From Diphasiastrum complanatum (taxonomy: Eukaryota; Streptophyta; Lycopodiopsida; Lycopodiales; Lycopodiaceae): a stretch of 64,000 nt of DNA. Positions 1 to 64,000 of this stretch are shown here, one piece after another (positions within the stretch are counted from its first letter, which is position 1; every line of letters starts with the position of its first letter). The position numbers and the translations under genes were made by a program. The stretch covers positions 76,259,431-76,323,430 of the forward strand of contig CM055095.1 of assembly GCA_029204225.1 (NCBI GenBank). The letters run 5' to 3'. The notes under the pieces were generated by a model, which made no database searches, was not told the DNA's origin, and worked only from the letters and a program-made list of their open reading frames with translations.

Positions 1-2325
1 CCTCAGAAAATGGTTGGTCGCTGTTGTACATATCTTGATAAGACGAGTTAAAGCTGAACATGCTCACGATGTCGCTGACAGATGCAGTGGGTGGAATTGG
101 GCCGCTAACTGAATGAATGCCATGAATTGATGGATCCCAGACTTCAGATTGATCTGATCTGAAGCCGTTGTAAACTGTACTCTGATAACCCTGGCTTCCA
201 AATTCTATCACATGATCGTTTTGCCCGCTCACATCACTATCGAATCCGGGGTCTTTGCTTGCAATAAGATGGGGAGATTCCAGTGGAGGTAGGGCATTCA
301 GAGCCTCTGATGATCCATTGTAAAAGGTGCTCTGTTGGATGTCTTTGATATGAGCCTTTTTTCCTCCGGGGGTTTTCTTGAAGATCCGACATACAACCCA
401 CTCTGAGTCCTGTTACAAAACATTAGCCATAACCATTAGCGGTTTTTCATGTCTTTCAGTTCTAAGGAGCACACAGAAATGGCAGGCTCAAGCAGCGCAT
501 AACATGATTCTGCTTCTTTACCGCAACCTTCTACAGATACTGTAGTTTATTTCACAAACAGTACCGTGACATAAATATGATCCGTTTCGCAAAAATGCAT
601 CATAGAATTGCTCCATAGTTCCTACTTGACAAGTCTGACAAGTTTAGTAGTAGGAGCTCGTTACCTTTATCTTTTGCAAATTATCTTCCCTACCCAAAAA
701 AAAATCGAAAATTTTGAAATTGCAACTACATAAATGTCTTTGTGATAGAAATTTGTTTCTTTTTACGGGAAGACTGTGAAAACACCTGCAGGCTGTCAAT
801 CAAACTTATCACAAAGGCTAAAGCTATACAATCATGGTAGACATGCTTTCAAATACGTTTCCTAGCAGATGCCATGAGATAAATTTTCTGGACTATATGT
901 AGCGCCCTTCACACGTACACCAGCGCCATTTATCTTTTCATTACTAAGCTGTACACTGTTTAATAGAATTAAGCTACCTTTAAACTACTGTCATAGAAGC
1001 TGAATAGACATGCCAAAGAGGTCCACATCGAGCATGTACAAGCTTTACCATAGAAAGTGTAGCTTCAAAGTTCACGTACGCCGGAAAATTTTTAAAACTA
1101 AAAGAACTGGATTAATTTGAGCCTTCTTCAATTAACTGGACTGTTCTTCAGTTGATCGAACAAGGCACTATATGGGTCACCCATCCTAGGTAAAATTGTG
1201 CGAAGCAAGCACAGATTTCAAGATCTGGGACGACATCTCTTTATTCAAAATTACCATAGGTTTTTTACTTTCCCGAAGAATTCTAGCTTAGGAGTACGTC
1301 AAAATTGCAGAATACTCTTGGAATATCCTAAGAGATATCTCATCCTCAACTCTCTTCATTTCTTCAGTGGCTATTAGATTTGCAGACGTCAATACCGTAT
1401 ATCAGCATGGCACAGAGAAGGGAATGAAAATTACAGCCCTTACTCTTACTCACATCCACAAACTTTGCTCGCAATTAGTGAAAGCACAATACAATCCGTG
1501 CAAGCTATGCTTAACTGTTAGTCAGCCGATAAGATATAAACAGAAGACTAGAGAATCTGCACTCTGGTCACTAACATCATCGTCAACAAAATACCGCATG
1601 CTTCTGCCATAAGTATGCACAGATAATGAATCAGAGCTTTTAGGCAGAAGGTTTGGAAAGGTGTTGAGCATTTCCATATCTAAATTGTCGAGGCTAGTAG
1701 ATCCGTTTCATAGTTGCTAATCTCTTCGGCATTCTTCCATATTCTAGATAGCTAAATTACAGCTATATATCCTATGGCTCGCATAACCAAAACCTTGTCT
1801 CATGCTGAATTGATCAGAGGCTACAACATACTTGCCAAGACACAAGACCCACATCGATTGATCTTCCTATATTGTTCAATGTTGTTAGCATATTTGTTAC
1901 GACAGATATCTGCAGTGCACTGATAACTGTCCCAACAAAAGGGTTGAATTGACTTGTTTACAAGATTATGTACTAGAAACTGTTTGTGCGAGCATTCAAC
2001 CATAAAGGATGTTCTACCTTGGGTACCTTGGCAATATGGCAGTCTGATTCCAACCTATACTCGTGCATGATCCAGTTTGTCTTCTCTCCTCTGGGTGCTC
2101 GTCCCTTATAAAAAACTAGAGTCTTTTTCATTCCCAGCAGATGCGACGAGCGAGAGCTCATCACTTCTTTATCTTTCCCTGTGGCCTTCCAGTAGCCAGC
2201 GTCGGTTGCTCTGTTCGTCCGCATGCCTGTTGGATACTTCCTATCACGGACAGCATAGAAATACCACTCCTTCTCTCCTATTTTCGCCATGCCTGCTTCA
2301 CACAGACATGATATGAGTGGTTTTC

Positions 2326-2379
<54 letters not shown>

Positions 2380-2584
2380 GCGCACCTGGAAGATCCCAAG
2401 GCTCACACCGATTGAGGTCAACTTCTCCTATATGTCGCACCGTGAAATTGGAATCCTTAACCTTTGGTGTAAGATAGGCTTCCACAAGCTCGTCATCTAG
2501 AGGGTGGAATCTGAAGCCTGGAGGAAGCCATAGTGGCTCCATCTTATTGATTTGGGTCTGTGTCGTTGTAGTAAATTCCATCAT
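1..2584 (-). CDS. NAC-domain transcription factor, C-terminus off the window
   Basis: Plant-specific NAC transcription factor, expected to act in the nucleus as a DNA-binding dimer. Three exons with GT-AG introns: 2386-2584, 2018-2292 and 1-409 (continuing off the left edge). Phases agree (1, then 0). NAC subdomains are readable in order: A ([19 protein letters not shown]), B ([14 protein letters not shown]), C ([36 protein letters not shown]), D ([29 protein letters not shown]) and E ([12 protein letters not shown]). The D block resembles the NAM/CUC group. The variable C-terminal part is Ser/Asp rich, typical of a NAC activation region. The start is MMEF at 2584; the second Met at 2581 is equally possible. 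Oddity: subdomain A has [11 protein letters not shown] where most family members have P(T)DEELV..YL. A (GA)n tract fills much of the 93-bp intron 1; intron 2 is about 1.6 kb. About 294 residues are visible and no break was seen. Confidence 0.95.
410..2017 (-). other. NAC intron 2 (no other gene seen)
   Basis: A 1.6-kb intron with donor AAG|GTAGAA and acceptor AACAG|GACTCAG on the minus strand. Inside it I see only short spurious reading frames and ordinary AT-rich sequence. No nested transposon or RNA gene was recognised. Confidence 0.75.
2329..2376. repeat. (GA)n microsatellite in NAC intron 1
   Basis: About 48 bp of pure GA on the plus strand (CT in the transcribed orientation). It sits just downstream of the exon 1 donor and forms much of the 93-bp intron, acting as part of its pyrimidine-rich sequence. 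Confidence 0.95.
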
Positions 2585-3348
2585 CTAAAACACTAAAGAT
2601 TCATCCGAAAAGCTCCCAACTATGTAGAATGTATTTAAAACTATCAATGACCTTAAAGGATAAGAATATGAACCCGATTTTTTCTAATCTTATTGTACCT
2701 GCACTAGCCTTTGCACGTATAATCCAAAGGACGCTTTGAAATGTAGAAAGCTTATAAACTAAAAGGATCACCAAGTTGAAAGGGAAAGAATAAAGAGAAA
2801 GGAGGAGATCTAAAGGATAATTGCACTAGCTGCAAGGATAACCAAAGATGCAATATTGGAAACTAAATGAATCTGACATAAATTAGACCTTTGTGTGTAT
2901 ATTGCACTCAGAACTCAGACAATCCAGTTTTCTGAGAATTCACAAGCAAAAAGATAGGTGTAAGAGAAGAATTCCAAAAGAAATTAGGAAAGTCTACAAC
3001 TCTAACATTAAAGTATCTCTGATGAAGCTTCTCAAAGACTCAACCTGCGCATCCAAAGCTCTAAATTTGTATAAGATCTGAAAAAACCCAGAGCAGCTAT
3101 ATCTACAAGGTTATGCAAGTATTCCTCTTTGAATCCACAACCCACGTCTCTTGGGTGACCCTTCTTCAAATTTGCAGCAAACCCATCACCAACAACAACT
3201 GCTAAGATCAAATCACTGCTAACTACTAGCTGTGCTCAAATCAATCCCAACTCAAACTTGTTAAGTCTCAATCATAATCTCGTGAACATAATCAAAACTA
3301 CAATTCCTGTAGAGACGTGGGTAGCTCTAGACCTGTGATGCTCGAGCA

Positions 3349-3351
<3 letters not shown>
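2585..3351 (-). promoter_or_regulatory. Upstream region of the NAC gene
   Basis: Non-coding sequence directly upstream of the NAC start codon, expected to hold its 5' UTR and promoter. No clear TATA box or named element could be fixed by eye. It ends in the (GA)n array at 3352; GA/CT-rich tracts are common in plant core promoters and 5' UTRs. Confidence 0.4.

Positions 3352-3426
<75 letters not shown>
3352..3426. repeat. (GA)n microsatellite
   Basis: About 75 bp of near-perfect GA with one interruption (GGAGAG near 3391), running into a short GACACAGAGACAG transition. It lies about 770 bp upstream of the NAC start. Confidence 0.95.
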
Positions 3427-3429
<3 letters not shown>

Positions 3430-6400
3430 AGAGACAGAGCGAGAGCGGAGCTAGCCATAGCAAGTAATAGAAATGCAAGCAAAGGAAGAACAAATAAGGG
3501 GGAGAGGTAAAAGAGGTGGCGATCATACATCCAACGGTTCAAATTAGCCAACTTTCTTCGGTCAAGATGTTGCCACGGATGTTAGCCTTCATGTCAACGC
3601 TAGCTTCTCCCAATCCCATCTTTGCATGTATACACCCCCCACACAATCATTAGTTTGGCGGGGGGCACAATTTGACCCTTAAACGCCAGTGTAGGCCATT
3701 TGGCCCTAGCCAGTTGCCAAAGGGTCATGTGGCACTGGCATGGGAGTAAATGTCCACCAAATTTTTTTCATTTTTATGGCTACAAATGAAATTTTTTGGC
3801 GATCTCAAACATGCGAACACGAGCAGGTGCCCGTATCTGAATTTTTGACATTTCCAAACGTTTGAGCACACGACCCAGTTTTTTGGTGGGCTCCAAATCC
3901 AAACATGCTCACCTGTTTTAAATGTACTAGTGTTGTTTTAACATATATCTAAAATATGTTACGAGTGCAAATGCTTGTGGAATTAGAGGTAATCACATGG
4001 GCTCAGAAACCTTGGGCATGTTTATGTGACTAAAAAAATTAAAATTTTTAAATTTAAAAAAACGATGTGTGGTTGTGATAGACGGGGCCAAAGCTAGGTA
4101 GTGCCTCCAAGATCAACCCCCCTCGGACCTCCCCTCCCAAAATAAGGATCCAAAACACTTCAAAAAAACAAAACAAAAAAGGGGCTGAGGGACTAAATGT
4201 CAAACAAGATCATAAATATCATACAGCTTGTTTAAGAACAAGTTTTCTATTTTTTTCTTATCAATTTAAGGTGGGGGGTGGTGCACCCTTCTGTTGCTAA
4301 GCATTGAGCATGTGCCTCCTTAATTGTGGTCAATGCCATGTAGGTCCAGCCGTAAATCTAGCCCCTCACCCAACATCCTCCGAATGCACATCGTGCTTTG
4401 AAAGAAATTGTATTTGAGGACATTGTCATCACGTCTTAGTAGCCTTCGATTTGTTTAATGTAAATGGAAACATGTCACAATGCAAAACTCCTCCCACGTG
4501 CCCTACAATTCTCAAATGAATGGTATATTCCTCTCCACCATGACGATGATAATGGTAGTTGGCTCCTTGTTGATGTCATCCCGATGGTGGTTAGGGGATG
4601 TAGCTAACTTGATGATGTCATCACCAAGTCAAATGTCTATAACCAGCCCCTATTTGAAAGTTATTGTTCCTACATCATGGAACCAACCTTAGTTCGTGGG
4701 TTCCACCTGGAGTTCTTGGGGTTCAATGAGTGGAATCAACTCACTAAGGTTAGTTCCATATTGATAACGTGTAATGTGTGTTTTGGGCTAATACTTGATG
4801 TGCATCATAGATCAAATTGATTTCTAAAAATCATGGCTCAAGAGAAAGAAGGCAAATCAAATTGGTTATTTAAGTCATGGCTCGAGAGAAAGAAGACACC
4901 ATTGTTGATCACAAAAGGAAACAACGAAGAGTTATAACATTGGTTAGATGAAGCTTGTAGGCAAAGATTTGGAGGTAAGGCATGCTTTAAGATGAGGATT
5001 CATTTATCACTAACTCTGATGAAATTGACTACAATAAAGTCAAATGTAAAATTAGAATACATCATCGCAAGTTATATGGCTTTTCTACTCATTGTAAGCA
5101 CCCACAAAGTGCCAAAATTTGTGAACTAGTACAAAAGGTGTACACAATGGCCTAAGCAAGTGGATAACAATGTCACTACCTCTAGCAAATGAAACTTTAG
5201 GCTTGAATAGATGTATGCACATCAAAAAGGGACATCTAGGCACCGATGGGCTCAAAATTAGCTTGGCTTACCATGTGGAAGTGTGATGTAAATTGTCTAC
5301 ATAATGATTAGTCCAAAGCAATAACACTCCCCCCCCCAAAAAAATATGCACATTGAATTTTGGAAGCATCGCATAACGATGTCTTTTTTGTTATCTTAAT
5401 TAGACTCTGATCTTAATTAGACTCAATGATCTTTTCGTTATCTTAATTAGACTCAACGATCTTTTATATGACACATAGGACTCAATTGTCCATATGACAT
5501 GACATATTAAACTTAAACTAGAACTTAGACCCACATCACCCCATTCCTAATCCTACATTAGTCACTACTCATATTTATTGTTAAAAAAAACTTATGATTG
5601 AAATATGTAAAATAGTAAATTTTAATATTCATGTTTTAAAAACAAACGTGATATTTGAAAAAACAATTTCAAGATCCCTTGTTGTTAGGGTACATTGGTG
5701 TGGATAGGCAAATATATGCTCACATCTTATTGGTGACAAATATGGTTAAGTTCATGCTTTGAATGGTTGTCATAAGAAATTTTTTTAACATAATGATGGT
5801 CTTTAGAGTATATGCAATTTTTTAGTTATTGCTTCATTCTATAGATTTGATGCGTTCATTAGACTTGAACCATCTGTGTCCTATATGTGAAATCATGACC
5901 CTGTTGCACATGAAAAATGTGTGTGTGTGTGTGCGCGCGCGCTCACACACGTGTGACGCTTTATTTAGCATTGGATTGTCCTAGTTTGTTGCTTGATCAT
6001 GTTCAAATGGCACCAAGGATGGCAACACGGAGTGGTGCAAGCATAACTATTGAATGAATGTTTGCAAGCTACTGAGAATTAAAAAAGAATGCATCAAGCC
6101 AAAAATTGTCATGTAGCATAGGGTGATGAGTTAGATTCAATGAAGAGCTCTTTGGCAAGCTCACATTGCATCAATCTCACTAAAGAAAACAAGAAACTTA
6201 AGAGTATGCACAAAAATCTATGATGCTCATAATGGAAGATGATTTCAACAAAAAAAAAGTATTTCACAAAATTGAAGACGTAGTGGAAAACATATTGCTA
6301 AGAAGCAAAGAAAAATAATAATATTTGCCTCTAGTAGTAGTGGCACTTGAAATACATTGGTTTGAAGGACAAGTACTTACTAGAACATGGCTTCATGGAA

Positions 6401-6468
6401 GGAGAGTGAATAGAGTGATAAAGATGAGAATAAGGAAGAATTTGAGGCTGGGAGGATTAAAAGTAATG

Positions 6469-6470
<2 letters not shown>
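3427..6470. other. Intergenic DNA without recognised genes
   Basis: Roughly 3 kb with only short, stop-broken frames. A small (GT)n(GC)n stretch lies near 5920-5945, and a twofold TTAATTAGACTCAATGATC-like repeat near 5395-5465. Some phrases look like worn transposon DNA, but nothing could be assigned to a family. Confidence 0.6.

Positions 6471-6564
<94 letters not shown>
6471..6564. repeat. (GA)n microsatellite
   Basis: Uninterrupted GA dinucleotide array of about 94 bp. It produces an artefactual Arg-Glu reading frame that is not a gene. Confidence 0.97.
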
Positions 6565-6567
<3 letters not shown>

Positions 6568-6729
6568 ATTTTACCTTTGTCTAGCCACGAACAATTATCG
6601 AAAATGTCACATCAATCTACAAGAAGGAATTCAAATGATTTTTCTACATCAAATAAATCAGTTGCACTCTAATCGAAGAAGAAAACTGCTCCTCATACTT
6701 CTTCAAATCATGATACACAACATCCATCA

Positions 6730-6840
6730 CAATAGAATAAGTCAAAGCGTCAACATGACAAACTTTTCTATAGATATTTCAAGAATGAAGGTCATGATAT
6801 CAAGGATTGCATGATTTTTACAAAAAAGAACCAATAGGTT
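6730..6840 (+). mobile_element. Possible retrotransposon gag zinc-knuckle relic
   Basis: The plus frame gives a Lys-rich stretch followed by a pattern like FYRYFKNEGHDIKDC. This has the spacing of a CCHC zinc knuckle and resembles Copia-type gag proteins. It is a short, broken fossil with no flanking LTR seen. Chance similarity is possible. Confidence 0.3.
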
Positions 6841-7481
6841 CATGTCACAATGAGCTTTCGATAACATAATGAAAACATCATCCAAAGTATAACGTTTGAG
6901 ATGTTTTGGCATATCATGCTGTACTTTATCTGATTTTTCTTCCTCAAAAGGATTGACCTTGGCTCTTCGTTTAGCTTACTTGGCAGGAATCGATTGCGGA
7001 AGTGATGACTTCGTAGAAGATGTGGTCTTCTTGGAAGGTGACGATTTCCTTGATGGTGATTTCTTGCAAGAACTTTGACTTGAAGAATCCTCCTTGATCT
7101 TTTCTTTACCTTTATCCACATCTTTAAGAACTGCTTCTCTTGATGCATTACAGGAGTTCTCAAACTTAGAAGGGCCGTTTGTTACGAGTTTTTTTTTTTC
7201 CTCTCTGTTTATGTCCATGTGGCCCAATCGGTTCTTGACGTAGTGGCTTCTATGTAACATAACTCGCCTGACCCGGAAAAAACAATTCATTTTTGGGCAA
7301 ATTTGAATTTCCGGTCCGGTAGATTGGAAGCATACTATTGGCTGGCGTGCGCGACGACTGGTTGACTAAACTGCTTGGGTTAACCTCATGTTAAAATTAT
7401 CTTGGGACTCACAAATAGGTTTGGCGCCTATTATACTCTGGACTCTCATATTGACAAGTTCAAACGTGAACTCTTCAAGCT

Positions 7482-8834
7482 ATGGCGATGAGAAGGAGAC
7501 CGAGATCCTTGATATGCTCTGCAATTTTTTATAATGAGAGGGAAGACGATGGCACATGAATTGCTCGTGAATATCATAAGGCTTCTTGGGTACTGATGCA
7601 TCCATCGGCGAGAGGGGCTTTTCGCCAAAAGAAAAAGGCCAAGTATACATATACATCTTATTGGAAAGGGCGGATTATTGATTTCAAAGTTTCTCCAAGA
7701 GGACAAACCATTTCAGAAGTGCTTATTCAACATGTTTATATGCATTCTGAACTTAATGTGGAGGCTGTAAATCCACATGATTTTCGAAAGTGTAATTGTA
7801 AGTATCTTAATTTTTTGGATTGCTTGTCATTTTTAAAACGTAATCGTATTTATGAATTGGAGCTTATTATGATTTTGTATTGCATATTCATATCCTTCAA
7901 ATATACATGAATGGGAACCTGTGGCGTCTCTTTCAGGTATTATAAATGTCATCCATTCAGAAATTGGCAAATTGCAATACAGAGGACGAACGGCAAAATA
8001 ACTTGCAGATTCTGGAATATTTTTTTATGATGCTATGTATATTCTAGACACAAATGGAGGAATGGGAAAACTAGAGTATATACCTCTACCTAATTTTTAA
8101 GATAACGTGTGGTGGATTGCAGTCAATGACAATATAATAAAATGCTTTCGTTCCAAGCTATATAATGATGTACAAAAGTCACTCAAAACTATTACTGGAT
8201 CAAGAAATGTGCACTTAAGCTGGTTTGTTCCAATGTCATTGTTTGTCAGCTCTTTTTCAAACACGGAAGTGCATCGAACTCCCACATTGTTTGTTTGCAA
8301 AAATCTATCAGATGATTTTTTATTCAAATTCATGGACAAAGGTTGGGATATAAGATCCACTGCAGATATTTCTTGTAGAATCAAACATTCATCCATATCA
8401 TTTAGATACAGTATAGAAAAGCAAATGCTTAGTATGATGTTTCATTATCAGAGATGGAAAGAACACAATGGTACTTGGGCCCCATTAGATCAAGATCTAG
8501 ACAACATTGGACACACTGATCGTATATGCATTGATATCATGGCAAATGGGGATTTACTTACTACTATTGAGGTTGAGCAAGACTGGACCTTATTTTACAT
8601 TAGAACGGAACTGACACTTTTATAGAAAGATATCCCCGAATATTTCAACTTTATATTGGATGGAAAATTGGTATGTGAAATCCACGAATTTGTATTCATT
8701 ATCCTTTTTGTCAATATTCGGATCACTAACTGTAATCTGATCAATGTATGTTTGTGCAGATACGTAAAAGAGATGAAGAGAAAATCAAATGCAAAGATTT
8801 GGACAGAATTGTTCAGATAATAGAGCAATCATGA
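7482..8834 (+). pseudogene. Gene A: unrecognised three-exon gene, decayed, possible ubiquitin-like tail
   Basis: Three exons keep one reading frame through good splice sites: 7482-7797 (donor GTAAGT), 7937-8670 (acceptor TTTCAG, donor GTATGT) and 8760-8834 (acceptor GTGCAG, then TGA). About 370 codons. Exon 1 is Arg/Lys-rich (MAMRRRPRSL, FRQKKKAKYTYTSYWKGRI). Exon 2 holds an alpha/beta-looking region (NVWWIAVNDNIIKCFRS, NVHLSWFVPMSLFVSSFS, DDFLFKFMDKGWDIRST). The end (RICIDIMANGDLLTTIEVEQ, IPEYFNFILDGKL, IRKRDEEKIKCKDL) could be a ubiquitin-like beta-grasp tail; that is a guess. One in-frame stop lies in exon 1 and three in exon 2, so it is probably inactive. It converges on gene B with about 180 bp between stop codons. 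I do not recognise the family. Confidence 0.6.
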
Positions 8835-9012
8835 TACAAGATTTGTAAAAGCTCTCATAAATATCAATATATTTCTCATTTTTTGAGAATGTACATGTGT
8901 GTCCTGTATTTAACAATGGATGCTTTTTTCTCATTGTCTCTATCTTTCTATATGCCCATAATTATTCACAGCGCATTACATAAAAAATGTATATATCTAT
9001 TTAATCTATTAT

Positions 9013-10840
9013 TTACAGCTCAAAGTAGTATGGATTATCTCCACCCTGCACTAGTGTCAGTTGTGGACTTGATTGGCCTCCCGTTTTCACAGCTGGACTG
9101 GGTGTTGCATGAGATAATAAGTCCACCAACATCTGTTGACGAAACTCATATATCTCATTCATTGAAAATGCTCGACATCTATACTGCAAATCCAACAGAG
9201 CCGACTCAATTGACTTATTAGAAACCAAATCGAAAATAACTTAGTTAGGCCATTCACTAGTCTATTTACCTTTCGTATATCTGGAACCCCGCATTGCATG
9301 ATGTACCACTCTAAAAAGTCCTGTACATTGCGGATGGAGAACCATCTACAGCTATGTCCATCATCTTGCTGAGCTGACTTCAATCACAACACGTATAATA
9401 GGTTAGTTGTGCACTCTGAAAAAAACAGATCATATTAGCTATCAAATACTTGATGAGAAATACTTACTTCTGCATCAATAGTCTCCAGGTGGCTATTTAC
9501 AATGGCCCCATCCGGCCTTGGCAAAAATGGCAACATTCTGCTGTACATCACGTCCATTTCGGCATGGGTAGACTTTAAGAAGTTCATCTTTAAACAAATG
9601 GGATTAATGATCCCATCTGAATCTTCCCTAAGGGAGATTATATGCATACTCCAATGCTTACTACAAACAAGAGATAATTAGTTAAACTAAAGGAATTACC
9701 ATACCTATTAAAAATATTACTAGAATATATTCTATGTAATCACTTACTTTTGGCAGTATGGAATAATAAAGACTTTGGTCTCCGAGGTTGTATGAAGAAG
9801 ATACTTCGTCGCCTTAGTTGGACTATGAAGGCTGTGTGCAAAAAAGGACAACACAACGCCAATGTCCTTACTATCATCGGATTTACATCTATTTACAAAA
9901 TACATCAAACCAGCCTCCACAACTGGATCTAATATATTTGAGGTCTTCTCCTTCAGGGCATCACAAAAGTCTTTATATATGTGATTTATATAATTAATTG
10001 AACTTAGACAAAAAGAAAATTGACCTCCTAGCTTATCAATTTCTTTGGAAACATACTCATAAAAAATTATATACCTCTCAGAATCCAAAAATGAATCTTT
10101 GGGATCAGCAGAAAATCTTACACAAATATCTTTATAAAAATCATCTATTAAATTTAAATCTAGATCCGATATTATTTTATCTACAGTCGAGTTCATATCC
10201 TCGTTATTGTGGGATGGAATGGAGGGAATGGAAGAGGAACTACTTGAATAGTTAGGGGTGGTGGGAGGAGAAGAAGGCACTGCAGACTGGTGTGATGGTC
10301 CAACCAAAGAACGAGAGATGTGAGAGGGGATGGTGATTCGCTAAGTACCACCATTTGCTTAGTAGGCCTGGTGGGCTTGGTCTGCTTCCTCCTTCTTCGT
10401 TGAGGAACAAGACCTCTCTCTGTAGGTGGTGGCCTAGAAGTGAAGCCACTCTTAAAGACCTGATCGTATGTACTCCTCAGCCTCATGACAAGATGCATGT
10501 CCTGAGGCATGAGGGTAACCCTCTTAGCGTGCACTGTGCAAAGCATGGAGTCCTCAACGAATTTGACTTGGAAGTCCTCATAGGCAGTATGGAGGGCTTC
10601 CAGGGCTGTTATGTTCCAGTGAACATCATGTGAGAGGGACCTTGTTACTAATCTCACAGACCTGTAGAAAGGAGCACGAGGAATCAGAAGATTTGTTGTC
10701 CTCTAAAGTCTCCTGATATCCCTTAACCATGGTCTTTTGGGCCAACCTACTCTCCTACCAGTGCCCACTGCCCTTTGTACAGGAGGGCGAGGAGGCGAGG
10801 CAAATGTGGTAAGGCGTGCTGTATGCTTGGTACGGGCCAT
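9013..10840 (-). pseudogene. Gene B: histone H3-like domain fused to Ulp1/C48 cysteine protease
   Basis: Four exons: 9748-10840, 9468-9660, 9270-9377 and 9013-9213, all with GT-AG introns and matching phases; about 530 codons. Residues 1-126 read as histone H3: tail MARTKHTARLTTFASPP, alpha-N LRDIRRL-RTTNLLIPRAPF, then HWNITALEALHTAYEDFQV, FVEDSMLCTVHAKRVTLM and PQDMHLVMRL. Length between alpha-N and alpha-2 equals canonical H3, while W in loop 1 and EDSMLC..VTLM recall CENH3. A basic, Ser/Pro-rich linker (PQRRRRKQTKPTRPTK) follows. The C-terminal part is a Ulp1-type SUMO/ubiquitin-like protease: FIIPYCQNKHWSMHIISL (catalytic His of HW) and AQQDDGHSCRWFSI (Gln and nucleophile Cys). A TAG stands at codon 46, where H3 has Gln, and one frame change lies in the linker near 10305-10345. 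It is therefore probably a pseudogene, or these are assembly errors. The start is favoured by the H3 N-terminus and a TATA box at 11081-11088. Confidence 0.85.
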
Positions 10841-11634
10841 TTCAAGGTAGGGTATCAATATGACGCGCCAACGAGAAGGAAAAGCAAATATTCAACAGGG
10901 GAGGCGCGTGATGGTGATATGAGGGATGGCGTATCACCACGACGCACGGGGGGGACAAATGTACTGGTATGTGGGCGTGTGGTAGCGATATGCGTCTAAC
11001 GAGGAGCGGAAGTGAACAAAGAAAACTAACGAGAGCCAGAGAATGAGAATAAAAGAACTGAAATATGAGTCGAAAACGTCTTTTTATACCTGTAGAACGT
11101 CCCATCATATTCGCACGTGTGATGTGACACCTCCACTCCCCGCACGTGTGGTCACACGTGTCATCACACGCATATGTCACGTGTCAGGATATTAGCACTT
11201 CGTAGATCACACGGCTGGCAGCACATGCGAGGACACATGGCGACATATGGACCACACACGCGTCACAAGACGACTGGGCCGTACGATCGTAGAGCTGGCA
11301 TGCACGTGCAAGGACACGTGTCAGGATCCGAAGTGTACACGTGTCATTCAGAATGATTTCGCCGTCGTTTTCACATGTGTGGCAATTTTGACCACACGTT
11401 ACTGAGACACGTGTACGGTTTAGATGCTCTGTATTAGACTATATATATGAGTGTCATTTCTGTAATTCAGTTTGGCATATTGATCCAATTAACTGTCCCG
11501 CTCCAAATCTGTTCGTACAATATTGCTACCACGCACCCAACAGAGAGTTCCATAGTTGCACTGATTCCCTGGCGCGTGGTTCCGATATTCGGATTTGCGT
11601 TATGTCCCCTTGCTAACCGGCGCGTCATATCGAT
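10841..11634. promoter_or_regulatory. Bidirectional promoter between genes B and C, with CACGTG cluster
   Basis: This 794-bp interval separates the divergent starts of gene B and gene C. Two TATA boxes face outward: TATAAAAA on the minus strand at 11081-11088 and TATATATA on the plus strand at 11440-11447. Between them are eight perfect CACGTG hexamers, at 11114, 11143, 11155, 11178, 11303, 11315, 11338 and 11408, mostly as ACACGTGTC or GCACGTGTG. CACGTG is the plant G-box/ABRE core bound by bZIP and bHLH factors, so abscisic-acid, stress or light control is plausible by inference. The non-coding stretches 10841-11080 and 11448-11634 would be the two 5' UTRs. Confidence 0.7.
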
Positions 11635-12463
11635 ATGGCCTCCTCGTCTGCTAGTTCGATCGATCTACTATAAAGCTCTTAGTCTTTTCCTTGTTGATGC
11701 TGAGGTTAGCAACAGACAGGACCATTTTTTGTCCTATTTTGATTTTCAGTTTGACATAGAGAGATTTGTTATTGAGCACAGGGAAATTTTTCCTAAACTG
11801 TACAAGGATTTTTATGACTGCTTGCAACAGGGTACCCTTCTGATAGACGACCTGAGGTTTGTGCATTTCACAGATTTGTCTCATGCTCAGCCTAGTGCCA
11901 AGCAAAGGCATGATCGTAAGTTTACCAAACTTATCGATCTGTTTAAACGTGTCATACCCTGTGAGGAACACAATCGAGTATGTCGCTTCGTTCAGGAGGG
12001 TATGGCCTTCGTGTTTTTCTTATCTGCTCTTATCCCTGACGAGGCAGAATCTTCTGGGTCGTCCATGATTGGTTTGCCTGCCCCTACCACTCGTGTGGCA
12101 TCAAAGGTTTCCATTACGGATGAGGTTTTAGGAGATGTAGAGGAGGCCAAACAAGCACAACAATATGATCCTGCCAAGGCTCGTTCTCTGTCTATCTCTC
12201 CCTTATCTACCGTGAGCGAGATTGACCAGAGCAGAACCCTGATGGACCTCCCTGTGTACCATACGGATGATGTTGCATTCTTATCAATTAGCGACATCGG
12301 AGACATAATGGATCTCAGAGAAGATGAGATATTATCTCTTATGTCAAGGATGATTTCTAAATTTAAAAATTGGTCATTACTTGCATTCAAATTTAACATA
12401 ATATTATGTAAATGTGCATTATCTTCTTTTGTTTGTAATAATGCGGTCTCTTTTTCTCTATAG
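11635..12463 (+). pseudogene. Gene C: unrecognised protein, divergent partner of gene B
   Basis: The start is ATG at 11635 (MASSSASSIDLL), about 190 bp below a TATA box. After one frame change near 11675 the reading continues as YKALSLFLVDAEVSNRQDHF and through FDIERFVIEHREIFPKLYKD, then DFYDCLQQGTLLIDDLRFVH and RKFTKLIDLFKRVIPCEEHN. An acidic, Ser-rich region follows (IPDEAESSGSSMIGLPAPTT to ISDIGDIMDLREDE). The frame has no stop until 12463, but the last 100 bp look non-coding, so an unseen intron or earlier end near 12350 is likely. There is no membrane segment or catalytic motif I recognise. It is predicted soluble and largely helical in the first 150 residues. Confidence 0.55.
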
Positions 12464-13260
12464 TCAGCAAGCAAACCATTTAACATACATTCTAAACTCT
12501 GTCTTTTTCAGAACTGAGTTTGCAACACCATAAGTCATCAATCTTTCACAATAACCCAATAAACTGTTTTCTCCGTCACACAAAAACTTTATTAATTGTG
12601 TGATGGATTGGAATTGTGAAGCTTGCATCGAGCTCAGATCCAATGGATACAAACTTCTGTCAATCCACAAATCGTAATTCTTTTTTTGGTTGATTCTGTG
12701 AGCGATCATATCAAGTGGAGAAACTGTGGATTTTTTCACTACTCCTCTTTTAGCTATCGGAGCATTCTCGGCAGGGAGAACAATGTGTAGATGAAATTGA
12801 GACATCTTCGCAAACATCAGATGACAGACCAAAAAGAAAATAGACACTATTATTCATCCATGACATACCTGAGATTCCATGTTTATTCTCTCGCTAGTTA
12901 AAACGAGGGACACAATCTCATTTTCAAATTTGAAAAAGTTAGTTGATGAGCATCATAGGTTCTTGAAGTCGCAGTTGCATACGTCATAATCGTGTCATGT
13001 TAACTACACATTACTAGTAAGGTTAAGCTAAACTGGGCCGAAAGTCCGTTGGAGTTTTAAAATCCGGTGTTTTTTTTGTCCTACGTGGCATTTCTTAGAC
13101 GGCCCTTTTGATGTTTGTAACTCCTCTAATGATTTTTCCCATTTCAGGACCGTATTGTAATGTTGCTTCACTTGTTTCTTCGTCATTGGTCTTGCAGCCT
13201 TTTCTTCCTTCAATATAACTGCGTTAGGTGGTTTTATTGTTGGTTCTTCAGGAATATCTC
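12375..13260 (-). pseudogene. Gene D: unrecognised, partly coiled-coil protein
   Basis: Minus-strand coding-like pieces in order. Near 13250-13030: EEPTIKPPNAVILKEEKAAR then MTKKQVKQHYNTVLKWEKSL, basic and helical. Near 12950-12870: FENEIVSLVLTSERINMESQ ending at a donor CAG|GTATGT. Near 12810-12490: LPAENAPIAKRGVVKKSTVS, DLWIDRSLYPLDLSSMQASQ and LCDGENSLLGYCERLMTYGV. After a frame change at about 12510: LNGLLADYREKETALLQTKE, a coiled coil. The exon joins are only partly resolved. The gene converges on gene C, and the two coding signals meet or overlap around 12350-12460. No known domain was recognised. Confidence 0.45.
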
Positions 13261-13532
13261 AGATTCCAAACCTCGCCGGGATCCATGCGATTTAGAATCT
13301 ACTCATCTTTGAGTTCATATTCACTAGAAAAGTGATTGGCGTATCCAAAGTTCGATCAGGTAAACGAATCTCGCTCAAGTTTGATTGATATTGGTCATAC
13401 AAGTTTTATTTGCATTTGATGATATGCATTATCAATTTATTAAACATAATTTGAGTTTTATGGGTTTGTTACAGATCATGTTTGGTGTCAAAGAACTATG
13501 TAACAGATCGTTCATGCATTGGATCTTCTTTA

Positions 13533-15085
13533 AGTCATGTTTTACCAAGAAAGTCAGCAAAGGCAATGATGAAACATGCTCAATTTGAAAAAATGGAAAA
13601 TGAAATTGCATAGACTGTTTTGAATAAGGTTCAAACTTACTAGGATGCAAATGTGATACTAGGTGCATGAGATTTTTCTGGACTTAGCAGAAATGCTTAT
13701 TCTACTTTTTTTAGAATAGTTAAAGAAGCCTATTCTCAAGTGATGTTGAAGACAACTTATCTTCTTCATCCATATTGGGTAATATTAGCAAAAAAAATAT
13801 TACAATGACGGAATGTTCAAAGTAGTTGGCCAACCACTTCAAATAACTGAATTATACAAATTAGAATATGGTGAGCTCAATTACAACGATTGCAATAATA
13901 TTTTCCTTGATATTGAAAATGTTCTAAAATACATTATTCAATTCTATAAACTAGACGAACATCAAGTAAATAGAAAGATCATTATTGTAATAAAATTGGA
14001 TGAATCCGAAAGCATCAAAGGTCAAAAGTTGAAACGAGTGAGTCTCACTTTGAAGAACAAAATTTGAGACACAGATGATCGAACATTTAGTGTTCAATCA
14101 AAAACTCACATAGGGTGGTTGGCAGCTTTCCAGGTATACAATTCAATTTTCTTTTTAAGTATCATTATTAACATTTCATACATTGCCATTTTTTATTAAC
14201 ATGTCATGCATTACTGGCTTCTCTACAGGACTTGAAAGAGGACCATAAATACTTTCATGGATATTTTGACGAACAAATTATGGCGAGATTATAAAGAGAC
14301 ATTTGGAGGGTGAGAAATTTACAGTCGAAAACCATGGAAGTTTTCAAATTCAATGGCACCTTGCAGGGGATTTGAAAACATTGAAATGGGGTAAAGCAGC
14401 TATTAAAAGGTTGGAAGAAGTTCTTTCAAAGGCAAGATTGAATAAAGGGAATTTCGTCATTGAAAAAAGTGATAGACTATTTGGCAAAAAAGGAAATGTT
14501 CCTAATAAGCCATCAATTGGAGGTGCTAAAACAAGAAGGTTCTTATTCAAATCACACGTGCAAAGAATCTAGTGTCAGATTTGGAATTTGAAAAGAAATT
14601 GTTCAAGCAACATGAACACTGGAAGTAAGTAATCGAGTGGAAAAGAGACAAGTGTGGAACAATTTAGACTAACTCATAGGTGTTATTAGGAAAGAAAACT
14701 TATCATCAGAAGATATGAGGACTTTGCAAAATCATTGCACAATAATTGTAAAATCTGTACATGATGGTTGGGGAAAAGAAAACGTTACACATTATGTGGT
14801 ACTGATCTATTTCGTTTTATGGTACTTATCTCATTCATGATTATATTTTTTTCAACTGATGTTACTTGTTTCAACTCTTGTTTGCAACACATTTTTCTTT
14901 ATCATATAACTTATTTTGCAAATGAATTTGGGAGCTTAAGTATTTGGTCTTCTCAAGGCATGGAAAAATCACATTGGCAAGCGAGAGGAGCATTTGATAG
15001 AGCTACAAATCATGGAGGACACAATTCAAAAAATAAATATTTAGTTCAACTTTTTCATTGGTTTTACAAAAGAGCACAATTTTGA
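13533..15085 (+). pseudogene. Gene E: decayed protein resembling an RNase H-fold transposase
   Basis: The plus-strand frame from 13533 reads SHVLPRKSAKAMMKHAQFEK, then DFSGLSRNAYSTFFRIVKEA. After a frame change at about 13810 it reads MFKVVGQPLQITELYKLEYG, then RKIIIVIKLDESESIKGQKL and KRVSLTLKNKI. An intron (14134-14228, CAG|GTATAC to CTACAG) follows, then DLKEDHKYFHGYFDEQIMAR and, in another frame, SFQIQWHLAGDLKTLKWGKA. A strand carrying Asp (IKLDES) followed later by WHLAGDLK is the layout of the first two catalytic Asp residues in many RNase H-fold transposases, and similar phrases occur in unclassified eukaryotic repeat proteins (from memory). Several in-frame stops make it inactive. The stretch 14768-15085 (GSLSIWSSQGMEKSHWQARG, AFDRATNHGGHNSKNKY) may be its C-terminal region. 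Confidence 0.45.
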
Positions 15086-15189
15086 TATCAAGCTAAAAAC
15101 TCACCAAATGTTATGATTTTTTGTAAGGCATTCAAATTCATTACAAAAGAGAGATCCTTGTAATATATCAATAATTTATTACAGAAGAT

Positions 15190-16284
15190 TGTTTAATTTT
15201 CATCATGATCCTCTTCAAGATTCAGACAGATGGTATTGTCATGAAGGAATAATCTCCTTTCATATGGATCTAGAAATTCTAAATTTTTCCTTTTGCTCAT
15301 ATCAATGTAATCCGAATAAAGGGCCATTGCAGATGATCTTTTCGTAGTCTCATTGGGAGTATAACCCAATATTTTAATGGCCAAATCCCTTTTCACAAAA
15401 ACTATTCTATATGTTCCTTTGGCGTATGTATGGCCTCCTAAACAAATAGATAATGACTTGATGGCCATAATGACAGTGGTAGCATGTGAATTAAAAGATG
15501 AATAATATAAGATAGAGACACATATTTTCTCCCAGCTGATACACCTTAGACGCCTCCATGTCTCATACCAAAGGCATTTATTTCAATAGCATCTTGTAAA
15601 GGAGTCAAGAAAATAAATTTAAAATGATAGATAGCAATGCAAACTAAAACTTCAACATAGTGTTTGAATAAAGAAAACTACACAACATCAATATCTACTT
15701 ACTAAATTATAATCATTGTATTTAACGACGGTTGTTCTGCTAATGTCATGTCCTCCAATGGCCTCTACATTGTTCGAGGGGATATATTGAGTCCTTGGAG
15801 GATATTTTTTTTGGAATTCCAAAAATTCCTCCTTTGTAGCCAAAGTTTTTTCATAGGCTTTCAATTTTTCAATTACGGCCTCCAATGTCTCATCGCCAGA
15901 TTCCCAATTGCCATCTTTATTATAATCTATCTCACTTTCAAGATCATTATATGTGTAATCAATAATGTAAGAAAATTCTGATAAATGTTGTGCAAAAAAT
16001 GAGAGGATTTCATCCTCTCATATATTCAAATCATCTTCTATATCACTAAAAGAAATATAACTGTCTATACATTGAGTAGAGTTAATGGATTAATGGGAGA
16101 TGCAGATGGAAGAGAGTCAAAGAGGATTATAGAATGAGGGAGAGTTTTCTGATAATCTGAAGCCATAGATGCTTCAGCTTCAACCTCTATGTCAGTATCT
16201 ACTTCATCTACATCATCTGGTTGCATCACAAATGACTTTTGGCTCAATAGTGGCATTACATGTGGATTTGACCAATTTGCCAAC
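15190..16284 (-). pseudogene. Gene F: unrecognised acidic protein
   Basis: From 16284 down: MANWSNPHVMPLLSQKSFVM, then a very acidic stretch (QPDDVDEVDTDIEVEAEASM). After a frame change near 16095 it reads STQCIDSYISFSDIEDDLNI, one TGA, then EDEILSFFAQHLSEFSYIID, DLESEIDYNKDGNWESGDET, a helix LEAVIEKLKAYEKTLATKEE and FLEFQKKYPPRTQYIPSNNV. A donor TTA|GTAAGT lies near 15698. A second exon holds GGHTYAKGTYRIVFVKRDLA, IKILGYTPNETTKRSSAMAL and LDPYERRLFLHDNTICLNLE, with its stop at 15193. About 290 codons. It converges on gene E. I recognise no family. Acidity and lack of membrane segments suggest a soluble, possibly nuclear, protein. Confidence 0.45.
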
Positions 16285-16896
16285 TATGCCAATTTTTGGC
16301 CCTATCACAACTCTACATAAAGATGCTTGACATAAAACTTTGTGACACCCCTAAAGTTAACATCATAAACTATTTTTGGCTTTTTCTACATGTAGGAACA
16401 TGCTCCACACATGTGATATTTTCCTCAAAAACTAAAAACATAAAACAACCAAGATAGATTTTGACCATTTTTTCACACTCCTCAAAAACTAGCTTGGTAA
16501 GATCAAGGAGTTTGTGAAACTTTTTGAGTGGATCCTTTTGTATGTATATGAAGTAAAAGACCAGCAAAAGGATCCATCATAGCAGAGCACCTCACCAAAT
16601 CCATGATAAGATCTCTTCTGACTTTCGACTTTGGAACTCCTTTGAGCTCCTAATTTGTCCTTGATGCACTTTGTGTTGAGCTCCCTTGAGCTCCAGATTT
16701 GTTCAGTTCCGCACAGGTATCAAGGCTCCCTGAGCCAAAGGATTTATCGTTTGATTGCCCACTTTATGGTCCACTCCGTGCCTTGTTGCTTCTGCACCTT
16801 GATTTCTCTCCTTGTCCCAGATTGATCTTGATACTTTTCCATCTTGGCTCTTTAAGGTAGGCAAAGATTGAGTACTTCGCAATGCACCTCTCACTT
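16285..16896. other. Non-coding stretch, nothing recognised
   Basis: Short unrelated frames only. Several CTTGAGCTCC / GAGCTCCC-like phrases recur near 16630-16700, without a clear repeat unit. Confidence 0.5.
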
Positions 16897-17262
16897 AGCT
16901 TGAAGTAGCTCTTTGAATCAGCCCAAATGTAACCATTGACCTCGTGAAAAGCCAAAGGGTCGCACCAGTTTGATTCGCATCCGAACTAACTCTTCGCGTT
17001 TGTTTGAAGCACCATGTCCGTCACGCAAAACTTGACTTTCACAATTCCATCACTGGTCAGTTGCCTCACAGTCAAAACAAGAAGTGTACATCGAGCTTGG
17101 CTTCAAGTAGCTCTCTTTGAATCAGACACATACACCCAGAGTTTGCACTAGTCCGATCTCAATGCGAACTGCCCCTTAGCGTCCGTTCGAAATACCAAGT
17201 CTCTCATACAAGACTCAACTTTCACAGTTCCTTCATTGATCAGCTGCCTTACACGTAACACA
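16897..17262. repeat. Diverged tandem duplication, two copies of about 165-190 bp
   Basis: Copy 1 (about 16897-17087) and copy 2 (about 17098-17262) share blocks in the same order: TAGCTCT..TTTGAATCAG, a CCAGTTTGATTC/CTAGTCCGATCTC block, AACTTGACTTTCACA / GACTCAACTTTCACA, and CAGTTGCCTCAC / CAGCTGCCTTAC. On the minus strand both can be read as related peptides (QLTSDGIVKVKFC versus QLINEGTVKVESC), so the duplication may come from an old coding repeat. The copies are strongly diverged, hence old. Confidence 0.6.
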
Positions 17263-17634
17263 AGCCCAGTCGATCCGATTGGGAACTAAAACTTCATGAT
17301 GCTCTATGGGCCTACCGCACTACCCCGATAGTCAGCCATTTCTCTCAGGTGATTGTGCATGCATGTAAAATAACAAGCATGCCTTGCCCCCTTCATCTAT
17401 TTTCTTTGGATATGCAAAAGCTTTGTGAGCCTATGCATTCGTTCCACATGTACAAGCCTTATGAGCCTATACATTATAGACGTCATTTTGCACGCCCTCG
17501 TTTGGTTGAGAAGAAGATGTGCAAGCATGGAAGTTTGATTCCAAATTGGAAAACACAATTCTGAATATGGAGATTTATGCTTCTACATCGACGTGAGAGG
17601 CTCATGCAAGTGATCGTGTTGTAGCTTCTCTCTC

Positions 17635-18802
17635 CCATCGCAGTTGATAAACACTGGATTTGGGTGCAATAATGAAGAAATGGATTTTTAACCCATCGAA
17701 GCCTCTACTACTCAACATTCTATTGAAGAAAAATGAGATATTCGTGTCTTGAGCCAACATCTTTTGAACGTATGATGAAGTGTACTCAATTGCTGGTTAG
17801 CACTCTTTGAGTCAACTCACAAGTGATCTTTCGGCCTAGCTCTCTTTCCATAAAGCTGAGAATTGATGGAAACGCTATTTGATCTCTGAAGCTCCATGAT
17901 CGATTGAGTACCCTAGGGACATATTCAAAAGAGGGGATCAACTTACATCAAATGGTAAGGAGATATTACATCATAATTATTTTCGTGCAACATGGGGAGT
18001 GCCAGTTATACGCGCCGACTTGTTTGATAGGCGGTGGTATTTTGTCAACCGTTAGGCCTAGATATTTTGCTAGGCAGTTCCAACGGCGAATGTGACTAAA
18101 TTGACCCCTGACCAAGGTGGTGTATTTCAACCATGCATGGTGGACGGCCCGCTCTTATGTTTCAAAGAGGTCGAGCTTACAACGTGAGTGTGAACAACAA
18201 GATGTAACAGATAAAACTCATGATATAATATGGTTCCAATTTAAACAAAGCCTAAAGACTAGTATATTACCATGCACACGTCATATGCAAAAACAATACG
18301 ATCATTTCATCATATCTTAAAATGCATATTCTACCATGTTCTGCCATGCAAGCTTAGATTTTACGCATGCTACGACACGAGATAACTCACTTCCAATTAT
18401 AGGGGTACACAAGAAAGCTCACTTCCAATTATAAGGGTTAGCAAAGTGAATGCTCATTCCACAATTAATTCCAATGAAGCTTCAACCTTTACCTCATGCG
18501 TGACGAAGGATGTCGGTGTGCCATGGAAATCCCCAAGTCATGAGAGCTTCGGAGATCCAATAGCATTTCTGTCAATTCTCAGCTTTATGGAAAGAGAGCT
18601 AGGCCGAAAGATCACTTGTGAGTTGACTCAAAGAGTGTTGACCAGCAATTGAGTACACTTCATCATACGTTCAAAAGATCTAGCTCAAGACACAAATATC
18701 TCATTTTTCTTCAATAGAATGTTGAGCAGTAGAGGCTGCGATGGGTAAAAAATCCATTTCTTCATTATTGCACCCAAATCCAGTGTTTATCAACTGCGAT
18801 GG
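17635..18802. repeat. Foldback element: 265-bp inverted arms around a 638-bp loop
   Basis: Left arm 17635-17899 and right arm 18538-18802 are inverted copies of equal length, roughly 93-95% identical by eye. They share CCATCGCAGTTGATAAACAC, the (G)AATGTTGAGCAGTAGAGGCT-type core and AGCTCTCTTTCCATAAAGCT. The match starts and stops abruptly at both ends. The loop has no long reading frame and carries a short direct repeat (CTCACTTCCAATTATA) near 18390 and 18420. The structure suggests a non-autonomous foldback/MITE-like element or a long-hairpin RNA source. Confidence 0.8.
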
Positions 18803-20482
18803 ATAGACAAGGGTATCAACAATGGAAAGATAGGGCTTGATTCACTTCGCTTGGCAAAGACATTTCTAGAGATCTGTCTCTGTGTCAGCGATGGACAAAC
18901 ATGATAAAACCATATTCAACCATGGACAGATAGACAGGACAGAACTAGCTTCAACGAGAGTAAGGCAGGGATCAGAGGTTTAGAATCTCTAATTCTTGAG
19001 GGTTCCCATCGATGGTGCAGGTCCGTATGCAGGGCCACATTATAGGACAGGGCAGCGATGGAGTGAGATGGTTGTTGGCAGTAGTAGGTCGCAGGAGATT
19101 GGTGTGTAGGAGGTGCGTTGGAGCAGACCAACTACAATAAAACCGTATCAACAGGTGCATAGCAGCGATGGTCTAGCTTTCAAGCTACAGTATTTGTCCC
19201 ACACACTAAATAGTCCGCTGGTCTCAGGGTGCTATGGCCAGAACCGAACTAAGCAACTGATGGAGTGCTGAGTTCATGGCTACAGAGCTGGGCTCCCCAC
19301 CAAAACAACTGTATCTGCAAGTGGACAGGTGTGAATGCCCTGGGATGCTTGGGATGCTTCGACATTGGTTTCAGTTGCGCTTCTAGTGGAAACACCAATT
19401 GGTTAGGTATGGAACTACACCCGCACTTCAAGAATTTACTTCAAATATTGCAGGTAATAAGATCCACACATGAAGATGATAGCCGCTTCAACGCACACAC
19501 CTTATTCTTCTCTTATAACCTCGGTTACATTTATTTATAGCACAACAATTCCTCTCTCATGCGATCAAAGAGCCCACTCCCTCCATTACCTACATTCACT
19601 TCCCAAAACTTTGGATCACGCCTCTCACAATTAACCTCAGAACAAAAACAACCTCTTTTGAAACCCTCATCCTTTCAAACAAAGGAGCTTTCTCTCTAAC
19701 ATACACACCTCTTATCAAACCCATCTAAAGAACAAAACGAAAAACATCTTCTCAACAACAGTCATGCTCACTACACATACCACAAATTCTCCTCTCAACA
19801 ATCCATTACTAACATCACTTCCACAAAGCCATCTTCTCAACCATGACACTCATTAGCATGCAACACTCTCACACTCTCCATTCTACATTCTCTCTCAAAC
19901 CCTCACAACAAGCAACAACCAAGCCATCTCACCCACACAACCAATAGTTTGCTTTCCAACTTCTTCCCTATTCATTCTCTCACACAACCAACACAATGAC
20001 TATTCTTTTACAGCCAACCTCTCAATCTATATTTGAAAGGAAAAACCCTCTCCCATCTACTCATCCTTCCACGTGAATGCAAAAAGAGGCCTCTCCCTTT
20101 ATAGGCATCTCTCACACCTTCCCCTTCAAAATGCCATATCTTCATTCTTCAAGCCTTTCACGAAAAGTGTCCTCTCTTGTACATGGCTCTTAGTTGTGAT
20201 TTGACAGAATTGGTACCCTTCTTCTTTTGAAAAAGATGGATTGAGGTCATGGGTACAGGGGTACCACATGTGTGAGCCACTTTTCTCTTTTGCACTTGTT
20301 GGTGGTGTAAATGGTAAGTACTTCTCTTGATTACTCTTCTTAATTGGGTGGTCCTCATTGCTACTTGTGGTCAACTTCTACCACTTTTAGGTAGGGTATT
20401 TTTGTTATGCACTTTTTGGCCTCCACTTGTATTTCCCTTTTGCGTGTCTGTGGCCCATGGCTCAGGCCGTCGAGGTGATTTG
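18803..20482. other. Intergenic DNA, no gene recognised
   Basis: Contains only short frames with no recognisable product. The part 19550-20060 is unusually CA/CT-rich on the plus strand (many CTCTCACAC and ACAACC phrases) but not a clean repeat. The region ends at the target site of the Copia element. Confidence 0.5.
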
Positions 20483-20707
20483 TGACAAAATTTCCAGAAT
20501 TCACACGTGTGGGGAAATATCCACAAGAGTGACTGATCTTAATTAAGCTTTGTGACTGGCACTATAACCTGATTCTAGATTGATCAACAAAATCTAGTTC
20601 AGAAGAAATGGCTAATCCATAATCTAGCATGCTAATTAACTGAATATAATAGCAATGATCAAAGAATGAAAAAATACAAGATTTCAATGTATGAGCATTA
20701 GCCTCAA

Positions 20708-20788
<81 letters not shown>

Positions 20789-21323
20789 AAGCAATATTTG
20801 TTTAGATCCAAAATGACATGAGATAGCTACAAAACTTTGGTTCTTCATCATTGATTGTGTGGAGAGCTACACATATTTATGGAGATTGAGGTAGCTCGAG
20901 GTAGAACCATATCTATCCATTCCAAAATGACATCTAAAGTGACATATAGAGTCTATGTGACATTTGTCACTTGTCATGCATGAAATTCTACCAACTTTTT
21001 ACAAGTGTACTAGTTCTAACTAGAAATGTCCAAATCATCATGCATGTGTCCAATAAACTTTGTGCATGCCTTGCATGCCACTATGGATCACTTACAATTA
21101 ATGCATGTGAGTTGCCACGAGTTTCTACAAGCATAATCATGCTAATTCTATGTCTACAAACTATATGCAAGTTGCATTTATAAAACTAGACAATACATAA
21201 CCATGTAGCTCGAATTCTATCTAGGCCAAACTTGGCATTTTGCATTAATGAGCTACATACTTGCATGGTACAACATTTGTAGCAAGCCAAGAAATCAGTA
21301 TGGATTGTTTTTCAATTTTAACA
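20483..21323 (-). repeat. Copia 3' LTR
   Basis: 841 bp, TG..CA ends, including a long (GA)n tract at 20711-20786. It is nearly identical to the LTR at 25315; the main length difference lies in the microsatellite. Confidence 0.95.
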
Positions 21324-21340
21324 CTCCTCCTAAAAATGAT

Positions 21341-23914
21341 CTATATTGATTTGAACATGGATCTTGGTATAACTCCAAGGTTGGCTCTATGCTTGTTGAA
21401 GGATCTTTTGCTCAAAGGTTTGGTGAGCATATCTGCAATGCAAGATGATGTGTCGATGTGCTCCAATTTGATTTCACCTCCAATGAACTTCTCTCTCACG
21501 AAGTGATGTGCAACTTTGATATGTTTGCTCCTTGCATAGAATATTGGGTTGTTGGCAAGGACTTGAGCTAAAATGTTGTCACACATGATCATAGGCATAT
21601 TTTCTTCCATAATTATCTTTAGCTCCACTAGTAACATCTTGATCCAAAGCACTTCCTTTGTTGTTGTAGTGAGCGCCTTGTACTCAGCTTTACATGATGA
21701 GAGTGATACAGTATCTTGCTTTTTGGAAAGCCAAGATATCAAGTTTTCTCCAAGATATATGACATAAGCACTTGTAGATTTCTGATCTGCTCTATCACTT
21801 GCAAAATCCGAGTCAGAATAACCAATAATAGAAATATCTTCACTTTTATATAATAAACCAAAATCAAAAGTTGAAGATATATATCTAAGCACTCTCTTGG
21901 CCTTTTTCCAATGATAAATTGAAGGATTTTGCATAGCCTGGCTCAACTTATGAACACTAAAGCTTATGTTAGGTCTAGTTATTGTGAGCCAAATTAAGGA
22001 GCCTATAAGACTTCTAAAAAGTGTGATGTCCTCGAAGGATCTTTCATCACCTTTGTTAGAGTCCTTTACTTTTTGCTCCATAGGTGTTTCTATACTCTTA
22101 CAATTCAACATATTGAACTTTTTTAACATTGAAAGAGCATACTTGGATTGACATATGAAAGCTTTATCTTTAAGAAAGTCAATCTCTAATTCTAGAATAT
22201 AGTGTATTTTTCCAAGATCTTGCATCTTGAATTCTTTTCCAAGTGCAATCTTGGTTTCCTCAACTAACTTGATACAACTTCCTGTCAGAATGATATCATC
22301 AACATAAATAAGAAGGATGACAATATCTTTATCAAAAAACTTGACATATAAGGAAGGATCATAGTTACTAAGATTAAATCCTAGTGACTCAAGAAAGGTG
22401 TTAAGTCGCGAATACCATGACCTTGGGGCTTGCTTCAATCCATATAAACTTTTGAAGAGCAAGCAAACTTTTCCCTTATCATGGATGAACCCAATAGGTT
22501 GATCCATATAGATCTCTTCTTCTAGATAGCCATTTAGGAATGCATTAGAAACATCTAGTTGAAGAATTTGCCAATTGAAAAAACAAGCAAGAGAAATTAT
22601 GATTCTAATTGACACCATCTTTGCAACTGGGGCGAAGGTCTCCTCATAATCAAGTCCATATACTTGAGCAAATCCTTTAGCACACTCACATAAAGATCTG
22701 TTTTTCCTCTCATCTACTCCATTTTGAGATGGAGAATAGGCACAAGAAAATTCTCTCTTTATTCCTTCACCTTCACAATAATTATGAAACTTGTTGGAGA
22801 TATATTCACCTCCTCCATCACATCTTAAAACTTTAATTTTGCAAGAAAACTGTTTTTCTACATAAGCTTTGAAGATAAGGAAGTGATCAAAAACCATAAC
22901 CTTTGAAGAAAGTAGGTACAACCAAGTGTATCTAGTAAAGTCATCAATAAAGGTGACAAAACATGTTGCACCACCAATACTTTTAGAAGAGAAAAAATGT
23001 ACATTTGAATGTATGAGTTCCAATGGACAAGTAGACTCTATAAAAGACTTCTGATATGGCTTTCTATGTGACTTTGCAATGGCACAAGCCTCACAAGGCT
23101 TGAAATCTTTAGAAAGAAATTTTGGAAGACCAATAGCCTTCTCCTTCTTAACCATAGAAGACATAGATGTAAAGTTAGGATGTCCCAACCTTCTATGCCA
23201 CATCTTCTCCTTAGATAACAAAACAACTTCACAAAGGTTTGCATTCTCATAAGAATTCAACTTAAAAATTCCACCACATCTAGTTCCATCAACAAGGATC
23301 TCATCTTTTCTCTTGATAAAACAAGTATTGGAATTGAACTTTATATCACAACCATTATCAAGCAACTTTCCCACACTAATTAAGTTCTTTGTAAGTTTTG
23401 GAATGAAAAGAACATTAGAAAGTGCAAGAACTTTTGAAGAAGCAAGTTTCAATGGAATGTTGTCAATTCCTTCTATTGGACACTCATGATCATTAGCTGT
23501 GTAAATAGATCTCTTGAGTCCTTTGAAAGGTAAGATTGAGTCAAATGACTCCTTTGAACAGCACATATGTGAAGAGGCTCCATTGTCTATGTACCAAGCT
23601 CCATCTTTCTTGAAAGGTGATGAGGAAATACTGGACACCATAAGTGATCCTTCTCCATCACTTTCAACAGAATCTTCTTCAATCTCTTTGGAGAGATTAG
23701 CTTGCTTGAGTTGGTTTTTCTTCTTAAAGCAATTAGAGGCATAGTGCCCATGTTTGCCATAGAAGAAGTACTTCACTTTCTTCTTCTTGGTTTTTGTGTG
23801 AGGGATGAGATGTATCATCCTCTTCACCATCTTGATCTCGATCTTTGGCTTTGTCTTTGTTGTATGCTTGAGAGAATTGGTTCTTACTCCTTCCTTTCTG
23901 CTTGCCTTTGACAA
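21341..23914 (-). CDS. Copia pol polyprotein (protease, integrase, RT, RNase H), fossil
   Basis: An 857-residue frame with Copia domains in order: a gag-type zinc knuckle at the N-terminus (FYGKHGHYASNC), protease (WYIDNGASSHMC), the pre-integrase zinc region and integrase (MWHRRLGHPNFTSM; IDDFTRYTWLYLLSSK), reverse transcriptase (LQLDVSNAFLNGYLEEEIYM, YGLKQAPRSWYSRL, LLIYVDDIIL) and RNase H (GYSDSDFASDRADQKSTSAY). It supplies the enzymes for reverse transcription and insertion. Its end lies just inside the 3' LTR. The frame is a little shorter than usual for the family, so the element may depend on other copies. Confidence 0.9.
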   Translation of the reverse strand: MSKASRKEGVRTNSLKHTTKTKPKIEIKMVKRMIHLIPHTKTKKKKVKYFFYGKHGHYASNCFKKKNQLKQANLSKEIEEDSVESDGEGSLMVSSISSSPFKKDGAWYIDNGASSHMCCSKESFDSILPFKGLKRSIYTANDHECPIEGIDNIPLKLASSKVLALSNVLFIPKLTKNLISVGKLLDNGCDIKFNSNTCFIKRKDEILVDGTRCGGIFKLNSYENANLCEVVLLSKEKMWHRRLGHPNFTSMSSMVKKEKAIGLPKFLSKDFKPCEACAIAKSHRKPYQKSFIESTCPLELIHSNVHFFSSKSIGGATCFVTFIDDFTRYTWLYLLSSKVMVFDHFLIFKAYVEKQFSCKIKVLRCDGGGEYISNKFHNYCEGEGIKREFSCAYSPSQNGVDERKNRSLCECAKGFAQVYGLDYEETFAPVAKMVSIRIIISLACFFNWQILQLDVSNAFLNGYLEEEIYMDQPIGFIHDKGKVCLLFKSLYGLKQAPRSWYSRLNTFLESLGFNLSNYDPSLYVKFFDKDIVILLIYVDDIILTGSCIKLVEETKIALGKEFKMQDLGKIHYILELEIDFLKDKAFICQSKYALSMLKKFNMLNCKSIETPMEQKVKDSNKGDERSFEDITLFRSLIGSLIWLTITRPNISFSVHKLSQAMQNPSIYHWKKAKRVLRYISSTFDFGLLYKSEDISIIGYSDSDFASDRADQKSTSAYVIYLGENLISWLSKKQDTVSLSSCKAEYKALTTTTKEVLWIKMLLVELKIIMEENMPMIMCDNILAQVLANNPIFYARSKHIKVAHHFVREKFIGGEIKLEHIDTSSCIADMLTKPLSKRSFNKHRANLGVIPRSMFKSI

Positions 23915-24009
23915 AGAGGGAAGAGGGCTTTGTCACTTCCACCATGTTCAAGTTTGTTCATCCTGGAGAGTTTATAGCTTTGTCTAGATTCTTCAGAAAT
24001 AAGAATTCC

Positions 24010-24549
24010 TTAGAGAGTTTCTAGATTAAGTAACTCCTCCTTAATAGCAAAAGATTGAACAAGATTATCATAGTCATCTCTCAAGCCATTCAGTATGACT
24101 TGAACTAGCTCAACTTGGTTAATGGTAACACCAACACAGGAAAGCTCTCTATGTAAATCTTTAACTCTCAGAACATACTTAGATGCACTCTCTTCACTTC
24201 TTTGAAAACTTTGGAAAATCTGATTCCTAAGAGTGAGTATTCTAGAAGTATTCTTTGCTTCATAGATGGTCTTTAGTGCATCCCAAGCTTCTTTGGCTGT
24301 AGTGCAAGATCCTATCTCTCTCAAAATTTCATAAGATACATTCATCTTAATGAAATGTAGAGCCATTCTAGCTCTCTTCTTATATTTAGGAATTTCAACC
24401 TGTGCTTGAGTCTCCTCCTCAACACCAAGCACAATATCCATAACATCCTGGAGAATCAAAACAGACTCCATTCCTAACTTCCAAATTGAGTAATAAGAAG
24501 TGTTTAGTCTTTCACTGGCTTCTAGAAGATAACCTCCCTGAGATGCCAT
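24010..24549 (-). CDS. Copia gag (UBN2/DUF4219-like), fossil
   Basis: A 179-residue frame typical of Copia gag: the stretches AKEAWDALKTIYEAKNTSRI, LRNQIFQSFQRSEESASKYV and VILNGLRDDYDNLVQS follow the UBN2 pattern. The zinc-knuckle region lies further along, in the pol-side frame near 23760. Gag forms the cytoplasmic particle. It is the first gene after the 5' LTR. Confidence 0.85.
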   Translation of the reverse strand: MASQGGYLLEASERLNTSYYSIWKLGMESVLILQDVMDIVLGVEEETQAQVEIPKYKKRARMALHFIKMNVSYEILREIGSCTTAKEAWDALKTIYEAKNTSRILTLRNQIFQSFQRSEESASKYVLRVKDLHRELSCVGVTINQVELVQVILNGLRDDYDNLVQSFAIKEELLNLETL

Positions 24550-25299
24550 TATAATGAAGACTTCTTAGTTATTGGATTGAAGTTTGAGCTTGTTCCTATC
24601 AAACTTAGAGTTGTTGCTCTCTTTCACTATAGGTATTTTCAAGGTTGAACTACCTTCCTTTGTGAAACACTTGCAACTATATATGAGATGAATCTCAAAT
24701 ATTCAACAAGACAAGTTATATAGATCAGACACAAAAAGTGGTTTGTGACACTTTGGCTGGTTTGAATCCTACTTTTGGCACGTGTGAAATGCTTCAAAAG
24801 AAAACACTATTGACACTCAGAAGGCTCAAAGGGTATTCAAATACTTCAAACTCAGTCTTGATCTACAGTTTCTTGTGTTGGATGCTCAAAACAATGGATT
24901 CAGAACAAAGTATAATTGAATCAAATCAAAATGTTGTCACTCGGATTTTGGACCTATCCCTATCCTCTTTAAGAGCTTATAACTCTTGCTAGACACATTA
25001 GATTATTTGGTTTTAATTTTTATAAAAAGTACAGATCAAATGCTTTCCATCAAGCTATAACACTGCTATCTTTGGATCTATAAGTAAGGAGAACAAAGGG
25101 ACTGAAAAACTCTGATTTTCACACGTGCGGAATTCCAGAATTCCGTACTTCCTCAATTCAGGTCTAAAAATTCAGTTCAAGTCCGATTTGATCCAAATAC
25201 ACTTCAGAGAAAGGTTAGAAAAAGTACAAAACTGCTTTTTTGCTCGATTTAGCTCTCAGTTTCTTGTACAATCAGAATTGTTAGCATGCAAAGCTTAAT

Positions 25300-25314
25300 G
25301 TGGCTCTGATACAA
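25300..25314 (-). other. Copia primer-binding site
   Basis: The minus strand reads TTGTATCAGAGCCA directly inside the 5' LTR. This matches the TGGTATCAGAGC primer site complementary to plant initiator methionine tRNA, as in many Copia elements. Confidence 0.8.
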
Positions 25315-25546
25315 TGACAAAATTTCCAGAATTCACACGTGTGGGGAAATGTCCACAAGAGTGACTGATCTTAATTAAGCTTTGTGACTGGCACTATAAC
25401 CTGATTCTAGATTGATCAACAAAATATAGTTCAGAAGAAATGGCTAATCCGCAATCTAGCATGCTAATTAACAGAATATAATAGCAATGATCAAAGAATG
25501 AAAAAATACAAGATTTCAATGTATGAGCATTAGCCTCAACACGAGT

Positions 25547-25610
<64 letters not shown>

Positions 25611-26145
25611 AAACAATATCTGTTTAGATCCAAAATGACATGAGATAGCTACAAAACTTTGGTTCTTCATCATTGATTGTGTGGAGAGCTACACATATCT
25701 ATGGAGATTGAGGTAGCTCGAGGTAGAACCATATCTATCCATTCCAAAATGACATCTAAAGTGACATATAGAGTCTATGTGACATTTGTCACTTGTCATG
25801 CATGAAATTCTACCAACTTTTTACAAGTGTACTAGCTCTAACTAGAAATGTCCAAATCATCATGCATGTGTCCAATAAACTTTGTGCATGCCTTGCATGT
25901 CACTATGGATCACTTACAATTAATGCATGTGAGTTGCCACGAGTTTCTACAAGCATAATCATGCTAATTCTATGTCTACAAACTATATGCAAGTTGCATT
26001 TATAAAACTAGACAATACATAACCATGTAGCTCGAATTCTATCTAGGCCAAACTTGGCATTTTGCATTAATGAGCTACATACTTGCATGGTACAACATTT
26101 GTAGCAAGCCAAGAAATCAATATGGATTGTTTCTCAATTTTAACA
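25315..26145 (-). repeat. Copia 5' LTR
   Basis: 831 bp. It carries its own (GA)n tract at 25549-25606 and should hold the element promoter, read on the minus strand. Followed by the target duplication ATTTG. Confidence 0.95.
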
Positions 26146-26150
26146 ATTTG

Positions 26151-27815
26151 TCCGTCAAGGTGCCGCTTCGACTTGCACTGGAACTTGCCTATATTTTTGT
26201 TACAGTTTCCTTGACCCTGTCCCATAATTTTCGGCCATTTGTTGCAAGTTGATTTTTCTCTTTGCCGTTTCTCCATGTATTGGTACTGGCGAGCACTCAT
26301 GACTTGGGATTTCTTGAAGGCAACTGGTTCGAAAAACACAGTAGGCAATTTTTTATATTAATAAAAAGTAGCAAAGTACATTGGAAAAGTCGCTCGGCCA
26401 TGCCGGCTAGTATAATCGGGCCAATTCTAAGGCCGTAAACTATTCTATGGGCCATTTCTAAGGCCTCAACATTTCCTCTAGCCACATTTGGGCGGGCTAG
26501 GTTATGCCGATCTTATCAGTAATAGTTGGGTTTTACATGCCGAGTTTTACAAAATTGTAAAAATCGCTCTAAAAATAGCCCGATTTTTCGTGCAAAAATA
26601 TTGGCCAACATTGGCGACTTCACTAGGGAGTGTGGTCCCCACACGAACAAAATCAGAATGCTCTTGGTAGTGAATCCAGTATGGTGGGCTCAACACCCTT
26701 GCTGGGTGATGCTAACCACAAAGAAATTGCTCTCTTCCCAAAGGCCATTGGTTGAGCCTTTAGGATCCATCTGCAACTAGTTGTCTTCACTACAACATCT
26801 TCAAGTAAGTTGGCGTCTTCATACCTGCATCAAACCCATCCGTAACCTATGTGGCAAATGCTCCCACCCATCAGATTCAAAGGCATGCCCGTCTCAGACC
26901 CATGCATGGAGGGATATGCAAATGCATTTTTTAGTGATATAACATGGATGCAGGAAGACTTTAACATGTAATCTCTATTTCTGATTTGAATCATTTGGAG
27001 ATCTATGAAGAATAGATTGTACACTACTCATCAAAAAATCTCACACATATTGAAGACTAGAGTCGCACTCGTAATACCATTGTGTTTCTCAAATAACACA
27101 CTTCATCATAATGGATCTACATGAAAATCTCAAGTGTAGGGAGATCTAGTTGCAAATGGGGAGAAAGATATCGAACCTCTCAAATGGGTATGGATTCGAT
27201 CTGGAGTAAGCATCGTCAAACTTTTTTTTTTTAAGTGCTTTATCCATTGGGCAATGGAGTCACTCCCCTCCCCACTACAATGTTTTCATTCCCAAATTTT
27301 TCCTCTCTAACCCCCCATATGCTTCTATATCAATCAATCGTATGCTCGCTACAACAATGCACAATGCCCTATGCAGCTCAGAGTATATGCGGAGTGCATG
27401 GATATGGATGCATTCACTCAAGCTTGCAACAAATGTTTCAAACATATTGTGTCTAATGTGATGCGGGTGCAGTGATGGTGGGTGCAAATGATTTTGACTT
27501 TTGGATATTTGATTCCTGCACTTCAACAAGTGTTTGTGGAAGTAGAGTGGATTAATTTCTTGCTTTCTTTCTCTAGATTAGAATCAAGCTTCAAATAAAC
27601 TAGATAGGCTGGAGTAGTGGTATAGATCTTGCATACATTTCTACCCTTCAGTTGTTGATGTTCTTGGGAAGTTCAAGAATCAAGAAATGGGTATTTCTTG
27701 ATTCTTGCACTTGGAATGCTGCTAGTTAGTTTTTTGTTTTTTTGTTTTACTTTTCTGCTTAATGCTTTGGATTAATCTGAGATTTTTTTTTCAATCATTT
27801 TATAGTAGATAGAAG
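26151..27815. other. Intergenic DNA flanking the Copia insertion
   Basis: No gene recognised. On the minus strand 26150-26350 gives a basic peptide-like stretch (KKSQVMSARQYQYMEKRQRE), which may be a worn coding fragment split from 20482 by the Copia insertion. The rest has only short frames. Confidence 0.45.
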
Positions 27816-28037
27816 TTAGATCTGTTTGGAGTTCAACTGAGTTGCATGCTGATCTTTAGATGAACGTTCTTGACTTGCATGTTTCTTGATTTGTGAGTGC
27901 TTCAGGAGTGAACCTACTTGAGAATCCATTGATAGGCTAGATTTACCATGCCAGACTTCATGAGGAGTCTTATTGTTGACGGCTTTGGTGCTGGATCTGT
28001 TCTGCACATAACAGGCTGTGGGTGCATACAACAACAA
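27816..28037 (-). mobile_element. Copia integrase fragment, fossil
   Basis: The minus frame contains a phrase like YVQNRSSTKAVNNKTPHEVW, the typical end of a Copia integrase core. It is a short broken relic. It lies on the wrong side of the RT fragment at 28885 for a single simple element, so the two come from a rearrangement or from different insertions. Confidence 0.7.
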
Positions 28038-28364
28038 GAAACTTCATTTTTAGAAATAACTTTGATTTGTCTCTTTTTCTTTTCTTTTCAATTTTTTTTT
28101 CATAAAAAAACAAAATTTACCAAACATCAAGATTAGCAAAATAGAAAAATGAACAAATGAAAATAAAACATAGACTTCCTATTTTTCCTTATCCCATAGG
28201 TAAAATAGGTCATGTTCATTATCGAAAGTCATGGAATCTGGATCGGTATTCATAGGGTCGGTCCACACTGGTTCTTCTATTTCCTCCTAATTTGAGCTAC
28301 CATTTCTACTGCCATCATTCTTATAGGCCTAATCCTACTATTTAATAAGTTGAACCTCTTCTGA

Positions 28365-28676
28365 TCAGAGCCTGCATGGGTCCAATCTTGGTTGTGTATC
28401 GTTTGTGCATTTCCAACAACATTCTTCCAGGTGGCCATGTTTCCTGCAATACGCGCACACAGTGGTGGGACAATTCCTATTCAAATGATCCCCTTGGCAG
28501 AACCGACAAACAAGCCTAATGTGTGTAGGTGAATTTCGGTTGAAGTTTAGCTGGCATTTAAATTGTCCTATTTCTACAGCCAAGGTTGATACCCTCTCGT
28601 TCATACTTAAGACACGGTCTCTTAACTCTTTGACCAGATCTCTTGCTTCGTCATTGGGATCTCTAGGAGGCTCCAA
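28365..28676 (-). mobile_element. Retrotransposon gag fragment with two zinc knuckles, fossil
   Basis: A 103-residue minus frame with a coiled N-terminal half (DLVKELRDRVLSMNERVSTL) and two knuckle-like units, CRFCQGDHLNRNC and CAYCRKHGHLEECC. It looks like an LTR-retrotransposon gag, perhaps Gypsy or a different Copia lineage. No LTR can be tied to it. Confidence 0.6.
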
Positions 28677-28884
28677 TAAAGCTTCTTGTCTCCGTACTTA
28701 TCCCCATAACCAAGACAAAAATTCAACTGTTTTCAGGGAAAACTCTCATCGGCTGGGGAGCACGGGGTGGTTGAGATGGCCCTCGGGATTGGAAGCGGTA
28801 TCCCTCGGTCACTCACGTAAGGGCAGTGTGGCCCTTACGCTTTTAAAGCTTCCTGGCGAGACCAATCCCCAGTCAGGAAAATTT

Positions 28885-29340
28885 CCCTATCAATGTTGTA
28901 ACAAGAATCCATTGATTCTATCAAACCAAACCCTTGGAGCTTGCTTTAGCCTGTAGAGAGCTTTTTGCAGCTTACATACTTTGTGTTCTTGGCCTTGAAG
29001 GACGTAACCTTTAGGTTGATAGATGTAAATATCTTCTTGTATGTATCCATTCAAAAAAGTTGTCTGAACATCCATCTAGTGTACTTCTAGATCTTCAGCA
29101 ACTGCGAAGGTGAATAAAGATCAAATTGACTGAAGTCTTACGACTGCACTGTAAGTCTCAGTGCAGTCAATCCCATAGGTTTGTTCATAACCTTTACAAC
29201 TAGATGAGCTTTCCATCTGGTTGTTGAACCATCTGGATTGAGATTTAGCTTGAAGATCCACTTGGTGTCGATGATCTTTGCATCTGTAGGAGTAACGACA
29301 AGATGCCAGGTCTTGTTCTTCATCAGTGAATTGTGTTTGC
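28885..29340 (-). mobile_element. Copia reverse-transcriptase fragment, fossil
   Basis: Two neighbouring minus frames read as Copia RT: the N-terminal part (KNKTWHLVVTPTDAKIIDTK, WIFKLNLNPDGSTTRWKAHL) and the next part (MDVQTTFLNGYIQEDIYIYQ, LYRLKQAPRVWFDRI). Broken relic, a few hundred bases of a once 5-kb element. The left side ends near 28885 and the right side abuts the 1-kb tandem array. Confidence 0.85.
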
Positions 29341-29344
29341 AGTC

Positions 29345-33110
<3,766 letters not shown>

Positions 33111-33118
33111 GTGCTGGA

Positions 33119-35449
<2,331 letters not shown>

Positions 35450-35471
35450 AAAGAGAGAGAGAGAATCGAGA

Positions 35472-35517
<46 letters not shown>

Positions 35518-35533
35518 TAGGGGGGGGGGGGGG
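35450..35533. repeat. (GA)n microsatellite followed by a G tract
   Basis: Imperfect then perfect GA from about 35450 to 35511, followed at 35520-35533 by a run of about 13-14 G. Confidence 0.9.
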
Positions 35534-35814
35534 ATTTTTTGAAATTGTGTGTGTGCGTGTGCCCAAAAAAAAAAGAAAAAATGGCTTCTATGTGTTATTT
35601 TTCACACGCATAGGACCTTTCAATCGTTTTTTAGCTTTTCGCGTTGTAAAAAACGTGACATTTCTGGTGGGCAGAGCGTGACATTTTTTATGGCATGGCA
35701 ACATTCTCTCTCTAAAATATTTTCAATATAATAGACTAGTTGTGAGTGCCCGTCGTTGATGGGCAATGGCGACCAATCTAGGTGACGGCCGATGATTTGT
35801 GGATGATGGCCGAT

Positions 35815-36925
35815 CTTGAGTCTTTAATTCGAGCCTCGAAAAAATTTGAGTCCTTGAAAAATTTGAGTCTCATGAAAAAATCGAGTCTTTAAAAAAATCG
35901 AGTCTTTCGAAACATTCGAACTTTCGGAAAAATTTGAGTCTTTTGAAAACTTCGACTTGACAGTACAAAGGGTCCTTCGATCCTTTGAAAAAATTCAAGT
36001 TGACAGTTCGATCCTTCGGAAAAATTTGAGTCTTTGGATAAAATTCGAGTCGTCGAAAAAATTTGAGATGTTCCAAAAAAATCGATTTATTGCAAAAATT
36101 TGAGTAATTTGAAAAATTCAAATATTGAAAAATTCGAGTCATTGGAAAAATTCAATCATATGGAAAAATTCGAGTCTTTACAAAAAATCGAGTCAGTCTC
36201 AAAAAATTCGAGTCTTCAAAAGTTTGAGTCTGCAAAAATTGAGTCTCGAAAATTTGGAGTCTCCAAAAATTCGTGTTTAAGAAAATTCGAATCTCGAAAA
36301 ATTAGTGTCTAGAAAAATTCGTGTTTAGAAAAATTCAAGTCTCGTGTCTCCAAACATTCAAGACTCGTGTCTCCAAAAATTCGTGTCTCCCAAAATTCGA
36401 GTTTCAAGTCTCAAAAAATTGGTGTCTAGAAAAATTCGTCTCAAAAAATTCGAGTTTGGAAAATTTCGTGTCTAGAAAAATTCGTGTCTAGGAAATGTCT
36501 AGAAAAATTCGAGTCTCGAGTCTCCAAAAATTCGAGAAAAATTCATGTCCAAAAATTTGTGTCTAGGAAATGTCTAGAAAAATTTGAGTCTTGAGTCTCC
36601 AAAAATTCGAGAAAAATTCGTGTCCAAAAAGTTGTGTCTAGAAAATGTCGTGTCTTGAAAAATTTGTATCTAGAAAAATTTGTGTCTAGGAAATGTCTAG
36701 AAAAATTTGAGTCTCGAGTCTCCAAAAATTCCTCTCTCTAAAAATTCGTGTCTCCAAAAATTTGTGTCTCCAAAATTCGTGTCTCAATTCTCCAAAAATT
36801 CGAGTCAACAAAAAAATTTGATCCTTTAGAAAAAAAAATTCGATCCATTGGAAAAAAAAAATTGAGTTGTTCCAAAAAATAATTTGAATCTCGAACAATT
36901 TGAGTCTTCGAAAAAATTCGAGTTG
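35815..36925. repeat. Degenerate AAAAATTCGAGTCT minisatellite
   Basis: About 1.1 kb built from a short unit, roughly GAAAAATTCGAGTCT or GTCTAGAAAAATTCGT (12-18 bp), repeated some 60 times with variation. The left part favours TTCGAGTC(T)TTGAAAA, the middle GTCTCGAAAAATTC, and the right GTGTCTAGAAAAATTC with a higher-order unit of about 75 bp near 36480-36720. Any frames through it are artefacts. It abuts the (GA)n tract at 36935. Confidence 0.9.
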
Positions 36926-36933
36926 TTTCAAAA

Positions 36934-37070
<137 letters not shown>

Positions 37071-37348
37071 CCGAAATATGCGAGATGTGTTGATATCTTG
37101 CTTAGAGAGAGAGATAACAACAAAAGTCCGAGTCAAAGAGAGGCCGAGAGAACGACTTCGAGCATATCTCACACATGTCATATCTCAAACAGCTCACACA
37201 TCTCACATATCTGGCATATCTCGCGCATACCGGATATCTAGCTGCATTTTTGGAAGTGTGTGTTCATGTGAAGCAAAGTAGATACAACATAAGAGCAAGA
37301 AATAAAGATGTCGAAGGATAGAATAATTATAGTGGAACCATAAACTTG

Positions 37349-37542
37349 TTAGGTGTATCTTGAGACCATGAAACATAGAAGTCGTTGATAGTACACAGCG
37401 GAGGAGCAAAACTCCAGCTCTTCTTTGATATAAAAAATATGTACAAATCCCAAAATTGCTAAGAGAATTACTGCTACTATCAATCCCGCTATAACACCTT
37501 CCCTTGACTGATGATTTTTGCTGGTACGTACAGCAAAAAAGC
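37349..37542 (-). other. Possible exon with one membrane segment
   Basis: On the minus strand an acceptor-like TGTGTACAG at 37543 is followed by FFAVRTSKNHQSREG and a clear hydrophobic segment (VIAGLIVAVILLAILGFVHI), then FYIKEELEF. It could be a terminal exon of the lipase-like gene upstream, but the phase left by that gene's last visible exon selects another frame. A stray hydrophobic frame is equally possible. Confidence 0.25.
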
Positions 37543-37813
37543 CTGTACACAGAAGACCAAAAAGTAAGTTTGACAATGGGCATTCCATCTAAAATTTCTA
37601 TTTGCACCAGTCGTATACATGAAATTTCTATTGTAGACGTATCAAAAAATCAAACGAAGAGTAGATTTCTTGTAACAAAGACCTTTGAATTTGCCATCAA
37701 TGCATTCATTGTTTGTTTGAAGGCTGGAGCCATACTCTCTGCTATTTCAAACATCGACAGAAAGTGTGTTTTTCCTCGCTATGATACATTCAAGTGCGTT
37801 CCAAGATGATTAC

Positions 37814-38618
37814 CATATGCCTTGTAGTAGAATCTGGCCATCGTTGAGCTCTGGCTCAAGTGCGACATTTGGATGAGGGCTGGAAAGGCGTGGATATAAC
37901 ATGGAGATGTTCAGAGCCCCATCATTGTCCTGCCAATCTTCATCCCTGCAAATAGTTTTGACTAAGATTAGGTAAGATTGTGTTCACCAAGGAGCTCAAA
38001 TTTTTGCATACCCCATATGCAGGTAGATAAGAGAATGACTTGTTTGTATCCCTCATAAGAAGGAGAAGTCGTTGAAGGGTAATGCCAAAAGCTCATTTGC
38101 AATACTCTAATTAAGAGTATTGGATGAATATTAGATAAACTTGACGAAACTATCTGACCAAACAATTTTGTGGTTCTCTTGGTTGCATAACTGTGTGGAA
38201 AAGAGCACACCATGTTACTAAAAGGGACTTTCAAATAGTAGCATTTTCTCTTTAGTGAAAAAGAAGGAAATGAACAAAAGATGAGTTGGGTGTTAAATGA
38301 ATTAATGTAACAAAAAATGAAAACTTTTGTATTTGATGAAGTTGAGAAATCTCCTAATATGAAATAGAAGATTTACAAAAGCTAGGCTCTACATAATTTA
38401 CACTCATGAATTGGTTCCTTCTCAAATGGCATGATGATATATGAAAGTATTGAGATCTAGATCCTGACCCACAACTGAACTTATCACAGAATTCAAATAG
38501 AAGGTTAAACAATTTGATTTCATCCCACCTAAAGTAGTATGTGTTGGCATTTGTCTTTAGTCCATGGTTTAGTTGTAGTGTTGTTTGAATACTCAAATTT
38601 GGAAGGATCCAATATCCA
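37814..38618 (-). pseudogene. Plant alpha/beta-hydrolase lipase (bacterial family I.5-like), partial
   Basis: Three exons match a plant lipase family related to bacterial I.5 triacylglycerol lipases. Exon 38529-38618 ends LQLNHGLKTNANTYYF; exon 38190 to about 38045 reads SYATKRTTKLFGQIVSSSLS, NIHPILLIRVLQMSFWHYPS and PSYEGYKQ; exon 37814-37945 reads DEDWQDNDGALNISMLYPRL and ends QGIW at donor GTAATC. The first junction is exact (AG|T gives Ser). The second does not join in frame as read, and neither the catalytic Ser region nor the last exons are seen nearby. It is thus a decayed fragment, or a gene whose other exons lie behind introns I could not trace. The family is expected to hydrolyse lipid esters; the cell site is not known here. 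Confidence 0.65.
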
Positions 38619-38639
38619 CTTGCAAAACGGCCTGATGCA

Positions 38640-38940
38640 TTCAAAATACTTCTAAACAACCCTCTTAATCTTGATCTACAAATTTGATGCTCGTATCAAC
38701 AGACAACAACTAAAAGCAAATGCAATGGCTATGTACTATTTGTTGCTCGGATCAAAAGGAAAAAATCAAAACCAAATGAAATGACTATGTACTCTTTCCT
38801 TCTCGGATCAAAAGGAAATAACCAAAAGCAAATGCAATGGCTACGTACTCTTTGTTGCTTGAATCAAAAGGAAAACAAAAAAACAAAAAAAAAGAAGCAA
38901 TGACCACCTCTTTGCTGCTTGGATCATGAGAAAAAAACGC
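38640..38940. repeat. 56-bp tandem repeat, about five copies
   Basis: The phrase ATCAA(AAGGA) recurs at 38695, 38751, 38807 and 38863, exactly 56 bp apart, with a fifth diverged copy near 38923. The unit reads about GGATCAAAAGGAAATAACC, AAAAGCAAATGCAATGGCT, ACGTACTCTTTGTTGCTT. Confidence 0.9.
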
Positions 38941-39293
38941 CATCGTTCATCATTCCTAATTTGCCCTATCTCATCTTCTCTGCTCTCTACTGTCTGTGCT
39001 GCTCTTATTTTCAAATGAAAAATCAAGTTATAAGGGATCTGGATTTACTCTGTTTATGTTAGTCTTTCTTACAAATCCAGGGCAAAAATTATGAGTCCTT
39101 CAAATGACACAACCACACCTTGATACAAAGGTGCATTTTTCTTCAATAAATACATAAACATATAACAAATTCTGAAATCCTTATTGTTGAACTAACTTCA
39201 TAAGAACTATAGCTGAAATTGGATTTACAAAACTCTGAATCCAATTTTCGGAACGTTCCAGATTGCTTAATCTTTACGCAATGTGATAATGAG

Positions 39294-39311
39294 AGAGAGA
39301 GAGAGAGAGAG
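39294..39311. repeat. Short (GA)n microsatellite
   Basis: About 18 bp of GA on the plus strand, the shortest array listed. It lies about 230 bp beyond the 3' end of the minus-strand LINE at 39540. Confidence 0.9.
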
Positions 39312-39539
39312 CTAGACGTGCATTTAAATTTGGTCAAGATGTTAGAAATCCATTAAGTATGTTTCGGACCTGATTTTTTCACGGTTAGCTACCAACTTTG
39401 AACTCATTTATGAGGCTCTGATCTCACTACTCATGACTCCTCTCGAAAAGCTAACCATAGATTAGTGATTTTATACAAAGTACAAACTACAAGGTAAAAA
39501 GTAGCAACTTACAGGAGAAATATCAGCCTCCTTCATAAG

Positions 39540-41470
39540 AAGTAAAAGGATATGACGAATTCACCATTCTCAAATTCCCTACTATTTCTGTCAAGCCAAA
39601 TGTTCCGAAGAGTAATACCTCTAAGTTACTGCCAAAAAGTATTGACAACTGCATCATTAAAAAAAATATCATTCAGCAGTAAGTCCGTATGGCTGAATGT
39701 TCTGAATCTGACATGAAAATGCACAATGAAAAGATTAGCCATTGATTTCCATAATGGAGCATAGCAACGGAAAAATAAATGTGGCATTTTTGCACTTAGA
39801 GCAAACATGCGACACGTTACCCCTGTAATTGGCACAAACTAGAAGAGCAAGTTGGAGAATCATAAGAGAAAAGAATCTATACTTACCAAGCCTGATTTTA
39901 TGAGTACAACAAAATCTGGCCTTCCAAAAATGAGGGGAATAAAAAAGGTTCCACTTTGAGTTGAACCAAGAGAAGGTGAAATTAGGTTCTTTGGTAGCAA
40001 AGTAGATTGAGACATAAGAAATTTGACCAGTTTTATCCAGAGCCTTGAAGAGCCATTAGTTGTTGCAGTCAGAGGCCAGGGAGACAGAGAGAGGGCCAAG
40101 GTCTGGGAGAAGGCGAAAGAAAGAGGAGAGGCCAAGTTCAGTCCTGAGTTGGGATAGGATGAGGGAGTAGACGGAGTTCATAATGTGATTCCAAGTGACA
40201 AATCCTTTCCGGGTAAGGCTATGGTAGAGTCCTTTTCCAATCAAGGCGAGAGGCTTGGAATTGATGGTAATAGCTTTAAAAAACCAGAGGGGCTCAAGAG
40301 GGGAGATGGAATTCCCACTCATCCAAAAAGTAAGCTATCGCATGAAAAGAATGACTCTAAAAATGGACTTGAATAAAGGAGGGAGGGAAGTGGAAAAGAG
40401 AAAAGAAATTTGGGTGAACTCAAGAAAGTAAGAGTGGGAATTGGTGCCATTAGTAGAGGGGAGGGGAGGAAGGGTAGTCATCATCAAAGCCCAAGGTTGC
40501 AGACAGGCAAAATTGAAGTGGATACGTCTATAAAGAAAGAAAAGAGAGGTAGTAGAGTGGTCAAGAAGGCCCAGTCCACCCAGTTTGGTAGGAGTTGTGC
40601 AAATATGGGCCATTGTTCCTACAAAACTTTTTGAAAATCTTAGCAATGGAGAGGGAGTAAGAGGGAGGGAGGATCCAAATGAAGAGGAAGTGTGTAAAGT
40701 AGGAGGATATGATGTGCTTGAGGACAATGAGTCTCACTGAAAAAGAGAGGTCAGAAGAATTCTAGTGTGGGATTTTGGAACTAATTCTCAAAAAAAAATT
40801 GAAATAATCTCTGTCGGAGAGGGAGGCTCCAAGCGCTGGGATGCCAAACAAAGAACAAGTGAGCAGGTAGTTTCAATTGATGTGGTCAAATGCTTTATCA
40901 AAAGCTATCTTGAGCACAATGGTCGAGTAATTGAACCAAAACAAAAGAGCCAATGGCAGAACAAAAGTTCCAAATGTTATTAAAAAGAGATCTGCCTTTA
41001 ATAAAAACTAGTTTGGCACTTGGAGAGGCGAGAGGGAAGGAGAGGGGAAATCCTTCTTGTAATAGCTTTCGCTACAATCTTGTAAGAAGTGTTAAGCATA
41101 GTAAGCGGGCGATAGTCAAAGATTTTGAAAGAATACTCAATTTTAGAGACAAGTTTAATGAGATCCTGAGAGAAGGAGGAAGGAAATGAACCCAACGAGA
41201 TCGCAGAATTAGTGGCAAGAAAGAGAGTTGTGCCGACAAATTCCAGTGCGCTGCAGATTGGAGCTCTTCTAAAGAGAGAGGGGAAGAGAGAGATGAAGAG
41301 TCATCAGTAGATAAAGGGAAAGGGAAAGAACAATAGCTAGAGATATCTTGATTGAGTGGCTTAGGGGGGTGAACAAGATTGTAGAGAAGAGAGAAGTGGT
41401 TGTAAACAGAAGTGCAAATGGCTTCACGAGTAGGGAGAGGGGATGCATTGGCGATGAGACCATAGAAGTT
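39540..41470 (-). mobile_element. L1-like LINE relic (reverse transcriptase and C-terminal zinc region)
   Basis: Read on the minus strand from high to low coordinates: RT block DYRPLTMLNTSYKIVAKAIT then RRISPLLPSRLSKCQTSFY (41195-40998), the catalytic-strand region IVLKIAFDKAFDHIN at 40861-40920, LFGIPALGASL, a GGLGLLD block near 40600 typical of plant L1 elements, and a zf-RVT-like Cys/His region (CANYRGNVSHVCSKC) near 39840-39780. Many stops and frame changes show great age. The endonuclease half is not recognisable; 41475-41912 may be its worn upstream part. This is a different lineage from the LINE at 56375. Confidence 0.8.
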
Positions 41471-44400
41471 TACCTTAGGAAGGATTCAAGACGATAGGTG
41501 GAGCTGGCGAGTCTCCCTTCTTGGCTGACGGTGTGTTGACAAACACAAGCAAGAACTCAGCTGGAAAAAAAGGAACAAAAGCACCTGTGAAAGAACAAGT
41601 GAGCCACCAAAAGGAATTAAAAAAGCAAGGAACAGTAGAGAGGAGGAGAGAGCCAAGGGGAACAATCCCAAGGCTCCCTAAAAGCAAGTTGTTCAGGAGA
41701 AAAAGGCCAACTTGTACAAGCCAAGCAACTTCATAAGAAAGCAAGCTCCCACAATCTAAGCCAGATCTGAAACAAACAACAAAGGAGAAGTTGACCGCCG
41801 CTTCATAACAAGCTAATCTGGAGAAAGGGCCAACTTTTACAGGACCATGCATCTCATTAGTAAGCAAGCACCAATGATCAGGAACAAAAGCAATGGTATA
41901 TCTGACCGTCATAGCATACCTCTCAGCTCCGCTCTGCTCCTTCTGTCTTAGTGCATTGATTTACTCCTTACTAAGTTGGGAGTCTTGTTAATATTTGCCA
42001 TTTGCTAAGTAAGTTCTTTCAAGGATTCTAAATTTTAGAATATATTTTACACCAAGTTGCAGATTGTGTTGTGCAACATAATAGGGTGTAGACTTAATTC
42101 AATAAATTTAATTTCAAGAGGTCTAAAAACTACTACATAAATTTTTGGTTTACAATTTAAGTAAGTCAAAAAGTTACATAATATTTGCCAACAATCAAAA
42201 TAATTTATTGAGCTTAAAATTAGTCAAATTCATAAACTTGTAGATCTAAACAAAGAGGCCAAATCTAAGAATTAAGTTGTTCATATTTATTGATTTCTTA
42301 CACACATTGGGTGGCGGAATGGCATCCTAATTGCCATCCCACCATCCCAACACCTTGTTTTCCCAACGATCGCTCCCACCCGTCTACAAGTGAATGTGCC
42401 CATTCGTGAGCCCCTGTCCCTCAAAGAAAGAACCCACGCCTCCCTACCCACTACACTCATTTTTTGTGCGCCCCTTCCCACATATAGGCATGTATGTAGT
42501 TACAACGGTTGTACCTCAATAAAATACATCTTGTAGCTCTCTTAAAGCACAAAATATTTTCTCAACAACTTGCCTTTTTAGAAAAGAGAAAAATAGGAAG
42601 AAAAAAAACAAGGATGGACACCCATGGCAAGTGTAGGAATTTGAGATTTTGTACACAAAAAGAGATGCCCCTTTTTTTTATACTAGTTTCATACAATATG
42701 AGAGTAGAGAATTAACTATTTTGGCTACAAACATGAAGTTTTAAAATACAACAAAAACTTTATTACACGAGTTGGAGAGATTCAAAAATTTAACTACAAA
42801 AAATAATTGAATATTCCACAAGCTTTATTCAATAAAGAAACCCAATAGAATTTAAAGCTAATTTTCTAATTTAGTTAGAAAATCAACTAGAATTGAAAGC
42901 CAACTTCTGAAAGGTCCTACAAGTTAATGAAGACACATGAATTGCATGGAACCCAATTTCCAAAATCAATACAATTGGTATTGCATGAAACCCATTTTCA
43001 AAAAATAATAAAATTGGTATATTGTAAAATGATTTCAATTGGGATTCATAGAATAGTCAAATGTTGGCATAATCAAATGCATCTCTAGATGTAGGAACTA
43101 CTCTATAATGTAAAGTTGAGGCCTTATGATGTGCATATAAAAAGCATGTATGGATAAAAGACGTGCTACATCTAATTGAAAATTTGTGGTTTATGGAAGA
43201 TTCCATCTTTTTGGCATAATCAAATGTTGTGTATAGAATTGAATGGCTATGATTTTATCTTTTGAGATAAGAACACAAAAGGATTGTATATCTAGCTTTT
43301 AGCTTTTCAAAAGTGTAAAAGCAATTGGATTTGGCCAAATGAAATTAGAAAATTATGCCCATTTTGGGTGACAACAATCTAGTCTCAAATAATGAAATAC
43401 TACAGTTGCTTCTATATGTTCATATGTATATGTCAATGTTTCATATGAACATCTAGAATAAATCTTGTAATGAAAAAATTGGAAATTGAAAAATATAACA
43501 ATGCCTAGTTTTTAATCAAATGGAAAGATAGAATTATGTCAGCTCTCCCTTGCTTCTTTTTAAAGGGGCAAAGGAACTATATCATGTGTAAGCTCTTGAT
43601 CTTTTCACTCTACTTTATAGAAAGTCATTAATCTACAATTAATTTAAAAAAAATCATATACACATTCACATTAGTTTTCCAATCATATACACATTCACAT
43701 TAGTTTTCGTATGTTCAAATAAATATCCACACTAAGTTGCTATGTTTATGTAACTCTCCAAAGTTGCAAAACTCAATTGAGCATAATGAAGGTGATTACA
43801 AGAGTGCAATGCCAATAAATCAAGACAATGCTTCTACATAAAAATGTAAGGAGATTTCTATAATCAATTGATATGATTATTTATGTCATCATAACAAAAC
43901 AAAGAAACTAAATCTTGGCTTTATTGTCCACCTAGTTCAAAAATCAACCTTTTTCATAAGCGAATGAATTGGGCATAAATACTGGTTCAAACTAGTCCAC
44001 AATTATTGAACACAATTGAAAAACAGAACTGCCTTTTTTTTTATATAATGCCCAAAAATATCTAATGTAATATGCATAATGTCTACAATGTTTTTAAAAC
44101 CTTACAGAAATTAGATTGCTAGTGGATACATACATTTCAAAATTCAATGTTCCTTTTATTTTTATTTTTTTGGGTCCGATTCGAATTGGACACCCAAAAG
44201 ATTCATTGAAGAACTGTGATTCACCAACAAATTGCAATTCGTGAAAGCGCTAGTTGGCTTTCACGCAATAGCAATAAGCTATTGTGAAAATTCTCTTGAT
44301 GCTGATGTGTCCATGAGTTTTTAAAAATTGTAGTTGTATTTAATTCACTCAGTTACAAAACTGATTTTGTTCACAATTCAAAGCAATGGCAAAGCTCCTG

Positions 44401-44934
44401 GGATGTTTTAGATGACCTCATTTTCATTATCCATGAATCTACACTTATTTAAATGTTGCTATCAAAGATTAACAAAGAGGAGATGAGGGCTGCAAACCTC
44501 TCTGCACAGCAGATAGAGGTGGCATTTAGCTCCACCCTCAAATGAAGGGGTTTGAGCTTGAGAATCGTGTACTTCGCTGATTGTCAATTCGCAGTTGGCC
44601 CTTTCTTTGGCCAAGAGCAGTTAATTCTGCATCCTGTACAATGCCTCCAAAATTACCTTTGTAGATTACTGATATATCAACATCGGAATTGGTACTCATT
44701 AAAGAGATCCAGTTCAGAATATGCTTTTTCTTATAGGATTCGAGTAGACAACTGATGTCAATGGTCCCTGTATTGACAGACCTTTTCCAATGACATCAAC
44801 AGCAAAGGCCAACATACACTGTTGGAGCCTTGAAGTACAAAGAGAGAATATCAGCTGTTAGTGATAGAGTTTATGCATTCAACAGAGCTATAAATTTTGG
44901 AATAAATCATTACATCAGAATGGATTGAATATGA
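41471..44934. other. AT-rich intergenic DNA, nothing recognised
   Basis: About 3.4 kb. From 42000 to 44400 it is strongly AT-rich with no coding signal. One short direct repeat, AATCATATACACATTCACATTAG, occurs near 43650 and 43681 (each about 23 bp). The stretch 44560-44760 on the minus strand has a weak exon-like frame (IVQDAELTALGQRKGQLRID) but no family match. Confidence 0.5.
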
Positions 44935-46315
44935 TCATATGGCAGATAGCTCAGGCTCTTGTGTGGCAGGCCTATAAGCCACAAAGGTACCATCATTCGT
45001 AAACGAGCCAGGATTAAAGCATGTAACTCCAGTATACTTGAACATTTTTTGTTCTGAGCAGTCCGCAAGAACAATCTGAATGTCAAAATAATAGGTTATG
45101 GAAAAGTGCATTTTGAAATGAATTAAAGCATATATTTTGCATAATTTAGCAGAAAGATAGCACCGTCAATAAAGCACTATAAAATGATATTGAAGCACAA
45201 ACAGCTGCAATTTACCACATAACTGGTCTTGTGGAGGACTACGCATTTACCGTGTGTGGAGTGGGATAGAGTCGAAGAGAATGGTCATAGTTCCAGCTGA
45301 TAGGTTCTGTCATTAGAGGAAGAGGACAGAGATGACTTTGATGTGTCACCGTGGCAACAAGCTACCAGAAAGGATATTCATCAGATCCAATAAATATCAC
45401 ATTATGAAGTTGCTCATCCGTGTATCAAACTCGAAGAATAGCATACACAAAAAAGTGAATTCAATATTCTACAGACATCAAATATTCAGCACCAGAAATA
45501 GCTCGCTTTCTGCACTCTTGAAACAGTATATAAACCACGTTTAGAATACTTACATGCTCAAAGGGATCTTTTGTTTCTTCTTCCGAAGGAGGAATGATAC
45601 AGGATCTTCGCATTCGATACAGTAGGTCTTGTCGAAAAAAGACGATCTCCTGGGAGTAATATCGCACTCTAGAAGCAAGAATGGTGTCATATTACAATGT
45701 TGTGCAAGATTGACTGGAGACAGCATCAGGAGCTCCAAACACTTCTTTTGGAATTAATTAGCAGAATTCTGGAAAGCTGTCATAAGAGCATGCCTTCAAC
45801 AGAACGCAAAATTTCCAAAATCGTCATCAAATTACCTGCAAGGATTGCTCGAAAATATGGCATTTGGTACATGCTTCATAACTTCTCTAGCAAAATAGTC
45901 TGGTATTGGAGGTCTGGGTAACACGCTTGCCGGACCTTTACTTGTCAACAGGACCAATGTAATTGATTGTGTCAATAACAGGAGAAAATTTTCAAATTTC
46001 CAACATACAGGAACAAAAGCATAGCAACATGTATACTCAATAAGGAGACCAACCCTTGAAGGGTTGAATGCTTGTGCAAATCAACAGGGTCTGAAACATT
46101 ACAGATGATAATGTTATGGATGCAGCCATCAGGTACGAGATGATTTGAAACACACAATATTTCCTTATCCAGGACATCATTGATAAACACATTACTGCAA
46201 TGAAACCCAACCATCCATACCAGGATCACCAGGTCCTGGAATAAAAAGGAATTTGCTTTCTTGGTTGATACGTGGATGGGCAGCAATGAGTGATCCAAGC
46301 CTATTGAATTGTTCC
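44935..46315 (-). CDS. DPB2: DNA polymerase epsilon subunit B (POLE2/DPB2), C-terminal five exons
   Basis: The non-catalytic second subunit of the nuclear leading-strand polymerase, which links it to the CMG helicase. Five exons join with perfect phase: 46221-46315 (EQFNRLGSLIAAHPRINQES, FLFIPGPGDPG), 45836-45935 (PASVLPRPPIPDYFAREVMK, HVPNAIFSSNPCR), 45554-45668 (VRYYSQEIVFFRQDLLYRMR, PPSEEETKDPFEH), 45251-45361 (LVATVTHQSHLCPLPLMTEP, SWNYDHSLRLYPTPHT) and 44935-45075 (IVLADCSEQKMFKYTGVTCF, NPGSFTNDGTFVAYRPATQE, ending SAI and TGA). This is the calcineurin-like (inactivated phosphoesterase) half, about 186 residues of a usual 520 or so. No stops or frame changes are seen, which suggests a living gene. 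Upstream exons (usually containing a FMGNF-type motif) were not found before the LINE remnants from 46955, so either a long intron or a truncation is present. Confidence 0.92.
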
Positions 46316-46399
46316 CTGTATACAGGAACAAATGAACTAACATATGAAATGACTCAAATGTCCTGCAAGGAATGAGCAGATAAGAACAGAAAAGGATAC

Positions 46400-46402
<3 letters not shown>

Positions 46403-46457
<55 letters not shown>
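46403..46457. repeat. (CT)n then (CA)n compound microsatellite
   Basis: About 36 bp of CT followed by about 19 bp of CA, in the DNA upstream of the first visible DPB2 exon. Confidence 0.95.
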
Positions 46458-46954
46458 TGACAGTCCACATTGTAGCCACTTTCCTCACTAATGCTCTCCA
46501 TACTACTGCGTCACTTACATTCATATCTAATGTCATATACCTGTTACCTCATATGGTGAGTATTTGTTACAGTTGCAGGAAGCCCATGAGTCAGCCATTT
46601 CTAATGGCTTAGCTTTGTGGCCCGATTCTGGCAGTTATACTTGTCACCCTCATAGTGACAGTGTCGTTAATTAGCTCATGGGGTCATCATTCTCCTGCGC
46701 TTTCATTTCTGATTTCACATCCCTCCACCTACTACCCTCTTTGATTCATTTTTTCCTTTTTTTTGTCTTGGTACTCTCACATCACCACACTCGTCTTCCC
46801 ACCCCACTACCCCACATTTGTTCGCGCACCTAGTTACACATATATGCAGGTCTACCAAGAATCTCTCGCTTCTTTGCTTCACCGCATCACTCCACATCTT
46901 TTCTAAGCCCCACCAAGGCAAGTCCGTTCATCCCTATTCACAAAAATGGTGACC

Positions 46955-47440
46955 CAATGAATCTTGGCCACAGATTTTTATGGACGACAACCTTACATAT
47001 ATACAAGTGGAAGAAAGGCATCAAGTCTTGAAGGAAGCCAAGAAGTCATTAGGCGTGTGATTTACTATGATGGTCAAGTTCGTTATCTTGATAATGCATC
47101 TAGCAACCTCGCCAATAGGGAGTTGAGGCCCCCAAGCATGGGAGCGTCCTGACCTTTGTCTAGTTAAAGAGGTTTTGTTTTCGGAGGTTTATTCAGAACG
47201 CTCAAGTAAGTGTCGGTTTTTTGATATTATTGTTACCCCACCTGCATTATATGTAGCACGTGTACAGGTCTCACCTCATTTGATTGGGCCAATATCTCAC
47301 GCTTGCAGATTCTTATGCTATCACATATAATACGGGCTAAGCTCTCCGTCCCACATTAGATCATTCCGGCTAAGTTTGCATTCCCACCCCTCCATCTTGA
47401 TGCCATCTTTCAGTTTATATCATATATATTCAGCGAGTCA
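46955..47440 (+). mobile_element. LINE copy 1: ORF1 end joined to ORF2 C-terminal part, degenerate
   Basis: 46964-47152 reads YFGR..SLEGSQEVIRRVIYYDGQVR then YLDNAS-type sequence, the same ORF1 ending as copy 3 (QRVVFIDGKPRFFD at about 56280). From about 47205 the DNA instead matches the late ORF2 of copy 3: CRFFDIIVTPPALYV aligns with CLLFSATVSPVVLYS, and the bases CAGATTCTTATGCTATCACA align with CAGATTCTCATGCTCAGTAG near 58907. Thus most of ORF2 is absent between the two parts. A few stops and shifts are present. Confidence 0.7.
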
Positions 47441-47570
47441 GATTGTTTCTCCTGGTTGAGCAAAGATACACACAGCAGCACTTACCTCATCTTCATCACC
47501 TTCACAAACAAGGTTATCGATTTACTTGGCATTTCTATCATGGACTTTCCATCGAGCATCCACCTAATTT

Positions 47571-47571
<1 letters not shown>

Positions 47572-47620
<49 letters not shown>
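47572..47620. repeat. (CT)n microsatellite
   Basis: About 49 bp of CT on the plus strand, lying between the end of LINE copy 1 and the first ATGGCAAG of an ORF1-like segment at 47657. Confidence 0.95.
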
Positions 47621-47623
<3 letters not shown>

Positions 47624-47656
47624 CTCCTAGGTTAAGCTTCCTCAACCCACCTCTCT

Positions 47657-50600
47657 ATGGCAAGAAAAACAAGGGGGAGCCCATGTTCCCCCTCCCCTCC
47701 ATCTCCTCCCCCTCCCCCATCCCACCCCACCCCACTCCCACTCCTCTTGCCTGCTGCTAGAGCAACGGCCGCTTGTTGGATTCCTATCCTCTCCATCCTT
47801 AATCTCATAGCTAATCTAGATCCATTCATTTGTTGTGAATACTTGTACAGTCGCATACTCTGCAAAAATACATGCGTTTTTGAACAGTCTGCAAAAATAC
47901 AAGGAAATCGCAAACAGGTGTCAGCTCGACAAACCTTGAATCGACAATCGTCGAATCTGCTCTGATCCGAACCCATCGAAGACACTTGAACCGACAAGTG
48001 TCGAACCTATTGTCGAAGCTATTGTCGAGTCGACTATCAACTTTCGGCTTGACCATTGATTGTTGATTTGAACTCTATCGTCATGCTGCCGTGATTTCTG
48101 CAAAATCTCCAACATAATAGATTCTGCCCAATAGCGACTGCTAACATCACGTAGTGCCTTAATCCAAGTTGTAAATCTATCGCTTAAGCATTCTTGTAAT
48201 TGTACTGCTACCATGTATAAGTATTCAATAACATATCAGTGTAAATGATGATGAATCAATTAGACATTCAAAATTATTCGATCTTCCTCTCTGTTTCCAA
48301 AGTATTGTTTCAGGAAAATCGCGCATCTGTATGCATTTAGACTGTACAAATACTTTCGACTTAATTGAATCGTTTCTAGTAAACAGAGTCGTGTCTGTGT
48401 CGTGTCAATTGCTTTATTTATTGTTTTGTCTCAATGGCACGTGAGAAGAAACCCACCCCTCCCCTAGCTCTCCCTCCTCCATCTGCCTCCCTACCTCTAC
48501 CTAACCGAACCCCCTCACTTCCCTCTACACCTCTCTCTCCTTCTTACACCCCTCAATGTTGCTGCTCTCAGGAGCAGCAGCCCCTCAATGTTGATGATGC
48601 TGCTGCACAGCAGCAAACACCTATTGTTGTGGTTGTGCAGTAGCAAACCCTCCTGTTGTTGCAACCTCCTACTCCTCTACCTCCATTAGTTGAAGTAGCC
48701 TCTTCTTCCTCAACTGCTCCCTTTGATGCCTCTTCTTCTCCTTCATTGGTCAAGGATTTGGGTTCTACTATTGCATATCCATTTTTTGAGGAATCTTATC
48801 CACCTACCAAAGCTACGGAATCTTATGCTGCAGCCAGTAGAAGTGTGCTACTACAGGACTTTCAAGCAATGAAAGCAGAACTACATATGGTCAAAATCAA
48901 ATTGTCCTCTCTCAAAGAGGCTAATAGCAAGCTGCAAAAGGAGGTGGATACGTTGAGACTCAAAGCCCAGCTTATCCTTTGCTACACCAAAAGCATCAAA
49001 TATATTCAAAGAATTGGAAGACCAAATTGAAAAGCAGAAAGAAGATACAAAAACCTTCAAGGGAGTTGAGGGTAAGCCATAAATGTCTGCTTTTATTTCA
49101 GCCACTATTTCAAAAGAAAGGTTGAGGGAACAAAAGCATTTGATGTGAGCATAAGAGGCATTGTAAAAATATGCAAGATGCTATTCAAAAAGCAAAAGGA
49201 TTTTTAAAAAAACCACTCTAGGACACAATAGCCAAGGAATGGAAAAGGCTTGGAGGACTAAAAAGGATAATTCCACACTAATTATTCGATTTCAAAGCTT
49301 TGAAGAGAGACGATCCACATTGAGGTTAAAGCATAAATTGAAATCAATCATATATTCTTCGATGACGATCTTACCTTCATGCAAGTCACATAAAGCAAAA
49401 AAACTTTTCAGGAAGTCAAAATATTGGGCAAGAAAGTAATCTATAGGGATGGTCAATTGAAATACATGGATGGTAAGAAATAGGATTTTGGGTCTTTCAA
49501 GCATGGGAGCAAACCAAAGACCCATCCATAAGTTTTACATTTTGCTGTCTAGAACTGTGATACATACCTCATCTTTAATAGGAATTTGATAGATAGACTT
49601 CGTCAATAGCAGAGATGTCCTTTGTTCAACAAAGACACATGAGAGTGCAAAGCGAGGTTTACCTTCTTTCTTGGGTTTTCAATGGGAGTCATTATAGCAA
49701 AGACCATATCTACAAGGCAACAATAATGAGGGGGCGTGGCATGTTTATATAGAGACATTATTCAAAGAGGACTAGAGTTCACAAGGATTGATCAGGCTAG
49801 ATATCTATGGATCAGACTCGATGGGATGACTAGAGGTTTGGACAGAAACGTCTATGTTCCAATGTGCTATTTTCCACCAGACACATCTTCATACTAACAC
49901 AGCTCAACATATAGAGACCTTTCAGTGGATATCATTAGATTTTCTGATTGAAAGCATATTCTCCTATTAGGAGGTTTTAATGCCAAACACCCTTCTATGC
50001 AGCAGATCAGGATCCTTTATACATCTGCTTTAGATAGTGATGACTCATGAGCTAGGTATTTCAAGGCATCCAAAAATTGAGGACGGGACTATACTTCTTA
50101 AAGATAGGGGAAGCTCATGAGCTAATCATTTTTTATGGTCTATCTCAATGGCCTTCATCTAGTGATTTCACCTATCACCCGCATAGTGGTGGCCATAGTG
50201 TGGTTGACTACCTCATGGGATCACCCTCCTTTCCACACACCAGCTCTTTCGTCATCGCGTTTACTTTTCTCTCTAACCACTCTTTTCTCCCATTGCAGTT
50301 AGGAATCACTCATACCAATGTCTTTGTTTCCCAACCGTCATTGATCCGCACACTCCATGATATCATTTTGAAAAACCCTACATCATTGCCTATCAAGACT
50401 CTTTGACCTCCCTTTTACCAACATTTCCCACATGATTCCACCATTAAACACACATCCGCCTTTCTTGCCAAGGCCCTACACACCACAACTTCCCTTTCTT
50501 TTCCTTCCAAGAACACCAAATCCCAAAATAAGAAACCTTCATGTCGTCCAAATCAGCCCTAGTATGATGAAGAATGTCGTCAACTTCATAACCAACTCAA

Positions 50601-51080
50601 ATATGGTTGCACTTATTCACCCTCATATACCCCATGCTTACAGAAATACCCTTTGTCGTCCGAAGACCTATGAGATTAATGAAGGGAGAAGACTTGTTAA
50701 CTCTCTATTTTGTTCTTCCTCAAGGAATTTTTGGTGTGAATCCATTCCTCATACACCACCTTGAACCTCCCGCATTAACCAACGTACACATCTGAACAAA
50801 ACATGCTAAATTTTTATATACCTACCCCACTATTCCCATCGTCAGCTCACCTTGGCCTTCATCTTTCAACCTTTTCACCCCTAGCAAAATCATCAAAGCC
50901 ATTGAGAACCTCAATACTCGTCATGCAAGAGATATTGAAGATCTGGAAGCTCCATGTAAACAATAAAGTCTCCCCCATCTTGGCTGACCTCTTTAATCAT
51001 GCAGTCTCTCATTATTTCTAATGACAATAGTTCCTTATCCGAAGCAAGTCAAGCCAAGATGATTGACACATTTGAGATTA
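47657..51080 (+). mobile_element. LINE copy 2: ORF1 and first part of ORF2, degenerate
   Basis: Two Pro-rich ORF1-type starts are present, MARKTRGSPCSPSPPSP at 47657 and MAREKKPTPPLALPPPS at 48434; the latter continues to a coiled coil (KAELHMVKIKLSSLKEANSK) and the ORF1 end near 49430-49480 (KVIYRDGQLKYMDGKK). ORF2 follows: NCDTYLIFN near 49555, the endonuclease block LLGGFNAKH near 49970, LSQWPSSSDFTYHPHSGGHS near 50140-50200 (copy 3 has LTQWPSSSAYTCYPHGGGHS) and FTPSKIIKAIENLN near 50875. Similarity ends near 51080, before the RT core. The segment 47770-48420 with repeated TGTCGAA phrases may be 5' UTR. Many stops; it is an old copy of the same family as 56375-59878. Confidence 0.75.
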
Positions 51081-51288
51081 GATAAGTTAACCTAAACAAA
51101 AAAAAAGTAACTTCTTACCGAAGTTTAGAAAACGCATGAAAAGCTAGATTGCAAGGGCGAGAACAAAAGTTTCCCATGAACACAAAGAGTGTTGGTACAA
51201 CTTCTACAGATTCAAACCCATCCAAGACCATCCCAAGCTTCTGCATTGCCTACACAACATGAGAAAAAGTTCAACAAGCTAAAAATAT

Positions 51289-51289
<1 letters not shown>

Positions 51290-51371
<82 letters not shown>
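51290..51371. repeat. (CT)n microsatellite
   Basis: About 80 bp of uninterrupted CT on the plus strand, about 210 bp beyond the last recognisable part of LINE copy 2. Confidence 0.97.
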
Positions 51372-51374
<3 letters not shown>

Positions 51375-53640
51375 AAGAATCTATAATCAGATTTCACACT
51401 TCGTGGTGAAGGCATTACTATTACTTACATGGACACTTATCTACTTAGGATACATGTCAGTCGTGAGAGCCATGATGAGCAATAAGTCCATCCAGGTAGA
51501 TAATAAAGGGGAAATTGTACTCTCCTAAGCAAAGACCCCATGAATATGAGTTTGCATCTCACCTTCAGAAGTTGAGAGCATATATTGAGGCCATATTTTA
51601 ACAAGAAAATGTACACAACTAGAAGATTTAATCACAGGAATATAAAATTGAGCAATTGCAAGTGACAATTCAATGATTGTTAGTTGCAAATGAATTTCCA
51701 AATACACGAGCAAGGACACTACAAAAACCTTTACACGCATGTAATAGTTGAGTAGCAAATTTTCTTTTTGAAGTTAAAAAAGTTCACCTCTTCTTGATCT
51801 ATCCACACTTCAGAGAAGACAACAAACATATCATTAATGGCCTTTCTTTCCATTCGTTCAAGTCGAAGCTACCAACTATCAAGGTCTCCACTGTACATTG
51901 TTTAATGCTAACAAAGCTAACTCTAGTCAAATGAATATGCAACTTCCAAACATTTCCCTTTCAAACAATATTTCCAATAATGAACCTGATGGTTCAATGA
52001 TGAACCCACATGGCTATTTGAATGAATCATCATCAAGTTCAGTCAACTAGTTTAGTAGAGGAGATACAAGAGGACTAAAAGAACATAGACTTTATGTGCC
52101 ATCTAGACAAGCTCGCTACCTTTTTACAACTTGTGATTCTTTCAAAGATAGCATTAGCCACAAATGCAAGAAAATCATGCGAATTCGAGGGTTGCCTCAA
52201 AAAAAGAAAGTATTATGAAATGATCATTAGGACCATATTGTAACAAATGCACTTGGAACCATTAAAAATAACTTGATTGGGCCTACTTTAAAGGATACAA
52301 TCTCATCAGGTGAAAGAACTCCAGCTCCAAAGAAGTCAAGACCGGCCGTAATCGAAAGAGAGACGCTCCTACTTTCCAAAGGAGGAAAACCGCAAGTATA
52401 AACCTACAAATAACAATAACAATTGGTTTAACATATGACCCTTAACAAAAGAAATTTTAAATCAAATAACTTGTTCTATGTTGAAGTGGAACAAGTATGT
52501 CTCTAAAAAAGGGATAGCAAAATTTTTTCAAATACAACACAACCAAAGTATGGCATGACTATATAACCAAATCTGTTCACAAGCCATAAAAGAAAATGGC
52601 AAATATTCATCAAAGCTGCAATGGTGTAAATTGATGCCAATATAGGGGAATCTTATGAGAAAAAAAGTCTTGATCAATTGAAGCCTAGAGAGCTCTTTGA
52701 AAAACCAAAATTGATATAATAATAACTCGAGACTTCGTAGCAAAGATTGAAATTAACTTTACAAGGAAACTTGGACCATAATAAACCTCAAAGGTACACC
52801 TTCCCAAGCCAAGTCCATTTGCGCATTCCAAGGCCAGTTTGTGCTATTTTAAGGGTGGCTTTTATTGAATTTGACCCTATTAAATTTGGTTGTTTGGTTC
52901 TAATGCAAGGTCTCAACAACCATTTGGCCATTGGGACAAATCCCTAGAACAAAGCCCAACTATAGTGAAAAGTCCTGTTTGCTTATGAGGTACTTAAGGG
53001 AAAGAAAAACAAGCTGATTTTTAGAATTGCATTGCTTCTCTACCAGTTTGCGCATATGTCAATATGATTGTTTAGATTTGTAAGAAGATGCCCTAATTAA
53101 CGATTGCTTACTTTGCATGGAGTGCACCCAAGCACGTCATATATTTCTCCATATGAGCTCTTACATTTCAAATGGAAATTTGCAAGGGAAAGACGTGGTT
53201 CTGCATATACATAAAGGCTTGTCACAAGATACATAGAGTACCACATCGCAAACACTCAAATAATGTACAAGGTGATCAAAATATCAATACATATACAACG
53301 TCAAGACGCCAAGCATAATACGTGCTAATGTGCAAGATAAAAAATTGACCATTTAAATCTCCAAATTCCATAATCATCCCTCGAGATCACAAAGACGATA
53401 GATTTCGTAGATTTGACCTCATACTTGAGAAGTAGCATAAGACCAAGCCACTTCAAGATGTATTGAAGAAGGTATAATCATTTAATCTAATTTTTTGTAT
53501 GCAACTCCAATGGGCTAGCAATAAGATGAGTTTGAAAAAGTAAACAATTAAGAAAATTCTTCAAGAATAACTCATAATAGGTTAATTTTCACCCTTTACC
53601 CTCCTTACCATTCTTATCAAGGATGGTCTCACACAAACTC
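51372..53640. other. Intergenic DNA, nothing recognised
   Basis: Stop-rich in all frames. Peptide-like fragments near 52260-52400 (LKDTISSGERTPAPKKSRPA) and 52760-52950 look like worn transposon coding DNA but match no family I know. Confidence 0.45.
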
Positions 53641-54053
53641 TAGGAAGGGTAGTGACTAGGTGAACTAGGGGTGAGGTGGAGCCCATGAGGATTACAGGGC
53701 CATTAAATGTTAGGTGTCACCTTTTGGGCCAATCACCTGAAATGGGATTGGGAGGTGGAAGAGATGTGTGGAAAAGGGGTGAGAGTTAGCCATAGGAGTC
53801 CAAGGTACGCCCAGAAGGTCATGTGGTGACTTACGTTGGAGGTGACATCCAATATGCAAGATAGGCTTGACCCCAGGGGTCACTTGAGTGAGGTAGCCTA
53901 GGGAAGGTAGTGACTAGGTGACCTAGGGGTGTGGTGGAGCCCATAAGGACTACCACATATGGTAAGGGCCATTAGAACGCTAGGTGGCACCTTTTGGGCT
54001 ATCACCTAGTATGGGGTTGGGAGGTGGAAGAGAGGTGTGGGAAAGGGGGTATA
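53641..54053. repeat. Direct repeat of about 145 bp, two copies
   Basis: 53641-53783 and 53903-54053 share GTAGTGACTAGGTGA, TGGTGGAGCCCAT, GGCCATTA, CACCTTTTGGGC and ATTGGGAGGTGGAAGAG in the same order, at about 85% identity with a small insertion in the second. The copies start about 260 bp apart. Confidence 0.8.
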
Positions 54054-55715
54054 GGCCTTACTCTCATTATCTAAGGCTTAGCACCTTGAAAGAGCTCTCA
54101 AGTTTTCTAAGCCTTTTTCTTACCAAATTTTACAAGCCTCCCTTGGTGCGTTATGGAACCTACTGTACCCACTAGTGAAGTAACTTTCTCACCAAGGGGT
54201 ACGCTAATTTAGACCAACTACAATTGGTCCAAGCCATTAATTCCTTACAAAATCAAATTTCAAAGATGCAATATAGGCATGCGATGACCGAACAAGAATG
54301 ACAAAGTCAAAGCAAATTGCAATCTGTTAATTTCATTAAAGATTTGCTTTATGCTTGCAAACAAAAAGGGTGGAGTGCTTGTGGTATAGCAAACTTCAAA
54401 TGGTCAATGCTTGCAAGGCAAAGGGTGACAGTCACAATCATTTTTCATTTTTCAAAAGTGGGATGCTAGCTCTGCTTTTCTTGAACGATGATGGCGATAA
54501 GGAGGAAGGTGTAGATGTGGAAACTAGCCTAGGTTTATAATCTGAGGCTACAACACAATTCAAAATCACTCTTTGATTCCTTTGAGTTTTGTGTAGGAAC
54601 ACAAAATGGTAGCCTTAAAATTGTCATCTTCATCAAAAAAATTTACTAGACTTTTTTATATGGTCCACTTTGTTGAAAAGTGCTTGTTAACTTTCATATT
54701 TATTTTCCAATATAATACTCTCTTAACGAAATGGTTGTATTTTTTTTAAAGATTCCATTTGTGCACCTACATTTGCAATATAAGTTTGTGTAAATCATAA
54801 GCTTTCAACTGGATATGTTCATCTAGCAGTTATAACAATAAGAATTTTCATTCAAAGCATGTTCTGTATTCTTTCAACACTTTATCATGATTGTCGTCTA
54901 GTTGATTGCCATTTCGGGTATTCTAACAATATTCATACCAAGATGCACTTTTATCTACAAGAAATTGTGGACAGATTTTAGACTATAAGTAAAATGGATT
55001 TTCTTTAGCTTTTGGACTTGATCTTTGGAATAAAGGACTGATTTGTCTAGGATTTCATGTAATTGCGATTACTTGAAGGTCCTATTGCACTGAGAAATGC
55101 AAAAGACCCATCATTGTCGCGGTTCTACAATGTTCAAAACAAAAAAGCTCTACAATGGCATTCCTCTTATTGTTGTGCCTCTGCAATCATTATAAGAGCT
55201 TATTCATGCAGCCATCACCATTTTTGTGAAGCCATTTTCATTATGAGAGTCTATTCATGGAGCCATCGCCATTTTCGTTCTATTCATATTACTATTCAAG
55301 CAGTGTGGTTCGTTGACTGCTACTTTATGCAATTTTATTAAAAAGGAACAAAAATATACAAAGGTTTTGCTTAAATTGGTAGGGTTCATGCCACTCCATG
55401 CAGCGACCGTCGCAGCTAAACATTTATCAAAGATAAACTCAGCAATTTATTGGGAGGAAGCCAGGGCTCTGGTCAAGGTAAATGTTTCTCTAAACGGGTT
55501 ACATGGAGACCAACAATCAACGACCATAACTCCAACCAAACCCCTCCATTATGTTCTACTTACAAATTACCGAAGGTGACCTGAATAAAGGAGAGTCGAA
55601 TGGTCATGCTGAAATACCTTGAAGACACCATCAGGTTGTAACTCTCCTTCTGCCACTATAATAGAATTCTCTGTGAAAAAGCCGGTGGTGGTTTTGTGTC
55701 TCACAAAGATGTTAA

Positions 55716-55718
<3 letters not shown>
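54054..55718. other. Intergenic DNA, nothing recognised
   Basis: AT-rich with short frames only. A small internal repeat (TTCATG.AGCCATC.CCATTTT) occurs near 55203 and 55254. Confidence 0.5.

Positions 55719-55781
<63 letters not shown>
55719..55781. repeat. (CT)n microsatellite
   Basis: About 62 bp of CT on the plus strand. Confidence 0.96.
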
Positions 55782-55784
<3 letters not shown>

Positions 55785-56069
55785 ATTGCTATTTTTCTTC
55801 TGAAACCTTAAAAAAACCCTAAAATATATATTGGTTCCCAAAAGAGTTTATTTCTTTCCCAAAACAGCGCCTCTCTCTCTTTATCATGATGCAATCCTCT
55901 CCTTTCTCTCTTGCCCTTTTATACCTTTCTCTCTTTCTGGAAACTTCTCTTTTTATGAATTTCTAAAGTCACATGTTCTCTCTAGAAATTTCTAAATGCA
56001 CATGTCATTTTCAAGCATTTCAAATGCCCTCCAAATAAATTTTAGGGCAAAAGTGGACCAATGAGGATA

Positions 56070-56096
56070 GACTCACTCACTCACTCACTCACTCAC

Positions 56097-56157
<61 letters not shown>
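56070..56157. repeat. (CACT)n then (CT)n compound microsatellite
   Basis: About eight CACT units followed by about 56 bp of CT, ending directly at the 5' boundary of LINE copy 3. Confidence 0.95.
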
Positions 56158-56159
<2 letters not shown>

Positions 56160-56173
56160 CCCTTCGGCTTAGG

Positions 56174-56326
56174 GCAAAGCTTAAAGGTACTTTCATTTAT
56201 ATGGATGATGACTTAACAAATACTCAATGGTTGGCAAGAAAAAAGATTATCCTTGAAGCGAAAGAGAAAGGGCAAAGGGTTGTTTTTATTGACGGGAAAC
56301 CGAGATTTTTCGACCTTCCACAATAG
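56174..56326 (+). pseudogene. 3' remnant of LINE ORF1
   Basis: About 50 codons ending in TAG at 56324-56326, 48 bp before the ORF2 ATG. It reads IYMDDDLTNTQWLARKKIIL then EAKEKGQRVVFIDGKPRFF. The 5' part was lost when the element was truncated at insertion. Matching ORF1 ends occur at 46964-47152 and near 49430. Confidence 0.75.
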
Positions 56327-56374
56327 GAACTAGGGGCCCCCGGATATAGAAGCTACCCGAGATCCCCTACCAAT

Positions 56375-59300
56375 TTGAGACTTGGCTTCTGGAATTGTAA
56401 TAGTTTTTTATCTTCGTCATCAGCCGGAGACTTTGCTGATTTTATTAGAAAATGCGACATTTTGTTGTTGGCTGAAACTCATGAGTCCTTATATCATCCT
56501 CTTCCAAATATACAGGAGTACTCTTGGCATTCTGCTTTTCGTCCATTTGTTAGGGGAAAAACTTGTCGAGGATCTGGAGGAGTAGCTTGTTTATACAGAG
56601 ACACCACAGTTCAGATGGTTAAACAAGATCCATACGCTCGCTATATTTGGTTACACATTATTGGCTCACTATTGGGATTACCTCAGGACATCTATATAGC
56701 TGTATGCTATTTTGCTCCACAGACCTCAGTGTTTGCTGAGTTTGGCGGGGACCCTTTTCAGGCTCTCTCAGATGATATTGCTATCTTTTCTCAGCAGGGT
56801 TCCATTTTACTAGCAGGTGATTTCAACGCCCGCACAAGCTCTAGACAAACCGAATTTCATGCAGCTACGGATCTTCTCAGGCTTTACCCTTTGGATATGG
56901 GGCTAGACCGGGTATCACAGGATGCAGACACTCCAGCTACATCTTTCGGGGAGCAGTTGATCACTCTAGCAGAGACACACGCTCTTGCCATTTTGAATGG
57001 CCTCACACAGTGGCCTTCCTCATCAGCATATACATGCTATCCTCATGGTGGAGGACATAGTGTGGTCGACTACTTCATTGGATCACCTGCTTTGATCTCT
57101 CACATTTCTGATTTCTCCATCACACCCCCTACCATTTCCGATCACTCACTCTTACACATCTCACTTGGTCACATAACCTCTTCTTTGCAAATTTCTTGCT
57201 CTCTTCCCACTCATAAACGTATTCCTTTCACCCAATCTGGATTCACTAATTACACCACAATCTTATCCCAACTACTCGCTAACTTCCCGTTCATGGCACC
57301 AATTGACCAGCAAGCCACTTTTCTCTCTACATCCCTCTTAGCTGCTGCTTCCTCATCCTTCCCCACCAAAACGACATCATCTCACAGAAGTGTTCACAAC
57401 AGATGGTATGATGCAGAATGCCGCTCTCTTCACAATCATGTGACATATGCCAGGTCACACTCCCCTGCCACACTCAAACAATGCCAGAAAGAATATCATA
57501 GAACCACCAGAACAAAGAAGATCAAGTACCTACAATCACTCTGCCAAAAAATGATCAACTCTTTAGATTCACCCTCCTCCTCTTTTTTCTGGAAACATTT
57601 CACCAGACACTCTTCAACATTGGCCCCCATAGCCATCGAATCCTGGATCGAGTATGCCACGGAGTTATATACCACGGACTCTCCTCCTACCTCACTCTCA
57701 CCGAGACCTGACCACTGCTCACTTTTCACCCCTGACATGGTTGAAAACGCCATTAAACATGCCAAACTAAATAAAGCCACTGACTATGACTCCTTAAGTG
57801 TAGACTTCCTAAAGCCCGTAGCACATCTCATCTCCCCTTACATTGCTCATGTTTTTAACACAGCTGTTACTTCTGGTTTTCCTACGGCTTGGTGTACTAA
57901 TATCCTTCACCCCATCCTCAAGGCAGGTGATCCCATGAATGTAGGAAACTACCGCACCATTATGATTGGCCACACTCTAGCTAAGATATATGGCTCTATA
58001 CTACAGACAGTCACTGGATCTTTTGCTGAAACTGAGGGTTTACACGCTATGGGTCAAGCTGGTTTCAGACCGGGATATTCTACTTCAGACCAGATCTTCA
58101 TTTTGAGATGCATTATTGAGGAGGCTCGACATCGGAAACAGAGAATTTACTGTTGCTTTGTGGATTTTCGCAAAGCTTTTGACTCTGTTCCACGACATCT
58201 TCTTTTCCAGAGACTGTCTTCACTTGGCTTTTCAGAGGATACTATTGCTGCGATCATTACTTTATATGAGCGAGTCTTGGCACGTTTCAGAGATGGTAGT
58301 GGCTGGTCCTCACAGATACATTCTACCATTGGGGTGAAGCAGGGTTGCCCCTTATCACCCACTCTTTTTGCACTATATATAGATGACCTCGAGCGGATTA
58401 TTCGCGAGGAAGGTGGAGAGGGCTGTCCCCTAGCAGACATTATTATCCCCATTCTCTTGTACGCTGATGATGTGGTTCTCCTCTCATCCTCTGCAGCTGG
58501 TTTACAGAGTCACCTTTCTGCTTTACATCACTTTTGCCAGCGTTGGGGATTGACGGTTAACCTTAAGAAGACTAAGATTATGGTGTTTAACACCAACAGA
58601 CAGCATATGAGAGATGTGATTTTCTATTATGACGGGCTACCGATTGAGATCGTGACCTCCTACACCTATTTGGGAGTTCTTTTCTCTGGTCCGCTACTCA
58701 CTTTTCGACCAGCAGCCACCGCCAGGCTCCGCAAGGGGCATACCGCTCTTGTGCATATGGAGAGATTTTGCTCTACTTATTATGTGCAGGATCCTGCTAC
58801 CAGATGCCTACTATTTTCTGCTACTGTCTCCCCAGTTGTGCTATATTCGGCTGAGACTTGGTGCCCTGATTTATCACGCGATACATGGAGAGATCTTACT
58901 CGTATCCAGATTCTCATGCTCAGTAGGATAATCCGGGCTAAGCCCTCAGTACCACATGATATCATACTAGCCGAGTTTGCTTCTCCTCCATTAGTTGTTG
59001 GTGCTATGTTTCAGATCATCACCTTTCTTCACAGGGTATCAGATCTAGATACCTCCAGATACATTGTTGCTGCTCTCACTTCATCTTGTACCATTGCAGA
59101 TCAGGGAGCCAAGCACTCTTGGTATCGCAGTGTCTCAGCCCTTCTTCAGACTTGGGGTTTATCTGCACTTGATCTTCCGAATGGAACCCATGCTTATATC
59201 AGACAGCAGATCTACCGGAGCTACATACGCACTATATGGTCACATCCTGATCCAGATAGGGTCAAGCTACATTATTATGGCACACATCTTTTACGGCTGG

Positions 59301-59878
59301 ACGTTTCGGGCTTGCCTATTCTTCCAGTTTATCTTACACAGACGCTATCTTTTGGTCTGAGATATCGTATAGGACAGCTTCGAGTCTCTTCTCATCAGCT
59401 TGCTATCGAGACAGGTAGATACACAGACACTCCCAGATTGCAGCGGATATGTCAGCTTTGTTCTCTTCAGGAGGTGGAAGATGAGTTTCATTTCATCTTT
59501 CGCTGCCCAGTATACTATGAGATTAGAGGACGATACCATTGTTTATACCGAGATATTCCCCTCACGTTGAGCTCCTTCCTCGAGTATCCAGATGCTAGAT
59601 GTGTGGGTCTTCTTTTGAGAGAGATGTATATTTTACGAGCTTCACTTCTACCTACGCTCTCAGATATGGATTCCAGTCAGTCTCACATTACTCAGTTCTT
59701 CCAGAAGCGAGACAGAGTGGATATTTCGGTTGCGGATTTTGACGTCCCCGTCCGAAGATCGAAGACACAGAGAGTTTCGGCTCGATCCAGTGCTACTAGA
59801 TCTTCATACGCCTCCCACCAGCCTACATCACGACCCACTACTACCATCACTCATTACTTTCGGCTTGCTCGTAGCTAG
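56375..59878 (+). CDS. LINE ORF2: AP-type endonuclease, reverse transcriptase, zinc motif, two PIP boxes
   Basis: A 1167-residue uninterrupted protein that would nick target DNA and copy the element RNA in place. The endonuclease comes first: RLGFWNCNSFL, LLLAETHES (about residue 32), LLAGDFNART (148) and SDHSLLHIS (255). RT motifs follow: NVGNYRTIMIGHTLAKIY, QAGFRPGYSTSDQIF, CCFVDFRKAFDSVPRHL (about 590), GVKQGCPLSPTLFALYIDDL (653) and LLYADDVVLLS (about 693; YADD catalytic box), then YLGVLFSG. Near residue 1025 lies CQLCSLQEVEDEFHFIFRC, a Cys/His motif. The C-terminus has QSHITQFF (1102-1109) and TTTITHYF (1155-1162), both PIP-box-like, separated by a basic Ser-rich linker. An alternative start a few codons upstream is possible. 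There are no frame breaks, so this copy may have moved recently. The clade is uncertain; I saw no RNase H domain. Confidence 0.93.
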   Translation: MRLGFWNCNSFLSSSSAGDFADFIRKCDILLLAETHESLYHPLPNIQEYSWHSAFRPFVRGKTCRGSGGVACLYRDTTVQMVKQDPYARYIWLHIIGSLLGLPQDIYIAVCYFAPQTSVFAEFGGDPFQALSDDIAIFSQQGSILLAGDFNARTSSRQTEFHAATDLLRLYPLDMGLDRVSQDADTPATSFGEQLITLAETHALAILNGLTQWPSSSAYTCYPHGGGHSVVDYFIGSPALISHISDFSITPPTISDHSLLHISLGHITSSLQISCSLPTHKRIPFTQSGFTNYTTILSQLLANFPFMAPIDQQATFLSTSLLAAASSSFPTKTTSSHRSVHNRWYDAECRSLHNHVTYARSHSPATLKQCQKEYHRTTRTKKIKYLQSLCQKMINSLDSPSSSFFWKHFTRHSSTLAPIAIESWIEYATELYTTDSPPTSLSPRPDHCSLFTPDMVENAIKHAKLNKATDYDSLSVDFLKPVAHLISPYIAHVFNTAVTSGFPTAWCTNILHPILKAGDPMNVGNYRTIMIGHTLAKIYGSILQTVTGSFAETEGLHAMGQAGFRPGYSTSDQIFILRCIIEEARHRKQRIYCCFVDFRKAFDSVPRHLLFQRLSSLGFSEDTIAAIITLYERVLARFRDGSGWSSQIHSTIGVKQGCPLSPTLFALYIDDLERIIREEGGEGCPLADIIIPILLYADDVVLLSSSAAGLQSHLSALHHFCQRWGLTVNLKKTKIMVFNTNRQHMRDVIFYYDGLPIEIVTSYTYLGVLFSGPLLTFRPAATARLRKGHTALVHMERFCSTYYVQDPATRCLLFSATVSPVVLYSAETWCPDLSRDTWRDLTRIQILMLSRIIRAKPSVPHDIILAEFASPPLVVGAMFQIITFLHRVSDLDTSRYIVAALTSSCTIADQGAKHSWYRSVSALLQTWGLSALDLPNGTHAYIRQQIYRSYIRTIWSHPDPDRVKLHYYGTHLLRLDVSGLPILPVYLTQTLSFGLRYRIGQLRVSSHQLAIETGRYTDTPRLQRICQLCSLQEVEDEFHFIFRCPVYYEIRGRYHCLYRDIPLTLSSFLEYPDARCVGLLLREMYILRASLLPTLSDMDSSQSHITQFFQKRDRVDISVADFDVPVRRSKTQRVSARSSATRSSYASHQPTSRPTTTITHYFRLARS

Positions 59879-60120
59879 TTTCCTCCGCGGAGCAGGTGGT
59901 TAAGCTCTTGCTTTGTACCCTCACCAGCTGGTGGTCAAGCTTGGATACTTTTTCTCTTAGAGACAGAGAGATCGATATTTTAGTTTTAGTTTTACTGTCT
60001 TTTCATTGGTAAATAAGTCCTTATGCGGACAATGCTTCTCACATTTTGTACTCTCTTTTGTCTTATGTGCCCCTGGGCACCAAAAGACGTTAATAATAAT
60101 AATTCTAATTCTAATTCTAA

Positions 60121-60412
<292 letters not shown>

Positions 60413-60416
60413 CATA

Positions 60417-60472
60417 GGTCCCGCGGTACGGATCCCGGTACCGCGGGACCATACTGGTACCGCGGTACCACA
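60417..60472. repeat. GC-rich palindromes, candidate hAT subterminal repeats
   Basis: GGTCCCGCGGTA at 60418 pairs with TACCGCGGGACC ending at 60450, and is followed by another GGTACCGCGGTACC palindrome. Clustered GGTACCG-type repeats are common near the ends of hAT transposons, and a hAT gene starts 350 bp downstream. The exact element terminus is not certain. Confidence 0.5.
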
Positions 60473-60803
60473 ATATAATAATTTATTTATCATTTAATAT
60501 TTTTTTAACCTAAACTACCCGCCCCCCCTCGCTTCTTCTCTCCCAATATTTTTCCAGCCCATCGTTGCCCTGCCATCGCTTCTGGTTTTGCTGCCCTGCC
60601 TTCGCTCGCCCCTCTTCTGATTTGCGTCGCCCTTCGCCCACAAACCACCCTGCCTTGCATCTATTTTGCCTCTCCCTGCCTTCGCCCTGCCTTCACCCAT
60701 TCTCAACGTCTCTCCAACAGTGAACCCTGCTGTTTTTTTTCCAGCAATCCATCCTTCCAGCTTTAGCTTCATCTGCATTTTTTCCCTAGTTTTCTCCATC
60801 GCA

Positions 60804-62946
60804 ATGGTGCAATCCGACCTTTCCGGTCTGTGGGACGAGGTAGACATTGTCAGGCGGGTTACCGACAAGAGCAACAAGACCGGTCAGAAGATCGTGCATT
60901 GCCAATACTGCCTCGTCGAATTTGTTGCGTCCCTCACTCGCCTTAAAGGCCACCTGCTCCGTGCACGCGCCAAAAATGGTGCCACCTTAAATGCTGCCCC
61001 TTGTGGCAGCATGACCGTCCCTGACAGGCAACGACTACTGGACACCTACGGGCCGCGGCACGTGGCGGGGGAGAACACCATTTCGGAGGGCATTCTCCGG
61101 TTTTGCACCACTCCTTATGTGGCTGACCCAGAGTTGCTGCCTGCTTGGCTGGCACGCACGAGGAGAGGGACTCCATCCTCATCCCGTCCCATTGCCCCTC
61201 ATCCCCCTCAGACAGTTCCGCCACACGCACCCCCATTTGCACCCATTCCGGTGGATCCCGTCCCATCACGTCCGCCAGTTGCCACTGCGGTTCCACCACC
61301 ACGTCCTGTTGCTCGCACGCCCCCAGTTTACAATTTTCTCATGGATTCTCCGCCACCCGAGCAGGCCCAGGATGCTACTGACGAGGCCTTCGAGGATGTG
61401 GATGAGATCCCTTCTTCTTTTCCTTCCCATCCAGATGATCTCCCTAGCCAGCAGTTTTGGTATCCCATGCCAGATCTTGCCCCTCCACCAATGCACCCCA
61501 CTTATGCTGCTGCACCCATCCCTGCCAGTGCATCCCACTCTCCCCATTCCACGTCTACAGCCGATGCATCCACTAGTGCCCAGCCTGTCGCGTCATCGTC
61601 CATTCCTGTCACGGTTGGTGCACCGTGTTGGAGGTCCACCACCCGTCGCCCACCAGGTAGAGCCCTTGTGCAACAGACCATTCGCGGCGCGCATCAGCTG
61701 CACATGGACAGAGAGGCCACAGGCCGTGGCCAATTTGATTTACGAGCTGAACCTACCTTTTGCCATCACCGATTCTGAGCCCTTCAGAAGGGCATTCCGC
61801 CTTGCACAGTCTGTCAGCCCTAGCTGGAGAGTCCCTGGTTCAGAGGTTGTCCGTACACACATGTTGAGAGATAGGGTCGAGTCCTTGTCCAGAGAGATGG
61901 AGCCTCTACGCCGCCATTGGGCCACATATGGATGCAACATCATGTCTGATGGCTGGACTGATGTCAGGAGGAGGCTGATCCTCAACAGAGTCATATCTGC
62001 AGATTTCATATACGACGTCATTAGGTCTTCCATCCTGTCCATAGGCCCCCAGCATGTTGTTACGGTGGTGACGAACAATGCCACCAACTGTGTTCAGATG
62101 GGTGTCTTGCTAGAGGCCGAGTTCCCTCACATCATCCATACCCCTGTGCAGCGCACGGCATAGAACTTTTGATGGGGGACATAGGTGCACTTCCCTGGGT
62201 TAGAGCCATCGTCCGCGAGGCCCTCTTCCTGGTGACTTTTGTCACCCGGAAGAGGCATGTTCTTGCCATGTTCCGGGTGTTCAGCCATTTGGACCTCCGT
62301 AAGCCAGCCCCCACACACTTTGCATTCGACCTGGTGGTCATCGACCGTTTGATCAGGTGCAAGGCACAGCTTCTACAGATGGTTGCCAAGGATCTTTGGC
62401 ATGCCAGTACGTTTCAGCACACGGAGGATGGGGAGCACTTTTCTTCCACGGTGAGGGGAGACCAGTTCTGGAGGGATGCACAGACATTGTCAGGACTGCT
62501 TCGACCACTCTACATTGTGCTTCGCATGGCTGACAGCGAGGGGTCCACACTTGGACTGGTATATGAGCTCATCGACCGGATCGGACAGTTCCTGCAGCTG
62601 CCCATCTTGCAGCCAGAGAGGTAAGCGATTATCTTTTCAGTGTTTGCTAGTTTGTTTTTATGTCGATGTTAAGTTTTTTCCAAAATTTGCTTCGTCTTCA
62701 TGCAGGATGACGGAGCTGAGGTTCATCTGGGAGACGCGATGGAACTACTTTCACAAGAGTATCCACAACATTGCACACATCTTGCATCCCCTCTTCCTCT
62801 CTCCGACACAGATATCAGACAGGGAGCTCGAGGCGGATTGGCTTGAGTACATCTACAGGGTGGGTCCACACATTGGCTTGGATCCTATCAGACTCATGGA
62901 GGAGTTAGCTGCATTTCGTTTCGGCATGGGCACGTTCGGTCACCCA
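60804..62946 (+). pseudogene. hAT transposase (BED finger, DUF659-type), decayed and cut off
   Basis: Cut-and-paste transposase. The start MVQSDLSGLWDEVD at 60804 opens a BED zinc finger (IVHCQYCLVEFVASLTRLKG, HLLRARAKN), then a long Pro/Ser-rich linker (about residues 120-310). The core is in a second frame from about 61725: AVANLIYELNLPFAITDSEP, WATYGCNIMSDGWTDVRRR, TVVTNNATNC. Near 62142 it changes frame to YPCAAHGIELLMGDIGALPW (the PCAAH motif of DUF659 hATs), IVREALFLVTFVTRKRHVLA and FSSTVRGDQFWRDAQTLSGL. An 85-bp intron (62621-62705, GAGAG|GTAAGC to TGCAG) joins QPER to MTELRFIWETRWNYFHKS. The last hAT sequence is FRFGMGTFGHPCY. One-base frame changes near 61730 and 62140, and an apparent short loss after RRRLILN, make it inactive. 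The dimerisation end is absent because an LTR element starts at about 62947. Confidence 0.85.
62621..62705 (+). other. Intron of the hAT transposase gene
   Basis: 85 bp, GTAAGC..TGCAG. Removing it keeps the frame and rejoins a typical hAT sequence. Confidence 0.8.
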
Positions 62947-64000
62947 TGTTACGAGCTCGTAACCAGTGCCGAACCCTAGAGAACACAGATAGGTCAGATA
63001 CCACAGTCAGGGTCGTGTCCAGCGTATACGACCAACAGGGCAAGACAGTGTGAGTAGTGTGCCCCAGCACGGTCCATAGCCATGGCGGGCCTAACAGAGT
63101 CTAGGGACCCTGTCAACAGGATAGGGCCCCCAGTTGGGTCTCGACGTGCAGTCGGCCACGTCAGTGACACGTGGTCGACACTTGGCAGTTGCATGCTACC
63201 AGTCGTCACACTGGGCTAGGAGGGGCTTACTCTATATCAGGGAGTAGGCAAGGTTGGGTGGACCAGTTAGCGTTTGCCCTATTGTGGTGTTAGGATCTAT
63301 TACACTGGTATCAGAGCCATCTCCATCTTTGGGAGCTAAGTAGCAGCAGGGAGAAAGTAGAGAGAGTGCTCAGAATCTCTTAAAAACTTTGGTAAATAAG
63401 AGAGACAGATCCAGCGCTGGAGGAGTAGCTTTCTACTGTGAAAATCTCCGTTGAATCATCTTCCTTACAGTTGGAATATGAGTTAGATTTCTGAGACAGA
63501 TCCATCGCTGTAGAGACAGCTATCTGACAAGGCAATGTTAGTATAATTCTGAGTCATCTGAGCGGAACTTCAAGGGGAAAGGATGGGCAGATCCATCGTT
63601 GTGTAGCTAGCCCTCAGATCTGAAATTGGTAGCAAAGTCTGAGTAGATTAAAGTAAGTTCTAATCAGAAATAGAGTAGCGGGGTCAGCACTGGACAGGGA
63701 GGTGAAAAAGTGAATTTTCATCCCTGATTTTTGGGATTTCTCAGTAGTTTGAACTTCAAACTAGTTTGCCACAGACCAGCGACCTACCAGCTGAGGTTAA
63801 ATCAGAAATTCCAACGAGTATTGGGCCTTAAATTTTAGAAAATTGGGCCAGACAGGTTGTTGTCCAACCAGCGAGGGCAGGGACATCAAATTTTCGGATT
63901 TTCTTTTGCATTTTTCCGGTTTTTACTCGATTTTTTGGAGCCTCACAGCTGCAATCAGATCAGCGAGCTACTATACTCAAGGAACAGGAAATTTTGACGC
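62947..64000 (+). mobile_element. LTR retrotransposon 5' end (LTR, primer site, leader), runs off the window
   Basis: A probable 5' LTR of about 358 bp (62947-63304), starting TGTTACGAG inside the hAT gene and ending TATTACA, is followed by the primer site TGGTATCAGAGCC at 63306 (initiator-Met tRNA type, usual for Gypsy and Copia). About 700 bp of leader follow, with repeated AGACAGATCCA(T/G)CGCTG phrases near 63405, 63495 and 63580. No coding part is reached, so superfamily and state cannot be told; the short LTR and long leader lean to Gypsy. It inserted into the hAT, so it is younger than that element. Confidence 0.65.
63306..63319 (+). other. Primer-binding site of the right-hand LTR element
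   Basis: TGGTATCAGAGCC, one base after the proposed LTR end, complementary to the 3' end of plant initiator methionine tRNA. Confidence 0.8.

Follow-up and report, generated by a model that had tools for sequence, protein, structure and literature searches.

Gene content of the locus

The window analyzed here, a stretch of 64,000 nucleotides from contig CM055095.1 of the lycophyte Diphasiastrum complanatum, contains a copy of a DNA transposon in which a histone H3-like domain is joined to a Ulp1/C48-like protease domain (Table 1). The fusion gene lies on the minus strand, beginning at position 10840 with MARTKHTAR and reaching its last base at 9013, and its three introns (9747-9661, 9467-9378, and 9269-9184) are all of the GT-AG type. 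The exon coordinates were hand-counted from the translation output. An earlier reading made from the sequence alone (the sequence-only reading) had described this start and an H3-like stretch behind it, and both are indeed present, with the H3-like stretch matching the Pfam Histone family at E = 9.1e-22 when its in-frame stop is read as X.

That reading had also proposed that the three introns, with exact phases, join the His and Cys blocks of a Ulp1-type SUMO protease to the histone in one spliced gene. The introns hold up, and splicing restores QNKHWSMHII and AQQDDGHSCRWF (QNKHW / SAQQDDGHSC). One base is missing from the linker, however, between approximately 10340 and 10190, and the H3 and C48 parts of the window copy thus lie in different frames. 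Because of this deletion and the TAG at codon 46, the window copy is unable to make the fusion as it stands; the sequence-only reading had noticed neither lesion. The proposal of a single spliced gene therefore fails for the window copy but stands for the design of the family, as seen in a majority frame of 521 aa and in an intact copy, L067, both described below. The Peptidase_C48 match of the window copy is weak (E = 0.027; 14.7 bits, below the Pfam cut-off of 20.7), and an Arg takes the place of the Gly that follows the C48 Cys. A tblastn search of the window gave no further H3 or C48 match beyond the fusion gene, and an Rfam search of the window gave no match.

Table 1. Coordinates of the transposon copy, its terminal repeats, and its genes within the window
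Feature	Position	Strand	Details
H3-Ulp1 fusion gene, pseudogene in the window copy	9013..10840	-	exons 10840-9748, 9660-9468, 9377-9270, 9183-9013
Histone H3-like domain, codons 1-123	10472..10840	-	Pfam Histone E 9.1e-22; PDB H3.3 E 2.3e-24 with copy L023
In-frame TAG, codon 46 in the H3 part	10703..10705	-	CAG in the majority of copies
Linker, basic and Ser/Pro-rich	10195..10471	-	contains the 1-base deletion of the window copy
Ulp1/C48-like part	9013..10194	-	exon 2 encodes the His block and exon 3 the Gln-Cys block
DNA transposon copy, 5986 bp	7146..13131	.	internal deletion near 12366; ends compared among copies; alignment to C14 copy
Left terminal inverted repeat	7146..7174	+	CATTACAGGAGTTCTCAAACTTAGAAGGG
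Right terminal inverted repeat	13103..13131	-	CATTAGAGGAGTTACAAACATCAAAAGGG (minus-strand reading)
Element gene A	7581..8831	+	in-frame stops in the window copy; matched 7581-7796, 7933-8673, 8760-8831
Element gene B, 5' part	11660..12366	+	remainder deleted in the window copy
Element gene C, 5' part	12367..12853	-	transposase-like part deleted in the window copy

The transposon that carries the fusion gene

The element in the window is one member of a DNA transposon lineage that is present in this plant genome in high copy number. The association of Ulp1 genes with plant transposons, which the sequence-only reading had mentioned, applies here: the fusion gene belongs to that lineage rather than being a single host gene. 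A full-length copy on contig C14, of 8596 bp, holds genes A (+), H3-Ulp1 (-), B (+), and C (-) together, and the window copy is without approximately 2.56 kb of it. The inverted ends of the element read CATTA..TAATG. The left end, CATTA, was found with differing flanks in 12 of the 13 copies searched (it was not found in L032), and the right end, TAATG, in 3 of 9, where the fetched piece of the other six may end before it. Genome-wide, the end pattern was found 125 times, versus three times for a backwards control. Ten of these places were read; one flank is common to three of them and another to four, and the last four of the ten have a different inner sequence and may belong to another repeat. 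Two near-identical copies, L015 and L020, lie in opposite orientation 0.33 Mb apart on contig C19 (37.18 and 37.51 Mb), as either a duplication or an assembly artifact.

No target duplication is visible in the three copies that have both ends. The flanks of the C14 copy, when joined, give by eye an uninterrupted Gypsy reverse-transcriptase/RNase H reading, and all 40 scored matches to this empty site (40 of 967 candidates) cross the junction, most of them exactly, at 260 of 260 bases. Because genome matches run straight across the joined flanks, the C14 insertion took place without adding a target duplication.

Gene C is transposase-like by motif. Its transposase-like part is seen in the longer copies L035 and L050, where it reads WHLAGDWKPLK..CLYC..HICTLH, with putative catalytic residues assigned by eye. 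Pfam searches with genes A, B, and C gave no match over the cut-off, the best being CCDC47 for gene B (E = 0.0011), and the gene C pieces searched gave no transposase match, including to Mutator-type and PHIS-type families. Mutator-type elements have a Mutator transposase and target duplications of approximately 9 bp. VANDAL transposons, which are Mutator-type, differ from the element in that it has CATTA..TAATG ends, no target duplication that we could see, and no Mutator-type Pfam match. The CMCT clade (EnSpm/CACTA, Mirage, Chapaev, Transib, Plavaka, and ESTA) is described, in the available part of the source, as having 5'-CA..TG-3' termini, the motifs C(2)C and H(4)H, and target duplications of 2-5 bp (PMC12730594). 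The element shares with this clade the CA..TG termini and both motifs (CLYC and HICTLH after GDWK in gene C), but it has no target duplication, as opposed to 2-5 bp, and no Pfam transposase match. As the Pfam match and the target duplication are missing and the residues were placed by eye, we do not file it as a CMCT member. Spy transposons of the PHIS superfamily, according to the accessible text, insert within AAATTT and have inverted ends without a target site duplication (PMC4482050). Inverted ends and the absence of a target site duplication are common to both, whereas no AAATTT target is seen in the flanks of our element and Pfam finds nothing of the PHIS type in gene C.

A second, diverged element adjoins the first in the window (13664-16220), with related genes C (+, 13664-15103) and B (-, 16220-15208) in reversed order.

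Copies of the fusion gene across the genome

The genome searched was the window's own, which comprises 1.74 Gb in 5176 contigs. A DNA search with positions 9000-10900, in which 40 of 982 candidates were scored, gave at least 44 matches, and the full-length ones besides the window are 90-96% identical. At the protein level, the H3 part together with the linker gave at least 150 matches with identities of 68-100% (150 of 6936 candidates scored), a lower bound for the family in which fragments and duplicated contigs are included. Thirty loci were reduced to 22 distinct copies, including the window, by dropping L010, L011, L012, L019, L020, L028, L030, and L031 as near-identical. The majority state of these 22 copies is a single 521-aa frame, running from H3 through the linker to C48, with three GT-AG introns. 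The sequence-only reading had proposed a search for other loci with both domains in one transcript, and within this genome many loci do carry both in one frame, including single copies on different contigs (L023, L026, L028, L029, L030, L063, L065, L067, and L083).

All of the first 30 loci carry some lesion, and with 20 further loci the count of those with a lesion or a missing part comes to 49 of 50. The exception, L067, retains its ATG and every splice site, is free of stops, and has lost nine bases in frame. Spliced, it gives an intact 518-aa coding sequence up to the stop codon, and its residues 1-473 pass both Pfam cut-offs (Histone, 73.2 bits with a cut-off of 26.4; Peptidase_C48, 22.3 bits with a cut-off of 20.7). 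L065 is stop-free as well but has lost a splice donor.

If two neighboring genes or pseudogenes had been joined by chance or by mis-assembly, the differing frames of the window copy's two parts and the stop in the first would be readily explained. The single frame of the majority state and of individual copies on different contigs speaks against such a junction, however, as does frame-specific constraint on the linker itself (see below). Within the window's genome, L067, the copy L083 of a second family, and the copy number refute it, and we regard it as having practically no chance of being correct. The fusion is far beyond chance: it is a genome-wide repeat with frame-specific selection. That it is real, as a maintained transposon gene, we consider nearly certain. 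No H3-Ulp1 fusion was found in a full-text literature search, outside the coverage of which most subscription papers lie. A search of viral contigs returned 117 pattern matches and no relative, and a plasmid search gave no match.

Selection on the fusion frame and traces of silencing

Among the 22 distinct copies, changes found in a single copy are neutral (omega 1.00; 390 changes), changes found in exactly two copies have an omega of 1.63 (92 changes), and changes common to three or more copies have an omega of 0.42 (107 changes), or 0.29 in H3. On a maximum likelihood tree, omega on internal branches is 0.19 for H3, 0.43 for the linker, and 0.58 for C48, versus 1.11, 1.25, and 0.82, respectively, on terminal branches. 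By the Fisher test, internal and terminal branches differ for H3 (p = 0.0003), for the linker (p = 0.034), and for all parts (p = 0.0004), and the difference is not significant for C48 alone (p = 0.55). Stop changes number 6 on internal versus 39 on terminal branches, and those on internal branches are perhaps the result of repeated deamination at the same site.

A diverged subfamily, L068 and L069, has kept the fusion. Relative to L067, these two copies have a true-frame omega of 0.18-0.28 in all three parts, versus 0.72-2.53 in the two shifted frames. Compared with each other, L068 and L069 give values of 0.35, 1.01, and 0.39, with 0.35-1.23 in the shifted frames and nothing clear between them. 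The middle-distance copies L066, L070, and L072 have omega values of 0.17-0.57 for H3, 0.41-1.03 for the linker, and 0.54-1.03 for C48, the last being near 1 in L070 and in L072, the C48 part of which is badly decayed. The dS of L068 and L069 to L067 is approximately 0.6-1.3, which is probably inflated by methylated sites since the intron distance is only 0.27, and for this reason we give no date.

The 22 copies contain 46 stops, 40 of which are C>T or G>A changes. The rate of C>T change per site is 0.114 at CG, 0.106 at CHG, and 0.021 at CHH, such that CG and CHG changes are five times commoner, a bias expected of methylated, silenced copies. Taken together, these sequence comparisons suggest purifying selection on the joined protein, in the fusion frame, while the elements were active.

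A second family with the same fusion

A search with an H3.3 protein (150 of 5845 candidates scored, at least 154 matches) gave at least 13 full-length loci at 92% and some short exons, in addition to more than 100 loci at 41-53%, the window's family included. L089, one of the 13 full-length loci, is a canonical H3, and four small loci that were read comprise one canonical H3 and three H3.3-type exons. Six of the 41-53% loci were also read, and three of these, L083, L084, and L088, carry both parts of the fusion but belong to another family. The L083 frame is open from MARTKQTTR via the linker and the first C48 exon, with the His exon beyond a putative stop-free intron, and a later frame reads SQQVDSFSCGWYAIKD; the Gln-x5-Cys-Gly box of the window's family is present in L083 too. 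L084 and L088 likewise contain these parts, interrupted by a frame change or a stop. In Pfam, the L083 frame matches Histone at 88.2 bits, and the frame searched, which is without the Cys exon, has no match to PF02902. The alignment of L083 to L067 (E = 3e-95) has 37% identity overall. The two H3 cores share 64% identity, compared with 42-50% to host H3, and this closer kinship favors one fusion event.

Genes A (37-45%) and B (45-50%) surround the L083 fusion in the order and orientation seen in the window lineage, and gene C, of which the 5' part gave two short matches, likewise keeps its place and orientation. In the L083 region, tblastn gave no match to the transposase-like part of gene C, and the ends of the L083 element were not found. 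Judged by its sequence, this second family is much older and keeps the fusion together with its neighbors A and B.

These results bear on the alternative that the element recently and accidentally captured a host H3 gene, in the manner of Pack-type elements, and that the product has no function. The lesions or missing parts in 49 of 50 loci would agree with idle cargo, and there is a precedent in Dothideomycete fungi, where a hAT transposon multiplied a captured histone H3 and the H3-like sequences were inactivated by RIP (PMC6710886). That system resembles ours in the multiplication of an H3 coding sequence by a DNA transposon, but the word fusion does not occur in the text of that source and no Ulp1 is seen in its available part (PMC6710886). 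An idle capture is contradicted by the internal-branch omega of 0.19 for H3, by frame-specific constraint across an old divergence, and by the occurrence of the same fusion with the same neighbors in a second family. The intact copy, the frame-specific selection, and the second family lead us to reject a recent idle capture, which we consider very improbable.

The histone H3-like domain and the linker

A PDB search with a 143-aa stretch of L023 returned H3.3 (E = 2.3e-24), and the best 60 of 178 rows are H3 throughout, including one H3/CENP-A chimera. Lys occupies the H3 K4 position throughout, in the 22 distinct copies as well as in 13 others, which were taken from 20 further loci by omitting seven, most with a missing or changed start. 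At the K9 position, by contrast, all 22 copies have Leu, the 13 further loci have Leu, Ile, or Phe, and L083, L084, and L088 have Pro; Lys was never found there in the copies read. The H3 part presumably resembles CENH3 at TNLLIP and RW, making a CENH3 origin a candidate. Host CENH3 was not recognized among the matches listed for the H3.3-protein search (150 of 5845 candidates scored). An AlphaFold2 model of the H3 part alone, built without an alignment and with the TAG read as Gln, has a pLDDT of 45 and is uninformative. The basic stretch PQRRRRKQTKP in the linker could serve as a nuclear signal.

A different H3-like repeat with a proline-rich N-terminus occurs at L085, L086, and L087 (contigs C10, C8, and C19) and perhaps accounts for many of the loci matched by the H3.3 protein. 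The H3 fold of L085 is 55% identical to host H3, a stop follows the fold in L085 and L086, and no Ulp1 part was recognized in the frames read at the three loci.

The Ulp1/C48-like domain

All six family members searched match PF02902 at an E value of up to 1, with a best value of 1.1e-7, and the first member, L005, scores 29.6 bits (cut-off 20.7). Across the 22 distinct copies, the His is conserved in 22, the Gln in 21, and the Cys in 20, and the position of the catalytic Asp is occupied by Asn in all 22; the register was set by eye, with SENP2 and a host ULP as references. Of the 13 further loci, nine retain the His, ten retain the Cys, and ten have Asn at the Asp site. The PDB search with profile A1 placed SENP2 best at E = 0.11, with an unrelated enzyme at 0.17, and that with the C48 part of the window gave no match. 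A profile comparison with one host ULP (L001) is weak, at 13% probability and E = 0.0021.

Since Asn stands in place of the catalytic Asp in every one of the 22 copies, C48 activity may be weak, or the substrate may be something other than SUMO. A domain that acts on another ubiquitin-like protein, or one that merely binds and is non-catalytic, would be in keeping with this substitution, with the faint resemblance to SENP2, and with the missing PF02902 match in L083, the searched frame of which lacks the Cys exon. The retention of the His in every copy and of the Cys in 20 of 22, the PF02902 matches in all six members, and the Gln-x5-Cys-Gly box of L083 point the other way, and we think such a non-SUMO or non-catalytic domain quite unlikely.

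Possible roles of the fusion protein

In plants, H3K9 methylation feeds CHG methylation and silences transposons, and SUMO acts in silencing. With these roles, the absence of K9, the C48 domain, the C>T bias as a mark of silencing pressure on the copies, and an analogy to the VANC and KIU proteins of VANDAL transposons in mind, our preferred reading is an anti-silencing deSUMOylase of chromatin, in which the H3 part would bring the enzyme to element chromatin to resist silencing. We give this reading about an even chance. Judging from homology, the H3 domain would pair with H4 or a histone chaperone and so enter or dock on element chromatin, where the C48 domain could act on silencing or repair factors and strip them of SUMO or a related modifier. 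A tail with K4 but without K9 might in addition let nucleosomes resist the loop between H3K9 methylation and CHG methylation. Overall, the element would be shielded from silencing. The sequence-only reading had suggested that the protein could place a deSUMOylase directly in chromatin, and such a placement would fit the selection data and the predicted domains.

A further-reaching form of the anti-silencing reading is that the lineage builds its own chromatin, from a private H3 variant that keeps K4, lacks K9, and is joined to a deSUMOylase, such that element nucleosomes would refuse H3K9 methylation and SUMO-dependent silencing factors would be stripped locally. This form is conceivable, if short of probable. 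The main rival to the anti-silencing reading is a role in tethering or transposition, in which H3 would tether the machinery to particular chromatin or chaperones and C48 would process or deSUMOylate the transposase or its partners. The fusion does adjoin A, B, and C in the C14 copy, in the older family its neighbors are A, B, and the 5' portion of C, and the purifying selection on the fusion is in line with this role. The copies listed, however, are spread over many contigs and positions, and inspection by eye shows no obvious clustering; we consider a role in transposition rather unlikely.

The closest known parallel to the anti-silencing reading comes from the VANDAL (non-TIR MULE) plant transposons, which carry the KIU/Kaonashi Ulp1 genes and the VANC family proteins of which counteract silencing, according to the available parts of the sources (PMC13317346, PMC5735166). 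A Ulp1-like domain on a multi-gene plant DNA transposon is common to both systems, but a histone domain is not mentioned in those parts (PMC13317346, PMC5735166). Transposon-borne TET/JBP dioxygenases of fungi, in the accessible portion of another source, are likewise thought to aid escape from silencing, and they resemble the fusion in being transposon-encoded with a presumed anti-silencing role while differing in enzyme, substrate, and host kingdom (PMC12730594).

Transposons with Ulp1 genes and transposons with captured H3 genes are thus known separately. A fusion of H3 to a protease, conserved among the regular genes of a transposon, would give selfish elements a new means of acting directly on chromatin. 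It would also offer a natural case of a histone and an enzyme in one protein, and it raises the question of whether a K9-less histone variant with its own deSUMOylase can keep plant DNA unmethylated.

Other features of the window

Several further features lie elsewhere in the window. An uninterrupted LINE-type frame of 1183 aa at 56327-59875 (+) encodes an endonuclease and a reverse transcriptase. A Copia retrotransposon occupies 20483-25842 on the minus strand, with gag at 24013-24564 and pol at 21344-23932, and is probably young, as its end repeats are approximately 98% identical over the pieces shown. A DUF659 fragment of a hAT-type transposase is found at 61015-62160 (+), and a block of approximately 1-kb tandem repeats, in three to four copies, spans 29335-32975. 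A NAM/NAC transcription factor gene with a CT-repeat in frame lies at 1976-2584 (-).
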